This document shows positions 1 to 64,000 of a stretch of DNA of 64,000 bases, piece by piece. Made by a program: the position numbers and the translations under genes. The stretch lies in assembly GCA_037481695.1 (NCBI GenBank), contig JBBFLE010000001.1, positions 502,989-566,988 on the forward strand, in the 5' to 3' direction. The stretch comes from a bacterium (GTDB lineage: Bacteria; Desulfobacterota; Desulfocorpusculales; Desulfocorpusculum). Each line of letters starts with the position of its first letter. Position 1 is the stretch's first letter. The notes beneath the pieces are model-generated. The model had not been told where the DNA came from. It searched no databases and was given only the letters and a program-made list of their open reading frames with translations.

Positions 1-50
1 ACAGATCCTTGGGCGCATTATGAAAAGAGTCATCTTCAGGAGGGGGAAAG

Positions 51-1373
51 ATGATGAGAAAAGCCTTCTTAGTCATCGGGTCATTGGCTTGTATAGGCAT
101 TCTCGGCTGGCGTGTTGAAGCAGCCCTCCTCTGGGAAAGCCATTACGACCGCTCGGCCAACGGTGAGGACGTGGTCAACGCCATGGCCGTAAAGGGTAAC
201 ACCGTCTTTGCTGCCGGATACACTTCTACCACCGAGGGTGGAAGGGCATTCACCGTCAGGGCGTACTCTTCTCAGGATGGATCGGTTCTTTGGGAAGACC
301 ATTACGACCGTGAGGGTACCGGTGCGGATGTCGCTAATGCTCTGGCCCTAAAAGGCAACATACTCTTTGCTGGAGGTTACACGTCCACGGCCAGTGGGGG
401 AAGAGCCTTTTCGGTGAGAGCTTATGACGTAACCAATGGATCTCTGCTTTGGGAAAGCCATTACGACCACCAGGGTTCATACAACGATGAGGTGAAGGCC
501 CTGGCGGTGAAGGGCAATGTGTTAATCGCTGGCGGTTTTGTCTCAACAGGTGGAGGTTCGGCGGCCTTTGCCGTAAGAGCTTACTTCACAAAAGATGGTT
601 CTTTGCTTTGGGAGGATGTCTATGATCCAGGTACAAGTGTTGATGAAGTCAATGCTCTTGCGGTTAAGGGGAATACGGTGTTTGCGGGTGGGTTGGCAAG
701 GGGCGCTTTTACTTTAAGAGCCTATTCTATCAAAAAAGGCCTTCTTATATGGGAGGATGTTTACAATCGGGAGGGGGGTGGCGCTGACCTCTTATACGCT
801 TTAGCAGTAAAAGGCAACAGAGTCTTTGCAGGCGGTTATACGGAGACCGTGTCGGGTGGCAAAGCTTTTACTGTAAGGGCTTACTCGGCCAAAGATGGTT
901 CGTTGCTTTGGGAGAATCATTACGACCGGGAAGGCGCTCTAAGGGATGAAGTGCGAGCATTGACAGTTGCGGCAGGGGTTGTGATTGCAGGGGGAAACAC
1001 AACATCATCCTTCGGTGGGAGTTGCTGGAGTGTGAGAGCTTACTCTCCCCAAAACGGCACGCTTCTCTGGGAAGACCAGTACGACCGGGAAGCGAGCAAC
1101 GCCTTGGATGGGATTTATGCTCTGACAGCCAAGGGAAGTATTGTCTTTGCCGGAGGGTACACCCAAACGTCGGCTTCTGGATATAGTTTCAGCGTCCGGG
1201 CCTACACAGCCAAAAAAGGAACCCTGTTGTGGGAGGATCACTATGATAGGGAAGGCACCAGGAACGATTTTGTCTATGCTTTGGCTGTTGGAGGAAACAA
1301 GGTTTTTGCGGGAGGTTTTACGGAGACTACAGCTGGGGGTCGAGCCTTTAGCATCAGGGCCTATGATTTTTGA
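51..1373 (+). CDS. Secreted eight-repeat beta-propeller-like protein
   Basis: The 440-residue protein starts with an N-terminal signal peptide (hydrophobic stretch about residues 5-24, ending near VEAA). The rest is eight tandem repeats of about 50 residues, each following the pattern LLWE-x-x-Y-D-R-E, then ALAVKGN, VFAGGYT, AF-V-RAY and a short DG turn. Each repeat looks like one four-strand blade of a PQQ/WD-type propeller, so one eight-bladed propeller is the natural model. Repeat 4 is shorter (it lacks the T-x-x-GG segment). An AGGAGGGGG ribosome site precedes two adjacent ATG codons (51 and 54). No catalytic residues or neighbouring partner suggest a function; it is probably exported to the periplasm or surface. 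Confidence 0.8.
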   Translation: MMRKAFLVIGSLACIGILGWRVEAALLWESHYDRSANGEDVVNAMAVKGNTVFAAGYTSTTEGGRAFTVRAYSSQDGSVLWEDHYDREGTGADVANALALKGNILFAGGYTSTASGGRAFSVRAYDVTNGSLLWESHYDHQGSYNDEVKALAVKGNVLIAGGFVSTGGGSAAFAVRAYFTKDGSLLWEDVYDPGTSVDEVNALAVKGNTVFAGGLARGAFTLRAYSIKKGLLIWEDVYNREGGGADLLYALAVKGNRVFAGGYTETVSGGKAFTVRAYSAKDGSLLWENHYDREGALRDEVRALTVAAGVVIAGGNTTSSFGGSCWSVRAYSPQNGTLLWEDQYDREASNALDGIYALTAKGSIVFAGGYTQTSASGYSFSVRAYTAKKGTLLWEDHYDREGTRNDFVYALAVGGNKVFAGGFTETTAGGRAFSIRAYDF

Positions 1374-1572
1374 AACTGAACAGATACCAGGGACCCCCTT
1401 AGGCCCGGAGTCCCCGGGAATGTCTAAGGCAAATCACTTCTACGAGGTTGAAATACGAACCAACTTAGCGCTAGGCATCAGTCAATTGAATTCGGGGAAA
1501 GTGGACATAGAAAGCACGATAGTAGCAAAAATATAATTCATATAGCGTGATATTAATATGTTGTAACCTTTT

Positions 1573-1587
1573 TGGTGCCAGGCACCA
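1573..1587. repeat. REP-like palindrome, copy 1
   Basis: This is the perfect palindrome TGGTGCCAGGCACCA, 12 bp upstream of the RAYT transposase start. The same 15 bp recur at 2300, 6341, 32016 and 33208. It is one of two copies that bracket the transposase gene. Confidence 0.9.
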
Positions 1588-1599
1588 ACACGCTAGACC

Positions 1600-2256
1600 A
1601 TGGGAAGATTACCTCGCATTCATATCCCCGAGCATCCACACCATGTTGTCATGCGGTGCAACAACAAAGAGGCCCTGTTCAATCAGGCATCCGATGTTCA
1701 GAAGTTTCTCCATCTCCTGGGCTATTTTAAGAAACGCCACAATTACAGACTCTACGCCTATACCATCATGTCGAACCATGTGCACCTGCTGTTGGACCCC
1801 GGCCAGATAGTCCCGCTGGCTGAAGTAATGAGAGACATCATGGCAAACTTCGCCAAATGGTACAACTGGAAGCACAATCGCAGGGGTCACTTCTGGGCCT
1901 CACGCTATCATCCTACAGTCATCCAGGACGACACCTATGCCTTGACGTGCATGCGATACATCCACAGAAATCCGCTGCGAGCTGGGATAGTGGGAGTGGC
2001 CTGGGAGTATCCTTGGAGTTCAGTTCGTCACAATGCCTTTGGAGAGACAGACCCGTTGATTGACGATCTGCCTTCTTTCCTCGGCCTAAGCCCGTATCCC
2101 AAGGTACGGTACCGACAGTATCGCCATTGGATGCAAACGCCCTTTGACTCCGAAAGAGACAAGAAGTTTTTTTACGATTTATTCATGGGAAGCGAGTACT
2201 TTCAGGAAAGCATGAGGGCCCGGTTTGGGCTGTTGAGAAGAAGATCAAAAGGATAA
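1600..2256 (+). CDS. REP-associated tyrosine transposase (RAYT, Y1_Tnp / IS200-like fold)
   Basis: The 218-residue protein is a single-strand-specific HUH transposase of the RAYT group. Visible motifs are MGRLPRIHIPEHPHHV at the start, the HUH metal site in SNHVHLLL (about residues 58-65), and the segment RYIHRNPLRAGIV with W-YPWSS, typical of this family. The catalytic Tyr is probably in the FAKWYNWKHNRRG segment (about residues 84-96). RAYTs are known to be domesticated single-copy transposases that cut and join REP palindromes rather than mobilising themselves. Palindromes flank the gene at 1573 and 2300, which is the expected arrangement. The gene is intact. Confidence 0.9.
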   Translation: MGRLPRIHIPEHPHHVVMRCNNKEALFNQASDVQKFLHLLGYFKKRHNYRLYAYTIMSNHVHLLLDPGQIVPLAEVMRDIMANFAKWYNWKHNRRGHFWASRYHPTVIQDDTYALTCMRYIHRNPLRAGIVGVAWEYPWSSVRHNAFGETDPLIDDLPSFLGLSPYPKVRYRQYRHWMQTPFDSERDKKFFYDLFMGSEYFQESMRARFGLLRRRSKG

Positions 2257-2299
2257 TTTCTAAAGTGGCATCTGAATTATCAATATGTTACATACCGTT

Positions 2300-2314
2300 T
2301 GGTGCCAGGCACCA
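2300..2314. repeat. REP-like palindrome, copy 2
   Basis: TGGTGCCAGGCACCA lies 44 bp downstream of the RAYT stop codon, in the 198-bp gap before the AsmA-like gene. With copy 1 it frames the transposase. Confidence 0.9.
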
Positions 2315-2454
2315 CCAGCAGTTCCTATGGTGCAGGTGGTCAACTGCCTCACGGGGCTTGGCATCGGCTCCTCCACCCTCCAGGACCCGCCTCCTTCCTC
2401 ATGACAAAGTTTCCCGTTTCGGTGCGATTCGACCGATGGATGCCACCTATCCTC

Positions 2455-4791
2455 TCACTTGCCAAAGAGCTTCTTGACCTTCTCGCCAGCCCCTTCAACC
2501 ACGCCCTTAGTCCCTTCTGCAGCCTTATCGGCTATGCCCTTTATCCCCTCGGGTGTCCCGGAAGGCTTGGGCCCGGTCTTCGAGGCCTCAAGGGCCTTGA
2601 GGCATGGGTTCTCATCTCCTGAGGTAGGACTTGCCAGGGCTGCCGCGATCCCCGCTGGCCCCAAGAGGGCAGCCCCTCCTACCGACTTGCCAATGGCCAA
2701 GGCGGCCCTGGTGGGATCGACCGCCAGGGATGGGCTTGCGAGCGTTCCGCCCAACTTGAACGGTTTCGCCACTTCGCTTAGGCTAAGCCCGACCTTGCCC
2801 ACGCCGGCCACTCCAGCTCCCTCCTTTGGAGAGGGCTCGAGGGCTACGTCCAGCTCCTCGCTCTTCAAATTCACTTTTCCATCCCCAATCACGGTCATCC
2901 GAGAGGTGTCAAGCACCAGCGCAGTGCTCTGGGCGAGACCGTCCTTGATGTCCCAGCGGAGCACCATGCAGTTGATGTCCGTGTATTTCTTCTCCTTCTC
3001 GAAGGGGTTGATCAGTCGAAAGATGCTTTGCCCCAGATCGGCACCAGCCAGATCAATATACTTGTTGTCCAGTCGGCCCTTGCCCATCACCACTACGACC
3101 TTCCCGTTAAGCCCGGCCATGAGGGCCGCCACCGAACCACCACTTCCCTTCAGATCCACATCCACATCCAGCGTGCCCTCTAATATGTCCGTGACCTGCA
3201 TCTCCTTGGCCATGCGGCCTATGTCGAACTTGTCGGCCTTCACGGCAAGAGACAGAATCGCCTGGTTGCCCTGGGGCCTCAAGGCCAGGCTCCCCTCCAG
3301 CTTTCCGCCCCCTATCAAGGCCTTGAGAGGCTTGATATCCAGGGTCCCGTCCTGCAAGGCAAGATCGACGGTCAGGTCGTCCAAGGCCACCTCCGGGGTG
3401 ATGATCTGCTTGGCCAAAATCCGCACGTTGGCATCGGCCTGTTTCAATGACTCCAGAGGGAGGGGGTCTTTGGGAAAGACCTTGTCGCGCTTGACAGTGG
3501 GTTTCTCGGCCTTGGACTCTTTGGCGGTCTTCTTCTCTTCCTTGGGCATGAAGGGCCGCAAGTCCATCTTCTGTGATGACAGGGAAGCTTGTATTTTAGG
3601 CCGTTTGGTGGCCAAAAGGATTTCCGCAGAGCCGCTCAGGTCCATGTTGGGCAAGGTCACCTTGATATCTGAGACCCGGTATGTCTTGAGGGCCGGGTCG
3701 GAGGCACGTCCGGAGATCTCGAATGGTCCCTTCACAGGCATGGGGCGTCCCGAGAATTTCTGAAGGTTCGACAGGTCCTTGCCCTTCATGGAAAAACTCA
3801 GATCGACCCCTTTTTGGTTCTGCACATCCTTGATGGCCCCAGTCAGCTTGAGCTTGGCCAGCTCCTCACTTCCCACCTCCACCTCTAGGGCCGGGACAGC
3901 CAGTCTGTCTGCCGGGCCCAACACCTTGATGGTGGCCTTGAAGGGCCCCACATCCGGAACGTCTTTCACATCCCCTAACTTGGCCAGCTCCGGGACAGAC
4001 TCTCCTTGAACGGTCACCGTGACAGAGAGATCCCTTGCCTTGGTCAAGCCCTTTACCTCACCATCGACGTTGAGGGTAGCCCCCCCGGCCTTGGCCTTGA
4101 TCTTCACGGGCCACGCCTTTTGTTCGTCCAGGGCGGCGAGCAAAGACCCGAGGGTGCCTGAGGCCTCAAATGGTTTGTCGTTGTATGATCCCTTGAGGGC
4201 CAGCTGCAGAGGGCCCTCGGGACTGGGGGCCTCTGCGGTCAACTTCTCCAGTGTCACCAAATAGCTCTTCCCCGAGACCCCGTCCTTGTATGTGATCCTC
4301 GCCTTTTCCATACGCACCTGGTCGAAGGTCAGGGTCGGTAGTCTGGCAGGGCCCTTGGGCGGGGCCTCCTTCGGGGCGGGGGGCTCTGCCTTCTTCGGGG
4401 TCTCGAAGGAGAGGTTGGATCTGCCTGACTTATCGGTCTCAAGGAGGATATCCGGCTCCAGCAGTATCAACCTCTTGATCCCGATCTTGCCACTCAGTAG
4501 CGGGATGAGGGCCACCTGCACCTCGAAGCGTTTGATCTTGGCCAGCTCGGGCCGCGAGCCCCAAGCCGCATTCTGGAATCTCACTTTATCGACGGCCAGG
4601 GCGGGCGTCAGGCCGATCTTCAACTTGATGTCTCCCCCCAGAGCGAGATCCCGGCCGGTGGCCTCCTTAACTGCCTGGGTGATCTGGGGTTTGAGTTCGT
4701 TGAAGTCGTAGCTTGAGAGGATGAAGAAGATGGCCACGACGGCGGCCACCACCAGTCCCACGAATATGCCGACTATAGTCTTCCAACGCAT
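2455..4791 (-). CDS. AsmA family protein
   Basis: The 778-residue protein has one N-terminal membrane anchor (TIVGIFVGLVVAAVVAIFFIL) followed by a long periplasmic region of AsmA type. Recognisable parts are the N-terminal AsmA segment (FNELKPQITQAVKEATGRDLALGGDI, then VDKVRF-NAAWGS) and a C-terminal AsmA_2 region (GTLDVDVDLKGSGGSVAALMAGLNG, D-R-MTVIGDGKVNL). AsmA-like proteins belong to the bridge-like, lipid-transfer-related family at the bacterial outer membrane. I moved the start to the ATG at 4791, which has AAGGAGG seven bases upstream; an upstream in-frame ATG would add 28 unlikely residues. The C-terminal tail is rich in Lys, Gly and Glu. Confidence 0.85.
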   Translation of the reverse strand: MRWKTIVGIFVGLVVAAVVAIFFILSSYDFNELKPQITQAVKEATGRDLALGGDIKLKIGLTPALAVDKVRFQNAAWGSRPELAKIKRFEVQVALIPLLSGKIGIKRLILLEPDILLETDKSGRSNLSFETPKKAEPPAPKEAPPKGPARLPTLTFDQVRMEKARITYKDGVSGKSYLVTLEKLTAEAPSPEGPLQLALKGSYNDKPFEASGTLGSLLAALDEQKAWPVKIKAKAGGATLNVDGEVKGLTKARDLSVTVTVQGESVPELAKLGDVKDVPDVGPFKATIKVLGPADRLAVPALEVEVGSEELAKLKLTGAIKDVQNQKGVDLSFSMKGKDLSNLQKFSGRPMPVKGPFEISGRASDPALKTYRVSDIKVTLPNMDLSGSAEILLATKRPKIQASLSSQKMDLRPFMPKEEKKTAKESKAEKPTVKRDKVFPKDPLPLESLKQADANVRILAKQIITPEVALDDLTVDLALQDGTLDIKPLKALIGGGKLEGSLALRPQGNQAILSLAVKADKFDIGRMAKEMQVTDILEGTLDVDVDLKGSGGSVAALMAGLNGKVVVVMGKGRLDNKYIDLAGADLGQSIFRLINPFEKEKKYTDINCMVLRWDIKDGLAQSTALVLDTSRMTVIGDGKVNLKSEELDVALEPSPKEGAGVAGVGKVGLSLSEVAKPFKLGGTLASPSLAVDPTRAALAIGKSVGGAALLGPAGIAAALASPTSGDENPCLKALEASKTGPKPSGTPEGIKGIADKAAEGTKGVVEGAGEKVKKLFGK

Positions 4792-4965
4792 GATGTGCCT
4801 CCTTAAGAAGCAGGGCAGCTGCAAGGAGAAACCGCCCCAAAGGACACATTCCCTACGATTAGCCGCACCCGACAAGGGAATGCGTCAGTCTAAGGTGGGG
4901 CCCCTGCTGGGTCAGTTCGGGAAGCTGGGACGCGCCCCATCAATCGGTGAAAACTGGTGTGCACC

Positions 4966-5676
4966 TCACGACTCTTTCTCCTCGCCCCCGGGGGCCAGGC
5001 AGCGGTAAATGATCCCACCGAGTAGGCCCCCGATGATGGGTGCGACCCAGAAGAGCCAGAGCTGGGACAATGCCCAGCCGCCCACGAACACCGCAGGGCC
5101 CGTACTGCGTGCCGGGTTGACCGAGACGTTGGTCACGGGGATTCCGATCAGGTGAATCAGGGTCAGACCTAGGCCGATGGCTATGGGAGCGAAACCCTTG
5201 GGGGCCCGTCTGTCCGTTGAGCCAACGATGATCATGAGGAACATCAGGGTGAGGACCACTTCCGAGACGAAACCCGAGAAAAGGGAGTACTTGCCCGGCG
5301 AATGTTCTCCGTATCCATTGGATGCCAGGCCCGAGCTCAAGTCAAAGCCCGCCTTGCCGGTCGCGATGAGGCAGAGTATGCCGGCCCCCAGGATCCCCCC
5401 CAACACCTGGGCTATGATGTAGGGGAGCAGATCGGACGCCGGAAATCGTCTTCCTGCCCAAAGGCCAAGGGAAACAGCCGGGTTGAGATGACAACCCGAA
5501 ATATGACCTATGGCATAGGCCATTGTCATCACGGTGAGTCCAAAGGCCAGGGCGACCCCGTGGAACCCAATGCCGAGATTGGGAAACGCCGCTGCCAGCA
5601 CTGCGCTTCCACACCCCCCGAACACAAGCCAGAAAGTTCCTATGAACTCCGCCGTTGCCTTCCTAAACAATGTCAT
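4966..5676 (-). CDS. aqpZ: Aquaporin Z-like water channel
   Basis: The 236-residue MIP-family channel has six predicted membrane helices and both half-helix NPA motifs, HLNPAVSLG (about residues 66-74) and [11 protein letters not shown] (about 184-194). The stretch [22 protein letters not shown] closely matches E. coli AqpZ, including the His and Arg of the selectivity filter, which favours water over glycerol. Start ATG 5676 has AAAGGAGG upstream. It is transcribed in the same direction as the AsmA gene but separated from it by about 170 bp. Confidence 0.92.
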
Positions 5677-5714
5677 CTCAAACCTCCTTTGGGTAGGGGA
5701 AAAGGGGAAGGGGC

Positions 5715-5732
5715 GATGGCCGTTTGGCCATC
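5715..5732. other. Inverted repeat upstream of aqpZ
   Basis: GATGGCC and GGCCATC form a 7-bp stem with the loop GTTT in the leader of the aquaporin gene, about 40 bp before its start. It may be a transcript hairpin or an operator. Confidence 0.4.
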
Positions 5733-5902
5733 TGGCTGACAGGCATGCGTCATCGAAATTTTGAACTATATAATACAGCTATCACAAAGCCTAACCCAAT
5801 GCAAATTGCATAGGGACAGCGGTAGCCAAAAATCTTTTATCAGAAAAGGGGAAAGGGTGCCTCCTGAGGACTTCGCCAAAGAACAGTGAAGGGAAGTATC
5901 CG

Positions 5903-6133
5903 GTGGAACACAAGCTAGTGGATCAAAGTTTATTACAGGTATTTGAGGTGATTCATCAACGGGAACTATCGATTCTTGATTTTAGGTGGTGTGATGATAA
6001 GCAGCAGTGCGTGGTAAAAGCAGAGGAGTATGCTATATCCATATGCGGAATCGAGAAGGGACAATCTTGCATAACCCTAACTGAGAAAATGTTTGGGTTG
6101 CAATGGGTTACCACAAGTTCCCGTCATTTTTGA
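5903..6133 (+). CDS. Small hypothetical protein (doubtful)
   Basis: This is a 76-residue open frame from a GTG codon with only a weak ribosome site (GAAGGGAAG). The translation (EHKLVDQSLLQVFEVIHQRELSILDF) has a soluble, plausible composition with three cysteines, but I recognise no domain and there is no operon context. It may be real or chance. Confidence 0.3.
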   Translation: MEHKLVDQSLLQVFEVIHQRELSILDFRWCDDKQQCVVKAEEYAISICGIEKGQSCITLTEKMFGLQWVTTSSRHF

Positions 6134-6340
6134 ACTCAAACACTCGGTCTTCAGAACGCTCCTGGGTTACCAGATGTAGCCTCACTTCCAGAATACCGGG
6201 GCCCCAGGTAGGCCCAGATGATTCCAAGCAAATGGACTAAAGCTGAGCCATCCTGTGTGAGGAACCAGCTCGGTGGTCAATTACCTCTTGCTTAAAAAAT
6301 TTAGATCTCACCATTTAATATCAATGAGTTAAAATACATT

Positions 6341-6355
6341 TGGTGCCAGGCACCA
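6341..6355. repeat. REP-like palindrome, copy 3
   Basis: The palindrome TGGTGCCAGGCACCA lies in the 265-bp intergenic stretch upstream of the MNT gene, about 44 bp before its proposed start. Confidence 0.9.
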
Positions 6356-6398
6356 TTCCACACAGCATTTCTTGACACCGCTTTGGCCTATCCTTGGG

Positions 6399-6761
6399 AT
6401 GATCGGAAATGGGAGCAGGGCCGTGGAGGACAGAATCAACCAGATCGTCGCCAAACTCAGGGACCACGATGTGGAAAAGATCGTGCTTTTCGGGTCTGCC
6501 GCCAGGGGACAGAGTGATGATAAAAGCGACGTGGATTTGCTGATCATTAAGCGGACACGCAAGCGCTTTCTCGACCGTCTCAAGGAAGTGATGAGAATAC
6601 TAAGGCCCGATTACTCCCTTGACGTGCTGGTATATACACCGTCCGAGCTTCGTAAAATGCTGAAGGAAGAGAACCCGTTTATTCAACAAGTAATGAGAGA
6701 TGGTATAGTCCTCTATGAGAAACCCCCTTCACGAGGCAAGGCGTTGGCTGGACCAGGCTAG
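6399..6761 (+). CDS. MNT-type minimal nucleotidyltransferase (antitoxin of MNT-HEPN pair 1)
   Basis: The 120-residue minimal nucleotidyltransferase has the complete pol-beta signature: VLFGSAARG followed by SDVDLLI, with both catalytic Asp residues of the DxD pair, and a further Asp in SLDVLVY. MNT proteins of this kind are known to neutralise HEPN RNase toxins, in studied cases by adding AMP units to a Tyr of the toxin. The next gene is a HEPN homolog overlapping by 47 bp, the usual order for this toxin-antitoxin class. I use ATG 6399; a TTG at 6372 and a GTG at 6423 are alternatives. Confidence 0.88.
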   Translation: MIGNGSRAVEDRINQIVAKLRDHDVEKIVLFGSAARGQSDDKSDVDLLIIKRTRKRFLDRLKEVMRILRPDYSLDVLVYTPSELRKMLKEENPFIQQVMRDGIVLYEKPPSRGKALAGPG

Positions 6762-7124
6762 GTACGATCTGGATACTGCCAGATACAACGCCAACGGAAA
6801 GAGGTTCGCCCCAGCTTGTTTCTGGGCCCAACAAGCAGCTCAGAAGGCTGTCAAATCTTTTCTTTACGGCCGAGGCGAGAGACTGGTCCTGGGCCATTCC
6901 GTGGCGGAACTGATTGCAATGGCGGCCACACACACAACAAGGAGTTCTCCTCTCTCCACGAATACGGGGCATTTCTGGACCGCTTCTATATTCCCACCAG
7001 GTATCCCAACGGATTGCCCGGCGGTATCCCCGCCTTGGCTTTCAGAGAAAAGGATGCAATGGAGGCCATAGAACTGGCAGAAAAGGTCATCGAATTCGCT
7101 GCATCCAAACTCCCGGCCCTCTGA
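6715..7124 (+). pseudogene. HEPN-domain toxin of pair 1, frameshifted
   Basis: The N-terminal half (NPLHEARRWLDQARYDLDTARYN, FWAQQAAQKAVKSFLYG) and the C-terminal half (NKEFSSLHEYGAFLDRFYIPTRYP, then DAMEAIELAEKVIEFA) are in different frames. They join if a single CA unit is removed from the short CA run at 6926-6936: the reading becomes MAATHNKEFSS and the product is 135 residues, a normal HEPN length. The RNase-type motif R-x4-H is present (RLVLGH). As written, the frame runs on to give a 118-residue product with a wrong tail. A slip at a dinucleotide run could be real inactivation, phase variation or a sequencing error. The MNT partner is intact. Confidence 0.8.
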
Positions 7125-7387
7125 CCTTCTTCATTCTGTACGCGGTCTAAGGCGACAGACAGCAACTCGCCGGTTAGGCCATATCTGGCCGAGACCTCTG
7201 TCCCAGAGTCTACCTTTTGGCGCGATGGGTGGCAGCATTCACGCGGAGTTGGCAGGCGCCCCCGCGTTGGCCGGGAAAGAGTTCCATCTGGGCGGAAAGC
7301 CGAAGAGCCTTGACCCAAAAGACCCCGCATGATACGTTAGAAACGAACCGTTTGAAGCGAATCGGTAAAAACGAATAGAGGGGACAC

Positions 7388-8542
7388 ATGGAGAACCCTT
7401 TTCGGTTTGGCGGAGTTGTCCGGGGGCCTTATTTTGCAGACAGGCTCGCCGAGATGGACGAACTGACGACAGAGATGGACTCCATGGGGCGCGTGTTTCT
7501 CGTCTCTCCCAGGAGATACGGCAAGACCTGCCTTCTCTTTAACCTCATGGAGCGCCTTCTCCAGAAAGGGATGGCAGTGGCGTTTGTGGATCTCAACGCT
7601 CATCCCGACTTGCCAAGTCTGGCGGGAGGTCTGGCCCAGAAGCTGGCAGCGTCCCTGGAGACGGACCTGGACAAGCTCGTGAAACTTTTTTCTTCCATGC
7701 GAAGGCTGAGACCTAGGCTTGCCGTGGGCCCGGATGGAGGCATTTCGGCAGGGCTGGAGGCCGTTTCGGTCCGGGAGGAGGCGATTCATGCGCTCGTAGA
7801 GGGGCTTGCACAGGCCGAGGCCTTGGCCGCAAAGAAGAGAAAAAGGCTCGTCGTGATAATAGACGAGTTCTCCGACATCCAGAAGTATGACGGGGAAAAA
7901 GTGGAGAAGGCCATGCGCTCAGAGATCCAGAAACAGGAGCATCTTTCATACATCTTCTCCGGTTCGGAAGCCTCTGTGATGCTGGCCATGGTCAATGACC
8001 GCCGAAGGGCCTTCTACAAGATGGGCCGGGTGATGACCTTGGGTCCCATCCCACGGGAGGCGTACCTGGAATTCATAGAGGGATGGCTGAAAAAGGGAGG
8101 GATTCACGCTGCAAAACAGGAGATCGTACGCATATTGGAGCTGGCAGGTGATATCCCGTACAACGTCCAGCGGCTGTGCCACAACCTCTGGGAGGCGGCC
8201 ATGGCAGTGCATGGAAAGGTAACCACAAGCCTTGTAGAGAGCCTGCCCGAACAGATAGCAAGGCAAGACTCTCCCCACTATGAGCTCATCTGGAGAAGCG
8301 TCACCCCATCCCAGCGGAGCCTCCTCATGGCACTGGTCCAGAGCCCTGATGCAAGACCGTTTTCCAGGGATTTCCAGCTTCAGCACGGGATAGGACCATC
8401 TTCCTCCATCAAGGCCTCCCTGGATTCCCTCATTAGGAAGGGGATCGTGATGCAGGAGCCAGGTGGCCTTTACCGATTCACTGACATCTTCTTCCCCCGC
8501 TGGATAGAACAAATGACCCGGGCCCAAGCTGGTATGCCGTAA
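7388..8542 (+). CDS. Archaeal-type (ATPase_2 family) AAA ATPase
   Basis: The 384-residue STAND/AAA-like ATPase of the archaeal ATPase family has Walker A in SPRRYGKTCLL (about residues 40-50), Walker B in LVVIIDEFSDI (about 154-164), a sensor-like YIFSGSEASVM, then a winged-helix-like C-terminus (LLMALVQSPDARPFSRDF, SSSIKASLDSLIRKGIV). Proteins of this family are common in thermophiles and often sit in defence or mobile regions; their targets are mostly unknown. It lies alone between the MNT-HEPN pair and the CRISPR locus, about 270 bp from the former. The start ATG has GAGGGGACAC upstream. Confidence 0.85.
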   Translation: MENPFRFGGVVRGPYFADRLAEMDELTTEMDSMGRVFLVSPRRYGKTCLLFNLMERLLQKGMAVAFVDLNAHPDLPSLAGGLAQKLAASLETDLDKLVKLFSSMRRLRPRLAVGPDGGISAGLEAVSVREEAIHALVEGLAQAEALAAKKRKRLVVIIDEFSDIQKYDGEKVEKAMRSEIQKQEHLSYIFSGSEASVMLAMVNDRRRAFYKMGRVMTLGPIPREAYLEFIEGWLKKGGIHAAKQEIVRILELAGDIPYNVQRLCHNLWEAAMAVHGKVTTSLVESLPEQIARQDSPHYELIWRSVTPSQRSLLMALVQSPDARPFSRDFQLQHGIGPSSSIKASLDSLIRKGIVMQEPGGLYRFTDIFFPRWIEQMTRAQAGMP

Positions 8543-8590
8543 CGTGCCTAAACGGCCGGAACCTGGCCGGCCGTTCAGCGGCGCACGTAC
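8541..8590 (+). terminator. Strong hairpin after the ATPase gene
   Basis: AACGGCCGG (8551-8559) and CCGGCCGTT (8567-8575) form a perfect 9-bp stem, with an outer ACGTGC/GCACGT pairing. It begins at the stop codon of the ATPase gene. No T-run follows, so it may be a weak terminator or an mRNA-end hairpin. Confidence 0.5.
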
Positions 8591-9372
8591 TGTTGGGCCT
8601 TGGTAATGGCTGCCAGCATCATGGGCTTTAACCGCAACCCCTGATCTGATAAGAGCTAAGCTCTCCCCTGCCAGGCCTGTGTACACTTTAAGAAGTCCCT
8701 TCCATGCGTTTCACATTTTTGTTCTTGACAACCCGAGATCCTGTGGACTATGAAGTATTGACTTTTGGGCCATTCGTGATTCTTGTGGAATGGCTCCATC
8801 AGGGAAGTTGGCCCCGTCCTGTCCAGGGGATTACCAAGGTATATCAAGGAGAAGGGATGAGTGAAGATGGGGCCCTGATGGCAGCAAGACCGAAGGCCTC
8901 TTTCAAGGATCCACCAAGGCCTGCCTGGTGAGAAGCAGTCCGTGTCGGGCACCGTCGGTCTGAGAAAAGGCCCATCCAAAGAAGGGCATCCGAGCCTTGC
9001 TTCTGTCCCCCATCGTCACTGCCCATCGCCCTGAGATAGCCCCTTTTTATCTGAGGGGACTGGGACAGCGCCCCAGGCGCCTCGTCCCGGCCGGAAAATT
9101 GACTCACATCGTCGTTTCCTCTTTTTGACGGTCTTAACCAGACCCAGATGGAGGAGATGATGCTCTTCATGTTGTGTTGCCGCATCCTGGACTTTGTGAA
9201 GCCGGGAAAACACCCTTGTGCTTTGACTAAGCTAGGGTTTCTGTTCCAAAGAGGATACTTCCGTTCTTGGGTTTTAAGCGTGAACTTGTGGGAAAGGGCG
9301 GTCTTGCCCTCGCGGAACGCCTTTCGATTTTATGCACTTCAGGAACCACAGTGATTCTAAGGAGCTGAATTG
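8591..9372. other. Long intergenic region upstream of cas10
   Basis: About 780 bp carry no convincing gene on either strand; the open frames here lack ribosome sites and recognisable domains. It should contain the promoter of the csm operon, but I could not fix one with confidence. The last bases, AAGGAGCTGAATTG, are the ribosome site of cas10. Confidence 0.4.
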
Positions 9373-11892
9373 ATGTTGAAAGAAGATTTCACCAGGTTCG
9401 TCCTTGGAGCCCTGCTACACGATATTGGAAAATTCAAACAGAGGGCCAAATACGAGGAGGATCGCGGGAAAACTCACTCCGCGATAGGATACGAGTGGTT
9501 ATCCTCGCAATACGGCGAAGGGTTGATCGCGGCAGCAGCTCGAAATCACCACGGTAATGTATCTGAGACATGGGAGAGCAACCTCTCATTGATCATTTAT
9601 GAGGCAGATAACCTTGCCGCATCCGAGCGAAGGAGGTTCGATCCTTCCACGGATGTAGACAAATCATGGCATCAAGAAGTGCTTCTCGCCTCGGACTTTA
9701 GTCGAATAAGCCTGGACTCCGAAGCCCCCGATCTCCGAACTAAGCCGGAGATGAGATACTGGCCCCTCAAAGCCTTGGGTGGGTGGACTGTCCCCCAGGA
9801 GGACGACTCAGGCGGCTCTGCAGGCGTCTATCGAGAACTGTGGGAAGCTTTCTGCAATGACTTTGCCTGTCTTAAAGCCGCGAATAGGCACACGGACGTG
9901 GAGATCATGCTGCACCTGATGGAACGGTTTACCTCATACATCCCTTCTATCACCCTCCACATAACCGGAGCAACAGACCGTGACACCTTCAGGAAGCATC
10001 CAGATGTGTCGCTGTTCGACCACGCGCGGGTCACTGCCGCCTCTGCCAGTTGCCTTTACCTTTTTTACTACTCCCGCCTTCAGGATCGATGGGATCGAGA
10101 TGTCTTCAAAGACGAAATCACTGGTGGATGGGAAGATTCTTCTCAAGATCCCTTCCTCTTAATTGGTGGAGATCTGTCGGGCGTTCAGGACTTTATCTAC
10201 ACAATCTCGTCCAGGGGTGCACTCAAGGCGCTCAAGGGACGCTCTTTCTTCCTGGAGTTACTGACCGAGTACCTAGTGAGTAACCTCCTAGAAGAGTTGA
10301 GCCTGACCCGATGCAATGTTCTTTTCACAGGCGGTGGGCATTTCTACCTGCTCGCACCCAACACTGAGGATGCCAAGAACGGCCTCGACAGCGTCCGACG
10401 AGCAACCAACGATTACCTTTGGGATGCCTTTAATGGTGCATTGTCGTGTTGTATCGCTTATGTGCCCATGGGAAAAGCAGCCTTCCGGGATGCGACTCGG
10501 CACTGGGCGGCTCTGGGACAAGAACTCGAAACCATGAAGCGCAGAAAATGGGAGAAAGCCCTGGACAAGGTTCTGGGGCCGGCCGAGATGCCCCATGCTG
10601 ATTGCCTCACTGTAAGGTGCGAGGTTTGCGCGCGGGAGGATACGCCGCTGAAGTCAGTTAGGGGTGTGCTTATGTGCCCAAGCTGCCGGGAACAATTTTT
10701 CTTCGGCGAGGGCCTGCAAAAAGCGGCCAGGGAGGCTAACAAGCTCTTACGGGCCAAAGTGGGAATAGCGGTTTGGGACAAAAAACCCCAAACAGAAGGT
10801 GACGAAGTCCTAGCTATAGGCCTGGGCGAGAAACAAAGGTTTTACAAGCCCTTTGTGATTTACGACAGCCACAATTCCCTGCCAGGGACTAAGTGGACGT
10901 ACCGGCTTAACGATTGGGACAGTAGCGGCTACGCAGCCGAAGGTTCTCTTCCCCTCTTGGCAGGAATATTCCACGCAGGGGAGTTCGAGGACCTTGAGTC
11001 CCTCGTTGAGAGGGGCTATGGATGGGATAGGGCCGGGGTGCTTCGCATGGACGTTGACAGGCTCGGAAAGATATTTTCGTCTGGCCTGCCGCCTGGCGAC
11101 CGCACCTTCTCACGCATGGCATCTCTTTCGAGGCATTTCTCCCTTTTCTTCAAGTACCATCTCAACGGGATCTTGCACTTGGACAAAAAGGACGGATACG
11201 AGAATCTGGTACGGACACGGGTGGCGGAATCGGTTCGCGGGAGAGAACGTCTTTTGTCCTTGGTCTACTCCGGAGGCGATGATGTTTTCGTAATCGGACA
11301 TTGGTTGGACGTGTTGGAGGCAGCCTATGACATAGAGGAGGCTTTCAGCCTCATGACCTATAACCCCAACATTACCTTATCAGCAGGACTGGTTTTTGCA
11401 CCACCTCATCACCCGGTTTACAGATTCGCCAAAGACGCTGGAGAGGCCGAGGCCAAAGCCAAGAAAGGAGGGCGAAACTCTCTGACGGCATTCGGCCATA
11501 CCCTAAGGTGGCAAGATGCAAAGGATATGCGAACGATGCTTGTCGGAGAGATTTTACCTTTGCTGAAAAAGGAGCAAAGGGCATTGGGAACACCGGTAGG
11601 GTCTGTGTCCGTCGGATTTCTCCACAGAGTTTTGGCTTTGGTGAGCCCTTTTGTTACTCGAAATGAAAAAAAGACCGACCCGGCGTCACAGTTCTGGTTG
11701 CTGCCAAAGGTTGCCTACCTCACTGGTAGGGCCGCCCCTTCCAAAGAATTCCTCAAGGCGAGCGACGAAGCAAAGAAGGCCTGGATGGCCTTAAAAGACA
11801 GGCTCTTGCGCCAACCCGATTTACAGCACCTCACCAAGATAAACGGGGCCGTACTCTGGGCCCTGATGATGATGAGGAAAGGAGGGAAATAA
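9373..11892 (+). CDS. cas10: Type III-A CRISPR effector Cas10 (Csm1)
   Basis: The 839-residue large subunit of the Csm complex. The N-terminal HD nuclease domain is intact (LLHDIGKF, H16-D17; later ARNHHGN). The first palm-like domain is around residue 260 onward (LLIGGDLSGVQDFIY). A zinc ribbon C416-x2-C419 ... C435-x2-C438 follows. The second palm domain carries the cyclase motif GGDD at residues 634-637 (VYSGGDDVFVIG). Both activities, target-activated DNase and synthesis of cyclic oligoadenylates, are therefore predicted, and the two CARF nucleases downstream fit. I chose ATG 9373 with AAGGAG upstream rather than the adjacent TTG. It is the first gene of the operon and ends one base before csm2. 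Confidence 0.96.
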   Translation: MLKEDFTRFVLGALLHDIGKFKQRAKYEEDRGKTHSAIGYEWLSSQYGEGLIAAAARNHHGNVSETWESNLSLIIYEADNLAASERRRFDPSTDVDKSWHQEVLLASDFSRISLDSEAPDLRTKPEMRYWPLKALGGWTVPQEDDSGGSAGVYRELWEAFCNDFACLKAANRHTDVEIMLHLMERFTSYIPSITLHITGATDRDTFRKHPDVSLFDHARVTAASASCLYLFYYSRLQDRWDRDVFKDEITGGWEDSSQDPFLLIGGDLSGVQDFIYTISSRGALKALKGRSFFLELLTEYLVSNLLEELSLTRCNVLFTGGGHFYLLAPNTEDAKNGLDSVRRATNDYLWDAFNGALSCCIAYVPMGKAAFRDATRHWAALGQELETMKRRKWEKALDKVLGPAEMPHADCLTVRCEVCAREDTPLKSVRGVLMCPSCREQFFFGEGLQKAAREANKLLRAKVGIAVWDKKPQTEGDEVLAIGLGEKQRFYKPFVIYDSHNSLPGTKWTYRLNDWDSSGYAAEGSLPLLAGIFHAGEFEDLESLVERGYGWDRAGVLRMDVDRLGKIFSSGLPPGDRTFSRMASLSRHFSLFFKYHLNGILHLDKKDGYENLVRTRVAESVRGRERLLSLVYSGGDDVFVIGHWLDVLEAAYDIEEAFSLMTYNPNITLSAGLVFAPPHHPVYRFAKDAGEAEAKAKKGGRNSLTAFGHTLRWQDAKDMRTMLVGEILPLLKKEQRALGTPVGSVSVGFLHRVLALVSPFVTRNEKKTDPASQFWLLPKVAYLTGRAAPSKEFLKASDEAKKAWMALKDRLLRQPDLQHLTKINGAVLWALMMMRKGGK

Positions 11893-11893
11893 C

Positions 11894-12352
11894 ATGACAG
11901 CCATGGGAACCGGCGACTTCAAGACAGGGACCGGGGGCCGCGGCAAAGCCGAAAATGGCTCCCATGTGGACTGGACTGCTCAGCACGCCCGCGATCTCAA
12001 GGATCTCTCGACTATTGGAGCCGATAGAATAGTGGAGATTGCCGAGGCTGTGGGCAAACAGCTTTCCCCGAAGGGAATCAACTTGAAGATCAATCAGATC
12101 AGGCGGTTCCTGGACGAGGCCCGACAGATCGAACTTGAAGTCAAGAGGGGAGTTTTCCCTGCCGATAGAGTGGTCCTCCTACTCCCAAAACTGGCTTACG
12201 CCGCGGGGCGTGAGCAAAAGGTCAGAGATTTGATGAAGGTTCTAGACCCGGCCATACGTTCAGCTCGTGACTCGGCGGACAATTTCAAGAAGTTTTTGAG
12301 GTTGATAGAAGGCATAGTGGCGTACCATAGGTTTTACGGCGGGACAAACTAG
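11894..12352 (+). CDS. csm2: Csm complex small subunit Csm2
   Basis: The 152-residue all-helical small subunit of the type III-A complex. The diagnostic C-terminal part is clear: VVLLLPKLAYAAGREQKV and FKKFLRLIEGIVAYHRFYGG. The first 25 residues are Gly-rich and probably disordered. Csm2 is known to form the inner filament along the crRNA-target duplex. It starts one base after the cas10 stop, with AAAGGAGGG inside the end of cas10, so the two are probably translationally coupled. Confidence 0.93.
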   Translation: MTAMGTGDFKTGTGGRGKAENGSHVDWTAQHARDLKDLSTIGADRIVEIAEAVGKQLSPKGINLKINQIRRFLDEARQIELEVKRGVFPADRVVLLLPKLAYAAGREQKVRDLMKVLDPAIRSARDSADNFKKFLRLIEGIVAYHRFYGGTN

Positions 12353-12376
12353 AAGTGGTACTGGGGAGGATAAGCC

Positions 12377-13201
12377 ATGACTGATACCAATCAATATCGC
12401 AAGCTTTTGGGTAAAGTGGAACTTGTCGGAAATCTTGAGTGCCTAACTGGTTTGCATGTCGGTGCTTCTAAGGAAACTATGGAAATTGGAGCGCTTGACT
12501 CTCCTGTGGTCCGTGATCCGCTTACCCAGTGCCCTTACATACCCGGATCATCTCTCAAGGGAAAGCTTCGTGCTCTTCTCGAAAAGGCGGATCCAAATCT
12601 CATTCCGAATCGCCCAGGTGGAAGCGGAACGCGGCGACATGAGTGCGACGATTGGGAGCCCAAAGAAGGCAAGAGGGGCGTTCCCGGTGCGTTGCACTGT
12701 CCTGTCTGTCGCCTCTTTGGTTCCACGGGCCCTGGCGAAGGCAACAAAAATTATCCCGCCCGTCTCAAGGTCCGGGACCTGCATCTGCAGAACAAAGAGG
12801 AATTGGAAAAGATTGACACCGGATTGTATTTGACCGAGTGGAAATTCGAAAACGGAATAGATCGCATCACCTCCGCGGCCAATCCTCGCAACATAGAGCG
12901 GGTTCCACGCGGTGCCAGGTTCTCCTTTTCCATGGTTTACGACGTGGAGGACACCACTACCATGTCGGAAGACCTGGAAAACCTGGGTCTTGCCATTCGT
13001 CTTCTGCACGACGATTCGCTAGGAGGGCACGGCTCCAGAGGTTACGGTCAGGTCAGGTTAGAGTTCAGATGTCTCGAGGCCAAACGGATCGATCATTACC
13101 GCGGCGAAGGGGAAGCCCTGAGGAAAATAGAGCCGGGCGAGCTTGACAGCAAGACCATTGAAGAGCTCAAAGGATTCTTCTCTTCTGAAAACAGGGGGTG
13201 A
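12377..13201 (+). CDS. csm3: Csm complex backbone RAMP Csm3, target-RNA nuclease
   Basis: The 274-residue RAMP protein forms the Csm backbone and cuts target RNA at 6-nt intervals. The conserved N-terminus reads GLHVGASKETMEIGALD, then SPVVRDP and PYIPGSSLKGKLR. Asp41 aligns with the catalytic Asp33 of the Streptococcus thermophilus protein, so slicing activity should be intact. A Cys-containing insertion (CPVCRLFGS) and the Gly-rich loop GGHGSRGYGQVRL near the C-terminus are typical. GGGGAGG precedes the start. It is followed directly by csm4. Confidence 0.95.
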   Translation: MTDTNQYRKLLGKVELVGNLECLTGLHVGASKETMEIGALDSPVVRDPLTQCPYIPGSSLKGKLRALLEKADPNLIPNRPGGSGTRRHECDDWEPKEGKRGVPGALHCPVCRLFGSTGPGEGNKNYPARLKVRDLHLQNKEELEKIDTGLYLTEWKFENGIDRITSAANPRNIERVPRGARFSFSMVYDVEDTTTMSEDLENLGLAIRLLHDDSLGGHGSRGYGQVRLEFRCLEAKRIDHYRGEGEALRKIEPGELDSKTIEELKGFFSSENRG

Positions 13202-13206
13202 GCCCC

Positions 13207-14262
13207 ATGTCCGTGTACCTTTTCAGACTTCATTTCCTGGGCCCTGTCCACTTCGGGATGGCTGGCATAGACCTGGAAGCAACGCAGAGCACTCTTTCGT
13301 CTGACTCGCTCATTTCGGCAATTGTAAACGCATTCTTGCTGCTCGACGGACCGGAGGCTGCCGAAAAGGTCATTTCAGCCTTTTCATCTGATAAACCACC
13401 TTTTGTCCTGTCATCCCTTTTTCCATTCGGCCCGGACAAGGACAAGGCCGATCGCTATGCAGAAGCGCTGGTCCGCCCCTTGACTCCGCCTCCGGTTGGA
13501 GACTCGGAGACTCTTGGACGTTTCGGCAAGGACTTAAAGACCATCAATTACTTGCATCCTCAGGACTTTGCCGCCTGGATCTCGCAGCGACCCCTGGCAC
13601 CTCATGAGATCGAGTCTGTGGTATCCCGGGCCCGAGTTTTCACGGAGGGTTGGTGGAAACAGGAGACACGTCCTCGGGTAGCATTGGACAGAGAAAGCCA
13701 AAATAGCCCGGTCTGGTCCCAGGCAGCCACATGGTTTCAGAGAGAAGAGCGAGGCAAAAAGGGGGAAGTGCTAACTGTCGGATCAGGTCTTTACGGTCTG
13801 GTTCGTTTCGACGATGAGTCTTGGAAAGAAAGACTCGCCTCAGCCTTTCGCGTCCTGGGCGATACCGGCCTAGGGGGAGAGCGTACGTACGGCTTTGGCC
13901 TTTTCAAGTTCGGAGGATTTGAAACTCCCGGGGATCACTGGCGGGAGATCTTAAGCGGTGAAGGGAGGTTCAAGGTCTTGCTTTCCCTTTATTATCCAAG
14001 GCAAGAGGAGAGGAAATCTCTAGCCCAATCCCTGGTCGCTTGGGACTTCGTGGAGAAACGAGGATACGTTGTGAGCGGCCGCAACGCAACCACCATAAAG
14101 CGAAAGCGCGTTCGTATGCTCGTCGAAGGTAGCGTTTGTCGCCAGCCATTGAGAGGCGCGATGGTTGATGTAACACCAGAAAACGCCGTGGGCCTAGGGA
14201 TACCTCATCGCGTGTTTAGATGCGGTTTGGCATTTCTCGTCCCAGATGGAGAACGGATATGA
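13207..14262 (+). CDS. csm4: Csm complex 5'-handle-binding RAMP Csm4
   Basis: The 351-residue RAMP protein of the Csm4 family holds the 5' tag of the crRNA and contacts Cas10. N-terminal strand VYLFRLHFLGPVHFG, the segment TLSSDSLISAIVNAF, and the Gly-rich loop DTGLGGERTYGFGLFKFG (about residues 220-240) are diagnostic. I use ATG 13207, placed behind AGGGGGTGAG; a GTG at 13198 overlapping the csm3 stop is the alternative. It overlaps csm5 by ATGA. Confidence 0.93.
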   Translation: MSVYLFRLHFLGPVHFGMAGIDLEATQSTLSSDSLISAIVNAFLLLDGPEAAEKVISAFSSDKPPFVLSSLFPFGPDKDKADRYAEALVRPLTPPPVGDSETLGRFGKDLKTINYLHPQDFAAWISQRPLAPHEIESVVSRARVFTEGWWKQETRPRVALDRESQNSPVWSQAATWFQREERGKKGEVLTVGSGLYGLVRFDDESWKERLASAFRVLGDTGLGGERTYGFGLFKFGGFETPGDHWREILSGEGRFKVLLSLYYPRQEERKSLAQSLVAWDFVEKRGYVVSGRNATTIKRKRVRMLVEGSVCRQPLRGAMVDVTPENAVGLGIPHRVFRCGLAFLVPDGERI

Positions 14263-15854
14263 GTCTCGAAGCACTTATCCAGTCAGCCCCAAAAAAAGCT
14301 GACTTGAGAAACTCGCTATGCATGGACTTACACGTCATCAGCCCGATCCACATCGGCACAAGGGAAGGCCGTCTTGGGGCCACCGAGTTCGTTGCAGGTG
14401 GTGGAAAGGTGTACCTGATAGATGAGGACAGGCTCGGCCGTTTTCTGGTAAGTAAAAACCTCGTGGACGCATTCGTGCTAGAGGTTCGAAAAGGGCCCTT
14501 CCAGATGGCGCAGTTCCTTCAAAAAAATGCGAAACTCCGCATCCCAGAAGATCTACATATGGTCTGCTCCATGTCCATCCCTGGAGGAGACCCGAGCATG
14601 CAGGACTTCCGTCCGTTTACGAGGGATGGATCAGGGGCGATTTACATTCCAGGCACTTCACTCAAAGGGGTATTCAGGACAGCCATACTGTATCGACTGC
14701 TTAATCAGGATCTAGAGTTTCGCAAAAGTTCCAATTCGAGGATTGGACAGGATCCCGAGGGAGAAATAAACAAGAGGAGAAAATTCTATTCCGAGCAGTG
14801 GTTACAAAAAGAGCATTTGGAAAGCTTCGACTTGCCCGGAGGCAAAAAAGGGAGCCCAAACGTAGACATTCTGAGGTGTCTGACCGTCAGAGACGCTTAT
14901 CCCGTGGGACCTGTTCGCACCCAGGTGGTTCCAATCAAGTTCCTGTCACGTCTTTCTGATGGAACTTTTTACTGGAGCCAGGACAAGAAGCATTTTAAGG
15001 ATAAGGACCTTTCCATATGGGTTGAGTGTGTCACCGAGGGGACCTTTCGCCTTGAAATGCTCTGGGCTGCCGATCTTTACAAGGCTTTTATGAGTCATAA
15101 CAAAGGGGTAGCGTTTCCAGTTTCCAACCTGCAGGATGTCCTGGATGCTGTGCGAGAGATGAACGAAGCTCTGGTGAAGCACGAGTTGGCCTTTTACGGA
15201 TCAGCAACGGGGGGTGGGAATAGCGATGCACCTGGAGCAGCCAAAGCTTTGCTAGAATGGTATAAAACCCTCGGAAATCAAACCCTTCGCATTGGCTTCG
15301 GTTCGGGGATGCTTTCCACTACCGTGGGCTTGGCACTTGAAGAGAGCGTGCGGCAAAAGATTCGGGATGCCTGTGGAAGTGGACGACGCCCCGGGGATCC
15401 GGCACCCAAATCGAGAAGGGTCTGGAGACGAACGGAAAGCATTACTTTGCCTATGGGCTGGTTGAAACTGGCAAAGGCGGATCCGAAGTTAGGGCCCATC
15501 CCACCTGATCTGAGCTCGCTCTCCCGTGAGATTGGGAAGCCCACGGAGCAGACCGGGCATCCAGATGCACAAAGAGAAGGGCGGACGCAAGAGCTTCCCC
15601 CAGTGGAGCGTGTTAAGGTTGCTCCTTCGAAAGAGGTGTGGGAGCAGGCGGAAATTAGATGGGATCGAGGAAAGGACGAAGTCGCAGCCTTACGGGAAGG
15701 CAAGAAGGCGATCTGCAGGGGAAACGATCTCGATGAGGACAGTCGGCAGTTCATGCAACAACAGAAAAAGGGCAAACCATTCAAAGCGCGGGTCGTAGTG
15801 GAGGTACTGAGCGATAGTTACCGGAAGATCCTCAAGCTCGAGCCTACAGAGTGA
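14259..15854 (+). CDS. csm5: Csm complex RAMP Csm5 (3' end cap)
   Basis: The 531-residue RAMP protein caps the crRNA 3' end of the Csm complex. Motifs: LHVISPIHIGTREG at the N-terminus, VYLIDEDRLGRFL, then YIPGTSLKGVFRTAILYRLL (around residue 130), and a loop IGFGSGMLSTTVGLAL. It is longer than many Csm5 proteins because of a charged C-terminal extension (from about residue 420). The start ATG overlaps the csm4 stop as ATGA, giving translational coupling. Confidence 0.93.
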   Translation: MSLEALIQSAPKKADLRNSLCMDLHVISPIHIGTREGRLGATEFVAGGGKVYLIDEDRLGRFLVSKNLVDAFVLEVRKGPFQMAQFLQKNAKLRIPEDLHMVCSMSIPGGDPSMQDFRPFTRDGSGAIYIPGTSLKGVFRTAILYRLLNQDLEFRKSSNSRIGQDPEGEINKRRKFYSEQWLQKEHLESFDLPGGKKGSPNVDILRCLTVRDAYPVGPVRTQVVPIKFLSRLSDGTFYWSQDKKHFKDKDLSIWVECVTEGTFRLEMLWAADLYKAFMSHNKGVAFPVSNLQDVLDAVREMNEALVKHELAFYGSATGGGNSDAPGAAKALLEWYKTLGNQTLRIGFGSGMLSTTVGLALEESVRQKIRDACGSGRRPGDPAPKSRRVWRRTESITLPMGWLKLAKADPKLGPIPPDLSSLSREIGKPTEQTGHPDAQREGRTQELPPVERVKVAPSKEVWEQAEIRWDRGKDEVAALREGKKAICRGNDLDEDSRQFMQQQKKGKPFKARVVVEVLSDSYRKILKLEPTE

Positions 15855-15933
15855 ACTATGTGCTTTCCACGGGCTTCCTCTGGGGGTCCATTCATGCACT
15901 GCCATTATGCATTGCCAGTGACATGGTGAACCC

Positions 15934-17205
15934 ATGAAGACTGTCCTCATTTGCACGGTGGGTGGGTCCCATCAGCCGATTGTCCAAAGCATAACGCGAA
16001 ACAAGCCAGACTTCGTGCACTTTATCTGCTCAGAGGACAGCGGGAAGGCAAAGGGGAGCTACACCCAGGTGGTTGACCCAGGCAAGGTGCTAAAGAGCGA
16101 CCCCAACCTAAAAGATCCGGACCTTCCAAACATCGTGGAGATCACTGGTCTTGAAGAGGATAATTACAGAGTACATCGAATCCGGGCCTTCGATGATCTG
16201 AACGAGTGCTATCTCTTTGCCCTCAAGTTGATAGAAGAGATCCATGAGATGAACCCCGATGCCCGGATAATAGCCGATTACACAGGCGGCACGAAAAGCA
16301 TGACGGCTGGTCTGGCGGCAGCCGCTCTGGACGACGGACGATGCGAGATTCAACTGGTGACCGGGCTTCGGCAAAATCTTAACAAGGTTTCCGACAGGAC
16401 AGAGTTTGTTCGTCCTGTTAGGGTTTGGGACACCCAAGTCACCAGGCGCATGAAGGTTGCAAAGGAACTATTGTCACGCTTTGACTATGCGGGGGCAGCA
16501 AGCATCCTAGAAGATGCAGCCGCACGCTTTGCCAGTGATAACACCATCGAGACGCTGCAGCGCTGGCTTGCCCTTTGCCGGGCCTTTGACTCTTGGGACA
16601 GCTTCGATCATGCCACGGCCAGAAATCTTCTTCAGCCTTTCCGGAAGAATTTCGTGCACCACGCTCGTTTTCTCGACGCCATTGTGAAGGGCAAGGGGGC
16701 CCACGGATTCGAGTGGGTTGAGGACTTGCTCCTTAACTCAGATCGGCGGGCTGTGCAGGGACGGTTCGACGATGCCGTCGGGCGCTTGTACAGAGCGCTA
16801 GAGCTGACCGCACAGGTCTGGTTGCGCCTGCGCCACGGTATCGACACAGGCTCTGTGGAGCTCGATAAGGTGCCTGACTCCGTAAAAGAGAGCGTCAAGA
16901 AGCACAGCGATGAGAAGGGAATCATCAGAATTGGCCTAGTGCAAGCCTGGGAGGTCATCGCAGCCTGCGCTGACGACCCACTTTGCTTACTCTTCAAGGA
17001 AAAGCAAGGCGTGCTGCTGGACTTCCTGAGGCTACGCAACTATTCCCTGTTTGCCCACGGCACCACTCCTATTGGGGAGAGGCAGTACCGTGAACACGCC
17101 CCCCTTGTCCAGAGCTTCATCCGTTGTTCGGTCGAAAAAGCCGTGATGAGCTTGCGAAAGAAGAGCGCATCATCCCCACCGCAGTTCCCGACAGAATGGG
17201 ATTGA
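15934..17205 (+). CDS. CARF-HEPN ribonuclease, TIGR02710 / Csm6-Csx1 type
   Basis: The 423-residue accessory nuclease has an N-terminal CARF sensor domain (MKTVLICTVGGSHQPIV; ligand-loop motif ADYTGGTKSM at residues 114-123) and a C-terminal HEPN domain with R368-x6-H375 (RNYSLFAH), within the R-x4-6-H RNase pattern. Such proteins are known to be activated by cyclic oligoadenylate made by Cas10 and then degrade RNA nonspecifically. It lies 79 bp after csm5 in the same direction. The ribosome site is weak, so expression may be low. Which ring size it senses cannot be read from sequence. Confidence 0.9.
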   Translation: MKTVLICTVGGSHQPIVQSITRNKPDFVHFICSEDSGKAKGSYTQVVDPGKVLKSDPNLKDPDLPNIVEITGLEEDNYRVHRIRAFDDLNECYLFALKLIEEIHEMNPDARIIADYTGGTKSMTAGLAAAALDDGRCEIQLVTGLRQNLNKVSDRTEFVRPVRVWDTQVTRRMKVAKELLSRFDYAGAASILEDAAARFASDNTIETLQRWLALCRAFDSWDSFDHATARNLLQPFRKNFVHHARFLDAIVKGKGAHGFEWVEDLLLNSDRRAVQGRFDDAVGRLYRALELTAQVWLRLRHGIDTGSVELDKVPDSVKESVKKHSDEKGIIRIGLVQAWEVIAACADDPLCLLFKEKQGVLLDFLRLRNYSLFAHGTTPIGERQYREHAPLVQSFIRCSVEKAVMSLRKKSASSPPQFPTEWD

Positions 17206-17239
17206 TTCCACTTTAATGGCAGTTAAGACGTTTTAGTAA

Positions 17240-17293
17240 CTCCTCAAAAACCGAAAAGGCGACAAACCACACCCTGCCAGGGTGACTGAGGAG
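17240..17293. other. Nested inverted repeats between csm6-like gene and MNT-HEPN pair 2
   Basis: A perfect palindrome, CACCCTGCCAGGGTG (17270-17284), sits inside an outer inverted repeat, CTCCTCA (17240) and TGAGGAG (17287). It could end the csm transcript or serve as operator for the following toxin-antitoxin pair. There is no T-run. Confidence 0.45.
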
Positions 17294-17434
17294 GTCATGG
17301 GCGATGACCATAGCAAGATCGTCTACATCCTCTGGATCGAACCGGAGGGGCAGGCGCGGAAATAGGCAAATTTTCGTCGTGCACTGTGATACAATTTCTA
17401 TGTGGTCAAAAGTTGGCTTGGCAGGAAGCTGGTA

Positions 17435-17758
17435 ATGAAGCTTGACTCAAGAAAGACCCAAGAGCTTGTGGAGCGAATCGTCGATTCGGTGCATCCCCTT
17501 CGTGTCATCCTTTTTGGATCGGCTGCCCGGGGTGAGATGAGCGCCAACAGCGATTTGGATGTGCTGGTCATCATGCCGGACGGCGTTCATCGGCGAAAGA
17601 CAGCGCAGCAGATCTATCGGAGCCTGTGGGGGTTCGGTTTTGCCAAGGACATAGTTGTCGTGACAGAAAGCGACGTCCGGCAGCATGCATCCAATCCCTA
17701 CATGATCATCAAGACTGCCCTGGAAGAAGGAAAGGAACTGTATCGTGCCGCAGGATGA
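17435..17758 (+). CDS. MNT-type minimal nucleotidyltransferase (antitoxin of pair 2)
   Basis: The 107-residue protein carries the full nucleotidyltransferase signature, VILFGSAARGEMSANSDLDVLVI, with both DxD Asp residues, and KDIVVVTESDV as the third strand. It is related in fold but not closely in sequence to the MNT at 6399. The HEPN partner overlaps by 14 bp. I chose ATG 17435; a GTG at 17402 would add 11 residues. The pair sits inside the CRISPR island, between two cyclic-oligoadenylate-dependent nucleases. Confidence 0.88.
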   Translation: MKLDSRKTQELVERIVDSVHPLRVILFGSAARGEMSANSDLDVLVIMPDGVHRRKTAQQIYRSLWGFGFAKDIVVVTESDVRQHASNPYMIIKTALEEGKELYRAAG

Positions 17759-18144
17759 CCGGGCCTCTGGCGGGGCCTTTGACTGGTTGGCCCGGGCCCG
17801 AGGTAGTCTGGCCATGGCCAGACAGCCAAAGCCCGCAGAAGCCTTCTGGGAGGACTACTGCTTTCAGGCTCAGCAGGCAGCGGAGAAGGCCATCAAAGCC
17901 ATCTACCAACACAAAGGGCTTGTGTTTCGTCGAACCCACGACATTGAAGAACTGGCCAAAAGGACTCGAGGATAATGAAGTTGAGATCCCGGAGATCGTG
18001 AAGGAGTCGGTGATTCTCGCCAAATATGCTTCCGAGACACGTTATCCTGGCACCTATGAGCCGGTTTCGCAGGAAGAGTACCAAAAGGCAGTGCGGATCG
18101 CTCAAGCCGTGGTGGACTGGGCCGAATCCCTCATTCTCGGATGA
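17745..18144 (+). pseudogene. HEPN-domain toxin of pair 2, frameshifted
   Basis: The front half reads GAFDWLARARGSLAMARQ, FQAQQAAEKAIKAIYQHKGLVFRRTHDIEELAK; the back half, one frame over, reads GLEDNEVEIPEIVKESVILAKYASETRYPG and VRIAQAVVDWAESLIL. Deleting one A from AAAA at 17958-17961 joins them as ELAKGLEDNEVEIPE and restores a protein of about 132 residues typical of HEPN (PF05168). As written, translation stops after 76 residues. This subfamily has THDI in place of a clear R-x4-6-H, so toxin chemistry is uncertain even if intact. Start GTG 17745 overlaps the MNT gene. Confidence 0.8.
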
Positions 18145-18236
18145 TCGGAATAACTCAGCTGTCTCTTGCTGTGATTATTCGAGACTGACTTCCGCTTCTT
18201 TGTGCCTCTTGCCATAAGAAAGGATCGAAGATCGCC

Positions 18237-18629
18237 ATGGCTAAGACCCTCTTCCTCATCTTCAACCATCAGTTCACCGCGGCCCAGGACCAAGACGCTC
18301 GATCATCCCTTGGGGTTGACCGCATCGTACCTCTCCCCCCTGACATGCAACGGCTTTGGAGCGCCATCCCACCCGAGCTCCCCGAGATCAGCGATTACCT
18401 GGATCCCATTCGGGACTGGATCCTGACCAATGCCCGTCCGGGTGATTACGTGCTCATCCAAGGTGACTTCGGTGCCTGCTACCTCATGGCCCGGTTCGCA
18501 GAGGAGAAAGGCCTTGTCCCCATCTACTCTACGACTCGACGAGAGGCCCTGGAGGAGCCTCAGCCCGACGGCTCCGTGCGCCTGACGCACCGCTTCGAAC
18601 ACCAGATGTTCAGACGCTATGGGAGGTGA
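18237..18629 (+). CDS. csx20: CRISPR-associated protein Csx20 (predicted ring nuclease)
   Basis: The 130-residue protein matches the Csx20 family: AKTLFLIFNHQFTAAQ-DARSSLGVD at the start, then LP-MQ-LWSAIPPELPE, GDYVLIQGDFGACYLMARFA, and PIYSTTRREALEE near the end. Csx20 has been grouped with the CARF superfamily and predicted to cleave cyclic oligoadenylates, switching off the response. Its position directly before a CARF-HEPN gene (two bases apart) supports a regulatory role. The start ATG is an in-frame choice with an AAAGGATCGAAGATCGCC leader. Confidence 0.87.
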   Translation: MAKTLFLIFNHQFTAAQDQDARSSLGVDRIVPLPPDMQRLWSAIPPELPEISDYLDPIRDWILTNARPGDYVLIQGDFGACYLMARFAEEKGLVPIYSTTRREALEEPQPDGSVRLTHRFEHQMFRRYGR

Positions 18630-18631
18630 GC

Positions 18632-19942
18632 ATGGCAAGGGTGTATCTTTCTTTCCTTGGGACCAACGATTACCTACCTTGTACTTACGTCTTCCCGGAC
18701 GGAACTGACAAACCGCAGGGGGTTCGCTTTGTCCAGGAGGCAACGGTGAGCTACACCTGCAAGGATTGGGGTCCGGAAGACCAAGTGGTGATCTTCACGA
18801 CAGAGACTGCGGCAAACAGAAACTGGTGGGATAATGGTCACAAGGACAGAGACGGCAAGACTCTGGAACGTAAAGGGCTAAAAAGGTGTCTTTCCGAACT
18901 CGAAATTGGAGCTAGGGTCACGCAGGTTCCGATCCCTGAAGGAAGGAGTAAAGAGGAACTCTGGAAGATCTTCGATATATTCCTGGACCTGATCCCTGAG
19001 GGCGCTTATGTGGTCTTTGACGTAACTCATGCACTGCGATCCATTCCCATGCTAGCGATTACGGCACTCTACTATGCGAAAGTCATCAAGGGTGCGACGC
19101 TTGGAGGTGTCTATTACGGTGCCTTTGAAGTGTTGGGAACTCTTGAGGAGTCGAAACGAATTCCCTTGGATAAGAGGCGGGTGCCTGTCTTTGACCTCGG
19201 GATGTTTGCTCAGCTTCTCGACTGGTCACTGGCACTGGATCGGTTCTTAAGCTCTGGAGATGCAGCGCACGCCTGCCATCTAGCACGAAATTGGCCTGCT
19301 TCACCGTCACAAACACAAGAACCGCTGAGGAGGCTGGCTGACAGCCTTGAAAGGTTCAGTGGAGTGATGTCCACGTGTCGCGGCCGCCAAATCACAGAGG
19401 CGTCATGCCAACTAAGACAAAATCTCCAAGACTTGGCCACATCTCATATGCCTCCCCCTTTCCGTCCATTACTTGAAAGGCTTCAGAACAGGCTCTCAAG
19501 ATTCGGCCCTGACTCCATTGCCAATGGGGTAGAAGCCGCCAGGTGGTGTTTGGAACACAACCTCATACAGCAAGGTGTGACCATTCTTAACGAGGTCTTG
19601 GTGGAACATCTGTGTAGGATATCTGGTGGTAACCCGGATTGTCTCGATCACCGAACCCTTGTCTCAAAAGCTGTGCACATCCATCGGAACGACACGCCTG
19701 AAGACCAATGGAAGGGCGTGGCGGCAGGAAACAAGCCTTTGACAAAGCGATATCTTAAGCAATTGAATACCAAACCCAACTTTGCAGAAGTTTTCCTGAG
19801 CCTGGGTGAGGCAAGGAACGATATGAACCACGCCGGATTTAGGGAAAGTGCGCGGATGCCAGAGGACTTCTCAAATGCCCTAAAGGAGTCCATTTCGAAA
19901 GTCGAGGCCCTCATTGGCCGAAAGGATCCTCCTCAAACCTGA
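18632..19942 (+). CDS. CARF-HEPN ribonuclease, TM1812 / Csx2 (TIGR02221) type
   Basis: The 436-residue second accessory nuclease. The CARF motif is DVTHALRS (D130-T132-H133), the DxTH signature of the Csx1/Csx2 group. The C-terminal HEPN domain holds R395-x4-H400 (RNDMNH), the catalytic RNase motif. A helical linker of about 180 residues lies between. It differs in both CARF and HEPN from the nuclease at 15934, so the locus runs two effector arms. ATG 18632 is preceded by GGGAGGTGAG; a GTG overlapping the csx20 stop is possible. It is the last gene of this strand before a convergent terminator. Confidence 0.92.
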   Translation: MARVYLSFLGTNDYLPCTYVFPDGTDKPQGVRFVQEATVSYTCKDWGPEDQVVIFTTETAANRNWWDNGHKDRDGKTLERKGLKRCLSELEIGARVTQVPIPEGRSKEELWKIFDIFLDLIPEGAYVVFDVTHALRSIPMLAITALYYAKVIKGATLGGVYYGAFEVLGTLEESKRIPLDKRRVPVFDLGMFAQLLDWSLALDRFLSSGDAAHACHLARNWPASPSQTQEPLRRLADSLERFSGVMSTCRGRQITEASCQLRQNLQDLATSHMPPPFRPLLERLQNRLSRFGPDSIANGVEAARWCLEHNLIQQGVTILNEVLVEHLCRISGGNPDCLDHRTLVSKAVHIHRNDTPEDQWKGVAAGNKPLTKRYLKQLNTKPNFAEVFLSLGEARNDMNHAGFRESARMPEDFSNALKESISKVEALIGRKDPPQT

Positions 19943-20124
19943 ACCACGTCTAGGACTTTGACGTGACTGACTCATCTTGAAATGGCAGATGTGACACAAC
20001 TTGGACCTACGAATCCAGTTTAAATGCAGCTTGACCTACTGCGAGAATCTCATTGGCTAAACGTGCAGGCCTTCTGCGCATCGTGCCGGCAGGGGGTAAA
20101 GACGCCCTTACTGTTGATCAACCC

Positions 20125-20152
20125 TGAATGAGAGGCTGAAGTCTCTCATTCA
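20125..20152. terminator. Bidirectional hairpin between csx2-like and cas6 genes
   Basis: TGAATGAGAG and CTCTCATTCA form a perfect 10-bp stem between the two convergent genes. Its right arm overlaps the stop codon of the minus-strand cas6 gene. Confidence 0.6.
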
Positions 20153-21058
20153 CATGTGCTGGCCTTCTGCTGAGATGATCTCATAGCGCCCCAGCCCCAG
20201 TGCCGTCCCCTTCCCTACCCCCAGATCCCTTCCCAGTGCCAAAAGCTCCCCAAAGGGCTGCAAATCACCCTCAAGAAGCATTTCTCCCAGCAAGCCGCTT
20301 AGAGCGACCGTAGTATTCTGTCTTCTGGAGCAGTGATGCCGCTCAACCCATCTAAGTCCCAAAGAATCAGACGCTACCTTTGAAGCCATTTCCAAGAGTC
20401 CTTGGAAGGAAAGGGGTTCTCCTTTTCCATAATATTTGTCCAGTAATTTGGCCCTTCGGCAAAGGGCTTCCACGAGCCCCCTGAAGCTCAGTTTCGTCTG
20501 AGGCCTGCCCAGGCTGAAGATTCTCCCCGGCCTTATCCACCTCAGCTTTGTAACCCCTTTCAATACCAGTGGCTCTGGACGTCTAGGCAAGACCGCTCTC
20601 TCCAATGCATCCTGCTCTCCATCATAAAATGCCTTCCATTCCTTCCCGGTCCATTCCTCTCCTAATATTATCTTGAAAGGATGAGCTTTGTTCTTACCCA
20701 TCAGATTCAAGGCAAAAAGCCAGTAAGGCAATCTGTCCACCCAGGGATCGAGAAGTGTTAGCTCTAGCTCGAACTTCCCTGATCCATTACTTTGCTGCGG
20801 GAGCAAAAGCGAGAAAGGCAAAGGAATCTGAGTGCCTCCCCAATCTCCCTGGACGCCTCTCAAATCTGGTTTAAACAAGCCCGTATAAATACACTTCTGT
20901 AACAAGAAGCATTCGCCGCATTCCTGCCTTGGAAGGATGCAGGCAACCTTTTTCAGGGCCATTTCCAGATCATCCCTCCAATGAAGGGGTGATCTGATGC
21001 GTCTTTCCTCTTCCAACCACTGTGCCCTGAACCTGAGCCTTGCATAAAGTAACATCAC
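20150..21058 (-). CDS. cas6: Cas6-like pre-crRNA endoribonuclease, copy B
   Basis: The 302-residue RAMP protein matches the Cas6 C-terminal family (PF10040 type). It has an N-terminal LLYARLRFRAQW strand, a four-Cys segment (ILPRQECGECFLLQKCIY) near residue 40-58, and the C-terminal Gly-rich loop LGVGKGTALGLGRYEI. Cas6 cuts within CRISPR repeats to give crRNAs with an 8-nt tag, here predicted to be ATTGCGAC. It overlaps the upstream Cas6-like gene by 4 bp (ATGA), so both come from one message. Which copy is catalytic cannot be decided from sequence. Confidence 0.82.
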   Translation of the reverse strand: MMLLYARLRFRAQWLEEERRIRSPLHWRDDLEMALKKVACILPRQECGECFLLQKCIYTGLFKPDLRGVQGDWGGTQIPLPFSLLLPQQSNGSGKFELELTLLDPWVDRLPYWLFALNLMGKNKAHPFKIILGEEWTGKEWKAFYDGEQDALERAVLPRRPEPLVLKGVTKLRWIRPGRIFSLGRPQTKLSFRGLVEALCRRAKLLDKYYGKGEPLSFQGLLEMASKVASDSLGLRWVERHHCSRRQNTTVALSGLLGEMLLEGDLQPFGELLALGRDLGVGKGTALGLGRYEIISAEGQHM

Positions 21059-21990
21059 CCTTCGTCCAGCAACAGCTTTCCACAGCCTACAACCGTGTTC
21101 TTTCCCACATGAATGAACCTTCCCAGTCTAAGCAATGCCCCAGCCTCCTGGTTGTAATCCTTGACCTCCAGTTTGCCGACCCATCCACCAATGTTGATCC
21201 TCTGCCCTTGAGTCTTAGAGGGTCTTTCCAGAACAACCCATCGCACCTCACCGGCCCCTGTTTGAAGCCAGGGCTTCTTCTTCCAGCAGGACTCACTTCT
21301 GCCCTCTTCAGAGCTACCGTAAAAATAATGGAGACCTGCTATCCTCCTCTCAAGGGCATCTATTATGAGCCTGCCATCCGGGCGGCCTTTGATCCTTCCT
21401 TCCTCCTTGAATTTGCAAGGAGTGGCCAGACGGATGCTCCTTATTGGTTTGCCCCCACCGACTAGATCAGCGGCATCCCAGCTCCTGAGGCCATTTATTC
21501 CCTTCTCCGCCCAAGCCCTAGGATCCGAAGCCTCTGACGGCGGCTCGGGAAATTCCAGCTCAAACCTGGATCTTTTAGTTCCCAGGACTCCTCTGTGGCC
21601 GCCTTGGACTATTGCAGCCATGACAAATGGGAGCCATTTCACCCCTGAGCCAAAAACGTTCAAAGAAAACTCCATCCGATCTCCCCTGGAGAAGCATGTC
21701 CTCGGGTCAATCGCTGGTTCTGTAACAAAAGGTGTAGGAGCGCTCTTACCCTTTGACAAATGGGGTTTGAAGAAGTTGGCGTAAGGGCATTGCGAAACAA
21801 GGCTGCAGCTGAAACACGCTTCTTCCCCCTTAGGGCACCACCGCCTCAACATGCTGGTCCCAAGAAGTCCCCTGATGGTGGAGCCCTTGTAGGAAGGCAG
21901 CAAGGCATCATCTAGGAGTCTAATTTTGAATTCAAGTTTACTGATTCTTAGACCCGTGTGTGGGAAATCCATTTCTTTTTCCAAAGACAT
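21055..21990 (-). CDS. cas6: Cas6-like pre-crRNA endoribonuclease, copy A
   Basis: The 311-residue RAMP protein has the same layout as copy B: LRISKLEFKIRLLDDALLPSYKGSTIRGLLG at the N-terminus, a four-Cys segment (CPKGEEACFSCSLVSQCPYANFFKP), and the Gly-rich loop LGRFIHVGKNTVVGCGKLLL. The two copies are clearly paralogous but far apart. I chose ATG 21990, which has GAAGGAG upstream; earlier ATGs at 22005 and 22035 are less well placed. It is divergent from the TPR gene, with a 183-bp shared promoter region. Confidence 0.83.
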   Translation of the reverse strand: MSLEKEMDFPHTGLRISKLEFKIRLLDDALLPSYKGSTIRGLLGTSMLRRWCPKGEEACFSCSLVSQCPYANFFKPHLSKGKSAPTPFVTEPAIDPRTCFSRGDRMEFSLNVFGSGVKWLPFVMAAIVQGGHRGVLGTKRSRFELEFPEPPSEASDPRAWAEKGINGLRSWDAADLVGGGKPIRSIRLATPCKFKEEGRIKGRPDGRLIIDALERRIAGLHYFYGSSEEGRSESCWKKKPWLQTGAGEVRWVVLERPSKTQGQRINIGGWVGKLEVKDYNQEAGALLRLGRFIHVGKNTVVGCGKLLLDEG

Positions 21991-22173
21991 AGTTGCTCCT
22001 TCCATTTTCACGCTTTCTTTGTTGCCCCTATTCATGGAAAACGGATTTGCTCCTTTGTGTTCCGAGTTTTTTCCACCGGAAAATTCTCTGCTTTCTTCGT
22101 TTCATTTTTTTGTCAGGGCCAAACCGTCCAGGCTTGGTACTACAGAAAGAGAAACAGAAAGGAGTCCCAACCC

Positions 22174-23499
22174 ATGGCCGAGCCAGCAAGACCTCACCTT
22201 AAGCTGGTCACCCCCGAGGACACCTCCCCTCCTCCTGTCACCCCTGGGGAGATCCTCCACCACATGCAGCTCATGAAGGCCAGGTGTGCCTGGGAGGAAA
22301 TCATCAGGACCTTTCACCCTCTGAATGAAAAATTCCCCGACCTCCTCCAATGTTCTGAAAGATCTCTCATCATGCAAGACATAGCCTTTGCACTTTCCCA
22401 GAGCAAAAGGTTCTCCGAGGCAATCCAAGTTCTTCTTGAGTGCCACGAACTGGACCCCCAGAGTTATCATGTGGCCTCTGCTCTGGGTTTCAATTTTTAT
22501 GATGCACTCATGTGTGAAAAGGCAAGGGAAATCCGGCTGGGAGAGGAAAAGACCCGCTATGTTGAGGAAGCTGAGCGGTGGCTCGGGGTGGCAGAAACGC
22601 TCTATCCAAAAAACGTTGTAGATTTTTACCGTCATGGGATGCTCTATCACCACATCCTGGAACGGAAGGACCACAAGGCTTGCCCTCTTTTCGAGAAGGC
22701 CATCGCCAATTGGGAATCCCTCTCCAGGGAGGAGCAGGAGCGTCGCCACAAGGACCAGAAGAACTATATCAAAGCCCTGTACCACCTTGCCAAGGCTCGA
22801 ATGCGCTTAGGTCGCTATGCTGAAGCCGAACAGGCTGTACGCCAGTGTATAGATAATGACCAGAAGACTCAATACGAGGAGCCTGTGTACAAGTTCTATC
22901 TCTTGGGAAGGATACTTCTGGAGGCGGGCAAAGAGGAAGAGGCCTTGGGACATCTCAAAACAGCAGCCCACACGCCAACAAAAAGGCCCAAAGATTACGT
23001 TTTCTACACTTTGGCTGTTTGCCTTGTGAGGCTGGAAAGGTGGGAGGAGGCTTTGGAGTGCCTGGGTAATATCCCACCTCGTTTTCTTAAGCCGCACATG
23101 AAAAGGCTGGCGGGTTGGATTCACTATAGGCTTGGCCACGCGGAAAAGGCCGCTTCTTGTTTGGAACAGGCCTTAAGTGAAGACAGAAAAGGTTGCCACC
23201 TCACCCTGGTGGTAATGGGAAGAATCTTCGAAGATCTGGAAAATTGGGCACAAGCCATCAATTGCTTTCGCAGGGCTAACGAGTTCAAGCGAAAGGAGTT
23301 TTTAACAGACCATGAAGAAGCTCTCTTAGGTGAGGGCCGTTGTTTGCTTAAGACAGGAGACACGGAGAAAGCCTCCGAGGTTCTTCGGAGGGTCATTCTC
23401 TTGAATGAGAGGAACCAAGAGGCTCGAGCATTGCTTAAGGAGATAACAGGTGAAAATGAGCCTCCTTGGGGCAAAGCCAGTGGAGAAATACCGTTTTAA
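22174..23499 (+). CDS. TPR-repeat protein of the CRISPR adaptation module
   Basis: The 441-residue soluble protein is built of tetratricopeptide-like helical repeats from about residue 45 to 420, for example ALYHLAKARMRLGRYAEAEQAV, YTLAVCLVRLERWEEALECL and GWIHYRLGHAEKAASCLEQAL. It has no signal peptide. It stands 70 bp upstream of the primase-polymerase gene, which itself starts with TPRs, so it may be a scaffold or partner of that enzyme. The start ATG has AAAGGAG upstream, and the far longer open frame upstream of it is phenylalanine-rich and not credible. Confidence 0.8.
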   Translation: MAEPARPHLKLVTPEDTSPPPVTPGEILHHMQLMKARCAWEEIIRTFHPLNEKFPDLLQCSERSLIMQDIAFALSQSKRFSEAIQVLLECHELDPQSYHVASALGFNFYDALMCEKAREIRLGEEKTRYVEEAERWLGVAETLYPKNVVDFYRHGMLYHHILERKDHKACPLFEKAIANWESLSREEQERRHKDQKNYIKALYHLAKARMRLGRYAEAEQAVRQCIDNDQKTQYEEPVYKFYLLGRILLEAGKEEEALGHLKTAAHTPTKRPKDYVFYTLAVCLVRLERWEEALECLGNIPPRFLKPHMKRLAGWIHYRLGHAEKAASCLEQALSEDRKGCHLTLVVMGRIFEDLENWAQAINCFRRANEFKRKEFLTDHEEALLGEGRCLLKTGDTEKASEVLRRVILLNERNQEARALLKEITGENEPPWGKASGEIPF

Positions 23500-23569
23500 T
23501 GCCGCTTGGAGTTCTTCATTGCTTCAGATCTAAGGTGGCAAGCAAAGAACACAATGGGGGAGAGACTTA

Positions 23570-25150
23570 ATGAATATAACAGAGATCTCCTCTTCTCGAC
23601 CGATAGTCTTTCTCTTGAAAAAAGCTGAACATGCTTTTTTTCAAGGTGATCACCAGAGGGCTGCCTTTCTTCTGGACAATGTGAGAGCTAAAAGAGAAGC
23701 CTCTCCACAGCAGTGGATGGCGTGTGGGCGTTTGAACGAGATGTTGGGAAGACCTGAAGAAGCCTTGAGTGACTATGCCCAGGCTTTGAAACTCGTGCCG
23801 GGTAACACTGAAATAATATTGAGGCGGGCCAGGATCCTTTTGGAGTTGGGAAGGGTCGGGGAAGCCAAACGGGAGGTAAAAGCTACGCTGGCTAGAGGCG
23901 TCACAGTGGATCAGGTGAAACTCTTCCTGGGGGATCTGCTCAAGAGACCTTGCCCTCCCAATGACCTTTCCCCTGTGGAAATTGACCGGGCCTTCTATCA
24001 GAGCAAAGGGCGAAAAAAGACCATAGACAGATTCCTAAAGTTGTTCAGAGGAAGGCCTGGGGCTTATGCCAGGCAGTGGTTCGATCCCAGGAGCGGTAAA
24101 TCAGGATATTTCCCTGTCTTGGAACCCCTTACACCAGAGGTTGTGGAGGCGCACCTTCAGGGCAAAATCACTGTTGGGGTCTATCTGTTGGACCAAGCGG
24201 CCAGAGTTTGCTTTGCGGCACTGGACTTGGACCTAGGAAGAGACACAATAGCCGAGATAATGAAGGATCCTGGTGGGCAAAAAAGCATGGCTTCGGCCAT
24301 GAGAGATTTGATGGCAAAGATCTTAAAGGCCTCGGCCGAGCTTGGGCTTCCGGTGGCATTCGAAAGAAGCGGTTACAAGGGAGTGCACGCCTGGTATTTC
24401 TTCGAGACTCCTGTGCCGGCCTGGGCTGCAAAAACCCTCATGATGCGGCTCGGGGAAGCGGTTTCCCCACCACCGCACGGAATACAATTGGAGGTTTTTC
24501 CAAAACAGGTGACATTGTCGGGAAAAGGTTATGGAAACTTGATTAAGCTACCTTTGGGTGTTCACAGGGTCACTGGGAAGAAAAGTATTTTCTTGGACGA
24601 GAAAGGATATCCGGTGGAGGACTCTCTGAACTACCTTATGGAGATAAAAACCATACCGGCCGAACTCGTGGTCTCTTTGGCAAGCAAATTGGGCGCCGGG
24701 GAGAAAGGCACTGTTGTGCTTTTGCCAGGTACCGGCATCCCCAGGCAGGTTGAAGTGAAGGCCAGCAGAGCTCCCCAGAGCAGTGTGAGCAACAGCAGCA
24801 AGGAGGCCTACGCCAGAATATTGGAAGGCTGTGCCATGATCCGATACTTGGTTAGAAAGGCTCGCGAGTTCAAACATCTCAGTTTTGACGAGCGCAAAGT
24901 GGTCTTGGGAGTGTTAGGACACCTTCCAGGAGGTCAGAAACTTGTACACCACGTAATATCCCGTTGCGCTGATTACGACCCACAGATCACCGGACATTTC
25001 ATATCTCGAATGTCCAGGTCTCCCCTCGGATGCAGGAACATAAGAAGGAGGCTTTTTTATTTACAACACACCAGATGTAGCTGCCAGTTCAATCTTCGTG
25101 GCAAGGGTTACCCTACCCCTTTGCTTCTTGTGCAACAGGAGGGGCAATGA
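23570..25150 (+). CDS. CRISPR-associated primase-polymerase (CAPP), TPR-AEP-Cys
   Basis: The 526-residue protein has N-terminal TPR helices (about 10-130), then an archaeo-eukaryotic primase domain with the metal motif ALDLDLG (D219, D221), the SxxxxxH-type motif S267-GYKGV-H273 and the third motif LEVFPKQ followed by GNLIKLPLGVHR. The C-terminal part has four cysteines (C421, C488, C503, C505), an arrangement suggestive of the Fe-S domain of primase large subunits. CAPPs are known to be encoded with cas1-cas2 in some type III systems and can prime and extend DNA and RNA, supporting spacer acquisition. Here it directly precedes cas1 and cas2. Confidence 0.88.
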   Translation: MNITEISSSRPIVFLLKKAEHAFFQGDHQRAAFLLDNVRAKREASPQQWMACGRLNEMLGRPEEALSDYAQALKLVPGNTEIILRRARILLELGRVGEAKREVKATLARGVTVDQVKLFLGDLLKRPCPPNDLSPVEIDRAFYQSKGRKKTIDRFLKLFRGRPGAYARQWFDPRSGKSGYFPVLEPLTPEVVEAHLQGKITVGVYLLDQAARVCFAALDLDLGRDTIAEIMKDPGGQKSMASAMRDLMAKILKASAELGLPVAFERSGYKGVHAWYFFETPVPAWAAKTLMMRLGEAVSPPPHGIQLEVFPKQVTLSGKGYGNLIKLPLGVHRVTGKKSIFLDEKGYPVEDSLNYLMEIKTIPAELVVSLASKLGAGEKGTVVLLPGTGIPRQVEVKASRAPQSSVSNSSKEAYARILEGCAMIRYLVRKAREFKHLSFDERKVVLGVLGHLPGGQKLVHHVISRCADYDPQITGHFISRMSRSPLGCRNIRRRLFYLQHTRCSCQFNLRGKGYPTPLLLVQQEGQ

Positions 25151-25190
25151 TCCCTGATACAATGTGATCGTCATAGGTAAAGGAGATAAG

Positions 25191-26237
25191 ATGCACACGG
25201 CTTATATTGTCGAGCAGGGCTGCCATCTGCACAAAGACGGGAACAGACTGGTGGTGCGAAGAGGAAAGGAAATCCTGCGGGAGCTCCTACTGGAAGGTCT
25301 TCAGCAACTGGTGCTCATGGGGAACATAATACTCTCCCCGCCTGTCATGGATGTGCTCATCAAGAACCGGGTTGACACGGTTTTCCTAACGCAAAAGGGA
25401 CGGTTCAGGGGACGTCTCATGACTTCCTACACCAAAAACGTCACACTGAGGCAGGCTCAATATACTAAATTACAGGACGCAGAGTTCGTTCGGCGGGTTG
25501 CCTCAACCATAGTAGCCGGAAAGTTGCAAAACATGTATCTCCTGCTTCTCAGGTACAATCGGAGGTTAAGGGATGAGGGCATAGGCTCTGCTGCCGCATC
25601 CATCCGAGCTTTGAGGGAGAGGCTAGAAGAGGCTAATAGCTTGGAGGTTATACGCGGTATAGAGGGTGCAGCCTCCAGAAACTACTTTGGTGTGTTTGGC
25701 CGTCTTCTCACAGCTGAGGGTATGGAGTTCAGGGGCCGTAATCGAAGACCGCCCTTGGATCCGGTAAATGCCCTTCTTTCATTTGGTTACACAATGCTGG
25801 CCAACCTGCTGGAGAACCAGATCAATGTCGTGGGACTGGATCCATATCTTGGCGCTCTTCATGAGACAGAGTACGGCCGTCCCTCCCTGGTGTGCGATCT
25901 AATGGAAGAGTACCGTCCTGTTTTCACTGACACTCTGGTTATAACCTTGGTGAATCGGAAAGTAATCGGGAGGCAGGACTTCGTATACAGAGATGTGCCA
26001 GACACTTCCTACCAGACCGAGGAAGAACTTAAAGAAAAACGCCCGGTAGAGATGAAACCCGAGGTGATGAAGGGCTTCATAGAGATCTTTGAACGAAAGC
26101 TGGAGACTCGGATCCAAGATCCTGAAACTGGCAACCAGGTAACTTATAGGTATCTGGTGGAGCTGCAAGTACGGAGGTTCGCGAGGCTCATTTTGGGAGA
26201 GGTTGAGGGCTACGTCCCTTTTGAATGGAGCAGATGA
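25191..26237 (+). CDS. cas1: CRISPR integrase Cas1
   Basis: The 348-residue integrase has all three metal-binding residues: E158 (GIEGAASRNYFG), H224 (YLGALHETEYGRPS) and E239 with D236 (VCDLMEEYRP). The N-terminal beta domain and C-terminal helical domain are complete, and there is no fused reverse transcriptase. ATG 25191 has AAAGGAGATAAG immediately upstream. It overlaps cas2 by 4 bp. Confidence 0.96.
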   Translation: MHTAYIVEQGCHLHKDGNRLVVRRGKEILRELLLEGLQQLVLMGNIILSPPVMDVLIKNRVDTVFLTQKGRFRGRLMTSYTKNVTLRQAQYTKLQDAEFVRRVASTIVAGKLQNMYLLLLRYNRRLRDEGIGSAAASIRALRERLEEANSLEVIRGIEGAASRNYFGVFGRLLTAEGMEFRGRNRRPPLDPVNALLSFGYTMLANLLENQINVVGLDPYLGALHETEYGRPSLVCDLMEEYRPVFTDTLVITLVNRKVIGRQDFVYRDVPDTSYQTEEELKEKRPVEMKPEVMKGFIEIFERKLETRIQDPETGNQVTYRYLVELQVRRFARLILGEVEGYVPFEWSR

Positions 26238-26515
26238 TGTTTTGTGTTATATGTTTTGACATAGCAGATGACAAAGTCCGCTACAGGGTGGTCAAGGAGC
26301 TTAAGGCCGTTGCGCACAGGGTACAGAAGTCGGTCTTTGAGTGCCCGGATCTTCAGGAAAAAAGGTTTCTGAAGTTAAAGGCTCGTTTGGAGAAGCTCAT
26401 AGATCTTTCCTACGATACCGTAAGATATTACTTTCTATGCCAGGGATGTGTAGCAAGGACCGAGATTTCCGGAACAGGGGTACTGACCGAAGATGAATCC
26501 TTTATTGTAGTTTGA
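26234..26515 (+). CDS. cas2: CRISPR adaptation protein Cas2
   Basis: The 93-residue ferredoxin-like protein has the family hallmarks CFDIADDKVRYRVVKEL and RVQKSVFECPDL. It bridges Cas1 dimers in the spacer-integration complex. The ATG at 26234 overlaps the cas1 stop as ATGA; ATG 26225 is an alternative that would add three residues. It is followed by the leader and array. Confidence 0.94.
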   Translation: MMFCVICFDIADDKVRYRVVKELKAVAHRVQKSVFECPDLQEKRFLKLKARLEKLIDLSYDTVRYYFLCQGCVARTEISGTGVLTEDESFIVV

Positions 26516-26854
26516 CGCACGAGGGTTGTCCGAGCTCAAGTTCTGGATTGGGAGTTCCAGATTACTTGACAGATAAATAGGTAGCATCTAGAGTGACTAT
26601 CGAGGTAGCCATGGGTGCATTAGTAAACCTGTGGTGGATTTTTCAACATTGAATTATCTAGTTGATTTAATTGAGTTTTACCTAAAAGGGCTCCGAGAGG
26701 TTTACTAATGACAAAAAACTGTGTATTTTTAGTAAGTTATCCTATGTGTCCTACAAATTTGTATGATAAGTTTGACCTTGTCTGGGGCAAAATTGGGAGG
26801 TTTACTAATCGCCGCCTCCAAACCCGCACCAGCACTGAGCTCGTACGGGGTGCT
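26516..26854 (+). promoter_or_regulatory. CRISPR leader
   Basis: This 339-bp stretch between cas2 and the first repeat has no gene and is AT-rich in its middle part. It carries a 12-bp motif AGGTTTACTAAT at 26698-26709 and 26798-26809, and the inverse ATTAGTAAACCT at 26619-26630. The two direct copies are exactly 100 bp apart. The position next to cas1-cas2 and the first repeat identifies it as the leader. Confidence 0.75.
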
Positions 26855-27403
26855 GTCCGAAGATAGCCCCGATCACAAAGGGGATTGCGACCAGATCCCT
26901 CACGCAGATTCACTTTCCAATCCATCCTGTCCGAAGATAGCCCCGATCACAAAGGGGATTGCGACTTAGCTAGCCCACTAGTCTCTAGTGGGCTAGCTTT
27001 GTGTCCGAAGATAGCCCCGATCACAAAGGGGATTGCGACCTGCCACAGAATCCACAGGGATTTTGAGTTACTGGAGTCCGAAGATAGCCCCGATCACAAA
27101 GGGGATTGCGACATGGGAGCCCTAGATCGGAGGAGGGACCATTCTCTTGAGTCCGAAGATAGCCCCGATCACAAAGGGGATTGCGACAAGGGGTGCTCAT
27201 AAAAAGACAACCCCCGCCCCAGTCCGAAGATAGCCCCGATCACAAAGGGGATTGCGACCCCTTGCCTGTTTTCTTTCCTCCACCCAAGATCTCGTCCGAA
27301 GATAGCCCCGATCACAAAGGGGATTGCGACAAGGATCTGATCTTCAAAATTATCAGGCAAGTCTGCGTCCGAAGATAGCCCCGATCACAAAGGGGATTGC
27401 GAC
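26855..27403 (+). CRISPR. Type III-A CRISPR array, 8 repeats, 7 spacers
   Basis: Eight identical 37-bp repeats begin GTCCGAAGATAGCCCC and end GGGGATTGCGAC, at 26855, 26929, 27003, 27076, 27151, 27222, 27294 and 27367. Spacers are 37, 37, 36, 38, 34, 35 and 36 bp. The repeat can form a short GCCCC/GGGG stem, and its last 8 nt ATTGCGAC resemble known type III 5' tags. Spacer 2 (26966-27002) is a near-perfect hairpin. The array is transcribed from the leader on the left and runs into a satellite with truncated repeats on the right. Confidence 0.97.
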
Positions 27404-27629
27404 CCTGGGGCTTCGCCCGCACAGAGCACGGAGCACAGAGCACAGGGTAAAAACCGAACTACTGGCGGGCTGCTCCACCGGCTCATTTCCTGGCGCACGC
27501 ACCGGCACCTCGCTCCGGATCCTGGCCAAAGGCCTTCGGGAAACTTCCTACACGAACCTTGGCCCGTATGCTCTGTGCCCTGTGCCCTGTGCCGCTTTTG
27601 CTGGCCCCGATCACAAAGGGGATTGCGAC
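27404..27629 (+). repeat. Satellite unit 1 ending in truncated CRISPR repeat
   Basis: This 226-bp unit directly follows the last full repeat. It begins CTGGGGCTTCGCCC, carries GCACAGAGCACGGAGCACAG on the left and an opposed CTCTGTGCCCTGTGCC on the right, and ends in the last 26 bp of the CRISPR repeat (27604-27629). The first 11 bp of that repeat are missing. Open frames through it are repeats of low-complexity reading and not credible genes. Confidence 0.85.
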
Positions 27630-27888
27630 CCTGGGGCTTCGCCCGCACAGAGCACGGAGCACAGAGCACAGGGTAAAGACCAAACTACTGGCGGGCTCGT
27701 CCACCGGCTCATTCCCTGGCGCACGCACCGGCACCTCGCTCCGGATCCTGGCCAAAGGCCTTCAGGAAACTTCTTACACGAACCTTGGTCCGTATGCTCT
27801 GTGCTATATGCCCCTTTTGGTCGCCCCGTGCCCTGTGCTCTGTGCCGCTTCTGCTAGCCCTGTGCTGCCTTTCTCGGCCCCGATCACA
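27630..27888 (+). repeat. Satellite unit 2, degenerate right end
   Basis: This is a longer copy of unit 1 with an extra segment (TATATGCCCCTTTTGGTCGC and a second GCTTCTGCTAGCCC). It ends with only 12 bp of the CRISPR repeat (GCCCCGATCACA, 27877-27888) before diverging into the sequence upstream of the Cys-rich gene. Confidence 0.8.
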
Positions 27889-27985
27889 GAGATCATTAGG
27901 ACCGGAGTTCCTGGTAAACCATGCGAGGAAAGGATAAGTCAATTTAGACAAATTTCTTTGATTCCATTACGCAAGGAGGTGTGAG

Positions 27986-28471
27986 ATGAGGGGTCTGGTC
28001 GTTTTCTTGATGGTTACAGGATTGGTGGTGGGCTCTGTAGCAATCTTACCCTTAGGCCAGGCAGCTAGCAGGAACCCCGAGTGCGTCCAGGAAGCTCAAG
28101 ACCAATACAGGGAGTGCATAGCCGTCTGTCGCGAGACCATGCAGGTGGAAAAGGACCTTTGTCGGAGTGTGGACCATGAGTGCGCTGAAAGCTGTAGAGA
28201 AGCCTTCATCAACTGTATTGGACCTCATATAGCGGCGCTTGAAACCTGTAAGGACACCTGCAACGCTGAAAGACAGCAGGCTGTCCAGCAGTGTAGAAAT
28301 CAACACGCTTCCAACCCGGCCTCTTTGGACGATTGTGTCGACCAGGCCCAGGTCCAGGCTTTCATGTGCAGAGATCAGTGCCGGGAACAGACTCAGCTAC
28401 GTGCCTCTCTAATCCAATGCAGGCGGCAGCTCAGATCCTGCATCCAGGCCTGCCCTACAGACACTCAGTAA
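27986..28471 (+). CDS. Secreted cysteine-rich helical protein
   Basis: The 161-residue protein has a signal peptide (VVFLMVTGLVVGSVAILPLGQAA) and a mature part with 16 cysteines. Ten of them form five C-x3-C pairs: CIAVC, CAESC, CKDTC, CRDQC and CIQAC, spaced along amphipathic helices rich in Gln, Glu and Arg, like helix-hairpin C-x3-C proteins. Disulfide-bonded periplasmic helices or a metal-binding role are both possible; I do not recognise the family. A strong AAGGAGGTGTGAG ribosome site precedes the ATG. The gene is embedded inside the CRISPR-derived satellite, between unit 2 and the next copies. Confidence 0.8.
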   Translation: MRGLVVFLMVTGLVVGSVAILPLGQAASRNPECVQEAQDQYRECIAVCRETMQVEKDLCRSVDHECAESCREAFINCIGPHIAALETCKDTCNAERQQAVQQCRNQHASNPASLDDCVDQAQVQAFMCRDQCREQTQLRASLIQCRRQLRSCIQACPTDTQ

Positions 28472-28490
28472 AATCTCTAAGGTAGAGCCG

Positions 28491-28531
28491 GTTCCGAAAG
28501 CAGGCCCCGACACCGAGCGGGGCCTTCCGAC
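28491..28531 (+). repeat. Diverged CRISPR-repeat-like sequence with GC stem
   Basis: This 41-nt sequence starts GTTCCGAAAGCAGGCCCCGA and ends GGGGCCTTCCGAC. It follows the array repeat position by position (TCCGAA, CCCCGA, CAC, GGGG, CGAC) with a longer stem, AGGCCCCG/CGGGGCCT (28502-28525). It sits where a repeat would precede the next satellite unit. It may also act as a terminator for the Cys-rich gene. Confidence 0.5.
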
Positions 28532-28729
28532 CGGCTGATCTCCTGGCATTAATACTGGCATATCTCTCCAGCCTCTAGCCAAAGGCCTTCAGGAAACTTC
28601 TTACACGAACCTTGGTCCGTATGCTCTGTGCTATATGCCCCTTTTGGTCGCCCCGTGCCCTGTGCTCTGTGCCGCTTCTGCTAGCCCTGTGCTGCTTCTG
28701 CTAGCCCCGATCACAAAGGGGATTGCGAC
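28532..28729 (+). repeat. Satellite unit 3 (diverged left half)
   Basis: The left half is a diverged version of the unit (GGCTGATCTCCTGGCATTAA); the right half, from CCAAAGGCCTTCAGG onward, is nearly identical to unit 2. It ends with 28 bp of the CRISPR repeat (28702-28729). Confidence 0.8.
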
Positions 28730-28955
28730 CCTGGGGCTTCGCCCGCACAGAGCACGGAGCACAGAGCACAGGGTAAAAACCGAACTACTGGCGGGCTGCT
28801 CCACCGGCTCATTTCCTGGCGCACGCACCGGCACCTCGCTCCGGATCCTGGCCAAAGGCCTTCAGGAAACTTCCTACACGAACCTTGGCCCGTATGCTCT
28901 GTGCCCTGTGCCCTGTGCCGCTTTTGCTGGCCCCGATCACAAAGGGGATTGCGAC
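28730..28955 (+). repeat. Satellite unit 4 (226 bp)
   Basis: This copy is almost identical to unit 1 and of the same 226-bp length. It ends with the 26-bp truncated CRISPR repeat at 28930-28955. Confidence 0.85.
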
Positions 28956-29227
28956 CCTGGGCTTCGCCCGCACAGAGCACGGAGCACAGAGCACAGGGTA
29001 AAGACCAAACTACTGGCGGGCTGCTCCACCGGCTCATTTCCTGGCGAACGCACCGGCACCTCGCTCCGGATCCTGGCCAAAGGCCTTCAGGAAACTTCTT
29101 ACACGAACCTTGGTCCGTATGCTCTGTGCTATATGCCCCTTTTGGTCGCCCCGTGCCCTGTGCTCTGTGCCGCTTCTGCTAGCCCTGTGCTGCTTCTGCT
29201 AGCCCCGATCACAAAGGGGATTGCGAC
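28956..29227 (+). repeat. Satellite unit 5 (272 bp)
   Basis: This is a long-form copy like unit 2, ending with 28 bp of the CRISPR repeat (29200-29227). Long and short forms differ by the segment between TATGCTCTGTGC and the final GCTAGCCCC. Confidence 0.85.
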
Positions 29228-29451
29228 CCTGGGGCTTCGCCCGCACAGAGCACGGAGCACAGAGCACAGGGTAAAAACCAAACTACTGGCAGGCTGCTCC
29301 ACCGGCTCATTTCCTGGCGCACGCACCAGCATCTAGCTTCGGATCCTGGCCAAAGGCCTTCAGGAAACTTCTTACACGAACCTTGGCCCGTATGCCCTGT
29401 GCTCTGTGCTCTGTGCCCTGTGCCCTGTGCCGCTTTTGCTGGCCCCGATCA
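29228..29451 (+). repeat. Satellite unit 6 (terminal, degenerate)
   Basis: This last copy ends in only 10 bp of the CRISPR repeat (GCCCCGATCA, 29442-29451), then runs into unique AT-rich sequence. It marks the right edge of the satellite. Confidence 0.8.
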
Positions 29452-29635
29452 GAAAAATTTTTACAACCGGAAAAAAGACGCAGATATGCGTTTAAAATAT
29501 ATGGATCTGGAGATAGTATCCATTTACATCGGTATGGTGGCCTGGACACCCAGAGGGGCTTTAGGGGTTTCGTTCTGGAGAGAAGGCTCTCCCCATTTAA
29601 GAGGTGTCAGGCTCTTGAGGAAGGTGGTGCAGACA

Positions 29636-29728
29636 ATGGAACTGCTTTCCTTTGCTTGGTGGGTCTTAGTCATTTTGTATCTGGTTAATTTTCTGCTGAA
29701 CTGGTGGAATGATCGTGACCGAAAGTGA
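29636..29728 (+). CDS. Single-TM micro-protein, SFAWW family, copy 1
   Basis: The 30-residue peptide starts MELLSFAWWVLVILYLVNFL and ends NWWNDRDRK: one membrane helix with a charged tail. AAGGTGG lies nine bases before the ATG. It shares the pattern SFAWW-x-LVI-x4-NFLL with the 48-residue peptide encoded at 34636, which supports a real gene; the function is unknown. Size and layout recall small membrane toxins or regulators of membrane complexes, but that is only a resemblance. Confidence 0.5.
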   Translation: MELLSFAWWVLVILYLVNFLLNWWNDRDRK

Positions 29729-29903
29729 GTCTATTTGACCCAAGATTCATATCCAATTGTTTCGGACAGAATGCTTCGAGAAGCAAAGACGGACGGGAGA
29801 AAAGCAGGATGAACTTTTTGGGCCTGAGAAGTTGTTTATCCGCCAGTTAAGGGAAAAACCCTCTGGTCTTAGAGCGAATCCATGGGTAAAAGAGGAGGCA
29901 AGG

Positions 29904-30887
29904 ATGACTGCGAATGTCCAGAGCATGGCTTATGTGGGCGCAGAACCGTGGCATGGGCTCGGCATTGCAGTTCAACAAGGTGTTAAAGCCCATGAAATGC
30001 TCCGTGCCGCAGGCCTGGACTGGAGGGTCGTTGTCAGGCCAGCACGTGGAGCCAAGCCCACTAGAAAACGCCATGGAGAGGACATCTACTCTCGTTACGA
30101 GGTAGTCCGATTACCGAGGCCCGAACGGAATGAAGAAGAGGTGGTATTCGGTATTGTGACTGACCGCTACGAGCCTCTTCAAAACCATGAGGCTTTCGAG
30201 TTCTTTGACCTTCTCGTAGATCGCAAGATGGCCTTCTTTGAGACCGCCGGTGCACTGGGGCAGGGAGAGCGAGTCTGGATTATGGCAAGGATGCCGGATC
30301 CAATAACGGTAGTGCCTGGTGACGAATGCCAAAAATACCTTTTGTTGTCCAATACCCATACAGGCAGAGGGGCGGTTACCGTTAAATTCACAGCGGTCCG
30401 GGTGGTATGCCAGAATACACTCTTACTTGCCATGGAAGACGGGCAGCAGGCCTTTCGGGTGCGACATAGCAAGATTATGACAGATCGTCTGAGGGGGATC
30501 GCGGAGCTCATTTTCATGGCCAGTGCTGTTTACTCAAAAGCGGCTCAGCTATTCAGGCGATTGACTGAAATCAAGCTTAGTGATCACGTGTTGGAAAAAT
30601 ATCTGGAGTTTGTTTTCCCAAGGACCGATGCGCAGAAGAAAAAAGATAAGATACCATCAAAGTGGATCCGGGTAAGAAATTTGCTGGAGCAGACCGCTGA
30701 TCTCCAGATGGATGGCGTGAAAGGAACCCTATGGGCTGCGTACAATGCGATCACCCGTTTCGAGGACTACCGGATGATCGAAGATGAGGTTGCTGAAGCA
30801 CGACTCAATCGAGTGTGGTTCGGCAGTAGTGCTAACGTGAAGCTCATGGCTTTGCAAGCGGCGGCAAAATTAGCTGAGGCCAACTGA
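29904..30887 (+). CDS. DUF932 (phage/plasmid-like, TIGR03299) protein
   Basis: The 327-residue protein matches the DUF932 family found on plasmids, phages and genomic islands: MAYVGAEPWHGLGIAVQ at the start, FGIVTDRYEPLQNHEAFEFF in the middle, then KYLLLSNTHTGRGAVTVKFT and RVVCQNTLLLAM. The biochemical role of the family is not established. I chose ATG 29904 with AGAGGAGGCAAGG; an upstream open frame from 29757 has no such site. No phage structural genes are nearby. Confidence 0.88.
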   Translation: MTANVQSMAYVGAEPWHGLGIAVQQGVKAHEMLRAAGLDWRVVVRPARGAKPTRKRHGEDIYSRYEVVRLPRPERNEEEVVFGIVTDRYEPLQNHEAFEFFDLLVDRKMAFFETAGALGQGERVWIMARMPDPITVVPGDECQKYLLLSNTHTGRGAVTVKFTAVRVVCQNTLLLAMEDGQQAFRVRHSKIMTDRLRGIAELIFMASAVYSKAAQLFRRLTEIKLSDHVLEKYLEFVFPRTDAQKKKDKIPSKWIRVRNLLEQTADLQMDGVKGTLWAAYNAITRFEDYRMIEDEVAEARLNRVWFGSSANVKLMALQAAAKLAEAN

Positions 30888-30986
30888 CGAGGGATGGCTG
30901 CAGTGTGTATTCCGCGTCAGATCAGCTAATGATTCATGTTCAAAGGGGTCCTCAAAGCCTGCATCAAAGAACTGGAAGGAGACTCC

Positions 30987-31118
30987 ATGAGAAGGAGACC
31001 CTCAGGCTTGTCCAAAACTCCAGAGTGGGAAAGACTCGGAAAACCAGTGCAACTAAGATCCGCTCCCCCTGGACAGGGTCAGCGGGAACCGCTTGACAGA
31101 ATTAAAAACAGGAGGTGA
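30987..31118 (+). CDS. Small basic hypothetical protein (43 aa)
   Basis: This 43-residue frame reads MRRRPSGLSKTPEWERLG and ends DRIKNRR. It is strongly basic and has AAGGAG six bases before the ATG. No family is recognised. It ends three bases before the next small gene, suggesting a two-gene unit. Confidence 0.45.
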   Translation: MRRRPSGLSKTPEWERLGKPVQLRSAPPGQGQREPLDRIKNRR

Positions 31119-31121
31119 ATC

Positions 31122-31295
31122 ATGAAAAGATCCGACCAAGAAAAAAAGAAACCTTTGAAGCCCAACCCAGATTCAGACAGCAACAGCGTGGATTACAACA
31201 GACTGACCATATTCGCCTGGAGGTTGCCCAAGGGGTGGAAAAGACCGAGCAGCGACGCACCCAAGTCGGAACAGAAGAAAGATTCTGAAGACTAA
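31122..31295 (+). CDS. Small charged hypothetical protein (57 aa)
   Basis: The 57-residue protein has lysine-rich ends (MKRSDQEKKKPLKPNPDS; EQKKDSED) around a short hydrophobic core (YNRLTIFAWRLPKGWK). An AGGAGGTGAATC ribosome site makes the start very convincing. No domain is recognised. It begins three bases after the preceding 43-residue frame. Confidence 0.6.
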   Translation: MKRSDQEKKKPLKPNPDSDSNSVDYNRLTIFAWRLPKGWKRPSSDAPKSEQKKDSED

Positions 31296-31698
31296 GAGAA
31301 CTACAACGCCTCGGCAGGACATGCCAGCCCCCAGGGGTCACTGTTATCCAAGATTCCCTCGTTTTTGGTTGGGAAAAAAGTTCATTGAGATTTTGCCTTA
31401 GCCTGGAAAACAGGCCTGAATAAGCGTTTCTTCCTAATGGAGGGTGGCTCGAAGCCTCTTGTTGGATGAGCTATCTTGAGGACTCTGATCAGCCGGCCCA
31501 TTGCTCGACTCAGGGTTTGAGACTAGGAAAATCTCTGGAATGCAAAGCATCGGGTCGGAAGCAGACCTTTAAATAGGGCAAAAGACTTCGCAGCGAAGCT
31601 GAGAGTCCGGCTGCAACTTAGCCTTGGACTGAGGCTCTTTGGGGTAGGACGTCTGGAAATTGGTTCGAAGCTGTTTTTTGGGCGCGAGAGGAGGAAAC
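31296..31698. other. Intergenic region with possible structured RNA
   Basis: These 403 bp have no convincing gene. Two structured stretches are visible: 31511-31556, with GGAATGCAAAGCATCGGGTC, faintly like the GCAAAGC core of c-di-GMP-I riboswitches, and a hairpin CTTCGC-A-GCGAAG at 31586-31598. Neither is assigned with confidence. Confidence 0.3.
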
Positions 31699-31965
31699 AT
31701 GAAAATTCGATGCAAAAAGTGTGGTCATTTTGAGGAAACCAACTTGGGTCTCTTTGTGAAGATCATTGGTGGCGCGATGCCCCTTGGCGGTTTTTGGGCT
31801 TGGGTTACCTATCTATTCGCAGGAACCGGGTTTGCCCTTCCCATCGTGATCGCAATCATCACAGGGGGGGTGGCAATGCTGGCATTCAAGGATGAAATCG
31901 TGGGGTGGATCATGAACATAGGGTACCAATGTCCCAAATGTCATGCCGTCGACTGGGATGCTTGA
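31699..31965 (+). CDS. Two-TM protein with a split zinc ribbon
   Basis: The 88-residue protein has a CxxC at each end (MKIRCKKCGHFEE and YQCPKCHAVDWDA) and two membrane helices between (about residues 22-42 and 46-65). The two CxxC knuckles lie on the same side of the membrane and could form one zinc ribbon. GAGGAGGAAAC precedes the ATG. No function is known to me. Confidence 0.7.
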   Translation: MKIRCKKCGHFEETNLGLFVKIIGGAMPLGGFWAWVTYLFAGTGFALPIVIAIITGGVAMLAFKDEIVGWIMNIGYQCPKCHAVDWDA

Positions 31966-32015
31966 ATGCAGGTTTAGCCAACTAATGGACTTTGTTGGCC
32001 AAAAAATTGAATTTA

Positions 32016-32030
32016 TGGTGCCAGGCACCA
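32016..32030. repeat. REP-like palindrome, copy 4
   Basis: TGGTGCCAGGCACCA lies in the 120-bp gap between the zinc-ribbon gene and the HExxH gene. Confidence 0.9.
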
Positions 32031-32085
32031 CTCAAATCAAGAGGCGTCAGGGCGCCATGGAACAGCGCACAAAGGAGGAAACGCA

Positions 32086-33018
32086 ATGTTGATATCAACG
32101 GGGAGAAGACCCATCACAAATCAGGACGACCTTGTGAAATTCATCCAGGACAATTTTGCCGATCCCAAGGATACTATTCCACCGCCTCCGGCCGGCAGAG
32201 ACACCGAAGCAGACACAAAGCTGCCGGGCGACGAGGAAATCTGGCGTGATCTATCACCGCTGGAGCGCGCCCCGGTCCCAGACTGGCTTGTTCCGGGCGA
32301 TGGAGTGCTGTTGAAACCAGGTGAAAGGATCCAAGTGCTAGGACCTCCTGAGCCGCCAGCCGAGGTCCCGGTTCATATCGTTGAAGTCCTGGCTTACTAT
32401 CTGCCTTTTCATTTCTACAGGCAGTTCTGGGGGGTTTACATCCGGGCCCGTGGAATCCTTCATCTGGTATCCGTGCTGGCCTCCTCGCAAGAGGATGCGA
32501 ACCACCAGGAGATGACGGACCTGGCCTGGGATGTGTTGTTCCACCACGAGATGTTCCATTTCTTTTCGGAGATCGCCTGTTCCAGGGCCGAAATAGTTCT
32601 GGAAGGCTCACTGTACACAAGTCATTTCCATGACAGGTGGGCCACAGCCCTCGAGGAAGCTCTGAGCAATGCCAATGCGGTACGCAAGTCCTTGCGAGGC
32701 CGCAGTTCCTCCCTCGGCCGGACCCTGAAGGACTGGATGAGAAGGCAAGGTCCAGGCTATCGGGATTTCCATAAGTGTCTGGCCCCTTCCAATTTCAGGA
32801 AATGGTGCCGTGTCCAAGCCATCAGGATGGTTTCCCATGGCACTGAAATTACCCCTCGGTCACTCAGAGCTGGAAGTGTTCGTATACAGCTGGGGAAGGG
32901 AGGGCAGGTGTGGGGACCTCTGGAGTTTCTCTTCGGTCTAACGAACAGACTGATCGCGCCTGTCTACTTTGTAACCGACGCACCGAATGTTCAGCTGTCA
33001 GGACAGGTCCAGAAATAG
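32086..33018 (+). CDS. Hypothetical protein with HExxH metallopeptidase-like motif
   Basis: The 310-residue protein has a possible gluzincin-type zinc site: HHEMFHFFSE (HExxH, about residues 152-161) and, about 30 residues later, ATALEEALSNANA, where a Glu could be the third ligand. No signal peptide is seen. N-terminal residues 1-75 are Pro-rich and probably disordered. I do not recognise the family; an intracellular minimal metallopeptidase is a reasonable but unproved reading. AAAGGAGGAAACGCA precedes the ATG. Confidence 0.7.
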   Translation: MLISTGRRPITNQDDLVKFIQDNFADPKDTIPPPPAGRDTEADTKLPGDEEIWRDLSPLERAPVPDWLVPGDGVLLKPGERIQVLGPPEPPAEVPVHIVEVLAYYLPFHFYRQFWGVYIRARGILHLVSVLASSQEDANHQEMTDLAWDVLFHHEMFHFFSEIACSRAEIVLEGSLYTSHFHDRWATALEEALSNANAVRKSLRGRSSSLGRTLKDWMRRQGPGYRDFHKCLAPSNFRKWCRVQAIRMVSHGTEITPRSLRAGSVRIQLGKGGQVWGPLEFLFGLTNRLIAPVYFVTDAPNVQLSGQVQK

Positions 33019-33207
33019 GGCTACGCCGTCTGCAGCAAGAGGAATGTTTTGCAGTCCTGTGGCCAGGGGCACCCCGGGGGTGGTCAGGCTCCCTGAAAAA
33101 TCCCCGGATCACAGGTTTGAGAGGTGACAGATAGAGCCAAAGAAAACTTTCTTTTTGGACCAAAACTTTATACGCCCGCCAGTGACATTAACATCTTGCA
33201 GCCTGTT

Positions 33208-33222
33208 TGGTGCCAGGCACCA
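33208..33222. repeat. REP-like palindrome, copy 5
   Basis: TGGTGCCAGGCACCA with flanking TT/A, identical to copy 1 over 18 bp (TTTGGTGCCAGGCACCAA). Confidence 0.9.
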
Positions 33223-33305
33223 ATCATGCAATCCATCCGCTTAGAGCTTGCACATTAATCAGCAATTCCTCTTGGGCTCAACCAGTTTCAGCTCTTTTGG
33301 TTTCG

Positions 33306-33330
33306 GGCACCAGGTGCCTGCCCCTTTTTT
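33306..33330 (+). terminator. Permuted REP palindrome followed by T6
   Basis: GGCACCAGGTGCC is a palindrome with the two halves of the REP motif in swapped order, followed by TGCCCC and six T. This has the form of a rho-independent terminator and may end the HExxH gene transcript. Confidence 0.55.
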
Positions 33331-33527
33331 AGTGAGTCTGGAGCGGAAAATGTCCTCAGATCTTCGTTTTACCAAATTGGACGCAATGAGGAGGTCAAGC
33401 CTTGAACCAGTCAAAGGCCAGGAGCCCTCCGGCTCTAGGAGAGGGATGGAAGGTTCAGGAAAATGGCCACTGTTCCCTAGAGGCCTTCATAAAAGAAAAA
33501 TTCTTCTGTTTGAGGAGGTGAAATAGC

Positions 33528-34031
33528 ATGGGCTTTCGACATTCTGTGTATTGGTTGATGGGAGCAACGGTCCTGGCCCTGGCAGGGTGCGCCAGCATCG
33601 TGAGCAAATCCAACTGGCCAGTCAACGTGACTAGCACACCGCCCGAGTGCAGGGTCGTACTCAAGGACAAGCGCGGCATGGAGATCTTCAGAGGCACCAC
33701 TCCCACTGTTGTGACACTGCCTGCTAGATCGGGCTTTTTCTCGGGCGCAGATTACTCCCTGGTATTTGAGAAGGAAGGATTCGAGCCGGTCACGGTGAGC
33801 CTTAGCAGTGAATTGAACCCCTGGTATATAGGAAACATCCTCTTCGGAGGGCTCATCGGTTTTCTTGTAGTGGATCCTGCTACAGGAGCCATGTTCAAGC
33901 TACCCGAGCAAGTGCACGGCACGCTGACAGCCAAGCAAACCAGCTCCCTTCCTGTTCAAGGCGGCCTGTGGGTGGCTGCATTGGAGGATATTCCCCAAGA
34001 ACTTAGGATTCACTTGGAACGCCTGCGTTGA
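33528..34031 (+). CDS. Predicted lipoprotein with PEGA-like domain
   Basis: The 167-residue protein has a lipoprotein signal (LMGATVLALAGC, lipobox LAGC, Cys21). The mature part begins VTSTPPECRVVLKD and continues F-GTTPTVVTLPA-SGFFSGADYSLVFEKEGFEPVTVSL, a PEGA-like beta domain. A hydrophobic Gly-rich segment (WYIGNILFGGLIGFLVVDPATGAMFKLP) follows, as in a widespread lipoprotein family of unknown role. AGGAGGTGAAATAGC precedes the ATG. Confidence 0.8.
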   Translation: MGFRHSVYWLMGATVLALAGCASIVSKSNWPVNVTSTPPECRVVLKDKRGMEIFRGTTPTVVTLPARSGFFSGADYSLVFEKEGFEPVTVSLSSELNPWYIGNILFGGLIGFLVVDPATGAMFKLPEQVHGTLTAKQTSSLPVQGGLWVAALEDIPQELRIHLERLR

Positions 34032-34635
34032 ACTAAGACAGTTTCCCCCCTTTGACTCCCACCTCTCGCGGAGGAGGCCCGTGGATCCCTCCCCAACCGC
34101 CTCGGGCCTCTCCGGCCCCAAAAAGCTCTCCCGGTTTTTGAGAGGTGGGGCAGCCCAATCTTATTTGACTCTAAAACCCAGGGCCAGTTTCAAAAGCTCA
34201 CACTTTGGAGCTTCGATAGCACCAAGCGGTCCTCATTCCAGATTTCCCTTTACATGGATTTGAGTTCAGCAAAAATTCAGCCGGAACTTTTCCTTGCGCC
34301 GAGGCCAGTTGTTGAATAACAGACGCGAGGTTGTTCCAGCTCTAATAGAATAATTATTGAATCCTTGAGTCCCCAAAAGAGACATCGCAGGCCTGCTGAG
34401 GCCCAAAAGAACAGTCGGCACGGCGGGAAAAAACATCATGAGACAGCCAAGAAGCCTGACCAGAAAAACCCGTTTTTACCCATTTTTGCTCAAAGCACTT
34501 TTGGGTAAAAATGTTTGATTGTCACGACAAGGCATTAACGGTAACATGCTCTGTGGGCAATGCGGGTTATGCACCTCTTTTTCGAGGCTAGTAAAGAGTA
34601 TTGACGAAAATTGGCTATTGGCGAGGGACAAAACT
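34032..34635. other. Intergenic region with one hairpin repeat
   Basis: About 600 bp carry no supported gene up to the micro-protein at 34636. The region contains imperfect GC-rich inverted repeats just after the lipoprotein gene and one copy of the ACCC-AAAA/TTTTGGGT hairpin family at 34473-34513. Confidence 0.4.
34473..34513. repeat. GCTCAAAGCACTTTTGGGTAA hairpin family, copy 1
   Basis: TTTTTACCCA and TGGGTAAAAA-type arms enclose the shared core GCTCAAAGCACT. The same hairpin occurs three times near 48.4-48.7 kb, 14 kb away. Confidence 0.75.
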
Positions 34636-34782
34636 ATGACGGGATTCATTTCATTTGCATGGTGGTTTCTCGTGATAGCCCTTGTGGCCAATTTTCTCTT
34701 GAGAAAAAACGAGAAATTTGTCCGGATGACTCTAGATGAGCAAGGCAATGTAATCAAAGTCGAGGAAGCGGATGAAGGGTAG
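34636..34782 (+). CDS. Single-TM micro-protein, SFAWW family, copy 2
   Basis: The 48-residue peptide reads MTGFISFAWWFLVIALVANF, LLRKNEKFVRMTLDEQ and a Glu/Asp-rich end. The membrane helix repeats the SFAWW-x-LVI-x4-NFLL pattern of the peptide at 29636; the longer soluble tail is unique. GAGGG lies about eight bases before the ATG. Function unknown. Confidence 0.55.
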   Translation: MTGFISFAWWFLVIALVANFLLRKNEKFVRMTLDEQGNVIKVEEADEG

Positions 34783-34947
34783 CTAGTCTGTATCTCTTCC
34801 CGGGATTGGTAAAACATACTGAAGTTAGAGTGAGTGTTGCCCCCTAGTGCTTGATGATGTGGGCTGATGAACGAATCTTCTCCGTGCTTAAATGATTTCT
34901 GGCCATAGGGATTCTTGTCTATAGTTTGTTACTCCAGGCAAAGGCTT

Positions 34948-35562
34948 TCAGACAGGATCATATTTTTCCACAAAAGCTTGGGCATCCAGCTGTCGGAAAT
35001 CCATTAGTGCAGCTTTAAGCTGGTCGTGGGACCAGTTCCACCAGCCTATACGAAGTAGCGCTGCCTGAACCTCTCTTGAAAAGCGCTCCCGCAAGACTCT
35101 AGCAGGTACTCCTGCTACCACAGTAAAGGGAGGGACATCCCGGGTGACCACAGCTCCTGCCCCTATCACCGCCCCTGTTCCGATTTGGACTCCAGGTAGA
35201 ACCACGACACCATGGCCCAACCATACATCATGCCCGAGCACTACACCATGGGAGCGGCGCCACTGGAAAAACTCCTCATCATCGGCGGCCAGTCCATACT
35301 GAAAGCTACGATAGGTGAAATGGTGGAGAGCGGCCCGCCCCAAGGGGTGATTACCCGGATTTATCCTACATGCGGCCGCGATGGAACAGAATTTTCCAAT
35401 GCTAGTATGGTCTATTTGGCAATCCTCCATGACATAGCTGTAATCGCCTAAGTACGTGTCTTGAAGTCGGCACCGAGCGCCCACTTCGGTCCAGACACCG
35501 AGCTGGCACTTTTCAATGACAGCGCTGGGATCAACTGATGGCTCTGACCGCAAAACTTTCAT
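34948..35562 (-). CDS. Hexapeptide acyltransferase of phosphonate operon (TIGR03308 type)
   Basis: The 204-residue left-handed beta-helix protein of the acetyltransferase superfamily found in phn operons. Motifs: [38 protein letters not shown], then [19 protein letters not shown] and [20 protein letters not shown]. The catalytic His of the family is probably in the [10 protein letters not shown] segment. The start is ATG 35562, 31 bp inside the phnL end, consistent with coupling. It is the last gene of the operon; its precise acceptor is not established. Confidence 0.88.
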
Positions 35563-36331
35563 GGGTGGCAGAATCCTTTTCTTCCGTTTCTTGGAGCTCC
35601 TGGGCGTGATCGTTGACCCCCATGGTTGTTGACGAACTAAATGAGCCAACCTCCACTGTCCTATCCGCCAGGCAGGCTCGCAGTTGGGGGTCATGGTATA
35701 CCCCAACAATGGCGGTACCCGCCTCCCGTGCTCGCGCGATCAAACCCACGACGGTCTTGCTGTTTTCTGGATCTAAGGAAGCTGTGGGCTCATCCAGAAG
35801 CAAGATGGGGTAATCTGCGGCCAATACCCTGGCGATATTAATCCTCTGCTGCTCTCCGCCTGAAAAAGTGGTGGGTGAAAGGCCCCATAGTCTTTCCGGG
35901 ATATGGAGGCACCTTAGCATGGCTTCGGCCTTTTGCCTGGCCTTGCACTCATCCATCCCCTTCTCCAAAAGTGGCTCCATCACCACCTGCAGGGCAGGTA
36001 CCCTTGGAATCACCCGAAGAAATTGGCTTACATAGCCTAATGTCCAGCGGCGCATCCCCAGTATCGTGCCAGGCAACGCACTAGCAACATCCACGATGCC
36101 ACCTCCGTGGCGAACCAAAATGCTGCCTTGATCCACTGCATAGTTGCCGTAAATCATCCGCAGGATGGAGCTCTTCCCAATGCCCGAAGGGCCGGCGAGA
36201 GCTACACTTTCGCCCGGTTTGACCTCAAAAGAAAGGCCTTCTAGTACCAGCAGCTTTGTGCCACCTTGGGTATGCAAGGTAAAACTCTTGGCCACCGAAT
36301 TCAGCTTTATCACCCAACTTTCGCTAAACAT
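35531..36331 (-). CDS. phnL: C-P lyase ABC-type subunit PhnL
   Basis: The 266-residue ABC ATPase has Walker [10 protein letters not shown], signature [15 protein letters not shown] and Walker [13 protein letters not shown]. The [21 protein letters not shown] segment is typical of PhnL, which associates with the C-P lyase core rather than with a transporter. It has a roughly 30-residue C-terminal tail ([20 protein letters not shown]) overlapping the following gene. It is separated from phnK by 392 bp, an unusual gap in this otherwise tight operon. Confidence 0.93.
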
Positions 36332-36723
36332 GCTTTTCCGTATCCTCTCGGCCTCAACCCGCCTTGTTTACTTTTTGCCCTCTGGGTTCAAGATCAGCTC
36401 GGAATAGGAATGGAATGCCCCAGTTGCTGGGGCAAGGACCCTTTTTTGGCAAATCCGGAGTAATCTTGAATTGCACTTTCCCCAGGGAGGCTCCCCGCCT
36501 CGCATCCCTCTGACTCCTTTCCATCTTTGCCAGGGCCACCTCAGGTAGGACCAGACTTTATTTCGACATGTCGGCGACATTCTTTTCACTCCCAAGTATG
36601 TGATGGCCGCCGCCCCTTTTTTCTGAAACCGCTGCCTTACCCTCAAAGCTCAGGCTTGATGCGGCTCCATTTTTGACACTCGACCCATAACCATGGAGAG
36701 TTGTTAATGGGCCGCCATTTTGC
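36332..36723. other. Noncoding gap between phnK and phnL
   Basis: These 392 bp inside the operon carry no supported gene on either strand. The gap may hold an internal promoter or be the remnant of a lost gene (phnN and phnP are absent), but no homology to either is visible. Confidence 0.4.
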
Positions 36724-37533
36724 TCAGGCCACAAGACGTGATGACACAAGCAACTGAGTGTAAGGATGTTGTGGATCGTCCAACACACGATCCATAAGCC
36801 CCTCTTCCACCACGCGGCCCTGGACCATTACCAAGAGCCTGTGGGCAAGCACCCGGGCTACCGCCAGATCGTGTGTGACCATGACCACAGAAAGATTAAG
36901 TTCGCGCACCAAGCGCCTCAACAAGTCCAGCAAGCGTGCCTGGACCGAAACATCCAGACCTGTAGTGGGCTCATCAAGGAAGAGAAGGCGCGGTTGCGTT
37001 ACGAGGTTTCTGGCCAGCTGCAATCGTTGAAGCATTCCGCCTGAGTAAGTGGTGGGCAAATCGTCTATCCGGTCCAGGTCTAATTCCACCCTCTCCATCC
37101 ACTGGCATGCCCTATCCCTCAGATTGCGGTAATGGCGCATGCCTTCAGCCATTAGACGCTCGCCAATGTTTCCTCCTGCACTTACCCGCATTCGAACACC
37201 CTCTTCCGCCCGCTGAAATACCACTCCGATTTCCGTTCGCAGAAGCCTTCTTCGGACAGATTCCTCTACTCCATAAAGGTCCACATACTTCCCGTCAAGG
37301 TTTATGAGAACCTGCCCCTGGGAGGGTCTCTGCCATCCCGAAAGGCAACGCAATAGGGTGGTCTTACCAGAACCTGACTCCCCCACTATTCCCAAAACCT
37401 CACCGGCTCCAAGCTCTAGGCTCACATCAGCACAGCCTATCCGAGCCCCATAGAAATGTGACAGTTTGTTTACCCGCAGGATAGGCTCGGAAGCTTCATG
37501 CTTTACAGCACAACAGCCCTCTGATGAACACAT
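36724..37533 (-). CDS. phnK: C-P lyase ABC-type subunit PhnK
   Basis: The 269-residue ABC ATPase has ILRVNKLSHFYG, Walker A GESGSGKTTLLR, VFQRAEEGVRM, signature YSGGMLQRLQLARNL and Walker B LLFLDEPTTGLD, all typical of PhnK, which docks on the PhnGHIJ core. ATG 37533 with GAGGTG upstream gives an N-terminus slightly longer than usual (MCSSEGCCAVKHEASEP). It begins 13 bp after phnJ ends. Confidence 0.94.
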   Translation of the reverse strand: MCSSEGCCAVKHEASEPILRVNKLSHFYGARIGCADVSLELGAGEVLGIVGESGSGKTTLLRCLSGWQRPSQGQVLINLDGKYVDLYGVEESVRRRLLRTEIGVVFQRAEEGVRMRVSAGGNIGERLMAEGMRHYRNLRDRACQWMERVELDLDRIDDLPTTYSGGMLQRLQLARNLVTQPRLLFLDEPTTGLDVSVQARLLDLLRRLVRELNLSVVMVTHDLAVARVLAHRLLVMVQGRVVEEGLMDRVLDDPQHPYTQLLVSSRLVA

Positions 37534-37546
37534 GGTTGCATACACC

Positions 37547-38488
37547 TCACATTTTGTTTTGCGAATCCATGGGATCTCCGGTCCGTTCTCTTCTTTGGGC
37601 GCAGGCATCTGTATCCGAACAAACAAATAAACGCCCGCCTGCATCATCCGTCACGATTTCGTCCAAATAGTGCTCCGCCGCTCCGCACAGGGCGCAACAT
37701 TGAGACCACTTCTCGATTTGGAAAGGTACATCCTCGAAATCCAAAGGCCTCACCTCGGTATAGGGCGGCACCGCATAAATCCTTTTTTCCCTTCCGGCAC
37801 CAAAAAGCTGCACAGCAGGCATCCGGTGCATTTTAGGCGTGTCAAATTTGGGGATCGGGGAAGGGCTCATTACATACCGGCCGTGTACTAAAACCGGATA
37901 GTCAAATGTTGTGGCAATACGCCCGGTACGAGCCACATCTTCATAGAGCTTTACATACATGACCCCATAATCGGCCCATGCGTGTGTCATTCGACATTCC
38001 TGCTCCCGAGGCTCAATGAACCGGAGGGGCTCCGGGATGGGAACTTGGTAAACCAGAATCTGGCCTTCCCTGAGGGGCTGCTCAGGAATCCGGTGGCGTG
38101 TCTGAATGATGGTAGCCTCCTCTGTACGGGTAGTGGTCCTAATACCCGCCATTTTTTGAAAAAAACTACGGATACTTACTGCATTGGTTGTGTCGTCTGC
38201 CCCCTGATCGATGACCTTAAGCACATCGTCAGGCCCGAGCAGAGATGCTGTAATCTGGATGCCGCCAGTACCCCATCCATAGGGCAGTGGCATCTCACGG
38301 CTTGCAAAAGGAATTTGATGCCCAGGAATGGCAAGGGCCTTTAGGATGGTCCTGCGAATCATTCTTTTGGTCATTTCGTCCAAGAAGGCCACATTGTATC
38401 CGGGAAGCCCTTTCCAGCCAGTAACAGGGCAATTGCTTTCTCTCCCGGCCAAGGCTGTTGGTGCCGGAAAACTGGTTTTTCCAGTCAT
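37547..38488 (-). CDS. phnJ: Alpha-D-ribose 1-methylphosphonate 5-phosphate C-P lyase PhnJ
   Basis: The 313-residue radical-SAM enzyme breaks the carbon-phosphorus bond. The 4Fe-4S cysteines follow the known C-x2-C-x21-C-x5-C spacing (CALC ... FVCSDTDAC). The N-terminal NVAFLDEMTKRMIRRTILKALAIPG and GWGTGG-Q-T are typical. ATG 38488 has GGGAGAAGA upstream. It lies in the canonical phnGHIJK order. Confidence 0.97.
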   Translation of the reverse strand: MTGKTSFPAPTALAGRESNCPVTGWKGLPGYNVAFLDEMTKRMIRRTILKALAIPGHQIPFASREMPLPYGWGTGGIQITASLLGPDDVLKVIDQGADDTTNAVSIRSFFQKMAGIRTTTRTEEATIIQTRHRIPEQPLREGQILVYQVPIPEPLRFIEPREQECRMTHAWADYGVMYVKLYEDVARTGRIATTFDYPVLVHGRYVMSPSPIPKFDTPKMHRMPAVQLFGAGREKRIYAVPPYTEVRPLDFEDVPFQIEKWSQCCALCGAAEHYLDEIVTDDAGGRLFVCSDTDACAQRRERTGDPMDSQNKM

Positions 38489-38510
38489 CTTCTTCTCCCT
38501 AAACAATGAG

Positions 38511-39632
38511 TCAGGCTGGCGAAGAGACCCGTTCCTCATGGCAGACAGATCTTTCCTCACGGAAGTGACGGACCTGGACTAATTCTGCCTGAAAATCCAC
38601 GTAGTGGGGCAATTTCAGGTGTTGCACAAAGCCCGATGATTCTACGTTGTCGCAGTGTCGAAGCACATACTCCTCGTCTTGGGCTGGATAGCGCACATCT
38701 TCTCCTAGCTCTCTGGATCGCAAGGCCCGGTCCACCAAGGCCATGGCCATGGCCTTTCTTTCATTGGCTCCAAAAACCAGTCCATACCCTTGGACAAATC
38801 CGTACTGCCTGTCTAACTGCGTCCCAAAGCTCCGGCTCAACATGATACACTCGGTAACCAAAATGGAACCAATCCGTATCCTTAGGTTTTCTCCAGGCAA
38901 TTCAACCTCCAGTGCCACATAACCCATTCGTATCTCCCCAACGAAGGGATGTCCTTGGAAACCAAAACCCCTTTGTGCCGAATAGGCCAACCCCAGCAAA
39001 AAACCTTCGTCTCCCCTGGCCAGACTTTGTAGCCTGGAGCTCCGGCAGGCCAGAAACTCCAGGCGATCCCTGGTGATGTCTGGGACATCCAGATCATTGT
39101 TGTCCTCTGGCTCTGGCGTCTCTATTAATGCTTGCGAAGCAAGAATTTCACTAAGTCTAGGCATCCGTGAGGGAAGAGAACTGATCTTATCCATGAAATG
39201 GACCACGTTGGGTGCCATAGACTGTGCTTCCATCAATGAAAAATCCAGCAAACGATGAGTGTAGTCATAGGTCGGCCCCAGGACCTGTCCTCCTGGCAAA
39301 TCCTTGAAGGCGGCCGATATACGCCTAAGAGGCCGCATTTTGGCCGTGTCTAGCACTGGAGATGGACTGAAGCGGGGCAGTGTGGTCCGATAGGCCCGAA
39401 GTAGAAATGCTGCCTCTACCAGGTCTCCCTGGGCCTGCTTGACTGCCAGAGCCGCCAAGTCGCGGTCATACAGAGACCCTTCCGCCATCACCCGGTCTAC
39501 AGCCAAGCCCAGCTGCTCCCTAATCTGCTCCACTCCAATCTCCGGAATCCGAGTGTCCCCTCTTCGTTTTTCCGCCAGGAAACGATGGGCATTGGCAATG
39601 GCTTTTTCGCCGCCTTTGGCCGCAACATACAT
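38511..39632 (-). CDS. phnI: C-P lyase core subunit PhnI (nucleosidase)
   Basis: The 373-residue protein opens MYVAAKGGEKAI, the normal PhnI start, and has LVEAAFLLRAYRTTLPR, QVLGPTYDYTHRLLDFSL and the C-terminal YVDFQAELVQVRHFREER. PhnI with PhnGHL transfers phosphonate onto ribose of a purine nucleotide. The gap to phnH is 2 bp. Confidence 0.95.
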   Translation of the reverse strand: MYVAAKGGEKAIANAHRFLAEKRRGDTRIPEIGVEQIREQLGLAVDRVMAEGSLYDRDLAALAVKQAQGDLVEAAFLLRAYRTTLPRFSPSPVLDTAKMRPLRRISAAFKDLPGGQVLGPTYDYTHRLLDFSLMEAQSMAPNVVHFMDKISSLPSRMPRLSEILASQALIETPEPEDNNDLDVPDITRDRLEFLACRSSRLQSLARGDEGFLLGLAYSAQRGFGFQGHPFVGEIRMGYVALEVELPGENLRIRIGSILVTECIMLSRSFGTQLDRQYGFVQGYGLVFGANERKAMAMALVDRALRSRELGEDVRYPAQDEEYVLRHCDNVESSGFVQHLKLPHYVDFQAELVQVRHFREERSVCHEERVSSPA

Positions 39633-39634
39633 CT

Positions 39635-40243
39635 TCAGTCTCCCATGTGTGTGGTGCGTGGAAGGGCGGCAAGGAAACTCCCGCATGTCAGGATCAGGTC
39701 CACTCCCAATGGGTATCGCTTCTCCAGAGTGCGTCGCCAGCTCCAAAAGGATTCCGGCACTCCCGCTACCTTCAGAAAGGCTTTGTCGTAAATCCCTGGC
39801 CCCGAAAGCCTAAAACCATCACCTTCGGTTAGGCTATCCACCTGCAGCAACAAAGTAGCGCCCTGTTCCGGTCGATCTTCCGTGCCCAGGTTGAAATCAT
39901 AAACAGACAAGGCTTCTGCGGGTTTGGTGAACATTACCAGCTCTGCATCTCTTGGCCTTTCCACCATCGTACTTCCACAAAATGTCTTGATACTGGCCAA
40001 AACAGCAGAACCTTTGGGCAGATCTGTCCACAGACGCACGGCGTGATCCGCCAGAGTCAGAAGCACACACCAAGAGGCCTCGCAAAGACCCTGGGGACAC
40101 TGTGTGGGAGGCACGACTTTAACTATCCGACCGGGATAAGAAGTGGCCATGAGCAATGCTCTAAAGGTTTTCTGGCTCTCCAGCACTGGATCCGTAAAAC
40201 CCAAGGGCATAGCAACGGGTATTACCCTATGGTGAAAGGCCAT
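39635..40243 (-). CDS. phnH: C-P lyase core subunit PhnH
   Basis: The 202-residue structural subunit of the C-P lyase core. VLESQKTFRALLMATSYPGRI and the C-terminal YPLGVDLILTCGSFLAALPRTT are family signatures. ATG 40243 has GAGGAG upstream; four bases separate it from phnG. Confidence 0.94.
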   Translation of the reverse strand: MAFHHRVIPVAMPLGFTDPVLESQKTFRALLMATSYPGRIVKVVPPTQCPQGLCEASWCVLLTLADHAVRLWTDLPKGSAVLASIKTFCGSTMVERPRDAELVMFTKPAEALSVYDFNLGTEDRPEQGATLLLQVDSLTEGDGFRLSGPGIYDKAFLKVAGVPESFWSWRRTLEKRYPLGVDLILTCGSFLAALPRTTHMGD

Positions 40244-40247
40244 GATT

Positions 40248-40703
40248 CTATTCTCCTCGAACCATGGTATCAAAATGCACCTGTGTGGCCATGACTCGAC
40301 TGGCTTCTCGCTGGCAGGCTTCCTTGAGCCTTTGCTCTAGGGGAGCCACTATCTGCTCCAGGATTCTTGTACGCTCACGTTCATTTTGAAGAGCTGCATC
40401 GATTGCTGCAGCAATTTCTGCATGGCGCGGCCTGCATCCCAGGACCATGGCTGTCCCCACAGCACCACTGGGCATGACTACTGTGCAGCGCGTTACCGTT
40501 ACCTCTCCAACACAGAATCGCGCTCCGGTTCCCCCCACGCGCCCTTGAACCATGAGAAGCCCGGTTTCAGGGCCTTGCACCACCTCATATTGCGGCCTGG
40601 GTCCAAATCTTTCCCAGAATTGCTCCAAGTCGGCAGAATCAGACTCTGCCAGCACGCTCATCCACCGACAGCGTTTTTCATCAGGCAAGCACTTTGTAGC
40701 CAT
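40248..40703 (-). CDS. phnG: C-P lyase core subunit PhnG
   Basis: The 151-residue core subunit has RCRWMSVLAESDSADLEQ at the start, then TGLLMVQGRVGGTGARFCVGEVTVTRC and R-AEIAAAIDAA. ATG 40703 has GGGAGGG seven bases upstream. It overlaps the end of the TIM-barrel gene by 46 bp, so the two are translationally linked. Confidence 0.93.
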   Translation of the reverse strand: MATKCLPDEKRCRWMSVLAESDSADLEQFWERFGPRPQYEVVQGPETGLLMVQGRVGGTGARFCVGEVTVTRCTVVMPSGAVGTAMVLGCRPRHAEIAAAIDAALQNERERTRILEQIVAPLEQRLKEACQREASRVMATQVHFDTMVRGE

Positions 40704-41668
40704 TTGTGTCCCTCCCCGTTGGATCTGCTTGGTCTGCAAGTGACCAAGCCAATGAGTTTCTCCAGGTTTCTGGCTGACTCCTCTAGGTAATCAAAATAGC
40801 GACTGCGAAGCTCCATGATGAAGAGTCCTCGGTAGCGAGGCAAAAGCTGTCGCAGTATGGCTTCTAAGGGAATGTTTCCCCAACCCACAGGCATGTGATT
40901 GTCACCCCGCCCAAAGGGGATCTGATGAGTTTGCTGCTTTTCGTGGTGGCCCACCGTACCTCCGAAATTATCGTGAACGTGCACATGCGCCACCAACTCG
41001 GCAATGGATCGCACCCCCTCCAGCAGGTCAAAGCCGTAGTAGTTGGCTGCCATATGGGCATGCCCGACATCTAAAGTCACTGCTACGTTGGAAAGTCCTA
41101 CAGCCCGCACTTGAGTCCCTAGAATATCCAGTTGTTCTCCATAACAGTATGGACTGTGATGCCGGTAAGGACGTGCGTTTTCCAGGCACAACACCTGATC
41201 CGGAAATTCCTGGGCCAGTTCCCAGAGCAGCTTTCTTTCCTGTTCCAACATGCGCAGGCATGCTTCCCGCGATGGCCTTTCATAACCGTTGGCAAAGCAC
41301 TCCTCGGGGACATACCGACCGGCATGCACCACCACACAGGAAGCGCCCAACCGTTCTGCAAATTCCAGACTGGCCCTGAGCACATCGGCATGCAGTAGGG
41401 GACTGACCTCATCCATCAGGTTGACGGGGTTGGGTGCATGAATACTCAAGGAGACTCCGGCGCTTGGATCCATACCGGCATCATTAAGGATTCGTGCGAT
41501 TTCCGCGGTTCTGGTAACGTTTAGACGGCCTGCAAGAATGGCATCTAGCCCATGTGGGGGCAGTTCCACGGCCCCCATGCCCGCCTGCCTGAGCTGTTTT
41601 AGATCCGCAGCAAATTTCTGCAGATTTCCATCAACTCGCGTTTCGTCGATTTTCGAACCCACGATCAA
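40658..41668 (-). CDS. EndoIV/xylose-isomerase-like TIM-barrel protein in phn operon
   Basis: The 336-residue protein of the sugar-phosphate isomerase/epimerase (AP endonuclease 2) superfamily. Likely metal ligands are all present: SLSIHAPNP, VVVHAGRY, CLENARPY, VTLDVGHAHM, VHVHDNFGG and FIMELRSRY. It lies between phnE and phnG and overlaps phnG. Phosphodiesterases such as endonuclease IV and sugar isomerases share this fold. Because phnP and phnN are not seen here, it could act on a ribose-phosphate intermediate; this is inference. I chose TTG 41668, seven bases after GGAGGG; GTG 41662 is the alternative. Confidence 0.85.
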   Translation of the reverse strand: MIVGSKIDETRVDGNLQKFAADLKQLRQAGMGAVELPPHGLDAILAGRLNVTRTAEIARILNDAGMDPSAGVSLSIHAPNPVNLMDEVSPLLHADVLRASLEFAERLGASCVVVHAGRYVPEECFANGYERPSREACLRMLEQERKLLWELAQEFPDQVLCLENARPYRHHSPYCYGEQLDILGTQVRAVGLSNVAVTLDVGHAHMAANYYGFDLLEGVRSIAELVAHVHVHDNFGGTVGHHEKQQTHQIPFGRGDNHMPVGWGNIPLEAILRQLLPRYRGLFIMELRSRYFDYLEESARNLEKLIGLVTCRPSRSNGEGHKWLQSACLMKNAVGG

Positions 41669-41682
41669 GGTTTTGCCCTCCC

Positions 41683-42792
41683 TCAAATGAACCGGCGACG
41701 TAAGGAGCCGCACGCATAATCTATGATCGTTACGCTTATGATCACCAGCAGCATCATGGTGGCTACCTCGCGGTATTGATATCCGTTGAGCTTGTCGAAC
41801 ATAAGGAAACCAATGCCACCGGCACCACAAAATCCCAGGATGGAAGCGCTTCTCACATTGGATTCGAAGCGTAGTAGGCTAAAGCTAACCACCAGGGGCA
41901 TGACCTGGGGCAGCACAGCAAAGGAAAGAACCTGAAGAGGACCTGCTCCGCTGGCAGCCACAGCCTCTACCTGGCCCGGCTCCACCGCCTCGATGGCCTC
42001 GCTGAAAACCTTTCCCAGGATCCCGAAGGTGTGAATGGCCAAAGCCATGACCCCTGCAAAGGGTCCCAGCCCGATAACTGCTACAAAGACCAGGGCCATT
42101 ACGAACTCATTGAACCCTCGGCAGAAATCAAGGACGCGTCGAATCCCAAAGTGGCACCCACTGCGGACTGCACGGAACAAGGGGCTGTCGCCTGGAAAAA
42201 GCACCTCGAGGCTGTTTTTGGCAGCAAAGAAGGACACTGGCAAGGCCCAAAGCACGGCCAGGAGGCTTCCCCATATGGCCATTGCCACGGTTTCAAGAAG
42301 TGCCTTTGAGTAGGACAGAAGATGAGATGCTCCCATTTCAGGTGGGAAGAAACCTCCTCGCTTTTCACTTACGATTCGATCTAATTCCTTTTGGACCATG
42401 GCTGCCCTGTGCTCAGGGGACATGCTCTGCAAACTCTTCTGAGCCATTTCTTGGGCCTGTCTTTGAAGTGAGGCCATATCTATGGTCTCCCCTCGTTTAC
42501 GCGCCTGCTCCTTGAGATCCTGAATAATCTCCTGGGTTAGAACGATAATGGGCCTCCTCTCAGCTTGCCTTTGGGCCTCTTGGAGTTCTTGTTGGGTGAG
42601 TTGCCGCCCGAAAAGATAAGCCCATGCATTTTCCCTCTTTTCGTAGAGCTTCACCGGGTTGATGCCTGTCCAAATGTAAGTAACTATTAGAATCGTCATA
42701 ACAGTAAAAGTGATAAGGGCTTTTTTCAGGGAGCTCCAAGCCAATGGCAGGGTTATACGGGGTAGCCCAGATTGTATTTGGCTAATGTTCAT
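41683..42792 (-). CDS. phnE: Phosphonate ABC transporter permease PhnE (with large insertion)
   Basis: The 369-residue permease is about 100 residues longer than usual. The first helix (FTVMTILIVTYIWTGINPVKLYE) is followed by a charged, Gln/Glu-rich segment (about residues 55-155, for example TQQELQEAQRQAERRP) before the normal transport domain. The EAA-type loop is AIEAVEPGQVEAVAASGAGPLQV and the C-terminus YACGSLRRRFI is typical. It forms a transporter with PhnC and PhnD. ATG 42792 has AGGAGAAATGAGG-like spacing upstream. Confidence 0.92.
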   Translation of the reverse strand: MNISQIQSGLPRITLPLAWSSLKKALITFTVMTILIVTYIWTGINPVKLYEKRENAWAYLFGRQLTQQELQEAQRQAERRPIIVLTQEIIQDLKEQARKRGETIDMASLQRQAQEMAQKSLQSMSPEHRAAMVQKELDRIVSEKRGGFFPPEMGASHLLSYSKALLETVAMAIWGSLLAVLWALPVSFFAAKNSLEVLFPGDSPLFRAVRSGCHFGIRRVLDFCRGFNEFVMALVFVAVIGLGPFAGVMALAIHTFGILGKVFSEAIEAVEPGQVEAVAASGAGPLQVLSFAVLPQVMPLVVSFSLLRFESNVRSASILGFCGAGGIGFLMFDKLNGYQYREVATMMLLVIISVTIIDYACGSLRRRFI

Positions 42793-42859
42793 ATCCTCAT
42801 TTCTCCCATTCAACGATCATCCCTCTGCCCGCAATGCGACCCACGGCCAGTTTTTTGTT

Positions 42860-42913
42860 CCTGCGCAAGGGGGGATCTACAATCTGCATGGGTTGCTATC
42901 CCCCTTGCGCAGG
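42860..42913 (-). other. Intercistronic hairpin between phnD and phnE
   Basis: CCTGCGCAAGGGGG (42860-42873) and CCCCCTTGCGCAGG (42900-42913) form a perfect 14-bp stem with a 26-nt loop. It follows the phnD stop by about 30 bp, the usual place for a hairpin that keeps binding-protein mRNA stable or reduces read-through. Confidence 0.7.
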
Positions 42914-42944
42914 ATCATGAGACCCATCATTCCTTACGGGCTCT

Positions 42945-43859
42945 TTAGGAGGAGCGAGCCAGCTGGCTCTTGAGTTGCTTCAGATAACGGATAACGTCAT
43001 ACATCGTGTCGTCCGCAGGCATATAGCCTCCAATCTGAAGCTTATCCAGACCTTGCTTGTTGAAATTGAACATCATCAATGCCCCGCAGAAGGCGGCCTT
43101 CAGACTTTCAGGAAGGTCACTTCGAACACACATGGGCGAGCCTGGAATAAGTTCTGATTTCCAAAGCACATTGAAATCCTCCCATGATGCCTGGCCCTTT
43201 TCGGCCATCCTGTCCAGGTCGATGTTGTTGGTGGCAGCTACATCGATGGATCCATTTTTGACCGCCAGGATGCTTGCCTGGTGGGAGCCTGAAAATTTCA
43301 CATCCTTGAAATATTTCTTGGGATCTACTTTCAGTTCCCTATAGAAGAGCACATTAGGAACCAGGTACCCTGAGGTGGAGTTGGGATCCGTAAAAGCAAA
43401 GACCCGGCCCTTGGCATCTTCCAAGGTGTTAATGCCAGAGCCCTTACGGCTGATCACAACACCGTAGTAGCCAGGTTCTCCTTCTTTGTTCTTCTCTAGG
43501 GCAACTGCCTGCGCACTGGCCTTTTCTGATGCCTCGGTGTAACTCTTGGGGCCAAGGTAGGCAAAATCGATGTGTTTATGGGCCATGGCGGTGATAATAC
43601 CTGCGTAATCGGAGGCGCTTTGCACTTCCACTTTCACACCCAGTGTCTTTTCCAGATGCTCCATGAGGGGCTCGAACCGCTTCACAATATCGGCTCCTCC
43701 CTCCGTGGGAATCAGTCCAATCTTGATGGTTTTGGGCCATTGGCCCGGATCGGCCAAGCCCATTGAAGAGAAGATCAGGCCCCAGGCACACACAATAGTT
43801 GTGAAACTCAATAACAGCTTTCTCCGCCCACTCACTCTTGGATACCTCTTCAAGTTCAT
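42945..43859 (-). CDS. phnD: Phosphonate ABC transporter binding protein PhnD
   Basis: The 304-residue periplasmic protein has a signal peptide (KLLLSFTTIVCAWGLIFSSMGLA). Signature parts are KIGLIPTEGGADIVKRFEPLMEHLEK, DFAYLGPKSYTEA, FTDPNSTSGYLVPN and FSGSHQASILAVKNGSIDVAA. AGGAGGTAGAAAAC precedes the ATG. It delivers phosphonates to PhnCE. Confidence 0.95.
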   Translation of the reverse strand: MNLKRYPRVSGRRKLLLSFTTIVCAWGLIFSSMGLADPGQWPKTIKIGLIPTEGGADIVKRFEPLMEHLEKTLGVKVEVQSASDYAGIITAMAHKHIDFAYLGPKSYTEASEKASAQAVALEKNKEGEPGYYGVVISRKGSGINTLEDAKGRVFAFTDPNSTSGYLVPNVLFYRELKVDPKKYFKDVKFSGSHQASILAVKNGSIDVAATNNIDLDRMAEKGQASWEDFNVLWKSELIPGSPMCVRSDLPESLKAAFCGALMMFNFNKQGLDKLQIGGYMPADDTMYDVIRYLKQLKSQLARSS

Positions 43860-43924
43860 TGTTTTCTACCTCCTATGGTTGGCATGTTGAGATTCTAGGC
43901 CACTGACTTTGACCTCGATTTTCC

Positions 43925-44755
43925 TCAGGCACAGGCAACAAGCTCTTTGCACTCCACCTCTTGGCTTCCCTGGTAAATTTGGTCCACTAACTCGGCATCC
44001 AATTGAGACGAAGGGCCATCATAAACCAGACGGCCGTCTTGCATCCCAAGGATCCGCTTTGCATAACGCTTTGCAAAATCTAGATGGTGCAAATTAACCA
44101 GCACGGGGATGCCTTTCTTATGGTGAATCTCCAAGAGCAGATTCATGACAGCCGAAGCACTTCGGGGGTCCAAGCTGGCAATGGGCTCATCCGCAAGGAT
44201 TACATCCGGCTCCTGGGCCAAAACCCGGGCGATGGCAACTCTCTGTTGCTGCCCACCGGATAAGGTATCTGCCCGTTGAAAGGCCAAATGAGCAATTCCC
44301 ACTTCCTCCAGGCATCGAAGCGCATGTTGCTTGTCACGTTTTGAAAAGATGCGGGCCAGAGAAAGCCCATGCAACATGGGGGAACTCTGAAAGCGTAGGC
44401 GTCCTGCCAGGACGTTTTCCAGCACATTAAGGCGAAGCACCAGATTGAATTGCTGGAAAATCATACCTACTCGACGACGCACTTTTTGGAGCCGGGCGCC
44501 TGAAACTGCCGTGATGTCTTCTCCCAAAAGCATCACCTTTCCAGAAGTGGGCCTTAGTAATCTGTTGAGGCAACGAAGCAATGTGGACTTGCCAGCACCT
44601 GAGCTTCCGATGATCACAATAAAATCCTCTGCGTGAACCCGAAAGCAAACACCCTTGATGGCCATTGTCCCCGAGGGATAGAGCTTGACAAGATTGCTTA
44701 CCTCCAGCACTGGGGAGTTGCCCGCCTGCAGTTTTGCCTGGATTTGCGCACACAT
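43925..44755 (-). CDS. phnC: Phosphonate ABC transporter ATPase PhnC
   Basis: The 276-residue ATPase has Walker A GSSGAGKSTLLR, VGMIFQQFNLV, signature LSGGQQQRVAIARVL, Walker B VILADEPIASLD and the C-terminal VNLHHLDFAKRYAKRILGM typical of PhnC. It lies 65 bp upstream of... the phnD start in the operon's direction of transcription, that is, phnC is transcribed before phnD. Confidence 0.95.
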   Translation of the reverse strand: MCAQIQAKLQAGNSPVLEVSNLVKLYPSGTMAIKGVCFRVHAEDFIVIIGSSGAGKSTLLRCLNRLLRPTSGKVMLLGEDITAVSGARLQKVRRRVGMIFQQFNLVLRLNVLENVLAGRLRFQSSPMLHGLSLARIFSKRDKQHALRCLEEVGIAHLAFQRADTLSGGQQQRVAIARVLAQEPDVILADEPIASLDPRSASAVMNLLLEIHHKKGIPVLVNLHHLDFAKRYAKRILGMQDGRLVYDGPSSQLDAELVDQIYQGSQEVECKELVACA

Positions 44756-44772
44756 GGCTATTCCTCCTTTCC

Positions 44773-45999
44773 TTAGGCCAACGATATTTTTTTTAAAGGG
44801 GGCCTCTTGGGGTTAATGAGGCTCAATCCAGTGGATACAGGATCGGCGCCTTGGTACACTTTTCGCCCATTGATCCACAACTGAATCACCTGCACCCAAG
44901 GACCTTGGACCCGAAGAACCACAAAATCTGCGGGCAGACCGGGTCTCAGTTGACCACACTGATGAGAAGGACCCAGGATTCGAGAGGGCCCTCCCGTGAC
45001 TTTGGTTAGATAGTCTTCCACATCGCCTCCCAGGTGTTGCGCAAGCAGAAAGGGCGCCTGGACAAGGCTCTCTGGGTAGTAGTCACTGACTAAAGCATCT
45101 ACGATACCTTCTGTTACTGCCGAGCGGGCGCTGAGGTGACCGTTGGAAGAAGTTCCCCGAAGCACGTTGGGTGCTCCCACAAGCACGGCCATGGATCTGG
45201 CTTTGGCCTCTCTGGCCGCCTCCATACTGATGGGGAACTCACATCCTTTGACCCCCAGGTCTGCCACAAATCTCACTTTTTCAACGGTGTCGTCGTCATG
45301 GCTCAGAAGTGGTATTCCTTTATCTATGATTCGTTTGGTCAGCTGCCTGACCTGCCGCCACCCCTCGGCGCGCATTTTCCTTTTTTCCCTGGCCATGGCG
45401 AGGGTGTCTTTGCGGGAAAGCTTATATGTTCCCGAGTAATAGCGGTGATAGGCTTCAAAAGATCGGAACTGGCCTTGACCCGGTGTGTGATCCATGATGG
45501 AGGCCATATCCACGGCCCCCTCATCCAGCAGTTCCATGAGAACTTGAGCAGCCCTTTGGGATCCAACTTCATAGCGGGCATGGACCAGATGATGAACCGT
45601 GGCTTTTCCTGATTGGGCAAACCTCTTAATGGTTTCAATGAGCTCCACAGCCTTCTCAGGGGATCTCAGCCCCCGGTCATTGTCCACAAAACTTATTCCG
45701 TGGAAAAAAGTTCCGATACCGGCTGCAGCTAACCTCCTGTCCAGGGCTTGGAGGGCGAACTCTGGGTCAAAGTAAACCCCTGGGCGCATCTCAATGCACT
45801 TCTCCAAAACGTCACAGTGCAAGTCCACCAGGGCAGGCGCTATGAGGGCCCCGTCCACATGAATGGGTGTCCATGAACGGTTGGGGGAATCCTCGGAATC
45901 ACCCAAAGTATGGATCTGGTGCTCGTCAAAAAGGATGGCTCCTTGCTGATAAAGTCTTTGTCCGTCAAAAAGAGGACCACCCCAAAGGAATGTACTCAT
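44773..45999 (-). CDS. phnM: Alpha-D-ribose 1-methylphosphonate 5-triphosphate diphosphatase PhnM
   Basis: The 408-residue amidohydrolase-fold enzyme removes pyrophosphate from the intermediate made by PhnGHIL. PALVDLHCDVLEKCIEMRPG carries the metal-binding HxD-type motif, and LLSHDDDTVEKVRF the later His/Asp ligands. It overlaps phnO by 4 bp and precedes phnC by 17 bp. Confidence 0.94.
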   Translation of the reverse strand: MSTFLWGGPLFDGQRLYQQGAILFDEHQIHTLGDSEDSPNRSWTPIHVDGALIAPALVDLHCDVLEKCIEMRPGVYFDPEFALQALDRRLAAAGIGTFFHGISFVDNDRGLRSPEKAVELIETIKRFAQSGKATVHHLVHARYEVGSQRAAQVLMELLDEGAVDMASIMDHTPGQGQFRSFEAYHRYYSGTYKLSRKDTLAMAREKRKMRAEGWRQVRQLTKRIIDKGIPLLSHDDDTVEKVRFVADLGVKGCEFPISMEAAREAKARSMAVLVGAPNVLRGTSSNGHLSARSAVTEGIVDALVSDYYPESLVQAPFLLAQHLGGDVEDYLTKVTGGPSRILGPSHQCGQLRPGLPADFVVLRVQGPWVQVIQLWINGRKVYQGADPVSTGLSLINPKRPPLKKISLA

Positions 46000-46526
46000 G
46001 CCAATTCTCCTGAGAAGATTTGTTTGTTGGAAGCCTGGGCCTTTGTTTGATGAGGCTTATCTGTCCTTCTAGAAATATCCAGACGGTAAATGCGGGATCT
46101 GGCACTCTTCAGACCAGCCTTCTCGTAGAACATTCGACGGGTACTTTCCCGGTTTTCGCTGCTAATGACTTCCAAGCGTACAGATCCGCTCTTCTTGGCT
46201 GCCTCCACTGCCATGGTCACCAGGGCACGTCCCAACCCCAGGCCACGCCACTTGGGAAGCACTACCAGTTCCTCTATGCTTGTTTGATATCCGGCCAGTC
46301 GAAGCACAGCAAAAGTGCGGAGTGTGACCATGCCGACTACCTCGTAGTCAGGAGGCGCCAGGGCCAAAATACATTGGTAGGAGTCATCCTTCAGAAGAGA
46401 TTCATACACTGAGGAAAGCTCCGTGGAATAAGTGGCGTACTCCAGATGGGACAAAAGCCCCCGTATATCAGTCAGGTCATCCGAACCTGCCTTGCGAAAG
46501 ACAAACTTCATTTCATGCTGACCCAT
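45996..46526 (-). CDS. phnO: GNAT acetyltransferase of phosphonate operon (PhnO-like)
   Basis: The 176-residue GCN5-related N-acetyltransferase has the acetyl-CoA loop VVLPKWRGLGLGRALV and the RRMFYEKAGLKSARSRIYRLDI end typical of the fold. As the first gene of the phn operon it corresponds to PhnO, which acetylates aminoalkylphosphonates in E. coli; substrate specificity here is inferred from position only. ATG 46526 has AAGGGA upstream; ATG 46511 is an alternative. Confidence 0.82.
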   Translation of the reverse strand: MGQHEMKFVFRKAGSDDLTDIRGLLSHLEYATYSTELSSVYESLLKDDSYQCILALAPPDYEVVGMVTLRTFAVLRLAGYQTSIEELVVLPKWRGLGLGRALVTMAVEAAKKSGSVRLEVISSENRESTRRMFYEKAGLKSARSRIYRLDISRRTDKPHQTKAQASNKQIFSGELA

Positions 46527-46965
46527 CTTGAGATCCCTTACCTTTCTTCCATTTGGACTCAGTTGCTCTTATAGCTTCCTTGCACACAATTGCATTAAAC
46601 CAGGACTGTGTTACAGAAACATTTCCGGTTCATGAAAGATATCTGACAGGCATCGGCGTGTGAGAAAGGAAAACAATGTTTTATTAGATTGCAAAATGAT
46701 TAGTGATTCTGGTGGGCTAACTATTTGATATTATTGTACGACCTAGTTTATGCTCCAGTGCTCCCTCTTTCTACCTGATGGGGTTCTTGCCCGGTCCATG
46801 AGTGAAAATGGATAAAGGAGCCAGGGGGTTGAGGGCCTAACCCCTGACGCATCCTATCCCAAGGAGTAAACCAGATGGGTCCTCCATACCAGCACAAGGA
46901 ATGTTTCAAGACAGTTCATGTGAGAGGTACTGTGCCCGCAGGGGGGGGAGGTGTACAAGTGATCT
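46527..46965. other. Intergenic region between phnO and the antiporter gene
   Basis: These 439 bp carry the Pho box at 46632 and otherwise no supported gene. A run of eight G lies at 46941-46948 just beyond the antiporter stop. Confidence 0.4.
46632..46649 (-). promoter_or_regulatory. PhoB box upstream of the phn operon
   Basis: Read on the minus strand the sequence is CTGTCAG-ATAT-CTTTCAT: two 7-bp direct repeats close to CTGTCAT with a 4-bp spacer, the known Pho-box layout. It lies about 105 bp before phnO in the correct orientation. It predicts phosphate-starvation induction of the whole operon. Confidence 0.7.
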
Positions 46966-48171
46966 TTAACCTTCCTCGCTCAAGCCATCTTCCTCTCGTG
47001 GTTTTCTTGCGGGTTCCTCAAGCTTTGGTAATAGATGGCGAGGCAGAAAAGCTATACCTGCTATCAAAGTGGGGATCACGGCACTTGCTATGACCACGGC
47101 AACCAGAAAGGAATACTGATCCTGGGTTACTATCTTGTGGGAAAACCCATAGAGGGCTGAGATGGTTCCAAAGGTGAGCCCAGTTGACATCAACAACGTG
47201 TAATACCATCTTTCATCACGCCTGTTGCAGAACTTTCCGATGATTGGGTAGAGCCCGAATATTTTGGATATCACCTTACCACCCAACAAGAGCAGGAACA
47301 CAACAGGAGCAGAAAAGAGGGCCGGCAGAGAAACAAAGGTTCCTGCCCGAATGAAGTAAAACGGGGTGAGAAATCCAACTGTCAAAGTCCGCAGACGCCG
47401 GATCCAGAAGGTGTCACCGTTTGAAAATTCCGCCAAGACCATGCCCGCGATATAGGCGGGAAGAACCGCCTCGCTTCCAGACCAAAGCGCCAATGCGCCC
47501 AGACCAAACAGCACAAGAATCACCCATTTGGTTCTTATGGCAGCAGTCCCATATGCATAAACGCTGGTCAGCCACCTGCTGGTCAAGGGTAGAATGGCCA
47601 AGATAAAAAGCGTAACAGCAATAAAAATGAGGGTCTTATACGTGAAAGGTGCAAACAACAGACCCAGGGCGATCACTGTGCCCAGATCATTGACAAAGCA
47701 GGCTCCCAGAATACCTTTTCCATAGGCCGTCCTGTTGAGGCCTGTCTCCAGCATGACCGCATAAACAACCGCCATGGAGGTAGTTGAAAGAGCAACACCG
47801 CAGAGAAGACTGGCATGAAGATCCCATCCCAAAAGGTAACGTGCAACGGCTGTGCAGCCCAAAAACGGAGCCAGAAAACCTACTGCACCGACTACAGTGA
47901 CTTCCTTAAGTTTCTTCCGAATCACCTCCGGCTCTAGTTCAGCCCCGGCCAAAAAGGTCAGCAGTACGGCTCCTGATGCCGCCAGGAACCGAAGCCATTC
48001 CAGATCTGAGCCTAAAATGTCCGGCTTGCCCAGGAACCCTGCGACGGCTGCAGCCACAACCCCAACACAGATCTCAACAAGGGCGATGGACACCCGCAGG
48101 TGGTAGGCAACAATAGCAGATATAACGGCCAATCCAAGCCACAGGGCAGCAATGGAGAAAACATGTTCCAC
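46966..48171 (-). CDS. CPA-family cation:proton antiporter, fluoride-riboswitch controlled
   Basis: The 401-residue membrane protein has about twelve helices and belongs to the CPA2-type Na+/H+ exchanger domain family (VAYHLRVSIALVEICVGVV, FLAGAELEPEVIRKKL, then GACFVNDLGTVIALGLLF, where the ND pair is the ion-binding region). There is no C-terminal TrkA/RCK domain. I chose GTG 48171 because AAGGAGG lies eight bases upstream; an ATG at 48201 has no such site. A fluoride riboswitch and a terminator hairpin precede it, so it probably serves in fluoride or associated ion tolerance. Confidence 0.9.
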   Translation of the reverse strand: MEHVFSIAALWLGLAVISAIVAYHLRVSIALVEICVGVVAAAVAGFLGKPDILGSDLEWLRFLAASGAVLLTFLAGAELEPEVIRKKLKEVTVVGAVGFLAPFLGCTAVARYLLGWDLHASLLCGVALSTTSMAVVYAVMLETGLNRTAYGKGILGACFVNDLGTVIALGLLFAPFTYKTLIFIAVTLFILAILPLTSRWLTSVYAYGTAAIRTKWVILVLFGLGALALWSGSEAVLPAYIAGMVLAEFSNGDTFWIRRLRTLTVGFLTPFYFIRAGTFVSLPALFSAPVVFLLLLGGKVISKIFGLYPIIGKFCNRRDERWYYTLLMSTGLTFGTISALYGFSHKIVTQDQYSFLVAVVIASAVIPTLIAGIAFLPRHLLPKLEEPARKPREEDGLSEEG

Positions 48172-48221
48172 GATGGAGTCCTCCTTGTTCCAACCAAGCA
48201 TCTAGGCCCTCGTGCAGGCAC

Positions 48222-48246
48222 AAAAAAAACCGCGCTAGCACGGGTT
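48222..48246 (-). terminator. Intrinsic terminator of the fluoride riboswitch
   Basis: On the minus strand AACCCGTGCTAGCGCGGTT folds into a short GC stem followed by eight T. It lies between the aptamer and the antiporter start and is the likely expression platform. Confidence 0.75.
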
Positions 48247-48283
48247 ACTCTTGGCACCCTTGGGTTATTACCCTCGCGAAGGC

Positions 48284-48342
48284 CTGCTCAGTAGGAGTCA
48301 TCAGCCTGGGCCGGGCGGTTATCGGGGGACTCCATCCCCGAA
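48284..48342 (-). promoter_or_regulatory. Fluoride riboswitch (crcB motif)
   Basis: On the minus strand the RNA reads CGGGGATGGAGTCCCCCG, then ATAACCGCCC, then GGCTGATGACTCCTACTG. These are the conserved blocks of the crcB-motif aptamer: the GATG stem, the AACCGCC pseudoknot strand and GCTGATG-CTCCTAC. The 5' GGAGT loop and the 3' ACTCC can pair as the known pseudoknot. It lies about 110 nt before the antiporter start. Confidence 0.9.
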
Positions 48343-48396
48343 CATCATTAATGCTAATGTTTTCCCCACCAAAAATCAAGGCAACCGCAAAGATCC

Positions 48397-48430
48397 TTAC
48401 CCATTTCAGCTCAAAGCACTTTTGGGTAAA
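48397..48430. repeat. TTTTGGGTAA hairpin family, copy 2
   Basis: TTACCCATTT and TTTTGGGTAA flank CAGCTCAAAGCAC. It shares the core with copies at 34473, 48449 and 48644. Confidence 0.75.
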
Positions 48431-48448
48431 TTCTGCCTCATACAGTTG

Positions 48449-48490
48449 TTTTTTACCCAAAACAGCTCAAAGCACTTTTGGGTAAGAATG
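48449..48490. repeat. TTTTGGGTAA hairpin family, copy 3
   Basis: TTTTTTACCCAAAA and CTTTTGGGTAAGAA enclose CAGCTCAAAGCA. It is 18 bp from copy 2 in the same orientation. Confidence 0.8.
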
Positions 48491-48643
48491 TTCAGATTTT
48501 CAGTTTTGGGGAGCAAGATCAATACAGGAGTTTCACAGATTAGGTTTACAATCAGGAGTAATTAGTTGTTATTAAAAATGAATTGGGGATTTAATTTGTA
48601 GAACCCAAACCTTTTTCACACGGTAACCCAGGACTGCCAGAGA

Positions 48644-48688
48644 CCATTTTTACCCAAAACAGCTCAAAGCATTTTTGGGTAAAAATGG
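48644..48688. repeat. TTTTGGGTAA hairpin family, copy 4 (longest stem)
   Basis: CCATTTTTACCCAAAA pairs with TTTTTGGGTAAAAATGG across the loop CAGCTCAAAGCA, giving an almost perfect stem of about 16 bp. Confidence 0.85.
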
Positions 48689-48861
48689 TCAGATTTCCAT
48701 TACTGGAGGGCAACGGCAGATCCTAGCTGCTTTTGGGAGTGGACCCTTTTATAATGGTATTTCACCATCTTAAGTGGTACTATGCACTTGTTGAGAAGCA
48801 TGAAGGCGGGTAAAATGCTTGCAAATGAAGCCAGCTTTAGGCAAGAGGCCAAGAGGTTGCT

Positions 48862-49317
48862 TTGGAGCAAAGTGATCCGGCCATGGGGAGCTCATTGGGC
48901 ATCACTACTGAAAAAACCAATTATCCGCGAGACATCGAGAGGTTAAGGGAAACCCTCAGCCGCCTTAAAAACCAAGGCAAGATTCTCATGGCTCTTGTGC
49001 ACGGAACTTTGGCCAACCGCACCACCCATCCCCGTTGGGACCTTCACCTGGCTATTTACATGAACGCCCAGGATCAAATGCAGGAGCTTTCTATTCTGGA
49101 GGAGATTCTGCGAAACTCAGCAAGGGATGTGTTCATACTGAGGCTAGACGATGAAAAGCAACCCCCCATGCTGGTGCGCGAGGCCCTTCGTGGAATACAC
49201 TTGGTAGAACCAGATCAGGCCACATTGTCCAGATTGACCGAGAGTGTGGAAAAGGCCTGTCGAGGAATCCTTTTCCCAAGAGATATCAAGAATTCTTCTA
49301 AACTTTCGAAGAGTTAG
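48862..49317 (+). CDS. Degenerate MNT-like nucleotidyltransferase, no HEPN partner
   Basis: The 151-residue protein keeps the shape of an MntA-type nucleotidyltransferase (ILMALVHGTLANRTTHPRWDLHLAIYM, then DVFILRLDDEKQPPMLVREALRGIHLVE). However, the GSxARG motif reads GTLANR and the DxD pair has one Asp replaced (WDLHL), so catalysis is probably lost. No HEPN gene follows. The start is uncertain: TTG 48862 with AGAGG upstream or ATG 48883. It may be a decayed antitoxin. Confidence 0.6.
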   Translation: MEQSDPAMGSSLGITTEKTNYPRDIERLRETLSRLKNQGKILMALVHGTLANRTTHPRWDLHLAIYMNAQDQMQELSILEEILRNSARDVFILRLDDEKQPPMLVREALRGIHLVEPDQATLSRLTESVEKACRGILFPRDIKNSSKLSKS

Positions 49318-49590
49318 CTATTCCCATGCTGGCTCCTCCTGCGGCTTTACACAGCTAAGAAGTCCATGGAACGCCTCGGGAGAAAACTCTGTACCGAACA
49401 CTCAGGTCCCCCCGTCTTGAAGCTTTGGCAGCTGGTGCAAAAAGCCCAGCTCAATCAGTCGGATCGGTGGCCTTGGGAAATAAGAGCTCAGGTCCAAGTG
49501 TGCTTGCCCAGTTTCCACCACAGACCAGAGAAACACACAACAGGAAGAATCAGGACCCTCTGGGCATGAATGAGTCCATCTCAAAATCTT

Positions 49591-50556
49591 TTAAGAGTAG
49601 CAAGAATTCTTCGCCAATCTTTTAATGCTGGCTACCTGTTGAAATGCTATGGCAGGGATTGGGCCCGATAAGGCCCAGTCCATCTTGTAAGCTCCGGGCC
49701 CCAAAGCATGGCTGCCGAGTCTTTTCAAATAAGCCCCGGGAAGACTGCCCTGGGCAATCCGGGCCAGGTTTCTGGGTGTCAAATCCAAAAACACAAGCTT
49801 GGACGTGGGTATCTCTTTGAGATCTCTGACCCAATGGCCCACCTGAATCTCTCCGCCCATAGATTCCAGGCATTGTGATAGGGCTGAAGCCAGGCTCCTT
49901 GAGCCACCCGAGGCCAGGGGCCAACCCCATCTCACGGCAGCTGCCCCAAGCAAAAGGCCGACGGCAGCGCTCCCAATTCTGTCCAAAGGAAGCATGGAAT
50001 GGGCCGCCAGCCCGGCAAAAAGCGCTTGGGCCCTCGTGCTTTCGAATCTTTTCCGGGCCAATCTCAAAGCCGGCAAAAGAGCTTTGAAACCAAACCTGGC
50101 AAAGTTTAAAGGACGCCTTGGGAACCACTTGGCCCCAAGCAAATCCTCCAGAAAGCTCCCCCAGTCATCCAACATGGGCTCTATCATTTCCCCGAGCAAG
50201 GCACCATCCTTGCCCAGGTCACGTTCCAGGTTCTCGGCTCCGCACCTCAATATCACCGCAGTGCCGTCTTCCAGTGGATGCGCCAGAGCGGCCGGGGGAA
50301 AGACCCACTTCAAACCGTAATGCTCCAGATTCAGAGATTTAAGAAAAGGTGAACAGATCCCCAATGCATGAACCGTGGCACATACGTCATGTACAAACCC
50401 GGGGAGTGTCAGCTCTTGTGTGCGAAGTCCACCACCGGCCTCTGCTGCCCCCTCCAAGACCAAGACCGAATATCCCTCTTTTGCCATGGCTATAGCGGCT
50501 GAAAGGCCATTGGGACCTGATCCCACGACCACCACATCCACAGATTTCCTAGGCAT
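49591..50556 (-). pseudogene. Truncated CrtI/phytoene-desaturase-like oxidoreductase
   Basis: This encodes the N-terminal 300 residues of an FAD-dependent phytoene-desaturase-like oxidoreductase: VVVVGSGPNGLSAAIAMAKEGYSVLVLE (dinucleotide-binding), GLRTQELTLPGFVHDVCATVH, GWPLASGGSRSLASALS, and GAYKMDWALSGPIP. Family members continue for about 180-200 residues, but here the reading diverges just after SGPIP (near 49660) and stops after about 20 unrelated residues. The missing part is not found in other frames to the left. The start ATG is intact. Confidence 0.75.
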
Positions 50557-50591
50557 CTGTGTCCTTTTGCTTTGAAAAAGCCCAGGAACTT

Positions 50592-51257
50592 CTAACCTTC
50601 CGCATGTTCCAGGGCAAAACGCTCCTGCCTCGGGAGGAGCCGTTTCCCCCTTTGCACAACCGTGACATCCATGCCCAGGTTCCGGAAGGCACAGGCATAT
50701 TCCAGTCCATCGGCCCCCCCGCCCAGGATGAGGATGGACTCAGGGAGAGTTTCCAACTGGTAAACCGACTCATTGGTCAAAAATGGCACTTCTTCCAGCC
50801 CCGGTATCTTGGGTATCAGTGGCCTTGTACCAGCGGCTATGATGAACTTCTCACTGGATACTGTTGTACCTTCCACCTTTACATGATGCCTGTCCAAAAA
50901 ACAGGCACGTCCTGAGATCACTTTTATGCCTATGGCCTCAAAGGTTTCTGGCAAATCCTTTGCATAGGCGGCCTCCACCACAGATCTCACTCTGGCCATT
51001 ACTCCCCTTTTGTCCATTGCTTCTACACCTGGGAATCCAAGACCATACTCCCGGGCCTTCTCCAAGAGATGATTCACATGACCTGCCCGAACAAGTGCCT
51101 TACTCGGGATACAGGTCAAAGATGTGCAGTTCCCCCCGAGCCGCCTCTTCTCCACTATGGCCACTTTCTTGCCCAGGCTGCTTGCCGTAACCGAAGCCAC
51201 AAGTCCGCCTATTCCCCCTCCTATTACCACAAGCTCGTAATCGAACCTCCTTGCCAT
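50592..51257 (-). pseudogene. Truncated dihydrolipoamide dehydrogenase / MerA-like flavoprotein
   Basis: This encodes only the first half (about 221 residues) of a class I pyridine nucleotide-disulfide oxidoreductase. FAD site YELVVIGGGIGGLVASVTA, redox-active CTSLTC (C-x4-C), and the NAD-binding start ILILGGGADGLEYACAFRNLGMDVTVV are present. The rest of the NAD domain and the dimerisation domain with its catalytic His are missing after RLLPRQE. It runs straight into the truncated CrtI-like gene 35 bp later. The start is uncertain (51257 or 51299). Confidence 0.75.
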
Positions 51258-51465
51258 ACCGGGCCCCCGCAGCAAAGATGCCATTTTCATCCCATTCAAA
51301 GCCCAAAGGCATTACTCTGTCAATCAAGAAGCAGTGGGATCTCCACGGGATACCCTTGCAGATCCCAGCCAATGTCTGGCCATTTGCTTGCTATAATGCA
51401 AAGAGTTCTTTATGTTGTCTCACATGCGGGGATCTAAGAGACTTCAGGCTGCCATTGGGGGAGTC

Positions 51466-52266
51466 ATGAAAATGCTAAAGGTTTTCTCGTTGGGTTTTCT
51501 AGCCATTTACTTTTGCTCAGGGATTGCCCGGGCTCAGCTTCCGGAACCTGTTCCATGTGAAGGCTGCTGGATTCCATCCCTGGTGACAAGCTGGCAGTGG
51601 CAGCTGCAAGGCAAGGTAGACCCTCGGGTACAGGCACAGATGTATGATATTGACCTGTTCGAGAACAGCCCCGAATTGATCCAGGAGCTTCATGAAACCG
51701 GCCGCAGGGTGGTTTGTTACATGAGCGCTGGGACTTGGGAGAACTGGAGGCCTGACAAGGAGCTTTTCCCTGAAGAGGTCATAGGTAAGAGGTACAAGGC
51801 TTGGAAAGGTGAGAGGTGGCTGGACATAAGACGTTTGGACCTGCTGGCAGAACCCATTAGGGCCCGATTGGACCTGTGCAAGGAAAAGGGCTTTGACGGT
51901 GTGGAATTTGACAACATAGACGGGTACCTGCATGACACCGGATTCCCCATTAGCTATAGGGATCAGCTCTTGTACAACATTTTTCTGGCCAACGAAGCTC
52001 ATTTGAGAGGCCTGAATGCGGGTTACAAGAATAATCCCGAGCAAGTCCAAGAATTGCTTCCTTATTTTGACTGGGTCCTTGTGGAACAATGTGTACAATT
52101 TGATGAATGCGAGATATACCTGCCTTTTGTGCAATCCGGAAAACCCGTCATGGCCGTAGAGTACAAGGGTACTACTTCAAAAATTTGTTCAGTTCTAAAT
52201 AGCTTGAATTTCAACGGTTTGAAGAAAAAGAAATCCCTTAAGGCTTGGGGGGTTTCTTGTCGCTAG
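51466..52266 (+). CDS. Secreted GH114-type glycosidase-like protein
   Basis: The 266-residue protein has a signal peptide (VFSLGFLAIYFCSGIARA) and a TIM-barrel domain of the GH114 endo-alpha-1,4-polygalactosaminidase family: WQWQLQGKVDP, YDIDLFENS, RRVVCYMSAGTWENWRPD, WLDIRRLD, KGFDGVEFDNIDGYL and FDWVLVEQCVQ. The Asp/Glu pairs in VEFDNID and YDID are candidate acid residues. It is probably secreted to act on a galactosamine-containing polysaccharide. GGGGGAG precedes the ATG; ATG 51472 is an alternative. Confidence 0.85.
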   Translation: MKMLKVFSLGFLAIYFCSGIARAQLPEPVPCEGCWIPSLVTSWQWQLQGKVDPRVQAQMYDIDLFENSPELIQELHETGRRVVCYMSAGTWENWRPDKELFPEEVIGKRYKAWKGERWLDIRRLDLLAEPIRARLDLCKEKGFDGVEFDNIDGYLHDTGFPISYRDQLLYNIFLANEAHLRGLNAGYKNNPEQVQELLPYFDWVLVEQCVQFDECEIYLPFVQSGKPVMAVEYKGTTSKICSVLNSLNFNGLKKKKSLKAWGVSCR

Positions 52267-52304
52267 AAATAATCGGTTGAGCAATTCTAGAAAGGAGTCA
52301 CAGC

Positions 52305-52880
52305 ATGAAAGTATTAGGGATCCTGGGAAGCCCGCGCGTGGGGGGAAACAGTGACATTCTTCTGGAGCAAGCCTTGGCGGGGGCCAGGGATGCTGGAGCC
52401 CAGGTGGAAAAAATAGTCCTGGCCCACAAGAAGATCTCCGGCTGCCTGGACTGCGACCAGTGCGACGAGACAGGAATCTGCGTCATACAGGACGACATGT
52501 TGGAGATAAAGGAAAAGATCCTAGAGGCCGATTCCATCATACACAGCGTGCCTGTCTATTTCTGGTCCATGACCGCCCAGATGAAGGCTTACCTGGACCG
52601 TTGGTGCGTCTTTTTCGACAGTGAATGGCGCTGGCACAAGCACATCTATCCAAAGATGAAAGGAAAGAGGATCGGTCTTATAACGGTCTGTGGAGACAGG
52701 GACGTTCGCACGGGAGATCCCATAGTCACAAGCTTTAAAAACACTGCTGAGTTCTCCAAGCTGAGCTGGATAGGCGCTGTTCAGGCCTCGGCAGGCCCCA
52801 AGGGTGAAATAGAAAAGGACCAGAAAGCCAAGGCAGAGGCTTACAGGCTGGGCCAAAGGGCTGCCGGTCAGGAGCCCTAA
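52305..52880 (+). CDS. Iron-sulfur flavoprotein / NADPH-dependent FMN reductase family
   Basis: The 191-residue flavodoxin-fold protein has the FMN phosphate loop GSPRVGGNSD, a Cys cluster CLDCDQCDETGIC (C-x2-C-x2-C-x5-C) and the SVPVYFWSMTAQMKAYLDRW segment. This matches anaerobic iron-sulfur flavoproteins, which reduce small electron acceptors. GAAAGGAGTCACAGC precedes the ATG. It is a single gene between GH114 and the cNMP protein. Confidence 0.85.
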   Translation: MKVLGILGSPRVGGNSDILLEQALAGARDAGAQVEKIVLAHKKISGCLDCDQCDETGICVIQDDMLEIKEKILEADSIIHSVPVYFWSMTAQMKAYLDRWCVFFDSEWRWHKHIYPKMKGKRIGLITVCGDRDVRTGDPIVTSFKNTAEFSKLSWIGAVQASAGPKGEIEKDQKAKAEAYRLGQRAAGQEP

Positions 52881-53084
52881 GGGACCCATAGCTCATCCAA
52901 GGGCTTATCCACAACAAAACAGGACCTCCGATCAAGAGAATTTTGTTTTCTCCGAAGGATTTCGGGCTTCACTTCACAGGATTTCTGTTAGTATAGAAAA
53001 CAAGAAAGGGGGTGATAAGGCCGAATCCGCGTAGTAGGGGGCTTTCCCAGAGCTTATCTCCCATCCATCCGAAAGGAGGCCGCC

Positions 53085-53540
53085 ATGTTTCTTCAGAGGG
53101 TAGAGCTTTTCAAGGATCTGCCACAGGCCGTTTTAGGGGAGATATCATCCGCATCCGAGGAAATCGCAGTGTCCAGGGGCGATTTCCCCTTGAGAGCGGG
53201 CCAACCAGCGCAGTATCTTTATGTCCTGGCGGAGGGCAGGGCAAGGGTTACCATAGGCGAAAAGGCTCACATCCATTTCCTTTCTTGCGATCCCGGGGAC
53301 ATCTTCGGCTGGCCGAGTCTGGTGGACCGACCCACCTACACCGCATCCGTAGAATGCCTGGAGGATTGCAAGTTTTTGAGAATCCCCAGGGAGAGGCTGG
53401 CCCAAATCCTGGCCAAGGATCCATCCAGCCAGGCCACCTTCTACAAGCGCCTGGCAGGAATCATAGGCCAGCGCCTCATAAGCGCCTATGAGACGGTCTT
53501 GGCCGCTTACAGGGAGCAGGGGCCTCCTTCGTACGGCTAG
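53085..53540 (+). CDS. Cyclic-nucleotide-binding-domain protein without HTH
   Basis: The 151-residue protein is a single cNMP-binding beta-barrel (VELFKDLPQAVLGEISSASEEIAVSRGDF-LRAGQPAQYLYVLAEGRARV). The phosphate cassette reads GDIFGWPSLVDRPTYTASV, lacking the Glu and Arg that usually bind cAMP. No helix-turn-helix follows. It may be a stand-alone sensor or regulatory subunit. AAAGGAGGCCGCC precedes the ATG. Confidence 0.82.
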   Translation: MFLQRVELFKDLPQAVLGEISSASEEIAVSRGDFPLRAGQPAQYLYVLAEGRARVTIGEKAHIHFLSCDPGDIFGWPSLVDRPTYTASVECLEDCKFLRIPRERLAQILAKDPSSQATFYKRLAGIIGQRLISAYETVLAAYREQGPPSYG

Positions 53541-53565
53541 TCTCCTGATAGTCTGCTGGGAATGA

Positions 53566-53593
53566 GACTTTGGGGGCCAAGGTCCCCAAAGTC
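53566..53593 (+). terminator. Hairpin after the cNMP-domain gene
   Basis: GACTTTGGGG and CCCCAAAGTC form a perfect 10-bp stem 25 bp after the stop codon, followed by a T-rich stretch. Confidence 0.65.
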
Positions 53594-53655
53594 CCCAGTT
53601 TGTTGTTAACCGGGCTTCTTATCTTTCCCGGGAGGCCAGAGGAGAGCAATATCTT

Positions 53656-55254
53656 ATGAAGCGCTGGAACGGTTGGGGTGACCAAGGCATTGAGATGAAG
53701 CTTCCCGCCCCAGCCAAGGCCATGCTTGCGGAAACCCTGGGAGCAGGCTCCCCTCAGAAGAGTATCTCCAGGAAAGCGCTTCTGGCCAAAGTCCCTGAAT
53801 CCCGCCTGCAAGATCCCATTGCCTGCATGAGTCTGGAGCCCGGACAAAGGCTGGATCATTCCCATGGCCAGAGCTTCCCTGACTGGGTTGGGATGCGTAT
53901 GGGAAGTCTGAGATCTTTCCCTGACGCAGTGGCCTTGCCTGAAAACGAGGCCCAGATGTCAGAGGTCATGGAGCTGATCCAGGCCAGGGATCTAGTGGCC
54001 ATACCTTACGGAGGGGGCACCAGCGTGGTGGGTCATCTGAATGTGCCCGAGTCAGCAAGACCGGTTCTTTCCGTGTCCCTGGAGCGCATGCGCAGAATGC
54101 TGGAGCTGGATACATTTTCCCGCCTGGCCGCATTCGAGGCCGGCATCACAGGAGCGGAAATAGAGGCAGCCCTCAGACCAAGGGGTTTCACCCTAGGACA
54201 TTATCCCCAGTCTTTCGAATACTCGACCCTGGGAGGTTGGGTGGCCACCCGATCCAGCGGACAGCAGTCTTTGTTTTTCGGGCGCATAGAAGAGTTGTTC
54301 GCAGGGGGAAAGGTGCTCACCCCCCAGGGCTGCCTGGAGTTACAGCCTTTCCCGGCTTCTGCTGCCGGACCGGATCTCAGGCAGCTTTTCCTTGGATCCG
54401 AAGGAAGGATGGGCATCTTGACCCATGCCTGGGTACGCATCAGAGTTCTACCCCATCGGGACCAACTTTACGGGCTTTTCTTTCCCAGCTGGGAAGAAGC
54501 CGTGCATTGCGCCAGGGAGCTTGCAGGGGCTGCCCTGCCTCTTTCCATGATCCGCATGAGCAACCCCATGGAGACCCGGGTAAGCCTTCTTCTGGCTGGC
54601 CATCAAAGCCACATGTGGCTTCTTGACCGCTACCTGGCTCTTAGAAGACTTGAAAGGCAAAGCCGCTGCATGGGATTGGTGGGACTCATGGGAGATGAGG
54701 ATGTTGTAAGAGCTGGCAAGAATGTTGCCTTGAAAATCATCAAGAAACATGGTGGGCTTTGCCTGGGCCAGACCATGGGAAAGACCTGGAAAAGAAATCG
54801 TTTTCTGGCACCATATCTTCGTAACACCCTTTGGGATCTGGGCTACGGGGTGGACACCCTAGAGACAGCCTTCACCTGGGACCGAGTAACAGCCGCAGCA
54901 GAGGCTGTGGAGCAAGCCATCAGGGAGGCCCTTGCACCATTTGGGGAAAAGGTCCTGGTTTTCTCCCACCTCTCCCACGTGTACAACACGGGATCCAGCC
55001 TTTACACCACATTACTTTTCCGACTAACAGATTCCCCACAGGAAAACCTTCAAAGATGGAAGTCCATGAAGGAGGCTGCCAGCCTGGCCATCCTAAAGGA
55101 AGGCGGCACCATAAGCCACCAGCACGGAGTTGGGATGGATCATAGAGAATATCTTGAGGCCGAGAAGGGAAGCTTGGGCATCCAAATCCTAAGAAGGGTT
55201 TTCTCAGGGTTGGACCCTCAAGAGAGGTTTAATCCGGGAAAGCTTCTGGGGTGA
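53656..55254 (+). CDS. FAD-linked oxidase, alkyl-dihydroxyacetonephosphate-synthase-like
   Basis: The 532-residue VAO-family flavoprotein resembles AGPS. It has the FAD loop IPYGGGTSVVGHL, TLGHYPQSFEYSTLGGWVATRSSGQQS, and the C-terminal GGTISHQHGVGMDHREYLE, where the HH/HG residues lie near the flavin. AGPS builds the ether bond of ether lipids; bacterial relatives may instead oxidise glycerol ethers or phosphates. It overlaps the GlpD-like gene by GTGA, and a sugar-kinase-type gene follows. Confidence 0.87.
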   Translation: MKRWNGWGDQGIEMKLPAPAKAMLAETLGAGSPQKSISRKALLAKVPESRLQDPIACMSLEPGQRLDHSHGQSFPDWVGMRMGSLRSFPDAVALPENEAQMSEVMELIQARDLVAIPYGGGTSVVGHLNVPESARPVLSVSLERMRRMLELDTFSRLAAFEAGITGAEIEAALRPRGFTLGHYPQSFEYSTLGGWVATRSSGQQSLFFGRIEELFAGGKVLTPQGCLELQPFPASAAGPDLRQLFLGSEGRMGILTHAWVRIRVLPHRDQLYGLFFPSWEEAVHCARELAGAALPLSMIRMSNPMETRVSLLLAGHQSHMWLLDRYLALRRLERQSRCMGLVGLMGDEDVVRAGKNVALKIIKKHGGLCLGQTMGKTWKRNRFLAPYLRNTLWDLGYGVDTLETAFTWDRVTAAAEAVEQAIREALAPFGEKVLVFSHLSHVYNTGSSLYTTLLFRLTDSPQENLQRWKSMKEAASLAILKEGGTISHQHGVGMDHREYLEAEKGSLGIQILRRVFSGLDPQERFNPGKLLG

Positions 55255-56840
55255 GGAGAATTGCCTTGGAACTTCCTGATATCCCCACACAATGGGATCT
55301 TCTGGTCATCGGGGGCGGGATCACCGGGGCTGGTGTCCTGGCAGAAGCCAGCCGCATGGGTCTTAAAACATTGCTTTGCGAGGAGAGAGACTTTGCCTGG
55401 GGAACCTCCAGCCGCTCTTCCAAGCTGGTCCACGGAGGGCTTCGGTATCTCCGGGAGGGCAGGTTTCGCCTCACACATCACTCTGTGATAAACCGCCAGA
55501 GGCTTCTGGCCGAAGCCCCTGGGCTTGTTACTCCCATCTTTTTCCTCATGCCAATCCGCAAGGACATAGGACCTGGCAAGAGGGCAACAGGTCTGGGACT
55601 TTACATTTATGATCTGATGGCAGGAAGAAGGGCCCACTCTTACCTGGAAAAGGAGGACTTTGCTCTTTTGGCCCCTGGCCTGGACAGTAGAGCCTTACGT
55701 GGGGGCTTTCTTTTCCAGGACGCTCAGACCGATGATGCCCGCCTCGTGTTGCGCCTCATCTTCGAGGCAGTGGAAAGAGGAGCCCTGGCCCTCAACTATA
55801 CCAGGGTCCTGAGCCTCTTGCGGCGAAGCTCGGGCATGGTCTCGGGAGCCTGTCTTCAAGACACCCTCACAGGAGAAACCAAAGAGGTCCTGGCCAAGGT
55901 GGTGATCAACGCCACAGGCCCCAGGTCTGAAAGCTTCCATAAGTCTCCTGACCCCAGGCTCAGAATTCGCGCCCTTAGGGGGAGCCACCTGGTCTTCCCT
56001 CACTGGAGCCTGCCCGTGCAGTCGGCCATAACCCTTATCCACCCCGAAGACCTGAGGCCTCTTTTCATCTTCCCTTGGGAGGGAGTCCTGGTGGCCGGGA
56101 CAACGGACGTGGATCATCTGGAGGATCTTTCACAGGAGCCGTCCATGAGCGCCCAAGAGGCAAACTACATCTTGGAGTGCCTCAGATTCCACTTCCCCTC
56201 CTGGGAAGGAGGGCTACAAGATACCCTCTGTGCATATGCTGGGGTTAGGGCCGTTATCAGCAGGGATCCTGGCAGGCCCCCCTCGGCAGAATCCAGGGAA
56301 CATGTGATCTGGAAAGACAGGGGGCTGGTCACTGTTACCGGAGGCAAGCTCACCACTTTCAGACTCTTAGCCAGAGAAGCCCTACATGCAGCCGCCAGGG
56401 AACTAGGTCTTGCTGGAAAGGTGGAGCTTTCTTCTCCTGCATATGAGCCTGTACCCCCATTGCATGGAGCTGGCTTGCGTGTCTCTCCAAGAGTCTGGAT
56501 TAGGCTTTTGGGAAGGTACGGCAAGAAGGCAATCCAAATCTTGGAGAAATCCCCTTCAGAACAATTGGAACCTGTGCCCGGCACAAGTATACTTTGGGCG
56601 GAGCTGGCCCACGCAGCCTGCTCAGAGAGCATAAAGCACCTGGAAGATCTCTTGCTCAGGAGGGTAAGGCTTGGCCTCCTGGCTCCCCGAGGAGCTCATG
56701 AGCACCTGGAGCGCATACAGCAGGTCTGCTCCTCGGCCCTGGACTGGGATGGCCCCAGATGGGAGAAGGAGAAGGCCGCATACCTGGATACGCTGAGCAG
56801 GTTCTATACAGTTCCCAGGCCCCATGGGGATTTGCATTGA
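55251..56840 (+). CDS. glpD: FAD-dependent glycerol-3-phosphate dehydrogenase
   Basis: The 529-residue enzyme has the FAD motif LLVIGGGITGAGVLAEA, GTSSRSSKLVHGGLRYLREG, and the middle segments FLFQDAQTDDARLVLRL and LVTVTGGKLTTFRLLAREA. It oxidises glycerol 3-phosphate to dihydroxyacetone phosphate and passes electrons to the membrane. The start GTG overlaps the stop of the AGPS-like gene. It is followed 29 bp later by an FGGY kinase. Confidence 0.92.
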   Translation: MRRIALELPDIPTQWDLLVIGGGITGAGVLAEASRMGLKTLLCEERDFAWGTSSRSSKLVHGGLRYLREGRFRLTHHSVINRQRLLAEAPGLVTPIFFLMPIRKDIGPGKRATGLGLYIYDLMAGRRAHSYLEKEDFALLAPGLDSRALRGGFLFQDAQTDDARLVLRLIFEAVERGALALNYTRVLSLLRRSSGMVSGACLQDTLTGETKEVLAKVVINATGPRSESFHKSPDPRLRIRALRGSHLVFPHWSLPVQSAITLIHPEDLRPLFIFPWEGVLVAGTTDVDHLEDLSQEPSMSAQEANYILECLRFHFPSWEGGLQDTLCAYAGVRAVISRDPGRPPSAESREHVIWKDRGLVTVTGGKLTTFRLLAREALHAAARELGLAGKVELSSPAYEPVPPLHGAGLRVSPRVWIRLLGRYGKKAIQILEKSPSEQLEPVPGTSILWAELAHAACSESIKHLEDLLLRRVRLGLLAPRGAHEHLERIQQVCSSALDWDGPRWEKEKAAYLDTLSRFYTVPRPHGDLH

Positions 56841-56869
56841 GTCCATCACCTCGGAGCTTTAGATAGGCC

Positions 56870-58432
56870 GTGGCTGAGAAAGATCTTATTCTGGCCATTG
56901 ACTGCGGGACCCAGAGCATTAAGGCCATGGCCTTTGATGTCCATGGCCAGATGCAGGGCATGGTAAAGGTCCCCTTTGAGCCAGTTTTTCATTCTCCCAA
57001 GCCTGGATGGGCAGAACAGGATCCCCTGTACTACTGGAAAAGCCTCTGTGAGGCCACACAAAAACTTTTTTGTGAAAAGGGTGTTGAGAAGCATAGGATA
57101 GCTGGGGTGAGTCTTACCACTCAGAGGGCCACGGTTGTAAATGTAGATTTCCAGGGCAACCCTCTCAGGCCAGCCATCCTCTGGCTGGACCAAAGAAGAA
57201 CTCAGGGGCTCAAGCCCATTGGGGGCTGGTGGGGTCTTGTTTTTTCCCTTGCGGGCTTGAAGCCCACCTTGGCTTATATACAGAGAGAGGCTGAGGCCAA
57301 CTGGATCCAGACCCACCAGCCAAAGATCTGGGAAAAGACACACAAGTTTCTTCTTCTTTCAGGATACTTGAGCTTCATGCTCACAGGAGAATACCTGGAC
57401 TCAGTGGGCTGCCAGGTGGGCTACATACCCTTTGACTACAAGCGCCTTTGTTGGGCAAAGAAATGGGATTGGAAATGGCAGCTGCCCATAACCAGGGACC
57501 AGCTCCCTGAGCTGGTGGATCCGGGTGCGATCATGGGAGCCATAACACCCAGGAGCTCCCAGCAGACAGGTATTCCCCCAGGCACACCTGTGATAGCAGC
57601 TGCCTCGGATAAGGCCTGTGAAGTCATAGGCTGCGGTGGCCTTGAGCCTTGGGTAGGATGCATAAGCTATGGCACCACAGCCACCATCAATGTCACCCAC
57701 AAGAAATACTTGGAACCCGTGCCCCTCATACCTGCTTATCCATCGGCCATACCGGGCTACCACTGCCTGGAGGTGCAGATCTTCAGGGGCTATTGGATGG
57801 TCAGTTGGTTCAAGAAGGAGTTCGGCCATCCCGAGAGGCTGGAGGCAGAGCAAAAGCACACCGAGGCTGAAACCCTGCTGGACAGGCTGTTGGAGCAAAC
57901 GGCTCCAGGCAGTATGGGTCTAGTGCTGCAGCCCTACTGGAGCCCAGGCATAAGATTTCCAGGGCCAGAGGCCAAGGGTTGCATACTGGGTTTTGGGGAT
58001 GTCCACACCAGAGGCCACCTTTACAGGGCCATCCTGGAGGGACTCGCATATGCTTTGCGGGAAGGAAAGGAGAGGATAGAGAAGAAGACCAAGGTGCCTG
58101 TTTCAGAGCTGAGGATCTCTGGCGGTGGCTCACAAAGCCGAGGCGCCCTGCAGATCACCGCCGACGTCTTCAACCTTCCCACGTACAGGGCCAAGTCCCA
58201 TGAGGCCTCAGGCTTGGGTGCAGCCATATGTGCAGCCGTAGGTCTTGGATTCTTCAACTCTTATAAGGAGGCCATAGAAGCCATGACCCAAGTTCAAGAG
58301 CTCTTTGAACCCAATGCTGGAAACTCAAGGCTCTATGATGCCCTCTATGCAAGGATTTACAAGAGAATCTATTCAAGGCTCAAGCCGCTCTATGAGGAGA
58401 TCAGGGAAATAACCGGATACCCTGAAGTCTAA
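56870..58432 (+). CDS. FGGY-family carbohydrate/glycerol kinase
   Basis: The 520-residue kinase has [19 protein letters not shown] (phosphate 1), [32 protein letters not shown] and the C-terminal [23 protein letters not shown]. It looks more like xylulokinase or FGGY pentulose kinases than classical GlpK, so the substrate is open; its position behind a GlpD-like gene suggests a triol or polyol. The start is GTG 56870 with a weak ribosome site. Confidence 0.87.
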
Positions 58433-58525
58433 GAGCCGAGCTTCTCTGAGCTCCATGGGAAGACTGCAGGCTTTTTGAAATGCTTTTGGAAGATGACTGC
58501 TGAAGCTTTTTTCTGGAGGGCAAGG

Positions 58526-60487
58526 ATGCCTCGTAGAGTGATTCAGGCGATAGTGGCTCTTGGGGTGCTTGCGGCCACCATGGTATTTGCCAGCAGGTGT
58601 TTCGGCCGCTCTTTGACCGTGGTGCACACCAATGACCTGCATTCCCACGCGCAGGGTTTTGGCCCAGAGACTGATTACAGCCCCTTTACCACCAGTGACG
58701 ACCAAACCATGGGCGGCTTCGCCCGGATAGCAGCCCTCATAGCGCACATAAAGTCCTCCAGGGAAAACCCGGTGCTGGTGCTGGATGCCGGGGATTTCAC
58801 CATGGGCACCCTGTTCCATACCATAAGCAGGCAATCAGGAGGTGAACTTCGTCTCATGAAGGCCATGGGCTACCATGCGGTGACCCTTGGGAATCATGAA
58901 TTTGATCTCAAGCCCTCGGGACTTGCGGCCATCCTGAGAGCAGCTGCATCCCTGGGAGCCCTGCCCATCATCCTGGCGGCCAATGTAAGGTTCAATGATT
59001 CAGACCCAGGGGATGATGATCTACAGGAGGCCTTCCAGGAGCTCGGGGTTGTGCCCCGCCAGGTGGTTGATCTGGGCGGGCTCAAGGTGGGCCTCCTGGG
59101 GGTAATGGGCCGGGCTGCAGCCCAGGTGGCGCCTTTTGCCAGGCCAGTAAGTTTCACAGACCCTGTGGAGGCTGCCAGGGTTCAAGTCAAAGAGCTGAGG
59201 GAAAAGGAGCAAGTGGATCTGGTGGTGTGTTTGGCTCACTTGGGAGTCTCCCAGCAGGGCAAGGGCGAGTCGGAGGATTTGGCCAGGAAAGTGGACGGAA
59301 TCGACCTCATAGTGGACGGCCACACCCACACCTTACTGGAAAGACCCCTTCTTGTGGGAAAGACATGGATTGTCCAGGCAGGCTCTTATGGGACTCGATT
59401 GGGGGTATTGGACTTGGATCTGCAAGGCTCTACACCCAAGCTGAAAAAATACGAGCTTCTCAGGGTGGATGATTCGGTGCTTGGAGACAGCCAACTGCAG
59501 GCCCAGGTACAAAGATTGAAGCAGGAGGTTCAGGATCGTTTCCTCCAGAACAAGGGGCTGTGGTATGAGCAGCCCCTGGCCAATTTGGACTTCCCTTTGC
59601 ACGACGAGCCTTGGGGGGATTCAAACCTGGGGGATCTGGTCTCAGACAGTATTCGATGGGCTCTGGATAAATATGAGATGAATTGGGCACCTGGGAGGCA
59701 GAAAACCGATTTTGCCGTGGAGTCGGGTGGTCTTCTGAGGGACCCCATCCTTCCGGGCAAAAGGGGCATTGTGGCCCTCTGCGATCTTTTCAGGGCATTT
59801 CCCCTGGGTTTCGGGCCTGACGGAGAAATGGGTTATCCGCTTTTGTCTGTTTATCTGACAGGCTCGGAGATCAAAAAAGCCTTGGAGGTGCATGCCAGCG
59901 TGGCCCCCATGAAGGGCTCGGATTACAGGCTCAGAATCTCTGGCCTTCGTTTTTCTTACAACCCCAAGCGTGTGCCCTTTGACAGGGTAACAGATGTTTG
60001 GGTGGAGAAAGAAGACGGCATGCTTTTTCCCCTGGACACATCCTCAGGCAACCCCCTTCTATACAAGGTGGGAGTCAACCTCTACAACGCAAGCTTCTTG
60101 AAGATCATAGGCGGCTTTACTTACGGGCTTCTCCAGATACAACCCAAGGACGCGCAGGGCCGGGTGCTCCATGATCTCAAAGAGGCCTTGGTGGACAAAG
60201 ATCCCTCTACCCCAGGCATCCAAGAACTCAAGGAGTGGGAAGCTCTTGTGGAGTTCATAAGGAGCTTTCCGGATTCCAATGGAGACGCTCTTGCGGATGT
60301 ACCCAAGAGGTATTCTACCCCTCAGGCAAGGGCCATCTGCTCTCCCACCTGGAATCCCTTGTTTTGGTTCAGAAATGCAGGCTGGCAATCCTGGGCCTCT
60401 CTGGGGATCCTTCTGGTGGCGCTTACTGTGTTGGGTGTCTTGGCCGTGAAGGTCTCCAAAGGGATTGCCCGAAGAAAAAGCTTTTAA
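58526..60487 (+). CDS. Periplasmic 5'-nucleotidase / UDP-sugar hydrolase family protein
   Basis: The 653-residue protein has a signal peptide, a metallophosphatase domain (VVHTNDLHSHAQ, VLDAGDFTMGT, TLGNHEFD, VDGHTHTLL) and a 5'-nucleotidase C-terminal domain (DFAVESGGLLRDPILPG). A C-terminal membrane helix (WASLGILLVALTVLGVLAVKV) with a basic end anchors it. It would release phosphate from nucleotides outside the cytoplasm. I chose ATG 58526 behind GGAGGGCAAGG. Confidence 0.88.
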   Translation: MPRRVIQAIVALGVLAATMVFASRCFGRSLTVVHTNDLHSHAQGFGPETDYSPFTTSDDQTMGGFARIAALIAHIKSSRENPVLVLDAGDFTMGTLFHTISRQSGGELRLMKAMGYHAVTLGNHEFDLKPSGLAAILRAAASLGALPIILAANVRFNDSDPGDDDLQEAFQELGVVPRQVVDLGGLKVGLLGVMGRAAAQVAPFARPVSFTDPVEAARVQVKELREKEQVDLVVCLAHLGVSQQGKGESEDLARKVDGIDLIVDGHTHTLLERPLLVGKTWIVQAGSYGTRLGVLDLDLQGSTPKLKKYELLRVDDSVLGDSQLQAQVQRLKQEVQDRFLQNKGLWYEQPLANLDFPLHDEPWGDSNLGDLVSDSIRWALDKYEMNWAPGRQKTDFAVESGGLLRDPILPGKRGIVALCDLFRAFPLGFGPDGEMGYPLLSVYLTGSEIKKALEVHASVAPMKGSDYRLRISGLRFSYNPKRVPFDRVTDVWVEKEDGMLFPLDTSSGNPLLYKVGVNLYNASFLKIIGGFTYGLLQIQPKDAQGRVLHDLKEALVDKDPSTPGIQELKEWEALVEFIRSFPDSNGDALADVPKRYSTPQARAICSPTWNPLFWFRNAGWQSWASLGILLVALTVLGVLAVKVSKGIARRKSF

Positions 60488-60628
60488 GGACAAGGGAAGG
60501 AGTCTCTCGAGGCTGCTTGACCCTGGACTTGCTCTGATGTAGATCTGAAAGGTGAAAGCCCATAATTCCCAGGCAAGAATCCGAGGCCTTACTTCTTCAT
60601 TGCGTACACCCCAGAAGGAGGTCAGATC

Positions 60629-61087
60629 ATGAAGCTCCTGAGTGATGCTTTCCAACATGGCGGGAAGATACCATCCAAGTACACCTGCGATGGGCCCAAT
60701 GTGAATCCACCCCTCAGGATAGAGGGGATCCCGGGCGGGACCAAGAGCCTGGTGCTCATCATGGATGACCCGGATGTGCCCAAATCCATCAGACAGGATG
60801 GAATGTGGGACCACTGGGTGGTCTTTGACATTCCGCCCGATGTGACGCAGATCCCTGAAGCTCAGCAGCCCCCTGGTGTGGCAGGTAAAGGTACAGCAGG
60901 CAATACCAGCTATTTCGGGCCCTGTCCTCCTGACAGAGAACACAGGTACTTCTTCAAACTCTATGCCTTGGATACCCTGTTGAAGCTTCCGGCCGGATCC
61001 ACCAAGGCTCAGGTGGAACAGGCCATGGAAGGGCACATCCTGGAAAAAACGGAACTCATGGGCAGATACGAAAGAGTCAGAAAGTGA
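60629..61087 (+). CDS. YbhB/YbcL family PEBP-like protein
   Basis: The 152-residue phosphatidylethanolamine-binding-protein-like fold has FQHGGKIPSKYTCDGPNVNPPL, LIMDDPDVP, DHWVVFDIPPD and FGPCPPDREHRYFFKLYALD, all family hallmarks. Its bacterial role is not established. AGAAGGAGGTCAGATC precedes the ATG. It is a single-gene unit ended by a bidirectional terminator. Confidence 0.92.
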   Translation: MKLLSDAFQHGGKIPSKYTCDGPNVNPPLRIEGIPGGTKSLVLIMDDPDVPKSIRQDGMWDHWVVFDIPPDVTQIPEAQQPPGVAGKGTAGNTSYFGPCPPDREHRYFFKLYALDTLLKLPAGSTKAQVEQAMEGHILEKTELMGRYERVRK

Positions 61088-61153
61088 AGGGGAGCCCTCG
61101 GCACATCTGGGAAAGGCTGCTTAGGGGTGCAAATTTTGGGGTTGGTAGGCCTG

Positions 61154-61180
61154 GCTGCATCGGGCCTAGCCCGATGCAGC
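61154..61180. terminator. Bidirectional terminator between PEBP and AOR genes
   Basis: GCTGCATCGGGC and GCCCGATGCAGC form a perfect 12-bp stem with a 3-nt loop between two convergent genes. Confidence 0.75.
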
Positions 61181-61205
61181 AGCTTTGGGTAAAACCCGCC
61201 TGATA

Positions 61206-63089
61206 TCAGATCTGCACCCACTCCAGCCCCAGGAAGGCCAGCCTTCCTGGAGTGGGAACTCCGGTTTCTGGATCCCAGCCCATGGCCCCATAGTAAAGCC
61301 TCAAAGCTTGCTCAAAGTCCTCTTTCTCGATCTTCTTTTCCCTCGGGGTTCCTTCCTCCAGGGGCAAAAAAAGCCTCTGGGGAAGTTCATCATCCCTCGC
61401 TGAAAATCCCTCTCTCAGATTGAACAGTCGGGCCATGGTGATGGTACGCTCGCCCAGTTCCATTATCTCGTAAAGGCTTGTGTTCCAGCCTGTACAAGCC
61501 TTTAGGGCATCGGCTATCAAAGGCAGAGTGAAAGCAGAGTAGGGTGCTGCGGCGAAATTGCAAATGCCCAGGGAGTTGAAAGAATTCCAGATCTGTTGTG
61601 CATGCACAAAGAGCCTTATCTTGCGGGGCCCCAGCTCCGTGGCAGGCAACGGCTCCAGGACTCCGGCAGGGTTTGCAGCATAAAGCATGGGAGTGTCAGA
61701 CATGAAAGAAGTGTCGTGGGGAGCCTCTATGTGATCCGCCCCTGTAGGGGATGTGGCATAGCTCAGGACCAAACCCTTCTTACCCCTTGGATCATGCATG
61801 GGAAGTTCCTGTCCCTTAACATGCAGGGCATATTGCTCGGCCCCTTTTCCGATCCTGCGGGCAGCCTCCTTCACACCATCGGCCAATACCTCCCCAAAAC
61901 CCTCTTTCCTGGCGATCTTATGGATCATCTGGATCATGGCGTCTGCATTTCCGAAGCGCAGCTCCACTCCGTCGGTCTCCTTGGAGCTAAGGATACCCTG
62001 TTCCGTGCACTCCATGGCAAAGGCTATGCACACTCCCGTGGAGATGGTATCCAGGCCGTAGCGGTTGCAAAGTTCGTTGCCGTGGGCTATGGCCTCTAGG
62101 TTGTCCACCCCGCAAAGAGAACCCAGGGAAGCCAGAGTCTCGTACTCTGGTCCCCCGTAGTCGGGGTCTGTGGCATACTTGCCCTCCACCTTGACCACCC
62201 TCTTGCAATGAACCGCACAACTGTAGCAACCCTTGTTGCCTTGGAGGATGGTGCTGTTCATTGCTTCTGCCGAGATTTTTGGGGCCCCCTCAAAGATGCC
62301 TGCCTGAAAATTCCTGGTAGGAAGAATTCCTGAATCATTGAGGGGCATCACGAATACTGGTGTCCCGAACTGTTTAAAATTCCTGGCCATGGGAGACTGG
62401 GGAATCAGCTCAGCCACCTCTTTTCCTATGGCTTTTAGCCTATCTGCATCGGCAAACTGTAGCTTGCCGGTGCCACGCACTGCCACTGCCCTCAAGTTCT
62501 TGGAGCCCATCACAGCCCCCATTCCAGTGCGGCCATTGGCGTGCTTGAGCTCATTGAGAACGCACGCATAACGCACTAGTTTCTCGCCTGCCGGTCCACA
62601 CTGGGCCACCCTCACCCTGTCGTCTCCCAGCTCCTCCCGGATCAATCTTTGGACCTCTTTGGTGTCCTTGCCCCAGATGTGGGAAGCGTCCCTGAGCTGG
62701 GCATTGCCATCTTTTATCCAGAGGTATACGGGTCTTGGGGATCTACCCTGAATCACGATACCGTCAAATCCCGCCAGCTTGAGCTCAGGCCCCCAAAATC
62801 CCCCTGCCTCGGCCTCCCCAAAGGCTCCGGTAAGGGGCGAACGGGCTGCAACAGTATATCTGGGAACCCCTGCCACAGGAGCTCCTGACAAAACGCTGGA
62901 GGTGAAAACCAGCAAATTCTCGGGTCCAAGAGGATCGGTCCCGGCCTTGAGCTCCCTGAGAAGATAGTAGAGAGCCATGGCCGATCCACCCATGTAAAGT
63001 CTGTAGACCCTCTCCTCAGGAGCTTCTTCCCAGATCTTTCCCGAAGTTAGATCCACCCTTAAAATCTTTCCATTGTATCCTTTGGGCAT
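61206..63089 (-). CDS. aor: Aldehyde:ferredoxin oxidoreductase (tungsten)
   Basis: The 627-residue tungstopterin enzyme of the AOR family. It has GYNGKILRVDLTSGKIW at the start, PRYTVAARSPLTGAFGEAEAGGFWGPELKLAGFDGIVI, GRTGMGAVMGSKNLRAVAV, the cluster ligands GCYSCAVHC (C-x2-C-x3-C) and a fourth Cys in SLGICNF. It interconverts aldehydes and acids with ferredoxin. ATG 63089 has ACAGGAGGAAGCC upstream. Such enzymes mark anaerobic metabolism. Confidence 0.95.
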   Translation of the reverse strand: MPKGYNGKILRVDLTSGKIWEEAPEERVYRLYMGGSAMALYYLLRELKAGTDPLGPENLLVFTSSVLSGAPVAGVPRYTVAARSPLTGAFGEAEAGGFWGPELKLAGFDGIVIQGRSPRPVYLWIKDGNAQLRDASHIWGKDTKEVQRLIREELGDDRVRVAQCGPAGEKLVRYACVLNELKHANGRTGMGAVMGSKNLRAVAVRGTGKLQFADADRLKAIGKEVAELIPQSPMARNFKQFGTPVFVMPLNDSGILPTRNFQAGIFEGAPKISAEAMNSTILQGNKGCYSCAVHCKRVVKVEGKYATDPDYGGPEYETLASLGSLCGVDNLEAIAHGNELCNRYGLDTISTGVCIAFAMECTEQGILSSKETDGVELRFGNADAMIQMIHKIARKEGFGEVLADGVKEAARRIGKGAEQYALHVKGQELPMHDPRGKKGLVLSYATSPTGADHIEAPHDTSFMSDTPMLYAANPAGVLEPLPATELGPRKIRLFVHAQQIWNSFNSLGICNFAAAPYSAFTLPLIADALKACTGWNTSLYEIMELGERTITMARLFNLREGFSARDDELPQRLFLPLEEGTPREKKIEKEDFEQALRLYYGAMGWDPETGVPTPGRLAFLGLEWVQI

Positions 63090-63173
63090 GGCTTCCTCCT
63101 GTTGAGCCTGAGTATTGTTTCCCACAAAGAGGCCCTGAAGGGGATTCCCTTCGGTTCATCTGGGTCTTGCCTC

Positions 63174-63695
63174 TTACCTTCCAGAGGCATAGACCCGGCT
63201 CTTGGCAATTAGCTCCTGCACCTGATCCATTATGGTGGAGCGTTCCTGCTGCGTGGTCTGCCTCACCACCCTGGCAGGGACCCCCAGGACCAGGGAATTG
63301 GGTGGAATCACCATCCTTGGCGGAACCACTGCTCCAGCCCCCACAATGGAGCCGGTGGATACCACAGCTCCGTCCAGCACTATGGCGCCTATGCCCACAA
63401 GCGATCGTGGCTCTAGGACTGCCCCGTGCACCTTGGCTCCGTGGCTCACTATGGCCTCCCGGCCCACCACCACGGGGTATCCCTGGGGGGCTTCCACCAA
63501 GGCCAGGTCCAAGATGGCAGCCCTCTCCTGGACCACTATGGACTCGCTGTCGGCCCTGAGAACGGCCATGGGCCAAACACTGGCCCCCTTCTCCAATCGC
63601 ACCTCCCCCAAGATCCTGGCCGAGCAATCCACCCAGGCCTCCCCATCCACCACGGGCCACTTGTCCCCGTAAGAGCTTATCCAAGGCCTATCCAC
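63174..63695 (-). CDS. Gamma-carbonic-anhydrase-like hexapeptide protein
   Basis: The 173-residue left-handed beta-helix protein of the gamma-CA family has ASVWPMAVLRADSESIVV, VSHGAKVHGAVLEP, LVGIGAIVLDGA and GAGAVVPPR. Two zinc His (SHG, VHG) are present, but the first, normally in an LHV-type motif, is Glu (ALVEAPQG). It may therefore lack carbonic anhydrase activity. The start is GTG 63695, close to the acyl-CoA synthetase end. Confidence 0.88.
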   Translation of the reverse strand: MDRPWISSYGDKWPVVDGEAWVDCSARILGEVRLEKGASVWPMAVLRADSESIVVQERAAILDLALVEAPQGYPVVVGREAIVSHGAKVHGAVLEPRSLVGIGAIVLDGAVVSTGSIVGAGAVVPPRMVIPPNSLVLGVPARVVRQTTQQERSTIMDQVQELIAKSRVYASGR

Positions 63696-63725
63696 TGACC
63701 CTCTCCTCCCGGCCCTTCACCGTTT

Positions 63726-64000
63726 TTAAATCCCTTGAGTTATACGTTTTCTTATTTCCCTCTTGTTTATCTTCCCCACGCTGGTCTTGGGAATCTCCTC
63801 CACAAAGTAGATCTTGTCCGGTATGGCCCACTTGGATATGGTGCCTTTTTCCACAAACCTACCCAGGAAGCTCTTCAAATCCTCCTCCAGACCTTCTGAG
63901 GCTACATGGGGTTTCAGCACTACGAGACCCACAGGCCTCTCCCCCCACTTCTCATGCGACTGGCCTATGACCGCCACCTCAGAGACCGCTGGGTGCTGGC
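63726..64000 (-). CDS. Acyl-CoA synthetase, C-terminus (partial)
   Basis: Only the last 91 codons are inside the window, the gene continuing past the right edge. HPAVSEVAVIGQSHEKWGER, PVGLVVLKP and IPKTSVGKINKREIRKRI are the C-terminal AMP-binding domain, the last with the catalytic Lys. It is of the long/medium-chain fatty-acid CoA ligase type. Confidence 0.88.
   Translation of the reverse strand, partial: QHPAVSEVAVIGQSHEKWGERPVGLVVLKPHVASEGLEEDLKSFLGRFVEKGTISKWAIPDKIYFVEEIPKTSVGKINKREIRKRITQGI

Follow-up and report, generated by a model that had tools for sequence, protein, structure and literature searches.

A stand-alone TPR protein family accompanies CAPP, Cas1 and Cas2 in CRISPR loci of Desulfobacterota

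Introduction

For most CRISPR systems it is still an open question which polymerase synthesises or repairs the spacers that are acquired. The closest described proteins are the CAPPs, which, according to the available portions of Zabrady et al. 2021 (PMC8211822), combine a TPR and an AEP domain with a PriCT-like C-terminal domain in which cysteines are conserved. They are shown there to act as primases and polymerases, to displace strands and to bind Cas1 directly; prespacer synthesis and post-integration repair are the roles proposed for them. A review likens the CAPP C-terminal domain to Pri2/PriX (PMC10345425, in the part available), and a figure legend of a 2023 discovery paper (PMC10910872) places AEP and PrimPol among adaptation-linked genes, with which there may be overlap. 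Here we describe a CAPP locus of a Desulfocorpusculum genome in which a further gene, for a stand-alone TPR protein, precedes the CAPP gene. The analysis covers a 64,000-nucleotide stretch of DNA (the window), the genomes of 395 members of its phylum and a motif scan of 84,980 species.

Results

Four genes of the window, for a TPR protein, a CAPP, Cas1 and Cas2, lie on the + strand with short gaps at 22174-26515, as the earlier note on this DNA had described. The stand-alone TPR gene (22174..23499, 441 aa) has AAGGAG directly 5' of its ATG and is followed, after 70 nt, by the gene for a type A1 CAPP (23570..25150, 526 aa). The Cas1 integrase gene (25191..26237, 348 aa) has a revised start: the listed GTG at 25164 was rejected in favour of the ATG at 25191, which has AAAGGAG upstream and is the most likely start. 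Cas1 matches its Pfam family at 3.2e-89 and has all of its catalytic residues, E167, H233 and D245 (numbered from the 25164 start). The Cas2 gene (26225..26515; Pfam 3.5e-21) overlaps that of Cas1.

A complete III-A effector operon lies beside this block, as does a CRISPR array. The operon (9370..17205, + strand) encodes Cas10/Csm1, Csm2, Csm3, Csm4, Csm5 and a Csm6-type CARF-HEPN protein, and the GGDD motif is kept in Cas10/Csm1. Since Cas10/Csm1 and Csm2 to Csm5 were all found, the subtype is, by predicted gene content, III-A, in agreement with the earlier assignment. A nucleotidyltransferase/HEPN pair, Csx20 and a TM1812-type CARF protein are encoded 3' of the operon; the pair, which is toxin-antitoxin-like, sits within the CRISPR locus at 17402-18144. 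Two adjacent, tandem Cas6-family genes (20150-21058 and 21055-22035, - strand) diverge from the TPR gene. No Ago gene was seen among the genes of the window selected for Pfam searches.

The array (26850..27408, + strand) lies 3' of Cas2 and has eight full 37-nt repeats at a spacing of 71-75 nt. Past these clean repeats, at 27409-29460, the last 26 bases of the repeat alternate with an element of about 200 bases whose inverted ends are of the AGCACAGAGCACAGGG type, as if the element had been inserted into repeats. Near-full copies of it are confined to this place and to the array that immediately precedes the window. That second array (G000 C1:501335-502559), on the other flank of the III-A locus, has the same repeat, with 15 matches to its last 26 bases. 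The genome has a further CRISPR locus (L110:8645-11849, on G000 C7), with its own Cas6 and Cas1 (402 aa); its repeat region differs from that of the window and it gave no CAPP match. A single-sequence search of genome contigs with the CAPP found no relative.

The CAPP scores 360.7 bits against the NCBIfam type A1 model NF040561 (cut-off 200, residues 27-524), is named adaptation polymerase by PADLOC, and matches Pfam AEP-TOTE at 6.7e-45 and TPR_19 at 1.5e-10 (residues 60-110). Its domains are a TPR region (about 10-123), an AEP primase-polymerase (about 146-377) and a four-cysteine C-terminal domain (about 408-526). A putative break in the gene, an in-match TGA, was rejected, as the match only overruns the gene's own stop codon at 25148-25150. 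Among solved structures, the AEP domain of the Marinitoga CAPP is its nearest relative (phmmer 6.1e-32). The predicted structure (mean pLDDT 86, pTM 0.55) places the AEP domain on 7nqf_B, from the Marinitoga CAPP, with Z 31.9 and an rmsd of 1.5 A over 219 residues (32% identity), and its N-terminus (about 6-132) matches TPR folds in a fold search. Both catalytic motifs are present, DxD as D219-L220-D221 (codons 24224..24232, + strand) and SxxxxxH as S267-G-Y-K-G-V-H273 (codons 24368..24388, + strand). The protein is thus, by profile and motif, a member of CAPP type A1 predicted to be catalytically intact. The earlier note had read it in this way from its motifs and had held that the lack of an AEP fold would count against the reading; the model has that fold. 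CAPPs were also said to occur in a minority of systems, and type A1 CAPPs over the curated cut-off were indeed found in 49 of the 395 phylum genomes.

The C-terminal domain had been credited with four cysteines. It has five (421, 466, 488, 503 and 505), and four of these (421, 488, 503 and 505) form the family-conserved set, encoded at 24830..25084 (+ strand), a span that also includes Cys466. We compared 47 of the 49 CAPP rows, leaving aside the N-terminal piece of L082, whose CAPP gene is broken, and L109, whose CAPP is cut by a contig end before the C-terminus. C421, C488 and C505 are invariant (47/47), and in 46 of the 47 a fourth cysteine is either C431 (17 rows) or C503 (29 rows), never both; L079, the exception, has a cysteine at another position. 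Most other TPR-partnered CAPPs have C431 in place of C503, and C466 is found in 20 of the 47 domains. A mobile ligand, with the count staying at four or more, is the pattern expected of a metal or cluster site. The alternation of the fourth cysteine thus argues for a four-cysteine site, for zinc and iron-sulphur alike, in which C421, C488 and C505 together with C503 (or C431) would bind either zinc or an iron-sulphur cluster, which may shape a Pri2-like domain.

That the cysteines form a structural zinc site and not an iron-sulphur cluster is close to an even proposition in our judgement, if slightly short of one. C-x-C pairs are common in zinc sites, cysteines 503 and 505 form such a pair, and the site is held by three fixed cysteines and a movable one. 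Pri2, on the other hand, carries an iron-sulphur cluster. The available part of the review cuts both ways, as the CAPP C-terminal domain is modelled there as a Pri2/PriX analogue, while human PrimPol is said to use a zinc finger (PMC10345425). In our searches, a C-terminal domain profile run against PDB sequences found no Pri2/PriL and only 1dvo, at an E value of 1.2 (a chance match). A fold search with the whole CAPP gave AEP and TPR structures, with no Pri2/PriL among the matches listed, which mostly covered the TPR and AEP parts.

The type A1 cut-off is also passed by a sister clade of CAPPs without the catalytic motifs that the window CAPP has. Fifteen CAPP rows are without both DxD aspartates and the histidine, and keep the cysteines. 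They form one clade with full support in a tree of 66 rows (47 of the 49 aligned rows, the L082 pieces being omitted, plus 19 from loci of the 84,980-species scan); the structure-based alignment held 41 of the 49 rows, without the two pieces of L082 and without L109, L085, L086, L091, L098 and L100. A sixteenth motif-less CAPP (L108, genome G292) has a cut C-terminal domain that runs into a cut Cas1. There, one open frame (L108:9134-11224) joins the motif-less CAPP to a Cas1 without its N-terminus, by a deletion or an assembly join. The sixteen loci (L064, L080, L085, L086, L088, L091, L094-L098, L100, L103, L104, L106 and L108) span 11 group-coded families.

All 13 uncut motif-less modules have two Cas2 genes; the other three of the 16 loci are cut by contig ends. 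Among the 33 motif-bearing loci, which include the window and L082, none has two: 31 have one and two have none (L071, which also lacks Cas1, and L109, which is cut). Within a locus the two Cas2 proteins share 35-48% identity, and the nearest relative of each is a copy in the same position at another locus. Cas1 of the two-Cas2 modules has the catalytic E and H in 13 of 13 aligned rows and the D in 12, with one gap. Each of the two traits changes a single time on the tree, so that the association counts as one evolutionary event and not as 13 independent ones. At the level of its aligned residues, the clade shows that a CAPP can persist, cysteines included, without the polymerase residues, and suggests that part of the conserved role of CAPP may be architectural.

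The stand-alone TPR protein had been put forward as an unrecognised partner of the CAPP. PADLOC already models its family: the window protein scores 305.3 bits (residues 27-407) against PDLC01172, 'TPR repeats containing protein', an entry that names no function or partner. As a partner it remains a candidate. Matches of at least 166 bits number 21, in 20 of the 395 genomes, and the next best scores 32 bits. All 20 genomes, spread over 12 group-coded families, are among the 49 with CAPP, and in 20 of 20 the TPR gene immediately precedes CAPP, with both on one strand (in G348 the TPR gene is cut by a contig end). The observation is far beyond chance, as the curated-model scores lie well over their cut-off and the TPR-CAPP pair recurs in 20 of the 395 genomes. 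The reverse does not hold: 12 of the 49 CAPP genomes have a catalytically intact CAPP and no strong TPR match. With so many intact CAPPs lacking it, the TPR protein would be dispensable for CAPP function in general.

The scan of 84,980 species gave 31 TPR loci, all deltaproteobacterial (Desulfobacterota-type), seven of which coincide with contigs of the 395-genome set. CAPP shares a stretch with the TPR gene in 27 of the 31 and follows it immediately in 24; as the loci were retrieved by a TPR query, they show how often TPR has CAPP and not the reverse. Gene order is reshuffled in L124, L136 and L140, where TPR, CAPP, Cas1 and Cas2 are all kept. In L133 the TPR gene is cut by a contig end and a CAPP remnant lies on the same contig, in L141 only a C-terminal CAPP remnant is left, between TPR and Cas1, and in L132 CAPP is on a different contig of the same genome. 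In L139, with TPR near a contig end, no CAPP was found anywhere in the genome. A separate observation concerns L071 (9862-13273; genome G294), which has TPR, CAPP and a second TPR copy that is broken, and where no Cas1 or Cas2 was found on the 18.9-kb stretch. No TPR relative was confirmed on viral contigs.

The TPR protein matches TPR repeats in Pfam and is predicted to be an all-helical superhelix (pLDDT 92.0). A fold search returned generic TPR superhelices, O-GlcNAc transferase being the best, and named no function. An alignment of 19 of the 20 gathered TPR proteins (the broken second copy in L071 was omitted, and a partial TPR in L066 fell under the inclusion limit) has 25 invariant columns at a mean column identity of 37%. 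Conservation is highest in the helices at 149-161 (FYRxGML) and 192-211 (HxxxKNxxKxLY). From the occurrence of the protein, the confident model and these conservation peaks, we infer a dedicated scaffold; its partnership with CAPP rests on co-occurrence and co-inheritance.

TPR proteins are generic scaffolds and regulators, and CARF proteins, Csx20 and Csm6 are encoded near the TPR gene in the window and in many relatives. The protein could on this basis serve the type III locus as a regulator or chaperone, for example in Csm6/cyclic oligoadenylate signalling, and only share a promoter with CAPP. We consider this unlikely, as TPR tracks CAPP rather than the genes for effector or CARF proteins: a strong match was found in none of the 346 phylum genomes without a type A1 CAPP over the cut-off, and TPR is retained in modules with other neighbours.

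Across 33 modules, distance matrices correlated at r 0.876 for TPR and CAPP, 0.886 for TPR and Cas1 and 0.847 for CAPP and Cas1, values reached in 0 of 1000 permutations; part of this correlation could come from shared species history alone. Judged by these distances, TPR and Cas1 show equally tight co-inheritance with CAPP, and by sequence the four genes are inherited as a unit. In the CAPP tree, the TPR-partnered CAPPs make up one side of a starred branch (99), together with L020, where the gene upstream of CAPP is cut off by a contig end. Within this group the window CAPP and L107 are deep-branching and distant, and their 36% identity to each other is the highest for the window CAPP. Co-inheritance within an operon would be expected of a non-interacting passenger too. 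Even so, a neutral passenger kept by linkage is very improbable, for although most loci are a single operon and one genome (G294) has the broken second copy, the protein is kept in 12 group-coded families with 25 invariant columns at 37% mean identity and is retained despite shuffled gene order.

Discussion

Our preferred reading is that TPR, CAPP, Cas1 and Cas2 would work as a module that acquires spacers for a type III-A CRISPR system. CAPP would prime and fill in DNA, giving double-stranded prespacers, repairing gapped repeats after Cas1-Cas2 integration, or both, a role like that proposed for characterised CAPPs. The TPR protein would be a dedicated scaffold that tethers CAPP to the prespacer or to Cas1-Cas2 by way of its TPR or C-terminal domain. 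Taken as a whole, with acquisition module, fill-in by CAPP, TPR scaffold and a four-cysteine zinc or iron-sulphur site, we regard this as moderately probable.

A more far-reaching form, which we offer tentatively and hold to be rather less probable than its opposite, makes the TPR protein an obligate subunit of a TPR-CAPP-Cas1-Cas2 complex for acquisition that is distinct and belongs to Desulfobacterota. The oldest role of CAPP would then be architectural, through its TPR and four-cysteine domain, and not catalytic; the TPR-partnered branch would have kept the polymerase and gained the TPR protein, and the sister clade would have lost the residues and gained a paralogous Cas2. If confirmed, a motif-less clade with the cysteine domain, an intact Cas1 and a doubled Cas2 would give CAPPs a function besides DNA synthesis. 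It is also a warning that not every protein named primase-polymerase by the current model is a polymerase. For the window itself, a CAPP module with a specific helper offers a compact, testable set of four proteins.

Like the iron-sulphur domain of Pri2/PriL, the C-terminal domain of CAPP is the helical end of a primase and contains four cysteines. Unlike in eukaryotic and archaeal Pri2/PriL, it is fused to the catalytic chain, and the cysteine spacing of Pri2 differs from that of CAPP. The closer comparison is with the Marinitoga CAPP, of the CAPP-TPR type (CAPP_A; PDB 7nqd, 7nqe, 7nqf, 7p9j and 7qaz), which shares with the window CAPP the TPR-AEP-CTD order, the conserved C-terminal cysteines and operonic Cas1 and Cas2. 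By its predicted features, an N-terminal TPR, an AEP with DxD and H, C-terminal cysteines and a Cas1/Cas2 operon, the window CAPP belongs to this type. The locus is accordingly less new than the earlier note supposed, as TPR-AEP-CTD CAPPs, their cysteines, the operon with Cas1 and Cas2 and primase activity are already in the available text of Zabrady et al. (PMC8211822). The open-access literature, which leaves most subscription papers outside and was available in part, gave nothing on a stand-alone TPR partner or on two-Cas2 CAPP modules. Two results extend the literature examined: the stand-alone TPR protein as a family that its distribution ties specifically to CAPP, and the C-terminal site of three invariant cysteines with a fourth at alternating positions. 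The Marinitoga operon has been published as CAPP-Cas1-Cas2-Ago, with no stand-alone TPR gene mentioned in the portion available, whereas the window module has one. Thus the locus is, on comparison of its genes, a known kind of CAPP acquisition module, and its distinguishing feature is a putative specific TPR partner.

Follow-up and report, generated by a model that had tools for sequence, protein, structure and literature searches.

How can a CRISPR array give way, behind its last full repeat, to a satellite of units of about 200-270 bp, each of which closes with a copy of the repeat lacking its 5' end? The case lies in the window, i.e. the whole 64,000-nucleotide stretch of DNA analysed here, which contains a type III-A CRISPR-Cas locus with cas10/csm1 to csm5 together with cas6, cas1 and cas2 near an array, termed array B, whose full repeat is GTCCGAAGATAGCCCCGATCACAAAGGGGATTGCGAC (37 nt). 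The parts of this locus are as follows.

9370-15854, + strand: cas10/csm1, csm2, csm3, csm4 and csm5 (type III-A)
20150-22035, - strand (opposite to the csm genes): pair of adjacent, different cas6-like genes
25164-26515, + strand: cas1 and cas2
26516-26854, + strand: leader of array B, sharing 97% identity with the array A leader (see below) over its last 100 bp
26855-27403, + strand: CRISPR array B, 8 full perfect 37-nt repeats and 7 spacers

Two further features of the locus are recorded here in their own right. Directly upstream of cas1, at window positions 23570-25150, a TPR protein is encoded that carries an AEP-TOTE family primase domain. Six of the 20 spacers in arrays A and B contain an inverted repeat of at least 6 bp, where 0.9 would be expected from shuffled sequences (window 26966-27002; L031:16435-16470, 16508-16542, 16654-16691, 16877-16911 and 17246-17282); spacer 2 of array B, in the window, is a perfect 14-bp hairpin, and such hairpin-rich spacers may have their origin in the terminators of phage transcripts.

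The satellite occupies positions 27404-29467, directly behind the last full repeat, and its units close with the last 26-28 nt of the 37-nt repeat, four of these copies being exact and two decayed.

27404-27603, + strand: trailer unit B1, directly after an intact repeat
27604-27629, + strand: clipped repeat, exact, 26 nt
27630-27876, + strand: trailer unit B2
27877-27902, + strand: clipped repeat, decayed, matching the repeat at 20 of 26 positions
27986-28471, + strand: 161-aa cysteine-rich ORF between units B2 and B3, no Pfam match
28528-28701, + strand: partial unit B3, diverged on the left and, from 28578 onward, identical to B5
28702-28729, + strand: clipped repeat, exact, 28 nt
28730-28929, + strand: trailer unit B4, differing from B1 at one base
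28930-28955, + strand: clipped repeat, exact, 26 nt
28956-29199, + strand: trailer unit B5
29200-29227, + strand: clipped repeat, exact, 28 nt
29228-29441, + strand: trailer unit B6
29442-29467, + strand: clipped repeat, decayed, matching the repeat at 18 of 26 positions

Much of this had been proposed by a sequence-only reading of the window, which placed 5'-truncated repeats behind the array. Its coordinates for the exact 3' parts (27604, 28702, 28930 and 29200) are right, the repeat lacks its first 9-11 nt in every case, as it had said, and the opposed GCACAGAGC and GCTCTGTGC-type arms that it described are present in the units. Its count of six units needs amendment, five being whole and the third only partial, with the 161-aa ORF breaking the series; the two ends which it took to be only 10-12 bp long really extend over 26 nt but are decayed. 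This ORF lies in about 0.6 kb of unrelated DNA that splits units B2 and B3; a relative 61% identical to its product occurs in G001, which belongs to another genus of the same family, in unrelated surroundings that gave no date for the interruption. When the whole 4.1-Mb genome was searched for the repeat (25 nt, up to 3 mismatches), matches were confined to two arrays with their trailers and a single orphan, and the same search with the repeat reversed as a control returned no matches, so the clipped repeats are not due to chance.

The second of these arrays, array A (C1:501324-502319), lies 28 kb upstream, just outside the window, and comprises 14 full repeats identical in type to those of array B. 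Its leader-distal end reads repeat, unit, one exact clipped repeat, unit, trailer, and thus has the same joint as the satellite at a separate locus. This bears on the explanation that the tandem copies are an artefact of assembly. The genome is a draft in 52 contigs, and its exact stretches of up to 204 bp could confuse assembly from short reads. Against that stand not only array A but also the divergence of most units by several percent and the unique gene that breaks the series, and we regard an artefact as highly improbable, though the copy number of the satellite may be off by one or two.

The arrangement of intact and clipped repeats provides the first clue to origin. Unit B1 follows an intact repeat, and behind the units stand clipped repeats only; neither trailer holds the opening 11 nt of the repeat on the + strand, even when 2 mismatches are allowed. 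The sequence-only reading had supposed that a small mobile sequence inserted in a repeat, and this is not supported, since the 5' part that such an event would have split off is absent beside and inside the units. The joint itself, TGCTTCTGCTAGCCCCGATC (CTGC-TAGCCC-CGATC), retains the hexamer TAGCCC, which is nt 10-15 of the repeat, and its unjoined partner CTGCTAGCCCTGTGC persists in the last unit of array A, where the unjoined sequence GCTTCTGCTAGCCCTGTGC forms the end of that unit; the same motif occurs inside several B units. A short match of 6 nt, TAGCCC, is therefore common to both parental sites, and both sites are visible at array A, the full repeat before the block and CTGCTAGCCCTGTGC behind it. 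Of all repeat x trailer breakpoint pairs, only 0.25% have six bases in common. A duplication between the two hexamers predicts the order full repeat, unit, clipped repeat, unit, trailer, which is exactly that of array A. At array B the original unjoined site is not seen, because the distal end there is a decayed clipped repeat.

We therefore favour, with a probability of roughly two in three, the reading that the satellite is the array's own trailer, tandemly duplicated at a microhomology and then reshuffled by recombination. The ancestral trailer would have held a copy of a dispersed minisatellite, GCACAGAG, with long opposed arms, and an error of replication or repair, which we infer was provoked by these hairpin-forming arms, would have fused the TAGCCC of the trailer (CTGC-TAGCCC-TGTGC) to that of the last repeat (GTCCGAAGA-TAGCCC-CGATC, nt 10-15). 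A single join of this kind would yield a full repeat, the trailer, a repeat without its first 9-11 nt, and the trailer again. The clipped repeats could next have provided the homology on which unequal recombination and gene conversion acted, both within the locus and with the sister array, raising the copy number and creating mosaics.

For this later phase, array B appears further advanced than array A. Units B1 and B4 are one base apart (99.5% alike), B3 is a mosaic, a 204-bp stretch spanning unit, clipped repeat and unit recurs exactly within the satellite, and the left arm is invariant among whole units. The earlier proposal that the satellite multiplied by recombination is borne out by the mosaic units and the exact 204-bp match, and unequal recombination would account for the mosaics of array B in an order of events that can only be put forward tentatively. 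Exchange between the loci is suggested by the way in which similarity is distributed: the leaders of arrays A and B are about 97% identical over the 100 bp adjoining the first repeat and less alike beyond, while unit A1 is identical to B1 over the first 44 bp, after which 56 of 121 core positions differ (46%; the core is about 54% alike). Identity thus drops away from the repeats at both array ends, as expected if recombination or conversion spreads from the repeats; selection is an alternative explanation for the conserved stretches next to them.

Three observations sit less easily with tandem duplication of the trailer. The core of A1 is 46% different, yet its first 44 bp are unchanged, so simple duplication is insufficient and has to be supplemented by conversion or selection. 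Three joints read CTGGCCCC and not CTAGCCCC, which calls for a mutation or else for another join, at a match of 5 nt. The third observation concerns the orphan of the genome-wide search, GCGCCGATCACAAAGGCGATCGCGAC (L035:1004-1160; G000:C2:263503), which lies outside any array, is followed by a unit-like start, and shares the truncation point of the clipped repeats, a hint that the joined module is able to travel. It has 3 mismatches to the repeat in the last 26 nt and 7 mismatches in the 11 nt before these, and two of its changes compensate each other in the stem (CCCC/GGGG to CGCC/GGCG). Since it starts where the clipped repeats start, it could represent a copy of that module, and it is the strongest point for mobility.

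Mobility could also have come first, if a small MITE-like element with opposed arms had entered the last repeat, or landed beside it, before recombination between repeats multiplied it. In favour of such an element, the opposed arms reach 41 nt, arms of the same family occur at about ten other places in the genome, the motif adjoins the end of a third, unrelated array, and the orphan on C2 shares the truncation point. The 5' part of the split repeat is, however, missing everywhere, and the trailers do not contain a split target with both repeat halves; the unit core is confined to the two CRISPR trailers and does not occur in the dispersed loci, which are tandem minisatellites with a 27/54-bp period and no common end. 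The arms in the units are likewise minisatellite-like and lie within the unit at a distance of 15 bp from its left border, and no whole copies were found elsewhere in the genome, only the one partial orphan on C2. On this balance we consider an inserted element unlikely.

The arms do connect the satellite to a wider family. They belong to the dispersed GCACAGAG minisatellite (27/54-bp period, about ten places in the genome), a motif absent from 117 other genomes of the phylum. The third array of the genome, at L135:12011-19130 (G000:C7), has an unrelated repeat, 96 repeats by 16-mer count, and the type I genes cas3, cas7, cas6 and cas1; its last repeat is altered at the 3' end, and the GCACAGAG minisatellite starts 3 bp after it, so that all three arrays of this genome end in the same family. 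The chance of two independent array ends falling within 20 bp of a GCACAGAG locus is near 1e-7, a rough estimate in which ten loci are placed at random in non-coding DNA and the amounts of non-coding DNA are assumed; at such a value chance explains the minisatellite at array ends poorly and the association looks real. A broader proposal, that the GCACAGAG minisatellite is drawn to leader-distal CRISPR ends generally and can carry off a clipped repeat as a module, is compatible with all three arrays of this genome, which have two unrelated repeat types, and with the C2 orphan, and we hold it to be distinctly unlikely; if true, it would make CRISPR ends the targets or sources of a non-coding mobile sequence. 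Separately, two loci 9 kb apart, L140:2380-2760 and L139:1100-1500 (G000:C7), have several hundred bp in common around the GCACAGAG minisatellite (TTTACCCAAAA...GCTTTGAGC...GGTGCCAGGCAC), which indicates that a longer repeated sequence carries the motif.

Considering whether the satellite serves a purpose, the clipped repeats keep both the stem and the predicted 8-nt crRNA tag, ATTGCGAC, as the sequence-only reading had stated. It may be imagined that Cas6 cuts each clipped repeat, releasing RNAs of about 226-273 nt that bear the tag ATTGCGAC and are then trimmed to a short guide. Type III-A crRNAs are usually trimmed at the 3' end, and after such trimming only the first 30-45 nt would matter, which is the part identical between the two loci; this is suggestive. 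The 4-bp CCCC/GGGG stem and the tag are exact in five clipped repeats (four in B and one in A), two cas6-like genes are present, and the 44 bp conserved after the tag between A1 and B1, in contrast to their diverged core, are close to guide length. Conversion from the repeats explains this identical stretch equally well, however, and the leaders fall off in the same manner; predicted stem formation varies as it does in full repeats, from 0.13 to 0.94, and two of the six clipped repeats of array B are decayed. A source of guide RNAs therefore seems very unlikely to us, and the satellite is probably without dedicated function.

The repeat was not found elsewhere by exact pattern in collections of genome contigs and viral contigs, nor, with up to 2 mismatches, in 394 other genomes of the phylum; an Rfam search gave no match, and the unit, which the sequence-only reading had proposed to look for in related genomes, was found only in its own genome when three of the order were searched. 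Two relatives with a similar cas1, G019 and G002, have repeats that also end in GGGATTGCGAC: the array of G019 has no clipped repeat within 3 kb, and that of G002 extends to the end of its contig.

Among known systems, repeat-spacer units are duplicated and deleted via recombination or replication misalignment between CRISPR repeats (PMC8047081), and the present case is similar in that copy number changes at a CRISPR locus, the repeats act as homology and their boundaries are kept, but differs in that it is the downstream flank that is duplicated, in units of 200-270 bp, with the first joint inside a repeat. CRISPR arrays also have a degenerate terminal repeat and a conserved trailer, the terminal repeat usually being altered at its 3' end and the trailer of S. 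agalactiae being strictly conserved (PMC8047081, PMC4466440). The third array here has such an ordinary, 3'-altered terminal repeat; arrays A and B resemble these cases in their altered leader-distal repeats and non-coding trailer, whereas in their clipped repeats it is the 5' end that is missing, the 3' end is exact and several copies are present, and the trailer is tandemly repeated, unlike that of S. agalactiae. Bacterial minisatellites and VNTR loci provide mosaic tandem copies, and the arms here come from a dispersed 27/54-bp family, but each unit carries a piece of CRISPR repeat and the copies are located at array ends. The insertion of IS elements or MITEs in CRISPR loci, for example of an IS in cas genes (PMC10359306), similarly places repeated sequence next to an array, though here there is no transposase, no 5' half of a split repeat and no visible target-site duplication. 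Repeat-spacer duplication and terminal-repeat degeneration are thus known already; no case of tandem clipped repeats at trailers, or of minisatellites adjoining arrays, was met in the literature covered, which comprised titles and abstracts together with PMC8047081 and PMC4466440.

The locus illustrates one way in which the trailer end of a CRISPR array, commonly portrayed as the stable one, becomes a growing satellite. The repeat pieces within it may still be processed, and they make it possible to test in a natural setting whether cutting occurs in a repeat that has lost its first 9-11 nt. With one minisatellite family at all three array ends of this genome, events at CRISPR trailers become testable by the comparison of strains.
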